From positions 1-21,280 of IMG/VR virus record IMGVR_UViG_3300032677_001152: DNA of 21,280 nucleotides. One strand, given 5' to 3'. Of this stretch, positions 1-21,280 are shown piece by piece; position 1 is the stretch's first letter, and each line of letters starts with the position of its first letter. Source of the stretch: a virus. A program made the translations under genes and the position numbers. Below the pieces are notes generated by a model. It saw only the letters and a list, made by a program, of their open reading frames with translations, was not told where the DNA came from and made no database searches.

Positions 1-9
1 TTTCCTTTA

Positions 10-1041
10 TTATTCGCAACGTAACCAGCGTTCATTGGCTAATGTCCACTGTACTACTTCACCAATACGTTCTGTTAAACTAACCTTAGGTTCCCAACCT
101 AGACTGCGCATGTAGTCACCGCTGAGAGCATAACGCAAGTCATGTCCTGGGCGTGAGCTATGGAAGTCAACCATTTCGTACTTCAATTCTTTTCCTTGCG
201 CATCAGCGATAATCTGTGCTAGTTGTAGATTGTTAATTTCTTGTTTGCCCACTAGATTAAACTTAGGACATTTAGCATCACCATAGTCTGGCTCTAATGT
301 AGTGTGATCTAATCCCAGCAAGAACAACATAGCATCTGCTACGTCTGCCGCATGGATATAGTAACGGCTACCCGGAATAGTTCTTGATGCATCACTGTGG
401 ATAGTGATAGTATCGCCATCGTTTACCTTACGGATACACATGGGAATAAACTTTTCTGGGTGTTGGCGTTGACCAAACACGTTCATTGTATGTGTGATGT
501 AGATAGGCATCTTATAAGTGTTTTCAAATGCCACAGCCAGTTCTTCGCCACCAGCTTTAGTAGCTGAATATGGATTACTTGAATTATAACGATCACGCTC
601 ACCATAGTTAACACCAATTGGTGCTGGGCCAAATACTTCATCTGTTGAGAAGTAGATGAAACGTTCTAGATTCTTTAGTTTACGACTAAACTCTAAGATA
701 TGCCCTGTACCAACTACATTGTCAAATACGAATTCCATTGGATATTCAATGCTACGGTCAACATGGCTACCAGCGGCTAAATGTAGAACATAATTCACAT
801 CACCAATATCACGAGCTACCATTGGGTTAAGTTCAGCACGTAGATCATGGAATACCACTTTGACACGTTTACGTGTTTCAGGATCTAAGTCCTGCGCCAT
901 ATCATTTAAGCGATTAAGATTACCTGAGAAGTCCAAACGGTCTAGGCTGACCACATTCCAATCTGTTTCTCTGAGGATTTTTTCAATAACGTGGTGTGCG
1001 ATAAAACCCGCACCGCCAGTCACTAAGACGGTTTTTGACAT
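10..1041 (-). CDS. dTDP-glucose 4,6-dehydratase-like NAD-dependent sugar epimerase/dehydratase (RmlB type)
   Basis: An extended short-chain dehydrogenase of the NDP-sugar dehydratase family, which would convert dTDP-glucose (or a related NDP-hexose) to the 4-keto-6-deoxy sugar, feeding rhamnose or amino-sugar synthesis. Visible motifs are the N-terminal Rossmann loop TGGAGFI, the LAAGSHVDRS segment, the STDEVFG signature whose Asp-Glu pair is typical of the 4,6-dehydratase active site, and the catalytic YSATK (Tyr-x3-Lys). At 343 residues it has the usual family length and looks intact. I chose the ATG at 1041: GGAG lies six bases upstream, whereas the longer reading frame begins at a TTG with no ribosome site. 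It is the most downstream gene here; a purine-rich AAAGGAAA past its stop at the window edge suggests another gene follows. Family certain; exact sugar substrate inferred. With the glycosyltransferase-like and nucleotidyltransferase genes it fits a phage glycan-modification role. Confidence 0.88.
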   Translation of the reverse strand: MSKTVLVTGGAGFIAHHVIEKILRETDWNVVSLDRLDFSGNLNRLNDMAQDLDPETRKRVKVVFHDLRAELNPMVARDIGDVNYVLHLAAGSHVDRSIEYPMEFVFDNVVGTGHILEFSRKLKNLERFIYFSTDEVFGPAPIGVNYGERDRYNSSNPYSATKAGGEELAVAFENTYKMPIYITHTMNVFGQRQHPEKFIPMCIRKVNDGDTITIHSDASRTIPGSRYYIHAADVADAMLFLLGLDHTTLEPDYGDAKCPKFNLVGKQEINNLQLAQIIADAQGKELKYEMVDFHSSRPGHDLRYALSGDYMRSLGWEPKVSLTERIGEVVQWTLANERWLRCE

Positions 1042-1079
1042 TGATTTCTCCAATATTTGTTGAATTTACTGCTTTTTAG

Positions 1080-1087
1080 TATTTATT
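1080..1087 (-). promoter_or_regulatory. candidate T4-type late promoter (AATAAATA) upstream of the sugar dehydratase
   Basis: The minus strand reads AATAAATA, one mismatch from the T4 late-promoter element TATAAATA, 38 bases before the dehydratase ATG. It sits in the loop region of a 9-bp inverted repeat (1073-1081 and 1089-1097). No -35 element is apparent, as expected for late promoters. The match is short in AT-rich DNA, so support is modest. Confidence 0.35.
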
Positions 1088-1111
1088 TTACTAAAAACTG
1101 GCAGAAAAATA

Positions 1112-1273
1112 TTATTGTGCCACGGTATTGGCTACTTTAGCTTCAACGTATTCTTTGATGAAACGGATAGCTTTACGGCTAGTGTCAAAAACGTACTCTG
1201 TAGATTCATCTTCCTGTGTAAGGATAACAACGAATCCATTTGCTGCTTTTCTAATTTCAATTGAATCAAACAT
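1112..1273 (-). CDS. conserved small protein (53 aa), marine T4-like phage family
   Basis: A 53-residue protein beginning MFDSIEIRKAANGFVV. It has a beta-strand-like first half, an acidic turn (TQEDESTEY) and a helical second half (FDTSRKAIRFIKEYVEAK). The opening resembles a small hypothetical protein I recall from cyanophage genomes; its function is not known. A good ribosome site (GGAGTAA) lies just upstream of the ATG, and the gene has its own sigma70-like promoter (1311-1339) directly after the terminator of the peroxiredoxin unit. Independent promoter, good ribosome site and clean coding sequence make this a real gene despite its size. It probably shares a transcript with the downstream dehydratase. 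Confidence 0.8.
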   Translation of the reverse strand: MFDSIEIRKAANGFVVILTQEDESTEYVFDTSRKAIRFIKEYVEAKVANTVAQ

Positions 1274-1310
1274 GTTTTATTACTCCATAATTATAGATTG
1301 TTACTGTATA

Positions 1311-1339
1311 ACTATAGCATGATATCAAAAATTTGTCAA
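1311..1339 (-). promoter_or_regulatory. sigma70-like promoter TTGACA-17-TATAGT
   Basis: On the minus strand a consensus TTGACA (1334-1339) is followed, after exactly 17 bases, by TATAGT (1311-1316). It faces the 53-residue gene, whose ATG is at 1273, giving a leader of about 30 bases with a GGAG ribosome site. It starts two bases after the upstream terminator stem, a compact terminator-promoter junction. It should be read by host RNA polymerase holoenzyme, hence probably early in infection. Confidence 0.82.
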
Positions 1340-1340
1340 C

Positions 1341-1367
1341 AAAAAAGCCCACCTTAGTGAGCTTTTT
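1341..1367 (-). terminator. intrinsic terminator after the peroxiredoxin unit
   Basis: The minus-strand RNA would form AAAAAGCUCAC - UAAG - GUGGGCUUUUU, an 11-bp stem with one G-U pair, a four-base loop and a terminal run of U. It lies 13 bases after the 24-residue micro-ORF and directly before the next promoter. Confidence 0.85.
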
Positions 1368-1379
1368 GATTAAACTAAA

Positions 1380-1454
1380 CTATCTACAAGGGCAATTATC
1401 AAAGCCACGACTTCTACAATAATCAGCATAGTCTTCAAACTCCCTGTTAGTCAT
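1380..1454 (-). CDS. putative 24-residue Cys-containing micro-protein
   Basis: A 25-codon frame (MTNREFEDYADYCRSRG..., ending FDNCPCR) starts two bases after the peroxiredoxin stop and ends 13 bases before the terminator. It therefore fills the space between them. It contains three cysteines, two in a CPC motif at the C terminus. The ribosome site is weak (GGTAGG/TAAG inside the end of the peroxiredoxin gene), so translation would depend on coupling. No family is recognised. The tight fit and the non-random composition (acidic/aromatic first half, CPC end) favour a real gene, but 24 codons could occur by chance. Confidence 0.45.
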   Translation of the reverse strand: MTNREFEDYADYCRSRGFDNCPCR

Positions 1455-1456
1455 CG

Positions 1457-2020
1457 TTAGATCTTACCTACCAAGTCTAGGCTTGGAGCGATAGTTGCCG
1501 CACCTTCTTTCCATTTAGCTGGGCAAACTTGTCCATCGTTCTCAGCGACATATTTTGCCGCTTTCAATTTACGTAGTGTTTCATCAACATCACGTGCGAT
1601 AGCATTGTCGTGGATTTCTGCTGTTTTAATCACGCCTTCTGGATTGATGATGAATGTGCCACGTAGTGCTAGTCCTTCTTCTGGGATATGTACCCCAAAC
1701 GCATTGGTTAGGACATGTGCTGGATCGCCAACTAATGGAAATTCAGCTTTGCCTACCTTAGGACTTGTTTCATGCCATACCTTGTGTGCGAAGTGTGTGT
1801 CTGTTGTGACTACATATACTTCAGCACCAATCTTTTGGAATTCAGCGTAGTTGTCTGCCGCATCTTCAATTTCTGTTGGACAGTTAAATGTAAATGCCGC
1901 TGGCATGAAGATAACCGCTGTCCAACGACCTAGCCAATCTTGTTCTGTTACTTCAACGAATTTACCATTGTGGAACGCTTGTGCCTTAAATGGTTGTACC
2001 TGTGTGTTAATCAAAGACAT
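1457..2020 (-). CDS. ahpC: alkyl hydroperoxide reductase subunit C-type peroxiredoxin (2-Cys Prx)
   Basis: A complete 187-residue typical 2-Cys peroxiredoxin, the same length as bacterial AhpC. It reduces H2O2, organic hydroperoxides and peroxynitrite in the cytoplasm through a peroxidatic cysteine in PAAFTFNCPTE (near residue 47) and a resolving cysteine in the C-terminal QVCPAKW motif. The TTDTHFAHKVWHE block is also characteristic of AhpC. No AhpF-like reductase is encoded nearby, so host electron donors would be needed. The ribosome site is very strong (AAAGGAGG, about five bases before the ATG). The gene has its own sigma70-like promoter and ends, with the micro-ORF, at an intrinsic terminator. 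A host-derived auxiliary gene, plausibly limiting oxidative damage during infection (inferred). Confidence 0.95.
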   Translation of the reverse strand: MSLINTQVQPFKAQAFHNGKFVEVTEQDWLGRWTAVIFMPAAFTFNCPTEIEDAADNYAEFQKIGAEVYVVTTDTHFAHKVWHETSPKVGKAEFPLVGDPAHVLTNAFGVHIPEEGLALRGTFIINPEGVIKTAEIHDNAIARDVDETLRKLKAAKYVAENDGQVCPAKWKEGAATIAPSLDLVGKI

Positions 2021-2053
2021 AATTTCCTCCTTTTAAATGTTTGTCTTACATAT

Positions 2054-2083
2054 ATTATATATGCAAAAAAACCTATAGGTCAA
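2054..2083 (-). promoter_or_regulatory. sigma70-like promoter TTGACC-18-TATAAT for ahpC, with palindromic spacer
   Basis: Minus-strand TTGACC (2078-2083) and a perfect TATAAT (2054-2059) are 18 bases apart, upstream of ahpC (ATG at 2020). A perfect 10-base palindrome ACCTATAGGT (2071-2080) overlaps the last bases of the -35 element and the spacer, so it could be an operator; this last point is inference. Confidence 0.78.
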
Positions 2084-2163
2084 GTGGTTTTAATAGGTTT
2101 TGCTTATTGAATGATTTAATTGAGATAATAAGAAAAACTAATAAGCAGTAACGATGGGTTAAG

Positions 2164-2193
2164 AAAAAGCCCCACATTGAGTAAGGCTTTTTT
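2164..2193 (-). terminator. intrinsic terminator after S-adenosylhomocysteine hydrolase
   Basis: The RNA forms AAAAAGCCUUAC - UCAAU - GUGGGGCUUUUU, a stem of about 12 bp with two G-U pairs, a five-base loop and terminal U run, 12 bases after the hydrolase stop codon. It closes the omega-like / QueF-like / hydrolase operon. Confidence 0.87.
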
Positions 2194-2204
2194 GATTTCT
2201 TTAG

Positions 2205-3491
2205 TTAATATCTATAGGTATCTGGTTTGAACGGACCTTCAACACCAACACTGATGTATTCTGCTTGTTCATCAGTTAGTGTAGTCAATCTTGCACCAAT
2301 CTTATCTAAATGCAACCTCGCTACTTTTTCATCTAGGTGTTTAGGCAATAGATATAAATGACCAATTTGATAATCATCAAAATTATTGTACATTTCAATC
2401 TGTGCTAGAACTTGATTGGTAAAGCTGTTTGACATCACATAACTTGGATGTCCTGTAGCACAACCTAGGTTTACTAGACGACCTTTAGCTAGGACGATAA
2501 TCTTATTACCGTTAGGTAGTGTTACATGATCTACCTGTGGTTTAATTTCGTCCCATTGTAGATCTTGGATCCCTGCGATGTCAATCTCGCTGTCAAAGTG
2601 TCCGATGTTACAGACGATCGAATTGTGTTTCATCTTCAACATGTGTTCACGGGTGATAACATCAATGTTGCCTGTAGCTGTTACAAAGATATCCGCCTTG
2701 TCTGCGGCATAATCCATAGTAACTACCTTATAGCCTTCCATTGCAGCCTGTAGTGCGCAGATTGGATCTATTTCAGTTACCCATACTTGAGCACTTAGGG
2801 CACGCAGTGCGGCCGCTGATCCTTTGCCTACATCACCATATCCAGCTACAACGGCTACCTTACCTGCGATCATGACATCAGTGGCACGTTTGATACCGTC
2901 AACTAATGATTCACGACAACCATACAAGTTGTCAAACTTGCTTTTAGTCACACTATCGTTTACGTTGATAGCCCGTAGTTTAAACTTGCCTGCGGCGATA
3001 GCTTCATTGATTTTATGGATACCTGTGGTTGTTTCTTCAGTGACACCACGGATACCTTCTAGTAAGTGCGGATGTTTCTCATGGACGTACCAAGTTAGGT
3101 CATGACCATCATCCAGCAACATATTTGGCTGCCAATCGTTGGGACCACTGACTGTCTGTTCAATACACCACCAATATTCCTCTTCTGTTTCTCCTTTCCA
3201 AGCAAATACAGGTATGCCTTGATCAGCAAGTGCAGCAGCGGCGTGATCCTGTGTTGAAAATATGTTACATGAACTCCAACGCACTTCTGCACCCAAGGCT
3301 ACTAGTGTTTCAACTAACACTGCTGTCTGGATAGTCATATGTAAACTACCAGCAATACGGGCACCTTTAAGTGGTTGAGAATCTTTATATTCATCACGAA
3401 TAGCAATTAATCCCGGCATTTCTGTTTCAGCGATAGCAATTTCTTTATGGCCCCATGCAGCCAAACTAATGTCTTTTATTTTATAATCCAT
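2205..3491 (-). CDS. ahcY: S-adenosylhomocysteine hydrolase
   Basis: Reversibly cleaves S-adenosylhomocysteine, the inhibitory by-product of SAM-dependent methylation, to adenosine and homocysteine, using tightly bound NAD+. Diagnostic segments are [17 protein letters not shown], the substrate region [19 protein letters not shown], the NAD-binding loop [32 protein letters not shown] and the C-terminal KPDTYRY whose Lys and Tyr reach the neighbouring subunit's NAD. I set the start at MDYKIKD (ATG 3491), one base after the upstream stop and with AAGGA ahead of it; the 13 residues upstream in frame are not part of the family. At 428 residues it is a short form, lacking the roughly 40-residue insertion of many bacterial enzymes. 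All key motifs are intact. Last gene of its operon. It may relieve product inhibition of phage methyltransferases or feed methionine and adenosine pools (inferred). Confidence 0.96.
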
Positions 3492-3492
3492 A

Positions 3493-3897
3493 CTAATCCT
3501 TGTGATGTTGCCAAAGTTGATCAGTGCCACCTAAGTGACCCCAATCACTGTCTACTGTCATTCTACTACTTATACCGCCACGTGGGCGATATTCAATTTC
3601 TATACGAATACGATCTGGTTCATATACTTTTATTAAATCTTTATACATGACATCTAGTGCTCGCTCATAGCTAAGACGTGTGTCACGATATTGGAAGATG
3701 TATTGTTTAAGACTTTTTAATTCAATGGTCTTGTCTTTGCCATAGAACCAAATAGTAACATCACCAAAGTCAGGTTGATTAGCACCGCCTAAGAATGTAA
3801 ATTCTGGGATATTGATCCTTTGTTCATATCCCTTGGCGGCATTGGGCAATGACTTTAGTATTGAGCTGTCGATACTATCCCACAACTTCTTTTCCAT
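3493..3897 (-). CDS. QueF-fold (T-fold) protein lacking the catalytic cysteine; 7-deazaguanine-related
   Basis: A 134-residue single T-fold protein matching the short QueF family, which reduces preQ0 to preQ1 with NADPH. The family's central signature is clear (ELKSLK at 59-64, PDFG at 42-45, the downstream Glu78, and RPRGGIS near the C terminus). However, the position of the catalytic cysteine (family FTxLCP...) reads FTFLGG, giving Gly37. The histidine that precedes the conserved Glu in QueF is Tyr77. Asp43 and the substrate-binding Glu78 remain. It therefore probably still binds a 7-deazaguanine but cannot form the thioimide intermediate, so it is not an ordinary nitrile reductase. Phages carrying 7-deazaguanine DNA bases use QueF-related or other accessory enzymes; I recall a proposed decarboxylase, DpdL, in that setting, but cannot confirm kinship. 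Start overlaps the upstream stop (TAATG). No other deazapurine gene is in the window. Confidence 0.75.
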
Positions 3898-4109
3898 TAT
3901 TCAGCAGTTTCCTGTGGTTGTTGTGAGCGATTGCCACCTTTTTGTCTTGATGCTGGATCAACAAACTTGCGGTTTTTAGCGGCAGCCTGTGCTGATTCTG
4001 CTTGAATCATCAAATCAAGAAACACTTTACGTTCATGTTTGTTCCTGATACCACAGGCTAATTTTTTGCTGGTTTTTGAAAGGTTGAAACTTGAGTTGGT
4101 TAATGCCAT
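3897..4109 (-). CDS. conserved small basic protein (70 aa), marine T4-like phage family
   Basis: A 70-residue, Lys/Arg/Gln-rich protein starting MALTNSSFNLSKTSKKL, with a predicted helix in the middle (KHERKVFLDLMIQAESAQAAAK) and a disordered polar tail. Similar short proteins with an N-terminal 'SKTxK' and central 'LMIQAE' segment are, from memory, common in cyanophages and related marine myoviruses, function unknown. Ribosome site AAGGA precedes the ATG; 12 bases separate it from the omega-like gene, and its stop overlaps the start of the QueF-like gene. No signal peptide or membrane segment. Confidence 0.75.
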   Translation of the reverse strand: MALTNSSFNLSKTSKKLACGIRNKHERKVFLDLMIQAESAQAAAKNRKFVDPASRQKGGNRSQQPQETAE

Positions 4110-4121
4110 TTTTTATCCTTA

Positions 4122-4367
4122 TCAGATTTTATTTAAATATTCTGCACCAAATTTACCTTGGTCGATTTCACATAGTGCTTCAACGTTAGGTTTGTTTGCA
4201 TGTCGGGTCTTGTCACCATTTTTTTCAGCTATAACACGTTTGTTAGCGATCTCACGAGCACGTGCCGCGCCTGCTAGGATCATACGGAAACGATTGCCTT
4301 CAAATGGTTTGATACAGTTGTCTATATTATATCGTTCTACGGTGTTGGTAACTTTTGGTGTTGACAT
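4122..4367 (-). CDS. RNA polymerase omega subunit (RpoZ)-like protein
   Basis: An 81-residue protein with the two conserved blocks of bacterial omega. Block one, around residues 20-39, reads FEGNRFRMILAGAARARE, matching the omega helix with its Asn-Arg-Phe and Ala-Arg-x-Ala-Arg pattern. Block two, residues 59-72, reads KPNVEALCEIDQGK, matching the 'KPTVIALREIxEG' segment that contacts the beta-prime subunit. Bacterial omega assists folding and assembly of beta-prime and transmits ppGpp signals. Length fits the conserved core without the long C-terminal tail of E. coli omega. First gene after a strong sigma70-like promoter, with GGAG eight bases before the ATG, so it is likely expressed early. 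A phage omega could replace the host subunit or alter polymerase behaviour; that function is inferred, the family resemblance is read from sequence. Confidence 0.72.
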   Translation of the reverse strand: MSTPKVTNTVERYNIDNCIKPFEGNRFRMILAGAARAREIANKRVIAEKNGDKTRHANKPNVEALCEIDQGKFGAEYLNKI

Positions 4368-4398
4368 TGAGTGACTCCATGATAGTTGAACATAGTTA

Positions 4399-4427
4399 AT
4401 TATAACAGGAATTTACAACAAGGTCAA
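4399..4427 (-). promoter_or_regulatory. sigma70-like promoter TTGACC-17-TATAAT of the omega-like operon
   Basis: Minus-strand TTGACC (4422-4427), spacer of exactly 17 bases, then a perfect TATAAT (4399-4404). It lies between the 534-residue gene and the omega-like gene (ATG 4367) and should start a transcript carrying the omega-like, 70-residue, QueF-like and S-adenosylhomocysteine hydrolase genes to the terminator at 2164-2193. Confidence 0.85.
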
Positions 4428-4432
4428 CAGAT

Positions 4433-6037
4433 TTATTCAATACCAACTTGAGGACTTGCAGGCGCTTGTCCGGCGGCAAAGTTGATAATAGCACCGCCAA
4501 CTTTTAATTTACCGTTTTTAATTTGTTTTTTCATATCGTTAGGACCTTTGACGATATAGTAATTACTGGTGGTAGTATTGAAATACATAATAACACCTTT
4601 CTTATCAACTCCAGCGTAGACGCTGTATAAAATTTTACAAATATTAGCTTGGATACCTATGAAATTTAAAATAAATCCACCATCTGGTTGATGTTGGATG
4701 ATATCGGGATCAGCCATCATTTCTTTGATTGACAGAGCGGCATATTTTTGTCCTTCATCTAATATAGATGCCATGGCAATACCCATTAACAGTTTCTTAA
4801 CTGCCGCTAGTGTTGCTTTAGGATTGATCTTGCTGGCAGGGAGAATAAGCTGTGGATTCCAAACTTTTGTAATAGCTTGAGAATCAAATATTGCAGGATC
4901 TTTGAATTTGGTTTCGCCTGTTTTTTGATTACTAATTATTGTAAATGTCTGCTTGACATCTTTGGTTTTAATTTTTTTAGAATTTAATATTTTTGTTAAA
5001 TCTGCAAATACTTCGTTAAATACTGGAAGGTAATTACGTTTAGCATCTTTGGCTTTTGCTACAGCATTACTATTAAAGCGGCCGCCTTGTTTGGCTTCTT
5101 TCATACCTTTAAGTTCAATTTCTACAGCGCCTTTAGCAGTTCTAACTCGTAGATCACCTACTTTACCTTTGGTAACAGGCGTTGCTAGTAAACTTAATCC
5201 AACTTCGCCCGGACCCCATGCACCAGCTGTGGTAGGAGGAACTGCATCAAATGCGCCTGCTCGGATTTCTTGATAAATTTCTCTATCTTGATCACTGACT
5301 AGGTCATCAATTTTACTTTGTTTACCTGAACTAGCAATAATATCATTAAAGTCAATGATACCAGTTTTACATTTTTCCATAAACTGTGCAATTAATTTTT
5401 GTTTTCTTTCTGCGGATGCACGGTCACGCTGTGTTCTTAATGGTTTATCAAATAATTGATGTAAAATATCAACAATTTTAGCTTTCATTGAAACCCCTGT
5501 CGCTTCTTTAGCTTCATCTAATTCTTCTGCTCTAAGATTTTCATCTTTCTTTTTGTTAGCTTCAATCGCACCATGGATGATTTCACCGTTATTGACTACT
5601 TTATCTGCTAAAATTTCAGCTGTTTGCTTGAGTTGGTCTGTCCATTGGACATGGCTTTGGAATTCTTCTTCTCTTCCTACATCAGCAGCACTGCGTAAAA
5701 AAGCATAAATTTTTTGTTCAGTGAGTCCTGCAGCTTGCAGAGCTTTTAAAACTGCATCTGCGTCTTTTGGATTACTCATTTTAGCACGAAGATCAGCAAT
5801 TTTTTGTTGTGTAGTTAATTGTTTTGCTTCGTTAGTGGGTTGTGGGGTGGGTGCTACCTGTGGAGTATTATCATGAGATAATTGTTGTGCTTTATCGTCG
5901 ATGACTTTGATGGCTTTAATGGCTGTATCTAGTGCGGCACCTGTAAGTTTACCTGTTTCAACCGCGGTTATTAGGTCATTTAATGCTGTTAGCTGTTGGG
6001 GAACAACAAACTCAAATAATATATCTTTAATTTTCAT
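4433..6037 (-). CDS. unknown 534-residue phage protein with possible PD-(D/E)xK nuclease-like core
   Basis: Not assigned to a named family. Residues 1-250 are helical, with a Pro/Gln/Thr-rich linker near 55-75 and long charged helices. Residues 270-330 resemble a PD-(D/E)xK nuclease core: Glu278 in a helix (GPGEVGLSLL), Asp295 in KVGDLRV, then Glu308 and Lys310 in VEIELKG, with the expected spacing of strands. The C-terminal third is a mixed alpha/beta domain ending in an Ala/Pro-rich tail. The MKIKDILFE opening resembles starts of other large marine myovirus proteins that I take to be virion or injected proteins (weak). It follows the nucleotidyltransferase-cupin gene after only 10 bases and is followed by the omega operon promoter. 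No clear ribosome site; an AT-rich GATAAATA is just upstream. It could be an injected nuclease or a structural protein using a nuclease fold. Confidence 0.6.
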   Translation of the reverse strand: MKIKDILFEFVVPQQLTALNDLITAVETGKLTGAALDTAIKAIKVIDDKAQQLSHDNTPQVAPTPQPTNEAKQLTTQQKIADLRAKMSNPKDADAVLKALQAAGLTEQKIYAFLRSAADVGREEEFQSHVQWTDQLKQTAEILADKVVNNGEIIHGAIEANKKKDENLRAEELDEAKEATGVSMKAKIVDILHQLFDKPLRTQRDRASAERKQKLIAQFMEKCKTGIIDFNDIIASSGKQSKIDDLVSDQDREIYQEIRAGAFDAVPPTTAGAWGPGEVGLSLLATPVTKGKVGDLRVRTAKGAVEIELKGMKEAKQGGRFNSNAVAKAKDAKRNYLPVFNEVFADLTKILNSKKIKTKDVKQTFTIISNQKTGETKFKDPAIFDSQAITKVWNPQLILPASKINPKATLAAVKKLLMGIAMASILDEGQKYAALSIKEMMADPDIIQHQPDGGFILNFIGIQANICKILYSVYAGVDKKGVIMYFNTTTSNYYIVKGPNDMKKQIKNGKLKVGGAIINFAAGQAPASPQVGIE

Positions 6038-6044
6038 GATACAG

Positions 6045-6052
6045 TATTTATC
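6045..6052 (-). promoter_or_regulatory. GATAAATA late-promoter-like motif immediately before the 534-residue gene
   Basis: GATAAATA, one base from T4's TATAAATA, ends seven bases before the ATG at 6037 and overlaps the stop codon of the preceding gene. If active, the transcript would be nearly leaderless. The same octamer occupies the same place before the 849-residue gene and, farther upstream, before gp32. Confidence 0.3.
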
Positions 6053-6809
6053 TGCGTTCTATATCTTCTTCGTCGCAGGCAATACCGTATTGGATTTCAA
6101 CTATTTTACAGGGTCTATTATAAGGATTGTACAGTCTATGCCAGGATTCTTTGCTAATCCATTGATGGTAGAATGTATCTAGCTCATAGGTCCTATTGAG
6201 CTCTGGACTATCTTCCCATTCTGTTTCAACACAGCAACGTCCTTCCGCTATGAACCAAAACTCCCAACGATCCCAATGACGTTGCATGGTTAGGCTTTGC
6301 CCAGGTTCTATGGTAAGTTCTTTAACTTTAGCTGTTGGCATTTCATGTAATACACGCCAATACCCCCATGGGCGTTCTGTTTTAGGTGCTTTGTAATCTT
6401 CTAAGATCCAACTGCTGCTATTCTTTTTAGTTTTACCACCTACGCCAAATACAAATTCTACATCTGTAACCGACATTTCGGGAATGTTTTTAGCAGTACG
6501 ATCACCCCCATTAGCAAAGATAATCCTGCTGTTAGGATAGTTTTGTTTAGTTTCTTCAATGATGTCACAAGCACTGTCATCTGTATCATCAAAGGCGATA
6601 GCATAGTCTACGAATTTCAAATTACTGATGATCGCTTGGCGTTCTTTAAACGGCATAAATGCACGTCCTTTTTTACGTTCAAGCCAACTATCACTGTTAA
6701 CTCCAACAATCAGTATATTACCTAGAGCTTTAGCTGCTTTGAGATATTCTATGTGTCCTGAATGCAGAGGATCAAATCCACCTGTACAAATTACCACTGT
6801 ATTAATCAT
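6048..6809 (-). CDS. bifunctional protein: HIGH-motif nucleotidyltransferase fused to a ManC-type cupin
   Basis: Two domains in 253 residues. Residues 1-130 form a cytidylyltransferase-like fold (RfaE/HldE C-terminal or glycerol-3-phosphate cytidylyltransferase type) with GGFDPLHSGHI at 10-20, containing the nucleotide-binding HSGH, followed by VGVNSDSWLERKKG and a PFKERQAIISNL helix. Residues 143-253 are a cupin resembling the C-terminal domain of type II mannose-6-phosphate isomerases: ERPWGYWRVL, LTIEPGQSLTMQRHWDRWEFW with metal-ligand candidates His178 and Glu183, WHRL (His224) and VEIQYG. The protein would activate a sugar or polyol phosphate with CTP or ATP, while the cupin may isomerise or bind the sugar. 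The start overlaps the methyltransferase end by eight bases; AAGGAAGAG serves as ribosome site. Both domains are recognisable; the combined reaction is unknown. Confidence 0.82.
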   Translation of the reverse strand: MINTVVICTGGFDPLHSGHIEYLKAAKALGNILIVGVNSDSWLERKKGRAFMPFKERQAIISNLKFVDYAIAFDDTDDSACDIIEETKQNYPNSRIIFANGGDRTAKNIPEMSVTDVEFVFGVGGKTKKNSSSWILEDYKAPKTERPWGYWRVLHEMPTAKVKELTIEPGQSLTMQRHWDRWEFWFIAEGRCCVETEWEDSPELNRTYELDTFYHQWISKESWHRLYNPYNRPCKIVEIQYGIACDEEDIERR

Positions 6810-7707
6810 GTTTGTAACTCTTCCTTGTTGGTGGCAGGGGTTTAAGTAACTGTTGACTTTTACTTGCTGGTTTAGCCTGTATCACTGTGGTTTCTGTAGA
6901 TCTAATCACTTCATTAAACACACCAGTTGTTGTTGGAGGTTCTGTTGGGTTCCATTCCATCTTTTTGCTAACGTAGTCAATAAAGTATAATTCTTTATCT
7001 AACCATGGCATGATGATTTCTTCTTGTTTAAGATAACCACTGGTGTTGATTGAATCAACTATACTAGGATGCAATAGTTTTTTATCAATTAAATCGTACC
7101 AATTGGTTGTTGCTGGATCCATTGGAGCGACGTCTGTTTTATATACAGCCATATTGATCCAAGGGTCTTGAAATTTTTTCAATAGATATGCATCACGGCA
7201 ATCAAATCCATTTACGGCCAACATATAAATCAGCATGACTGGAGTATAGTGAAAATAACATCTATTATAGCCTCTGCTGTACTGTTGATTATGCTCAATG
7301 CCTGTGTGTTGTGGGACAGACAATATCAACATTCCATTGACAGTCATGGCTTCGTTCCAACGACGTAATGTCAGCAATGGATCAGTGCTGTACTGTAGGC
7401 TATCATGCGCCCACATTAGATCAATGCTGACTGGAAATATATGCTCATCACTGAAATCTCTTTGAACTTTATTGATATTTTTGAGAGTGGGGACCTGTGC
7501 TAGTTTAGCAGGATCATTATCTACTGCAAAACAATTAAAGTTATAGAGTTCTGGTGGCTCAGCATAATTTTCTAAAGTGGACCACCAAGCGACATCTTCA
7601 CCTGTGCCACAGCCCACGTCAGCTATGTTTCTTAGGCTTTCTAAGAAAGTATCATATTGACGTATAGTTTCTAATATACCCAAACTGTGTCTAGCCAATT
7701 GATGCAT
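6802..7707 (-). CDS. class I SAM-dependent methyltransferase
   Basis: A 301-residue Rossmann-fold methyltransferase. Motif I is IADVGCGTG at 28-36, the acidic residue ending strand 2 is in FAVDND (60-65), motif post-II/IV is DLMWAHDSLQY, and VNGMLILSVP is motif VI. This layout matches small-molecule or glycan methyltransferases of the Methyltransf_11/25 type rather than DNA methyltransferases: there is no NPPY or PC motif. The C-terminal 100 residues are not conserved to my eye and end in a basic, proline-rich tail. The gene overlaps uvsY by 17 bases and the downstream nucleotidyltransferase by eight, so translation is probably coupled; GGAGG directly abuts the ATG. Its by-product is the substrate of the hydrolase encoded at 2205-3491. 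Substrate unknown; the sugar-nucleotide neighbour hints at a glycan. Confidence 0.85.
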   Translation of the reverse strand: MHQLARHSLGILETIRQYDTFLESLRNIADVGCGTGEDVAWWSTLENYAEPPELYNFNCFAVDNDPAKLAQVPTLKNINKVQRDFSDEHIFPVSIDLMWAHDSLQYSTDPLLTLRRWNEAMTVNGMLILSVPQHTGIEHNQQYSRGYNRCYFHYTPVMLIYMLAVNGFDCRDAYLLKKFQDPWINMAVYKTDVAPMDPATTNWYDLIDKKLLHPSIVDSINTSGYLKQEEIIMPWLDKELYFIDYVSKKMEWNPTEPPTTTGVFNEVIRSTETTVIQAKPASKSQQLLKPLPPTRKSYKHD

Positions 7708-8146
7708 CCTCCATACCTGCTGTTCTCAAGCGTGTGACATGTCCTAACATGAAGTTCTTGCTTTCGAGTCCTTTCATGATACCTAACCACTTGTTACGTA
7801 ATAGTGCTACTTCGTTGATGATAGTTTCAAAGTCGATTACTTCATCCTCACCATCAACATATTTTTCAGCATCACGACTAGTCAGAGCACGAGCGTATCC
7901 TTCTAGATACTTTTGGAAGTGTTTCTTGCGTATTTTTCTTAACTGTATGTTGAGGTAATTAAGAACTGCTTCAATCTCTTGTAGCTGATTGAAACGGCGT
8001 TCTGTAATTCCGGGCAGGCCAGCAAGATTCTTTTCTATGTTACCATAGACAGTAACTTCCTTTCGTGCGTCTTCTAGTTCCCGCTCATAGTGAGCTATGA
8101 AATCAGGAATACTACCTAGACTTGCTACTACTCTACTATACCACAT
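7691..8146 (-). CDS. uvsY: UvsY recombination mediator
   Basis: A 151-residue, largely helical, charged protein that loads UvsX onto gp32-covered single-stranded DNA during recombination-dependent replication and repair. Recognisable features, shared with marine T4-like UvsY, are the basic helix LNIQLRKIRKKHF, the ALTSRDAEKYVDGE segment, LRNKWLGIMKGLESKNF and the C-terminal HVTRLRTAGMEDASI. Length fits (T4 UvsY is 137). The ATG lies inside the 3' end of the upstream radical SAM gene (19-base overlap) and has only a distant GAGG, so coupled translation is likely. In related phages it lies close to uvsX; here an AT-rich radical SAM gene is wedged between. Confidence 0.87.
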   Translation of the reverse strand: MWYSRVVASLGSIPDFIAHYERELEDARKEVTVYGNIEKNLAGLPGITERRFNQLQEIEAVLNYLNIQLRKIRKKHFQKYLEGYARALTSRDAEKYVDGEDEVIDFETIINEVALLRNKWLGIMKGLESKNFMLGHVTRLRTAGMEDASIG

Positions 8147-9402
8147 TTTTTAAAATGTTCCTCTAACCATGGAAAGGTTTTCCTCCAATTTAAATTTCTT
8201 CTACGATCTATTTCATTTAAATAATACAATAATTCTTTTTGTTTGTCTATATTTTGTTTACTAGTTATTTTTAATTTATCTATTAGTCCAAATATAGTAT
8301 TTTTAGTTTCTCTATGTTGATCAGGAAGAACAGATATCTTTTCAACAACTATTTGTAATAAATTTTTATAATCATTAAAATCAAAAAAGGATGGACTAAG
8401 CACATGATGATCTATTGGTAATACTAATCCAGACCACCATTTTACAGAACCTTCCTTGTTCCAAGACAGTACTTTTTCTGCTAGAATAGGTAAAGTCTGT
8501 ATGCTCAATGATGTAATTGTAGACATTAATGTCAACGTTATAAATTTATGTTTAAGTAAGTAATTTATATTTTCTTCAAATATAGAACATGAAAAGCCAT
8601 AACGTATATATTCTTGTTCTACTCCCCAGCAATCTACACTAGCCATAATTTCTATTCTTTTTAATACCCGGTTAGCTAATAACTCTTTTATTCTACTAAC
8701 AAATTTTTCTAAAATTTCTCGTTTAACTATTAAATTGGTTATTACCTGAAGTTCAAGATCCTTATTTGGATTAGATTCAATATAGTCGATTAACTTAAAA
8801 AAATCATCTTGTATAAATGGTTCTCCACCCAAAATTGATATTCTTTTCAATTTAGTATAACCGTTATCTAACCATTGCCAAAATATCGGGCTTAACTCAT
8901 CATATTTCTTAGCTGCCAAGATTTCATCATGCTTAGCTAACTTAATTAATTTACTATCAAATTTTTTATCTTCTCCATCAATCCTAGAACTAAATGCTGG
9001 TGTACAATATATACAAGCTAAGTTACAGGTATTTTTAAAAAAAATTTCTAATAATACAGGATCAACTTTAATTAAATTTTGATTTTGATCTAATTCCTGG
9101 GGATAAGGACCTGCAATTGATAACTGTATTTGTCTATCACTGATCCCATCAGCTTGTTCTATATCTCTACAATATTCACATCCATTACCTGGCCATTGGC
9201 CTTGTAACATTCTTGTTCTATCACCCAATTTTTTTTCAGTATTATGAAATTCAAAGAAATTTTCTTTAGTTAATTCTGACAAACTTGCTCTATGACATGA
9301 TGATGTTTGCCCACTATTTAAAAATAAAGTAGACCAACTCCATTTTAATCTGCAGGATACTTTAGATTGAATAGGAAAATATCTTTTTTTGGATTCTGAC
9401 AT
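8128..9402 (-). CDS. radical SAM protein with N-terminal twitch/SPASM-like cluster domain (copy 1, 424 aa)
   Basis: A radical SAM enzyme: the [4Fe-4S]-binding CxxxCxxC is Cys126-Cys130-Cys133 in NTCNLACIYC, and the SAM-binding GGEP is at 192-195. Before the core lies a small cysteine domain (Cys17, Cys36, and Cys75/Cys78 in GCEYC) resembling an auxiliary-cluster domain of the twitch/SPASM type, here N-terminal rather than C-terminal. The C-terminal segment EIDRRRNLNW...FPWLEEHF is shared with the 386-residue paralogue. Such enzymes modify peptides or proteins; no precursor peptide is apparent. The gene starts at a TAATG overlap with the 81-residue gene and overlaps uvsY. It is strikingly AT-rich (one sampled 60-base row about 22% G+C against about 38% in uvsX), suggesting insertion by transfer. 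Confidence 0.88.
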   Translation of the reverse strand: MSESKKRYFPIQSKVSCRLKWSWSTLFLNSGQTSSCHRASLSELTKENFFEFHNTEKKLGDRTRMLQGQWPGNGCEYCRDIEQADGISDRQIQLSIAGPYPQELDQNQNLIKVDPVLLEIFFKNTCNLACIYCTPAFSSRIDGEDKKFDSKLIKLAKHDEILAAKKYDELSPIFWQWLDNGYTKLKRISILGGEPFIQDDFFKLIDYIESNPNKDLELQVITNLIVKREILEKFVSRIKELLANRVLKRIEIMASVDCWGVEQEYIRYGFSCSIFEENINYLLKHKFITLTLMSTITSLSIQTLPILAEKVLSWNKEGSVKWWSGLVLPIDHHVLSPSFFDFNDYKNLLQIVVEKISVLPDQHRETKNTIFGLIDKLKITSKQNIDKQKELLYYLNEIDRRRNLNWRKTFPWLEEHFKKCGIVE

Positions 9403-9647
9403 TAATAGTCATCATCCTCATCTTCATCGTAATCAGCTTCTTCCGTTTCGTCTTCGCCTAGATATTCTTGTAGACTACGTTTAAGATAGCTGTCTGTACC
9501 TGCAAATGTTTTAAGGTCACGTTCAACGATATTGTGATCTGCTACGATAGCCAACACATGATCTGCTGCCGCTTGGCGATCTTTAGGAGCGATATACTCT
9601 TTACAAGTAAGCCAAACTTCGCCTAATGCATCTAATTCAATACTCAT
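9402..9647 (-). CDS. conserved acidic 81-residue protein of the uvsX neighbourhood
   Basis: An 81-residue protein starting MSIELDALGEVWLTCKEYI, with the segment DRQAAADHVLAIVADHN, then GTDSYLKRSLQEYL and an extremely acidic tail rich in Asp/Glu. I recall close relatives directly downstream of uvsX in cyanophages; function unknown. Its stop/start overlap with uvsX (ATGA, four bases) indicates translational coupling, and the acidic tail would suit binding to a DNA-binding partner or DNA mimicry (inference). No membrane segment. Confidence 0.82.
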   Translation of the reverse strand: MSIELDALGEVWLTCKEYIAPKDRQAAADHVLAIVADHNIVERDLKTFAGTDSYLKRSLQEYLGEDETEEADYDEDEDDDY

Positions 9648-10729
9648 TCTGTTATCTCCTCATCTAGTAACGCTGGTGCTTCTGGTGCTGGACCATTCTC
9701 TAATAGTTTAGCATTAGCTGAAATCTCTTTCATCACAATGTCTAAACAACCTTCTTCATTTGATTCCCATGCTTTACGGAATTGTTTGATTTCTTTGCCA
9801 TCTGCTGTGACAAATGCTAGGCGGTTACCATCTTTCTTAAGCAAGCCTTTGGCTTCCATCATATCAGTTAACCCGCTGTATGGGTTCATACCCGTTTCGT
9901 ATGGAATTTTGATCTGCACTGATTCAAAAGGTTTGGCATATCTAGTTTTCATGATCTTACATGCAGCACGTATACCTTTGACTTCTGAAATCTTGTTACC
10001 ATCTTCGTCTTCTTTGAGTTTAAGTTTACGCATAGCAACTACGATACTTGATGCGTAGATAAAACCTTGTCCACCTGAAATCTTATCATCTGGATCAAAC
10101 ATGTCCTGTGATGCATAAGTGTGGTTAGTTGCTACTAATCCAACATTATGGCTACCAAACATATTTACACAATTACGCACCAATGCTGTCAATGCCTTAG
10201 GTTTACGGCCCATATCGCCTTTTAAATCGCCTGCTTCAAATTGATTGATGTCTGTTGGTGTCAATAACATACCTAAACTGTCAATAACAAACAAGACCTT
10301 TGGACAATCTTCTTTTGGTAATGTCTTATATTCTTTCATGAACTCATGGATTGTTTTAGCTACATCATCAATCATAGCTAGATTGAGTTTAAGTAGTTTA
10401 TCCTCGCTGGTATCTACACCTAAGTCATGCAACCATTTTTCATCAAGCGCATTTTCTGTATCAACTAAGATAACATAGATGCCATCTTTCTGTGCATTAC
10501 GGATTAAATTACCACTACAGATAAAACTTTTACCTGCACCACTTTCACCAGCAAACACTGTAACTTTACCTAGTGGCACACCACGGTGGAAGTCACCACT
10601 GATTAAGTAGTTAAGTGTGTAATTGCCTGTTGAGATCCAGTCAGTAGGATCATTAAATCCCGTGCTAAGTCCATCGATTGACTTGGTAATTGATTTTCTA
10701 AATTTTGATATATCAAATGGTTTTGCCAT
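9644..10729 (-). CDS. uvsX: UvsX RecA-like recombinase
   Basis: A 361-residue RecA/RAD51-family strand-exchange ATPase. The N-terminal segment MAKPFDISKFRKSITKSI precedes the core with Walker A GESGAGKS at 61-68, the catalytic-glutamate region VDTENALDE, Walker B VLFVIDSLGML, and the DNA-binding loop region DKISGGQGFIYASS. The acidic C terminus (PALLDEEITE) matches T4 UvsX. It pairs homologous strands with UvsY and gp32 to start replication forks and repair breaks. Ribosome site AAGGAA precedes the ATG. It is followed, with a four-base overlap, by the 81-residue gene. Upstream is the AT-rich 250-residue gene and, beyond that, a short relic resembling the start of uvsX. Confidence 0.95.
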   Translation of the reverse strand: MAKPFDISKFRKSITKSIDGLSTGFNDPTDWISTGNYTLNYLISGDFHRGVPLGKVTVFAGESGAGKSFICSGNLIRNAQKDGIYVILVDTENALDEKWLHDLGVDTSEDKLLKLNLAMIDDVAKTIHEFMKEYKTLPKEDCPKVLFVIDSLGMLLTPTDINQFEAGDLKGDMGRKPKALTALVRNCVNMFGSHNVGLVATNHTYASQDMFDPDDKISGGQGFIYASSIVVAMRKLKLKEDEDGNKISEVKGIRAACKIMKTRYAKPFESVQIKIPYETGMNPYSGLTDMMEAKGLLKKDGNRLAFVTADGKEIKQFRKAWESNEEGCLDIVMKEISANAKLLENGPAPEAPALLDEEITE

Positions 10730-10746
10730 GATTATTTCCTTTTTTA

Positions 10747-11499
10747 TTAGTTAAAAATGTTGTAAAAATCTTGAGTATTTGTAGGCATGCTCGACAATAA
10801 TCGACAATCTGTATGTGATTTATTATAATGCATTAACAGCATCGCATAAATTAAACTGCTTTCGTAAAAAGTTAAAGTAATTGGTTCGTCTTTTCCAGCA
10901 ATAATCTGATCAACTAACTGATAATACCTGTCAACTTTGTTAACAAAAGATTGATTGGCTACAACCACATTATCTGCATATTCATCGATTCTGTCTGCCA
11001 ATGGCGTTAATCCACATAGTTTTAAATATTGTACAATGGCAAGACGATTATTCCAATACCAGTCAATCTCAAAAATTTTATCATACTCAGTGTACCAATC
11101 TATCGGACTGGTTAATTTATTTTTTATCCCGACTCCAGCCAATTCGATTTTTTCACCTATAGTTTCGGCCACTTGTTTAGAATATATACTTATATCCTCA
11201 GAGGTAGGAGCTGGCCAAAAATCTACTTTATAATGTCCCATCTCAAGAATCAGTATCCTGGATCGAATGTTAAATGATGTAGATACTAGCAAATTAGGCA
11301 TAGCCCATTCAATATATTCTTTAGTATTAATTTTATTTGGATGATTAATACTTTTTATGCAAGACGATTCTATCTGATGTTGATTCCCAACTATATTTTT
11401 AAATTTTGAGTGGTCTGCATCACCTTCTACTGTACAATAGTCTATCAACCCTATTAGGGTATGGCCCAACCCACCGTGAGGGTAAGTTAAATACAACAT
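10747..11499 (-). CDS. hypothetical protein (250 aa) with N-terminal GGLGHTL motif
   Basis: Not recognised. It opens MLYLTYPHGGLGHTLIGLI, a strand followed by a Gly-rich loop and helix, which could bind a phosphate or nucleotide; some glycosyl- and sulfotransferases start similarly, but no downstream motif confirms either. The rest is a mix of strands and amphipathic helices with many Tyr, Trp and Ile (EIDWYWNNRLAIVQYL), no signal peptide and no membrane segment. It is AT-rich (one sampled row about 27% G+C) like the radical SAM genes. It ends 17 bases before uvsX and overlaps a 30-codon frame at its 5' end. It belongs to the accessory cassette between gp32 and uvsX. Confidence 0.65.
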   Translation of the reverse strand: MLYLTYPHGGLGHTLIGLIDYCTVEGDADHSKFKNIVGNQHQIESSCIKSINHPNKINTKEYIEWAMPNLLVSTSFNIRSRILILEMGHYKVDFWPAPTSEDISIYSKQVAETIGEKIELAGVGIKNKLTSPIDWYTEYDKIFEIDWYWNNRLAIVQYLKLCGLTPLADRIDEYADNVVVANQSFVNKVDRYYQLVDQIIAGKDEPITLTFYESSLIYAMLLMHYNKSHTDCRLLSSMPTNTQDFYNIFN

Positions 11500-11579
11500 G
11501 TATATAAATCTTTAAAAATAGAATGGCTATCTAATTTCCATAGTTGAACCAATGATGCTAAGTCAAATAGTTTTGCCAT
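11487..11579 (-). pseudogene. uvsX 5'-end relic or 30-residue small ORF
   Basis: A 31-codon frame beginning MAKLFDLASLVQ starts three bases after the stop of the 386-residue radical SAM gene and ends inside the start of the 250-residue gene. From eight bases before its ATG through codon 6 (11562-11587), 23 of 26 bases match the same stretch of uvsX (10712-10737), the three differences all being C/T. After that similarity is lost. It has a ribosome site (AGAGG). Either it is a remnant of uvsX left when the 250-residue gene was inserted, or a real small protein sharing a leader by chance. Confidence 0.5.
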
Positions 11580-11581
11580 AA

Positions 11582-12742
11582 TTATTTGCCCTCTATTAAA
11601 TTATATAATTCTGTAAATACTGTACTACTATCTAATCCTCTTCGTTGATCTAATTCTTTTAGCTCAGCGAATGTTGAATCGATGTTCTTATCGAACGGTA
11701 TATCTAAATAGTTTAACATCAACTGTAACGAATTGTAAAGAGAATATTTTGGATTTGATGTTGCTAATTTAGCCTTTAATTTAATTCTAATATCATCAAT
11801 CATATGAATTGGTAAGTTGCTTACATGCCACGGAGCAGGTGTATCCAATGGGTTTACAATAAATGTATTTTCATGGAATCCCATTCCTTGTAAGAAGTCA
11901 AAACATTTTAATATCGACGATCCATTTAGAACAAACCAAGTTGAATTAAAGTTAATTAGTTTAAAATCTTGTGTTAGTTCTTGTAGATTTTTTACAAATT
12001 TTGTCCAAGTGCCACCATATCTGACATACTCAAATTCTTCTTCAATACTGTCAACGCTAACTGTCCAATGAACATTCTTAAATGTTTTGAGTAATTTATA
12101 TACCGGACCATCAATAACACTTAAATTTGTATTGATTCTAATAGTTACATCTGGATTTATTTCTTTAAGTTTTTCCAACAACACAACATTTTCTTTAATC
12201 AATAATGGTTCACCACCTGCTAGATAAACATGTTTTACGCTTTCTAGATTATTGTAGATATATTCTAAAGATTCCTGTAGTGCTTGTTCATTAATAATTG
12301 GTGTCTTGTTAAGCTCGCGTGCCCACGCACTGCTTAGATACTCATCACAGTACACACAGGCAAAGTTACAGGTGTTGCTCCAACGAAGATCTAACATTTT
12401 AAGTGTGTAGTTCTCTGGCTGGTCAAACATAGATAAATCATCATCTTTTACTGTTTTCAAATACCAAACTCTATTACTAACTTGATCAAAACTATTGCGT
12501 TGATTATGCTCTAACCTGTAACAGTGTGAGCATCTATCATGGAACACATTAGACAACATATCTTTTTTAATATTTTGATTTGCTTGTCCTTCTAAAATAT
12601 TAACTAATTTTTCATTATTGATATTACCAATGGTTTCTGGAGTAACGGCGCAATTCCTAACGTCTCCGTTAGGTTGAATATATACACCAATCCATGGTAG
12701 TACACAGAAATTTTTCTTAGTAAGGTACGTTTTATGATCCAT
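11582..12742 (-). CDS. radical SAM protein with N-terminal twitch/SPASM-like cluster domain (copy 2, 386 aa)
   Basis: The clearest of three paralogues. An N-terminal auxiliary-cluster-like domain has Cys13 (FCVLPWIGVYIQPNGDV), Cys31 (NCAV), the turn IGNINNE, and Cys71/Cys74 in RCSHCYRLE; these are the hallmarks of a SPASM/twitch domain but placed before the catalytic core. The core has Cys125-x3-Cys129-x2-Cys132 (NTCNFACVYC), GGEP at 176-179, and strands such as TIRINTNLS and VHWTVSVDS. The C terminus ELDQRRGLDSS...FTEL is shared with copy 1. Family members form ether, thioether or C-C bonds in peptides or oxidise residues; the substrate here is unknown. The start overlaps the SDR gene by 11 bases. 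AT-rich. Confidence 0.9.
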   Translation of the reverse strand: MDHKTYLTKKNFCVLPWIGVYIQPNGDVRNCAVTPETIGNINNEKLVNILEGQANQNIKKDMLSNVFHDRCSHCYRLEHNQRNSFDQVSNRVWYLKTVKDDDLSMFDQPENYTLKMLDLRWSNTCNFACVYCDEYLSSAWARELNKTPIINEQALQESLEYIYNNLESVKHVYLAGGEPLLIKENVVLLEKLKEINPDVTIRINTNLSVIDGPVYKLLKTFKNVHWTVSVDSIEEEFEYVRYGGTWTKFVKNLQELTQDFKLINFNSTWFVLNGSSILKCFDFLQGMGFHENTFIVNPLDTPAPWHVSNLPIHMIDDIRIKLKAKLATSNPKYSLYNSLQLMLNYLDIPFDKNIDSTFAELKELDQRRGLDSSTVFTELYNLIEGK

Positions 12743-13274
12743 GATGATTTGGTCCTAGGGTTATTTCATTAATCTCTAAAGTTGGTCCAACTGAGTTCAA
12801 ACACTCTACTAATTTTTCAGCCCAATCATCAGCGTTAGCATGATCTGATCCTGCATCAGGTTGTGTAGCGACCGCACCAGGTTTAACTAATGTTATTGAT
12901 GGCCACATGGATCTAGCTCGTAGTTGATTACATGCTTCTTCTAAGGCACGTTTTTGTACTAAATATTCATCCCATTCAACCCTAGGTGATACCGGTACCA
13001 TAGTCATTTGTGTGCTAATTACTATGATATGTTTATTTTCTTGTCCTTGCCATTTGCGCCATACTTCAAACAATAATTCAGTTTGTGCGAATCCAGACTG
13101 TGCATTATTAATAAACATATCGCAGGGTTCGATCATACCTGCTATTTTAGGTAGACTGCGAATGTTATATCCGTTGCGACGACTAAGTCCAACGATTTCA
13201 TGTCCTTGTGCTTCATATATCTTGGCTAATGCTTGACCTATACCTGCTGAATGTCCTGTTATAGCAATTTTCAT
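12732..13274 (-). CDS. short-chain dehydrogenase/reductase (SDR)
   Basis: A short (180-residue) classical-type SDR with the NAD(P)-binding TGHSAGIG at 6-13, the NNAQ motif at 56-59 corresponding to NNAG, a candidate catalytic Ser87 (VISTQM) and YLVQK giving Tyr104 and Lys108. Arg residues in SRRNGYN after strand 2 suggest NADP preference. It is some 60 residues shorter than typical SDRs, lacking much of the C-terminal substrate region, so the substrate is probably small or the protein acts in a complex. ATGA overlap with the upstream radical SAM gene and an 11-base overlap with the downstream one place it in one translational chain with both. Related SDRs occur in marine phages, role unknown. 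Confidence 0.87.
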   Translation of the reverse strand: MKIAITGHSAGIGQALAKIYEAQGHEIVGLSRRNGYNIRSLPKIAGMIEPCDMFINNAQSGFAQTELLFEVWRKWQGQENKHIIVISTQMTMVPVSPRVEWDEYLVQKRALEEACNQLRARSMWPSITLVKPGAVATQPDAGSDHANADDWAEKLVECLNSVGPTLEINEITLGPNHHGS

Positions 13275-14152
13275 AGGCCTCTCAACTTGTTTTGTTTTTG
13301 TATATATGCCAATGATTCTGGCGCACCTTTATTTTCAACGGTCAATTCTCTAGGTTCTTTAAGATAGGCATAGCTATGATCTAAATTATGTTCTTTAACA
13401 AACTCTAATATGTTAGGTAAATCGTCTACATTCAGGGCACTAACAGTAGTCCATGTGTTTAGTTTAACAGGCATGGCCATATACCGTTGTAGATTAGCAT
13501 AGAACTTGTCCCATTTAATGGGCCAACGTACAAGATCATGCACTGATCCAATACCATCTAGACTAACTGTAACAGTAACCTGTACACCACGTTCACAAAG
13601 TGTTAAAAGTTCTTCTAATACTGTGCTACAATTTGTGTTTAGTCTGATTGATTTAATTGACTTGGGTAAGTTTACCAGTATATGTTTATAGTTTTTACTA
13701 TGGCTAGGTTCACCACCGTTAATGTCTAAGTGTACCACTCTATCCAATGGCAATTTCCAAAAAGCATTAGAGTTATCTACAATAGGATATGTTTTACTTT
13801 TCAAACCACCAATTAGTGTGCTATGATTTTCATCGCAGGTTAGACATGCGCTGTTACATACATTGTCTAGTACACCACCTACGGTTAGGTAATCTTTTGT
13901 GGTTTGTAATTTGTCAAATTTAATAGCATTTAGTCTGATGCTGGTATTGTTTTCCTGTTCTGTTTCCATACAGCGTTCACATTCATCAGGCCAAATGCCT
14001 TTTGCCATACTTTCTTTAATCTCATGCAACCATTCGCTGTTTTCCATGGACTCTAAGGTAAGAAATTGTGCCTGCCTAGTCATATGGCCACAACGACTAA
14101 CAGTGCCGTTGGGATTAAGACGAACAAAATGATCTAGTCTAGGACAATACAT
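13271..14152 (-). CDS. radical SAM protein with N-terminal twitch/SPASM-like cluster domain (copy 3, 293 aa)
   Basis: Shortest paralogue. The N-terminal cluster domain shows Cys3, Cys21 in VSRCGHM, and Cys58/Cys61 in ECERCMETE. The radical SAM motif is Cys99-x3-Cys103-x2-Cys106 (VCNSACLTC), and GGEP lies at 146-149. It ends soon after the barrel strands, at KQNKLRGL, corresponding to the conserved Arg-Gly-Leu of copy 2. I chose the ATG at 14152 over the GTG at 14158, because AAGG is then nine bases away rather than three. It overlaps the sulfotransferase-like gene by 14 bases and the SDR by four. Likely a peptide- or metabolite-modifying enzyme; substrate unknown. Confidence 0.88.
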   Translation of the reverse strand: MYCPRLDHFVRLNPNGTVSRCGHMTRQAQFLTLESMENSEWLHEIKESMAKGIWPDECERCMETEQENNTSIRLNAIKFDKLQTTKDYLTVGGVLDNVCNSACLTCDENHSTLIGGLKSKTYPIVDNSNAFWKLPLDRVVHLDINGGEPSHSKNYKHILVNLPKSIKSIRLNTNCSTVLEELLTLCERGVQVTVTVSLDGIGSVHDLVRWPIKWDKFYANLQRYMAMPVKLNTWTTVSALNVDDLPNILEFVKEHNLDHSYAYLKEPRELTVENKGAPESLAYIQKQNKLRGL

Positions 14153-14759
14153 GCTCACAGGCCTTGGGATCTTGTTCTTTAAGATATGTTAATATTTCAT
14201 TAAATGTCAGGGTTTGTCCAACTAAACTTAATAGTAAATTATCTATTCTTAGGTACATTTCATTATGTATATTTGTGTTTAGTCTATCTACGACTTCCTG
14301 TGATAATATTTTTTCTTCGTTTGGTTTTATATTCAGAGGAGTAAATTCTTTTAAACTATCCATTCCATGTAAGTGTAACTTAGTTGTAGATTTGTCAGTG
14401 TATCTTGTTAGGTTAACTAGCCAACTAAACTGTGGTGCGTAATGTCTATTAAGGAACAAATATGTTTCAGCGAAATAGATAATAGTATCTAAATCCAATT
14501 GGGGATTATCCCTTAAGATATTATAGACGTAGGTGTTAAATCCAGAGATAAATCTCTCTTGGGGGTTTCTTATGATCACATTGATATCAGTTAGCTTTCT
14601 TATCTGTTCATTGAATAAGATTTTACACTTCTGTGCTTGAGCATATTCATTGATACTACTACTGCCATTTTTAAAAATGGAATAGATGTACCGTTGTGAA
14701 GCTAATTCAATAACTTCACAACGGTCAGGAAAGATAATATCATCTATCCTACTTAACAT
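14139..14759 (-). CDS. sulfotransferase-like protein (PAPS-dependent family)
   Basis: A 206-residue protein with the two co-substrate motifs of Golgi-type/family 2 sulfotransferases. The 5'-phosphosulfate loop is SIFKNGSSS at 27-35, and the 3'-phosphate-binding segment is IIRNPQERFISGF at 62-74, which contains the Arg...Ser pair. These bind PAPS, the sulfate donor. His84-like residues cannot be assigned with confidence, and the C-terminal half is not conserved to my eye. It could sulfate a sugar, lipid or peptide. The gene follows gp32 after 11 bases without a clear ribosome site and overlaps the next radical SAM gene. It needs host PAPS; no kinase or sulfurylase is in view. Confidence 0.65.
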   Translation of the reverse strand: MLSRIDDIIFPDRCEVIELASQRYIYSIFKNGSSSINEYAQAQKCKILFNEQIRKLTDINVIIRNPQERFISGFNTYVYNILRDNPQLDLDTIIYFAETYLFLNRHYAPQFSWLVNLTRYTDKSTTKLHLHGMDSLKEFTPLNIKPNEEKILSQEVVDRLNTNIHNEMYLRIDNLLLSLVGQTLTFNEILTYLKEQDPKACEHVLS

Positions 14760-14770
14760 CTATGTATTGC

Positions 14771-15781
14771 TTATTGCGTCTTCTGACGATTGCGGATCAT
14801 CGCTAAGATGTCTTCAGCACGTTGTGTGCCACCCGCTGGAGGTGTTGCCACTGGTGCTGTAGGAGCCGCTTCAGCTACTACTGGTGCTGGAGATGCTACT
14901 AGAGCAGCAGGAGTATCAAATTCCTCATCAGCTACTGCTGGTGCTGATACTGCTGGTGTTGCTGCCGGAGCCGCATCTGTGTTAGCTGCGCCCATACCTC
15001 TTGGTTTGTAATAGTTACTCCAACGATCTGAGTCATATGCTTGACCATCCACTGATGCTTCAAACATTTCTTTGATAACTTTTAATTCAACATCATTTGG
15101 TTTCTTTGGAAGAAAATCAGCTAGATTAAACAAACCATATTGCTCAATCGCTGCCGCTTCATCTGCTGTTAGTGCAGATTCTTTACGTGACCATTTTGAT
15201 GTGCTGTAATCAGCATAACCACCTTTTGATGTTTTAGTAACTGTAAAGTCTAAACCACCTTGGTAGTCTGTTGGAAGATTTTCTAACTCTGGATCTAACA
15301 ATGCAGCCTTGACTAGATTGAAAATCTGTGGGCTGATGATAAATCTACGAATTGGGTTTGCTGGTGATTGATCATCTTTTAATGGATTCTCACGCACAAA
15401 ACCTTGGAACAAGTATGATCGTTTCTTCCAATACTTACGACCCATTTCTTCTAAACTTTGGTCCTTAAACCAAGTACGTACTTCTGCTAAGATTGGACAT
15501 GCTTCGCCCCACATCTCAACACAAGGTACTTGAACTGTGACTGGTTTACTGTCTGCTTGACCTTTAATGCCAGCAAATGGTAAATTAATCATTGCTCGTT
15601 CTACCCAAAAGAATGTGTTTTTTGTATTTGCGTCTGGAAGGAATCGGATGCGAGCGTTTTGACCCTCTGCGATGTTCCAATGTGCGTAGATAGCGTTATC
15701 GCCACCACCTTGTGAATTGCCTGAACTGCGTGACTCTTGTGCTTGTAATTTTGCACGGATTTCTGCTAATGAAGTTGCCAT
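14771..15781 (-). CDS. 32: gp32 single-stranded DNA-binding protein
   Basis: A 336-residue gp32 homologue that coats single-stranded DNA in replication, recombination and repair and works with UvsX and UvsY. The N-terminal MATSLAEIRAKLQAQ helix precedes the core: WNIAEGQNARIRFLPDA, TFFWVERAMINLPFAG, CVEMWGEACPI (Cys87, Cys95), YLFQGFVREN and RFIISPQIF. These match marine T4-like gp32. The T4 zinc ligands are only partly represented. Residues from about 270 form an Ala/Pro-rich, partly acidic linker, and the protein ends AEDILAMIRNRQKTQ, in place of the fully acidic T4 tail. Ribosome site AAGGAG is seven bases before the ATG. Upstream is a 94-base leader with a candidate late promoter and RNA fold, so it may be autoregulated as in T4. 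Confidence 0.93.
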   Translation of the reverse strand: MATSLAEIRAKLQAQESRSSGNSQGGGDNAIYAHWNIAEGQNARIRFLPDANTKNTFFWVERAMINLPFAGIKGQADSKPVTVQVPCVEMWGEACPILAEVRTWFKDQSLEEMGRKYWKKRSYLFQGFVRENPLKDDQSPANPIRRFIISPQIFNLVKAALLDPELENLPTDYQGGLDFTVTKTSKGGYADYSTSKWSRKESALTADEAAAIEQYGLFNLADFLPKKPNDVELKVIKEMFEASVDGQAYDSDRWSNYYKPRGMGAANTDAAPAATPAVSAPAVADEEFDTPAALVASPAPVVAEAAPTAPVATPPAGGTQRAEDILAMIRNRQKTQ

Positions 15782-15808
15782 GTTATTTCTCCTTAAGTTG
15801 GTCTTAAA

Positions 15809-15846
15809 ATATGCCTAAACGTATTAGTCATATAAAACATAATACG
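15809..15846 (-). promoter_or_regulatory. candidate RNA hairpin/pseudoknot in the gp32 leader
   Basis: In the RNA, CGUAUUA (15840-15846) pairs with UAAUACG (15820-15826). Within its loop, AUAUG (15829-15833) can pair with CAUAU (15809-15813) downstream, giving an H-type arrangement with connecting segments of six, two and six bases. It ends 27 bases before the gp32 ATG. T4 gene 32 mRNA has a leader pseudoknot that nucleates gp32 binding for autorepression. The stems are seen; the function is inferred by analogy. Confidence 0.4.
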
Positions 15847-15853
15847 CTATTAT

Positions 15854-15861
15854 TATTTATC
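15854..15861 (-). promoter_or_regulatory. candidate late promoter (GATAAATA) of gp32
   Basis: Minus-strand GATAAATA differs from T4's TATAAATA at one position. It lies 73 bases before the gp32 ATG in the intergenic leader. A start about six bases downstream would put the hairpin at 15820-15846 at the very 5' end of the mRNA. Supportive position, weak statistics in AT-rich DNA. Confidence 0.4.
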
Positions 15862-15875
15862 TCGCAATGATTATT

Positions 15876-16652
15876 TTACAAATATTTTACCAAAACATCA
15901 ACAATCTTTTGATAACCGTGTATATCTGGGTGAACTTCATGCCAATTACGGTAAATTAAATCTAATTTATCTGCATTATCTATGGCTAATTGTTTAAATT
16001 CTGTGCCAAATTTCTGCATGAATGCTGGTTCCTTATCCAATTGACTAAACCATTCTGGATCACTGAGATATCCATCTTGTTTAAGTTCTGGTATTAATAA
16101 TTTAGTTGCACTTGGTACAGCCGCAACAAGATTTGAATAGTTAGTTATGCTAGGATGTAGTTGACTCCAACCACCAACACACAATATTTTGATATTATAT
16201 TTGATTGCTATACTGTTTAATTTAGAATAAAATCCAGTAAAATAGTCATCAATCATTGCTTGCATTGACGCCCAATTAGTCAATGAATCTACAAATTTTT
16301 GGTCTAAGGCTTTCCATTTGGTATGCGTATCTTCAGGGGTCTGTTTTACATAAAGATACTTTTCTCTGAATATGTCTGTTTGTAAAAATATTATATGATT
16401 AATCGAATTTAAATCAAATTCTACTATTTTATCAAGAAACGTACCATATAATGACCTACCAGTATGATGCCATTGTCCTTCTAATCTATCTATCATTAGC
16501 CAATTACTGCCACCACCTTGACTAATATTCGTAATGGTATGTCCCATACTTTCTAAAATAGATTGTATGCCTTCTCCAGTGGGGGCATAATTATCACCCA
16601 CACCTGAAAATACTCCGACTCCCCAGCTATCGCCTGCGATTAATATTTTCAA
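15876..16652 (-). CDS. SGNH/GDSL-type hydrolase-like protein
   Basis: An SGNH-fold esterase/acyl hydrolase candidate. Block I is ILIAGDSWGVG, with nucleophile Ser9; block II is ISQGGGSNW (oxyanion Gly); the segment HIIFLQTDIFRE is in the block III area; and HPDIHGY near the C terminus supplies His241. The residue three before that His, usually Asp, is His here, so the triad may be incomplete. I prefer a TTG start at 16652: AGGCAGG is seven bases upstream and the protein then begins MKILIAGDS, as expected; a frame extension to a TTG at 16676 lacks support. It overlaps the upstream gene by 26 bases. Very AT-rich (one sampled row about 17% G+C). Possibly removes acyl groups from a surface glycan; substrate unknown. 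Confidence 0.72.
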   Translation of the reverse strand: MKILIAGDSWGVGVFSGVGDNYAPTGEGIQSILESMGHTITNISQGGGSNWLMIDRLEGQWHHTGRSLYGTFLDKIVEFDLNSINHIIFLQTDIFREKYLYVKQTPEDTHTKWKALDQKFVDSLTNWASMQAMIDDYFTGFYSKLNSIAIKYNIKILCVGGWSQLHPSITNYSNLVAAVPSATKLLIPELKQDGYLSDPEWFSQLDKEPAFMQKFGTEFKQLAIDNADKLDLIYRNWHEVHPDIHGYQKIVDVLVKYL

Positions 16653-17655
16653 TGTACACCTGCCTGTTATGTTCAAATATTGGCATTAATTCTTTATGCA
16701 TGGGTTGAAGATCAGCATACGATAATTGTGCGATTCTATCAATTTCAGAAATAATTGCTTGTAATCGATCATAGTTATTTGTAATAGTATCGTAGGTTTC
16801 GTTAATCCATGGACTAAATGTTTTGAACCCAAATGTTTTAAGTTTGTTTAAAGTCCCTGCGCCACTCATCACAACAAATGGTTTACCTATGTATAAATTT
16901 TTAACTGTTTTTTCTGTGATCCAAGTTGTAGTTATACAATCTGTTTCCACAATTATTTCCATAAAATAATCATTGTAAGGTTTACGGCTCGCTCCTACAA
17001 TCATTTCGTGGTCATACACTCGCATAGGGAATAATTGATCATATATGATAGGAGTATTCGCTTCTGCCCAAGCGATTTCATCTGGAAAATACTTTTTTAA
17101 TCCCCAATCACATAACATACCAGGTTCCTGATACGAAATATGACTATCATCTACGTAGTTTTCTTTAAGGTGTTTAGCAACTAATAACCTATAAAATGTA
17201 CCACGATGAAACCATACAGCAAATTTTTTGCTAAAAGGTCCTTGCGGTATAGGTATGTCTTTTATTGTTGGATATAATGTTCCACACCATTGAGGTACTG
17301 ATTCTTTTTTAATTACAGTAATATTAGGGATTTCAAAATCTTCTCTGCAAATAACTGCGCAGGTATCTGACGTTAAAGAAAAACACTCAACAATATTTTT
17401 AATTATTTCGATTGCGCCAGATAGTTGTAGTATTGACCCATCTTCAGATAAAAATAAAAATCTTTTGTTTTGCCCTTGTTTGTGTAATTGATATATTAGT
17501 TGATCTACTCCTCTTAAAGAGTATGTACGTTCAAATAAACAATCAAAATTTACTACTAGAACATCTTCTAATTCTAATATCGTTTCAAATCGATCATGAT
17601 AGTTAACGGTATTAACTTTCTGCCAGAAAAATCGTTCCAATGGATGCATAATCAT
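16627..17655 (-). CDS. putative glycosyltransferase-like protein (342 aa)
   Basis: The C-terminal third contains TTWITEKTVKNLYIGKPFVV, with MSGAGTLNKLKTFGF and SPWINETYD after it. This resembles the nucleotide-sugar-binding half of fucosyltransferase-like GT-B enzymes ('TEKxxxxxxxGxxPV'). The N-terminal part, including RFLFLSEDGS and KKFAVWFHRGTFYR, is not assignable. No signal peptide or membrane segment. I recall similar proteins in marine phages, usually unannotated. There is no clear ribosome site before the ATG at 17655 (a second ATG follows two codons later), and it begins 18 bases after a terminator stem, so expression may rely on readthrough or an unseen promoter. Forms an AT-rich pair with the SGNH protein. 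Alternative: an unrelated conserved phage protein. Confidence 0.55.
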   Translation of the reverse strand: MIMHPLERFFWQKVNTVNYHDRFETILELEDVLVVNFDCLFERTYSLRGVDQLIYQLHKQGQNKRFLFLSEDGSILQLSGAIEIIKNIVECFSLTSDTCAVICREDFEIPNITVIKKESVPQWCGTLYPTIKDIPIPQGPFSKKFAVWFHRGTFYRLLVAKHLKENYVDDSHISYQEPGMLCDWGLKKYFPDEIAWAEANTPIIYDQLFPMRVYDHEMIVGASRKPYNDYFMEIIVETDCITTTWITEKTVKNLYIGKPFVVMSGAGTLNKLKTFGFKTFSPWINETYDTITNNYDRLQAIISEIDRIAQLSYADLQPMHKELMPIFEHNRQVYIENINRRR

Positions 17656-17663
17656 ACTTATCA

Positions 17664-17695
17664 GGCAAAAGAAAAGGCACTATAAAAGTGCCTTT
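17664..17695 (-). terminator. intrinsic terminator after the 849-residue gene
   Basis: The RNA forms AAAGGCACU - UUUAU - AGUGCCUUU, a perfect 9-bp stem with five-base loop (17673-17695), followed by UUUCUUUUG. It lies 18 bases after the stop of the 849-residue gene and separates the terminase unit from the glycosyltransferase-like gene. Confidence 0.85.
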
Positions 17696-17713
17696 GTCTT
17701 ATGATATTGTATC

Positions 17714-20263
17714 TTATTTTAAACCTGCTAGTTTTTTCATATCTTCTTTAACACTTGACCAATCTTGTTTATATAAATTGTCCATAGGACCTGGTACTTT
17801 GCCATAAGATTGTGCCACACTAGGGACTGTTTGGACGAAACCTGTCAATGCTTTGCCTTTGTCTATCCATTGTTGTAATGGTCCTGGTTTAGTATCTTTG
17901 AATAAGCCTGGTGCTGTAGTAACTACTTGTCCATTTTTTAATTTAGCTTGGATAGCTGTTGGAAGTTTTGTATTTGGGCTAGGGCCTAAGATCGTAGCCA
18001 TCGTGCCTTCTGCTGGAATGTAAACTTCTTTGCCAATTAACGGTTTTAACCATGCCATAAATCTACTGTCTGTTTCTTCTAAATTTGGCGCATTGAATTT
18101 TTTAACTACTTCTGCGTTAACTTTTTCAATATGATATATTTCGCCATCTACCTGGATGATATAATTTTCGCCTTCATCCCTGAGTACTTTACCTGAAATT
18201 TCTGGTTGAGCACGATTTCTTATGATATCGCCTACGTTGACTACGTCTTCGTTTAATGCTTGTTCAAATGCTTCGTGTAGGTCACTGTGTTCTTGTTCAA
18301 TACCAGCGTCGCGTTCGATCATGCGAACCCAACTGCTGATGTCACTGCTACCAATTTCTTCAACAGGTGCAGCGAATTCTGCTATTTCACGGGCCGCTTC
18401 TAATACACCATCTGGGCCTAGTTTCTTTAATAGTTCATGATGACTGTGTGCGATCCTACGGATGATAGCTGATTGGATGGCTTCAAAGCCACCGTCATCT
18501 TCTTCATCTTCTTTCACTTGATCTTTGTACAAGTCGTCAATGTCACCTAGGTAACCATCGCAAGCATGTTCTTCATCGTTTGGGCAGTCACCGCCGCAGT
18601 ATCTACATTCTTCTTTGTCTTCGTATACTACACCGTCCATGCCGCCATCACCTGAGCCATATGTGTTGCCTTCATCTACAGCATCACCTAGACCAAGATA
18701 CCAAAACCAATTTTCAAATCCGCCTGGGTTAGTATCATAATCTGCATGGGCACTGTTCCTAGCACCACGACACATGCGGTCAAATTCTTCTGATGCGCCA
18801 TGTTGCCTAGCGATAGCTGCTAGTTCTTTATACAGATGTTCTGCGCCTGCTGCATCTTTATATTTTTCAATTTTTGGTGCTAGTTCATTATACTTGTCAG
18901 ATAATTCTGCATGTAATTCACCCATGGCACCTTCATCAATTTCTTGTTCTTCACCTGGTTCTGCTGGTTTATCAGGATCACCAAGTTCGTCTAAGATGGC
19001 TTGATACATAGTTGGGTTGAGATCCTGTAGGCGATCCATAACTGTATCACGTGCATCTGCTTTAGGATCTACTGCTGCCAGTTCTCCTAGTTTATCAAAT
19101 AATATATCATCACCAAAGATGCTGTATAGCGCATTGGTAGCGTTTTGTGCATCAACACCCACTGGCAATTCTTGGCTTAATAGTTCAATTAGCTTGTCTT
19201 GATCATCAGATGTTTTTGGCAGTGCCCAAGAGCCTTCTGCTATATTGTTAGCCCAGCTTTCAAATTGTTCTGTAAATTTATTATTCTTTTTCATATCATA
19301 AGCCTTGTATACTAATGGTAGTGCATCTGTCATTTTTTCATTGAACACACGCTTGATAAAGCGTTCTTTCATTTCATCTAAATTGGCTTCATCTTCTGGA
19401 ATATAACTAGTTGATGTAGCGACGAATTGTTCTTTGCAACGAGTGTAACCTTTCTTACCACTCATGCGTTTGAGAGTATTGTTTAGTAAACCATGATATT
19501 CAAATGCAGCTTCAACCATGCTTTGTGTTTCACTATCTTCAAATGTACGACGGCGTACATTGTTCATGAATGGTTTAAGTTTCGTGCATTCCATCGCCAT
19601 TTCGCAGATGTGTTTGCCCAAATCATCATGTGGAGTGCCACCAGCTGACACATGGCGTGCCATAGCACGTGCACCTGTCAAACTCTTGAATGGCATCTTG
19701 AAACGTTCACCTTCTGAATTTTCAACGTAAATGCTGTTGATATGACGGCTGCGTGCACCTGTCATTTCATCAACTACTGGAGCTTTATGACGTACGATAA
19801 TACGTGCAGGCCCAAACTTTTGATAGCTGGACTTGCTGGTACCATATAGTTTGCTTTCACCAATGACTTCATCTTTGTCGTATGTAGCATCAGCTTTGCT
19901 TTGTTGTGCGATATCGCGATGTTTTAGTGTTGAACGTGTGATATCACGGGGTTCAAAACTTAACAGATTACGTTTGGCAAATTCACGCAGTTCACGCAAG
20001 AATTTATACCAATGTTTCTTTTCATGCTCTGATAAACCGTCCGTGATGTTCTTGCTGAAGTAGACTTTCAGTGACGTTTCGTCAATCAAACTCATGGTGA
20101 TGTTACCATGGTTTTCACCATCTACTACATAATCAAAGTTGAAAAAACGTGCTTTTTCAGGATCACTGGTAGCTTTGGCATTTTCGTCACCTAAGCTGAC
20201 ATCCTCAAAACGATCACGGATTTTTTCAAATAGACTTTCTGCGATTTTGTTAACTTCTCTCAT
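17714..20263 (-). CDS. large phage protein of unknown function (849 aa), probable virion-associated protein
   Basis: No named family. Residues 1-220 form a conserved-looking domain (FEKIRDRFEDVSL, YFSKNITDGL, PFKSLTGARAMARHVS) that I recall as a hypothetical protein of marine T4-like phages. The middle is strongly acidic and helical. Near residues 553-568 there is a compact cysteine cluster CRYCGGDC...HAC (Cys553, Cys556, Cys560, His566, Cys568) that could bind zinc. From about 670 a small beta-rich part (VVNVGDIIRNR, GENYIIQVDGEIYHIEKV) looks SH3/KOW-like, and the C terminus is basic (DMKKLAGLK). It starts 14 bases after the terminase stop, with no clear ribosome site, and ends before an intrinsic terminator. 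Position next to gp17 suggests a packaging or virion role (inferred). In T4 the tail sheath gene follows gp17. Confidence 0.6.
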   Translation of the reverse strand: MREVNKIAESLFEKIRDRFEDVSLGDENAKATSDPEKARFFNFDYVVDGENHGNITMSLIDETSLKVYFSKNITDGLSEHEKKHWYKFLRELREFAKRNLLSFEPRDITRSTLKHRDIAQQSKADATYDKDEVIGESKLYGTSKSSYQKFGPARIIVRHKAPVVDEMTGARSRHINSIYVENSEGERFKMPFKSLTGARAMARHVSAGGTPHDDLGKHICEMAMECTKLKPFMNNVRRRTFEDSETQSMVEAAFEYHGLLNNTLKRMSGKKGYTRCKEQFVATSTSYIPEDEANLDEMKERFIKRVFNEKMTDALPLVYKAYDMKKNNKFTEQFESWANNIAEGSWALPKTSDDQDKLIELLSQELPVGVDAQNATNALYSIFGDDILFDKLGELAAVDPKADARDTVMDRLQDLNPTMYQAILDELGDPDKPAEPGEEQEIDEGAMGELHAELSDKYNELAPKIEKYKDAAGAEHLYKELAAIARQHGASEEFDRMCRGARNSAHADYDTNPGGFENWFWYLGLGDAVDEGNTYGSGDGGMDGVVYEDKEECRYCGGDCPNDEEHACDGYLGDIDDLYKDQVKEDEEDDGGFEAIQSAIIRRIAHSHHELLKKLGPDGVLEAAREIAEFAAPVEEIGSSDISSWVRMIERDAGIEQEHSDLHEAFEQALNEDVVNVGDIIRNRAQPEISGKVLRDEGENYIIQVDGEIYHIEKVNAEVVKKFNAPNLEETDSRFMAWLKPLIGKEVYIPAEGTMATILGPSPNTKLPTAIQAKLKNGQVVTTAPGLFKDTKPGPLQQWIDKGKALTGFVQTVPSVAQSYGKVPGPMDNLYKQDWSSVKEDMKKLAGLK

Positions 20264-20268
20264 ATAAC

Positions 20269-20276
20269 TATTTATC
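20269..20276 (-). promoter_or_regulatory. GATAAATA late-promoter-like motif immediately before the 849-residue gene
   Basis: GATAAATA sits between the terminase stop and the ATG at 20263, ending five bases before the ATG. It matches the motif at 6045-6052 in both sequence and placement. If used as a late promoter the transcript would be leaderless; alternatively the A-rich sequence only helps ribosome binding. Confidence 0.28.
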
Positions 20277-20277
20277 T

Positions 20278-21280
20278 TTAAGTGATAAAGAACGGCATTG
20301 GCTCTACGATGTCTTCTAGGCTGTCTTTCATTTTGAGATCCAGCTGGCTATCAAAGCTCTGCAGCATCTGTGCCATGCGTACTATCAATATCAAGCTCAT
20401 AACTAGATCGTCAGTTTCACCTGGTTTAGCCGCATAGCTAGCACCGTGGGCTACAAATGTTTTTAGTTCTGATATCAGTGGGCGGCTGACGACTGTCATT
20501 CTGCGGCTTTCTATTAGATTTTTAAGTTTAGCACAAGCTGATATTTTACTTGAATTCGTAGTGTTAAACCCTTTGCGATAACGTCTTCCACCACCACCCA
20601 TGCGTTTGGGTTCACTTAGGAATATACCACGTATGTTTTCTTCGCCAATTTCACTGATACTTATCAATGCGGCTTCACCTACTGTGTTGTTTTCAACGCT
20701 GTAATAGATGCTGGTGTTGGGCACTACCTCTGCTAGATATTTGGTGATTTCTGTCAGGATTCCTACCTGCTGTTGTATAGGTGTACGATTGTGTTGCCAT
20801 TCACCTACTTGTTTGAATGTAGGTAGTTCAAATACCTGTATGCCAGCTGGATCACCACCTGTACCAAGACTAGGATCTAGTGCTACCACATAGGTATAAT
20901 TAGGTTCTGGCTTTTTATACCAGCGTACCTGCCCTTGGCGTTCTATAGGATCTAGGCCATCCATTTCAATCAAGAAACTTGGATTGATCAGTGTTTCGTC
21001 CCAGATAATGAATTCACAGTCCATTTCACGGCGGAAACGCTCATCACCTAGCTGTGCCCGCTGTTGGATAGCCCATTGCTCATCTCTGTCAGGATGTTCA
21101 TTCCAATATGAGCGGAATGCTTTAAACCCGTTAATGCCTAGCTCAGTAGGATTGCCAAATTCATCAAACTGTTTGTTAGCACCTTTCCATAAGGTAGCGA
21201 ACTGGTCCTCATCGCTGTTAGGCGTTGAAGTGATGATACATTTACCACCAGTTGCCAGTGTGGGGCTGATTGAAGTCCAA
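20278..21280 (-). CDS. 17: large terminase subunit gp17, C-terminal part (5' end outside the window)
   Basis: The open frame continues through the window edge, so the gene is partial: 333 residues are visible. The first visible residues read WTSISPTLATGGKCIITSTP, then NSDEDQFA, the end of the ATPase domain including the coupling motif. The nuclease domain follows: VVALDPSLG (first acidic metal ligand), YYSVENNTVG (Glu ligand) and ETDDLVMSLIL (Asp pair), an RNase H-like resolvase fold that cuts concatemeric DNA as the headful is packaged. KLKNLIESRRMTVVSRPLISEL is also typical. An internal ATG at 21024 is not the start, since gp17 sequence is continuous upstream of it. The TAA is 14 bases before the 849-residue gene. 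Confidence 0.95.
   Translation of the reverse strand, partial: WTSISPTLATGGKCIITSTPNSDEDQFATLWKGANKQFDEFGNPTELGINGFKAFRSYWNEHPDRDEQWAIQQRAQLGDERFRREMDCEFIIWDETLINPSFLIEMDGLDPIERQGQVRWYKKPEPNYTYVVALDPSLGTGGDPAGIQVFELPTFKQVGEWQHNRTPIQQQVGILTEITKYLAEVVPNTSIYYSVENNTVGEAALISISEIGEENIRGIFLSEPKRMGGGGRRYRKGFNTTNSSKISACAKLKNLIESRRMTVVSRPLISELKTFVAHGASYAAKPGETDDLVMSLILIVRMAQMLQSFDSQLDLKMKDSLEDIVEPMPFFIT

Follow-up and report, generated by a model that had tools for sequence, protein, structure and literature searches.

Comparison of 89 viral loci supports two radical SAM genes (rSAM2 and rSAM3), an SDR gene and a sulfotransferase-like gene (ST) as a co-conserved multi-gene set, which is located between gp32 and uvsX in a lineage of uncultured T4-like phages. 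The set was identified in a window of 21,280 nucleotides (IMG/VR record IMGVR_UViG_3300032677_001152), which also carries a third radical SAM gene, rSAM1. The gp32-ST-rSAM3-SDR-rSAM2-uvsX cassette was not found in the isolated phages searched, nor were relatives of ST, SDR or rSAM1, and literature searches returned no description of such a phage radical-SAM/sulfotransferase pathway. This conserved phage pathway appears to be undescribed so far.

A compact gene cassette between gp32 and uvsX

The genes considered here are all encoded on the minus strand:
8128..9402, minus strand: rSAM1, 424 aa, predicted N-terminal-twitch radical SAM enzyme (NF033640, 223 bits)
9644..10729, minus strand: UvsX recombinase (PF00154, RecA), downstream flank of the cassette
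10747..11499, minus strand: 250-aa gene between rSAM2 and uvsX, in six loci, the window's closest relatives only
11582..12742, minus strand: rSAM2, 386 aa, predicted full-length N-terminal-twitch radical SAM enzyme (NF033640, 267 bits)
12732..13274, minus strand: SDR, 180 aa, with TGxxxGIG, NNA and YxxxK (PF00106, E 3e-4)
13271..14158, minus strand: rSAM3, 295 aa from a GTG, predicted short N-terminal-twitch radical SAM enzyme (NF033640, 140.5 bits)
14139..14759, minus strand: ST, 206 aa, sulfotransferase-like, with 5'-PSB-like and 3'-PB-like motifs; upstream partner of rSAM3
14771..15781, minus strand: gp32-like ssDNA-binding protein, upstream flank, named by its place in the T4-like gene order

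Across the 89 loci, the cassette is compact with overlapping genes, and its order is ST, rSAM3, a putative oxygenase gene (in about half of the relatives and not in the window), SDR and rSAM2. ST was found in 85 loci, SDR in 83 and rSAM2 in 79, and gp32 orthologues in 80. ST and rSAM3 overlap by 14-20 bp in nearly all loci and SDR and rSAM2 overlap in most; in the window, the overlaps with an SDR and a sulfotransferase-like gene noted in the original prediction are real. ST and rSAM3 form a fixed core, occurring together wherever the contig extends far enough, and six loci retain these two genes alone. The closest matches of UvsX are from large T4-like phages, while the gp32-like protein of the window has no Pfam match and the 250-aa gene product has no family match.

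Multiple radical SAM genes are known in T4-like phages, with 12 in the marine contig TARA_ERS488813_N000010 (PMC5332604). Vibrio phage K566 has one cluster of four radical SAM genes with an N-terminal Cys/Cys/CxxC region. However, the cluster of Vibrio phages K566 and K567 (PMC5332604) shares only 20-28% identity with the genes studied here, and no gp32-to-uvsX cassette turned up in the isolates searched.

Radical SAM enzymes with a permuted twitch domain

The following elements were located in the three proteins:
9169..9354, minus strand: rSAM1 N-terminal twitch region (C17-C78), from direct sequence reading
12347..12370, minus strand: rSAM2 CxxxCxxC SAM-cluster motif (CNFACVYC)
12482..12709, minus strand: rSAM2 N-terminal twitch domain (residues 12-87), from alignment with the C-terminal twitch of BtrN (168-249)
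13835..13858, minus strand: rSAM3 CxxxCxxC SAM-cluster motif (CNSACLTC)
13970..14146, minus strand: rSAM3 N-terminal twitch region (C5-C63)

The layout originally described, Cys, Cys and CxxC followed by CxxxCxxC and GGEP, was confirmed in all three proteins: C17, C36, C75 and C78, then C126, C130 and C133 in rSAM1 (read directly from the sequence); C13, C31, C71 and C74, then C125, C129 and C132 in rSAM2; and C5, C23, C60 and C63, then C101, C105 and C108 in rSAM3. All seven Cys are invariant in alignments of 45 rSAM2 orthologues and of 55 rSAM3 orthologues (60-86% identity to the window copy), and therefore the layout is not due to chance. The invariant CxxxCxxC of these orthologues, the GGE motif and predicted folds matching radical SAM enzymes (AF2 pLDDT 88 for rSAM2 and 87 for rSAM3) place the proteins in the radical SAM superfamily. 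A C-terminal Arg block, expected in at least two copies, is present in all three (RRNL in rSAM1, RRGL in rSAM2 and LRGL in rSAM3, the Arg of the last being invariant and its Gly conserved at 90% or more); approximately 90 internal residues ahead of this block are missing from rSAM3. The start of rSAM3 is probably the ATG at 14152, as first read, since the Met there is invariant in the 55 orthologues.

The N-terminal region contains the CX9-15GX4C-gap-CX2C motif of auxiliary clusters, with its four Cys invariant. In rSAM2, Pfam matches were obtained to PF13186 (SPASM) at residues 13-75 with an E-value of 3.5e-8 and to PF04055 at residues 122-258, and profile comparison aligned all four twitch ligand Cys of BtrN (168-249) with rSAM2 (12-87). 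These sequence comparisons identify the N-terminal Cys region as a twitch-type domain for an auxiliary cluster, with a predicted cluster site. Canonical SPASM/twitch domains are C-terminal to the barrel, whereas this domain is N-terminal in rSAM1, rSAM2 and rSAM3. Because the twitch-type domain comes after the barrel in characterised enzymes and before it here, the architecture is permuted, as originally proposed. It is not a new domain architecture, however, as the layout has already been curated by NCBI as the N_Twi_rSAM family (NF033640), a known enzyme type without an assigned function.

Matches to NF033640 had E-values of 6e-66 for rSAM1, 3e-79 for rSAM2 and 8e-41 for rSAM3. rSAM1 and rSAM2 pass the curated cut-off of 170 bits with matches spanning the full model length, whereas rSAM3 falls below it. 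The N-terminal Cys/Cys/CxxC region, the radical SAM barrel and the C-terminal Arg block are shared with the family, but rSAM3, with its internal shortening, sub-cut-off score and separate clade (see below), is predicted to be a short, diverged relative of N_Twi_rSAM rather than a member of NF033640. A viperin-like antiviral enzyme was rejected, as rSAM1 and rSAM2 scored 29-39 bits against NF038283 (prokaryotic viperin, cut-off 180 bits); for rSAM3, NF038283 was not among the best 25 family matches.

Among the fold neighbours of rSAM2, BlsE ranks first (Z 12.7, rmsd 3.6, 217 residues), and DesII also matches the fold (Z 11.9, rmsd 4.3, 225 residues). These two enzymes act on sugar substrates in the blasticidin S and desosamine pathways, respectively. 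Neither is permuted (PDB 7VOB, 8HZV), and the likeness is one of predicted fold. BtrN from butirosin biosynthesis (PDB 4M7S/4M7T) is a cyclitol dehydrogenase, in which a four-Cys auxiliary cluster is the proposed electron acceptor (PMC6231123, PMC9012708). Its four twitch-cluster ligands align one to one with those of rSAM2, but its twitch follows the barrel, the reverse order, and the similarity is remote, each domain being weak alone. The twitch sactipeptide synthase SkfB (PDB 6EFN) matches the profiles of rSAM2 and rSAM3 through its barrel and, weakly, the rSAM2 N terminus through its twitch. Since the SkfB twitch packs on barrel strand 1 (PMC6231123), an N-terminal relocation of this domain is plausible on steric grounds.

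Relationships among the three radical SAM genes

rSAM1, rSAM2 and rSAM3 share 23-28% pairwise identity. In the phylogeny each falls in its own well-supported clade (100% support for rSAM3), and three recent duplicates were therefore rejected. The copies are related, as their description as paralogues implied, but by sequence they represent three ancient subfamilies.

Unlike the other two genes, rSAM1 lies outside the conserved cassette, between u81b and uvsY, and was found in only about 10 of the 89 loci. It is missing from contig L005, which is 99.98% identical to the window over positions 9399-21212; an assembly join at that point could account for this, because identity falls to 92.8% beyond the missing gene. 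The alleles of rSAM2 reassort, their identity correlating weakly with that of the cassette neighbours (0.16-0.34). Locus comparison thus corrects the idea of one three-gene unit including rSAM1, which is optional. Of the three copies in the suggested multi-step pathway, rSAM2 and rSAM3 belong with SDR and ST to the co-conserved set, and independent movement of the copies was seen for rSAM1, in part for rSAM2, and not for ST-rSAM3.

Partner enzymes

The assignment of ST as sulfotransferase-like rests on its motifs. In 43 orthologues, K30-N31 of the 5'-PSB-like motif (FKNGSSS), R64, P66, R69 and G73 of the 3'-PB-like motif (RNPxxRxxSG), and H106 are invariant. The commonest Pfam match, PF03567 (Sulfotransfer_2), was obtained for 16 of the 43 members and is weak (best E 0.0018); the window copy is below every Pfam sulfotransferase cut-off, and a profile search with ST found no PDB relative. 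An APS-kinase gene was found in one of nine related contigs only, and thus PAPS would be host-supplied in most.

SDR carries the classical SDR motifs, with T6, G7, G11, I12, G13, N57, Y104 and K108 invariant in 30 orthologues and matches to PDB SDRs down to an E-value of 5e-7, at a length (150-191 aa across loci) below the usual. The insert found in 42 loci encodes a putative 2OG-Fe(II) oxygenase with an HxD...H...R pattern (H80, H129 and R141 in 42/42, D82 in 40/42) and no Pfam oxygenase match.

Genomic context and proposed pathway

Some related phages have 9-15 N_Twi genes, partly adjoining sugar genes, and phage N_Twi arrays adjoin carbamoyltransferase or DegT aminotransferase genes. Further gene products of the window itself are a dTDP-glucose-4,6-dehydratase-like protein and a fusion of an HldE-like nucleotidyltransferase with a PMI-type cupin. 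The bacterial N_Twi search covered six named genomes, with two neighbourhoods annotated. The bacterial relatives carry N_Twi arrays, and both annotated neighbourhoods lie among glycan genes, one adjoining genes for a dTDP-glucose-4,6-dehydratase-like protein and a nucleotide-sugar transferase, and the other GT2, nucleotide-sugar dehydrogenase and PMT_2 genes. At three bacterial loci, short SDRs related to that of the window are near N_Twi genes.

We tentatively propose, with slightly less than even confidence, that the cassette encodes a sugar/glycan-tailoring pathway that builds or tailors an unusual sugar, for which we infer the substrate, reaction types, sulfation and step order. Each radical SAM enzyme would cleave SAM at the CxxxCxxC cluster, and the 5'-deoxyadenosyl radical would abstract a hydrogen atom from a sugar or cyclitol carbon. 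The N-terminal four-Cys auxiliary cluster may accept the electron, by analogy with the proposal for BtrN; the product would be a keto, dehydrated or epimerised form of the substrate. SDR would then reduce a carbonyl, the oxygenase, where present, would hydroxylate, and ST would transfer sulfate; the final product would most likely be a modified sugar that ends up in a surface glycan of the phage or of its host. Against this reading, no glycosyltransferase or sugar-nucleotide enzyme is encoded inside the conserved cassette, the peptide maturases SkfB, SuiB and anSME as well as MoaA rank equal to BlsE in fold searches, and the majority of SPASM/twitch enzymes in the cited literature act on peptides or nucleotides. 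The motif-based assignment of ST, the APS-kinase result and the number of bacterial neighbourhoods annotated (two) weigh against it as well.

Modification of a protein or peptide, in which rSAM2 and rSAM3 would alter phage or host residues and ST would sulfate, for example, Tyr, is a less probable explanation. The peptide-modifying SkfB, SuiB, anSME and Mmp10 are among the nearest folds and many weak NCBIfam matches are to peptide maturases; but a precursor-peptide gene has no space in the cassette because its genes overlap or abut, the Pfam scan reported no RiPP recognition domain, and the annotated bacterial relatives sit in glycan-type clusters. This last point also counts against a marginally less likely role in modifying DNA, RNA or a nucleotide (a hypermodified base or cap) to protect the genome, as no DNA genes are found in those clusters. 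The constant position between gp32 and uvsX, near uvsY, would reflect such a role, with which it is also compatible. The QueF-like gene in the window and the closeness in fold of the nucleotide enzymes MoaA, viperin and QueE point the same way, and exchange of rSAM2 alleles would be in keeping with diversification to evade host nucleases. However, hypermodified pyrimidines commonly arise by way of thymidylate-synthase-family enzymes, and genes of this family were found in just two of nine related contigs.

A further alternative, which is improbable, is that the three radical SAM genes are auxiliary genes with no connection to one another that came together by drift and share no pathway. The clean presence or absence of rSAM1 and the weak correlation of rSAM2 with its neighbours would agree with it, and for rSAM1 alone it is plausible; for ST-rSAM3-SDR-rSAM2 it is contradicted by the constant pairing of ST with rSAM3, the presence of SDR and rSAM2 in most loci, the overlapping reading frames and the invariant catalytic residues. 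A more speculative extension, which we consider unlikely, is that ST-rSAM3 forms the core of a new phage system, in which permuted-twitch chemistry plus sulfation would yield a sulfated hypermodification of a virion or host glycan or of a nucleic acid, diversified by rSAM2/SDR and the oxygenase acting as exchangeable modules. To our knowledge, sulfated hypermodification of this sort is known from no phage.

If the proposed sugar/glycan-tailoring pathway is right, a widespread lineage of uncultured T4-like phages would have a fixed radical-SAM/sulfotransferase pathway within its core replication region. A small and constant group of partner enzymes would then make it possible to test a function for N_Twi_rSAM enzymes, and the family would offer a natural circular permutation for probing what an auxiliary cluster must do.

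Three radical SAM genes and a curated family

The original prediction of three radical SAM genes with a common layout was confirmed on the window sequence. These genes and their neighbors are as follows:

8128-9402, minus strand: rSAM1, radical SAM gene
11582-12742, minus strand: rSAM2, radical SAM gene
12732-13274, minus strand: SDR, short-chain dehydrogenase/reductase gene
13271-14158, minus strand: rSAM3, radical SAM gene (likely start ATG 14152)
14139-14759, minus strand: ST, sulfotransferase-like gene

In an NCBIfam search, NF033640 (N_Twi_rSAM, "twitch domain-containing radical SAM protein") was matched by rSAM1 (E 6e-66), rSAM2 (E 3e-79) and rSAM3 (E 8e-41); the first two passed the curated cut-off and rSAM3 fell short of it. 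We read the twitch of this family as N-terminal from the model name and because the match runs from profile position 1, before the barrel. The predicted permutation was upheld, but it is not new, as a curated family with this architecture already exists. None of the seven cluster cysteines varies among 55 rSAM3 and 45 rSAM2 orthologues, and an Arg in the C-terminal region is kept in all three proteins (RRNL in rSAM1, RRGL in rSAM2, LRGL in rSAM3); in rSAM3, about 90 residues before this Arg are missing. An arbitrarily rooted tree of 106 proteins placed rSAM1, rSAM2 and rSAM3 in separate, strongly supported clades.

SPASM and twitch domains are described in reviews as C-terminal extensions, and the SkfB twitch packs back onto barrel strand 1 (PMC6231123, PMC9012708); a move to the N terminus is therefore sterically reasonable. 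BtrN aligned to the rSAM2 profile in two stretches of swapped order (E ~0.1 and ~5 individually; whole-sequence E 8e-5), and the SkfB twitch showed the same order more weakly. The AlphaFold2 models had mean pLDDT values of 88 (rSAM2) and 87 (rSAM3), with low confidence at rSAM2 residues 71-90, part of the N-terminal domain.

A conserved cassette in T4-like phages

Judged by its UvsX, UvsY, terminase and gp32-like genes, the window is from a T4-like phage, and the cultured phages closest to it by UvsX and terminase are large and T4-like. In one of these cultured phages, Sinorhizobium phage Phosso, the cassette is absent and uvsX directly follows an unnamed gene at the expected gp32 place. We compared 89 viral loci with an rSAM3 orthologue, a few of them on contigs that overlap or are nearly identical; when clustered at 90% identity, they gave 55 distinct rSAM3 proteins. 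ST was found in 85 loci, the contigs of the other four starting at or within rSAM3, together with SDR (83), gp32 (80), rSAM2 (79) and uvsX (75). In nearly all loci ST and rSAM3 share 14-20 bp, SDR and rSAM2 overlap in most, and six (L025, L040, L050, L054, L055 and L057) carry ST-rSAM3 alone ahead of uvsX. An additional gene between rSAM3 and SDR in 42 loci has a conserved HxD...H...R pattern, suggesting a 2OG-Fe(II) oxygenase; no Pfam match confirmed this. What is new is the conserved phage cassette with its ST-rSAM3 core, and the short rSAM3 subfamily, found here only in viral contigs, the bacterial genomes having been scanned with the rSAM2 profile. No publication on the cassette was found in literature searches that excluded most subscription journals. 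Additional radical SAM genes lie between rSAM2 and uvsX in L138 (same contig as L073), L081 and L042, and an N6/N4 DNA methylase gene lies downstream in L138.

The proposed three-copy unit held for rSAM2 and rSAM3 with ST and SDR, but not for rSAM1, which only about 10 loci carry, between u81b and uvsY. Contig L005 matches the window at 99.98% identity over 9399-21212, then lacks rSAM1 and continues into uvsY at 92.8% identity; this may reflect gene gain, loss or a recombination boundary, and a misassembly there is conceivable. Identities of rSAM2 correlated poorly with those of other cassette genes (Spearman 0.16-0.34). The window rSAM2 has just 44% identity to the rSAM2 of its closest relatives, whose UvsX is 96% identical, yet 65% identity to the rSAM2 of more distant phages, whose UvsX is 81% identical; we conclude that rSAM2 has been exchanged.

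Elsewhere, the window encodes an AhpC-type peroxiredoxin (1457-2020) and an adenosylhomocysteinase (2205-3530; 617 bits, above the NCBIfam cut-off); the latter would recycle S-adenosylhomocysteine from methyltransfer, not radical SAM products. A QueF-like gene (3493-3897) scores 80 bits with TIGR03139, below its cut-off of 86.9, and is 94% identical in three related contigs. An HldE-like sugar-1-phosphate nucleotidyltransferase fused to a PMI-type cupin (6048-6809) is conserved beside uvsY and a methyltransferase gene in many relatives. The 342-aa protein at 16627-17655, without a Pfam match, resembles by eye a GT10-type glycosyltransferase in its C-terminal half; its relatives occur within N_Twi arrays (L132, L141).

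Genomic context and possible substrate

Related contigs carry up to 15 N_Twi-matching genes, most larger ones at least nine, and some of these genes form tandem arrays. In the contigs inspected, the arrays have a carbamoyltransferase gene next to them or a DegT-type aminotransferase gene nearby. Twelve radical SAM genes on a T4-like marine contig of 183 kb were published in 2017, without a pathway (PMC5332604). Vibrio phage K566 (161548-168284) has four clustered radical SAM genes with N-terminal Cys/Cys/CxxC, one annotated only as hypothetical. Two N_Twi copies on a 383-kb contig (L019) share 53-60% identity with bacterial copies, which suggests either that exchange with bacteria was recent or that the contig is partly bacterial.

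Scanning bacterial and archaeal genomes with the rSAM2 profile found relatives mainly in Bdellovibrionota and a few in other phyla, including one gammaproteobacterium, with 4-16 matches per genome in the six bacterial genomes searched. Of two annotated neighborhoods, one contains a dTDP-glucose-4,6-dehydratase-like gene, a nucleotide-sugar transferase and a 2OG-Fe(II) oxygenase, and the other a GT2 glycosyltransferase, a nucleotide-sugar dehydrogenase and a PMT_2 gene; short SDRs related to that of the window lie near N_Twi genes at three bacterial loci. By fold comparison of the predicted structures, BlsE and DesII (sugar) tied with SuiB, SkfB and anSME (peptide) and with MoaA and viperin (nucleotide), which does not discriminate among these substrates. 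PAPS-binding motifs expected of a sulfotransferase are present in ST orthologues, with weak Pfam support, and an APS-kinase gene was detected in only one of nine related contigs.

Alongside the established enzyme classes, invariant catalytic residues, gene overlap and co-conservation, we propose a scheme in which the radical SAM enzymes would oxidize, dehydrate or epimerize a sugar carbon, with the auxiliary cluster possibly taking up the electron, as has been suggested for BtrN; SDR would perform a reduction, the putative oxygenase, where present, a hydroxylation, and ST a sulfation. The bacterial gene context, from few annotated loci, favors such a role in sugar tailoring.
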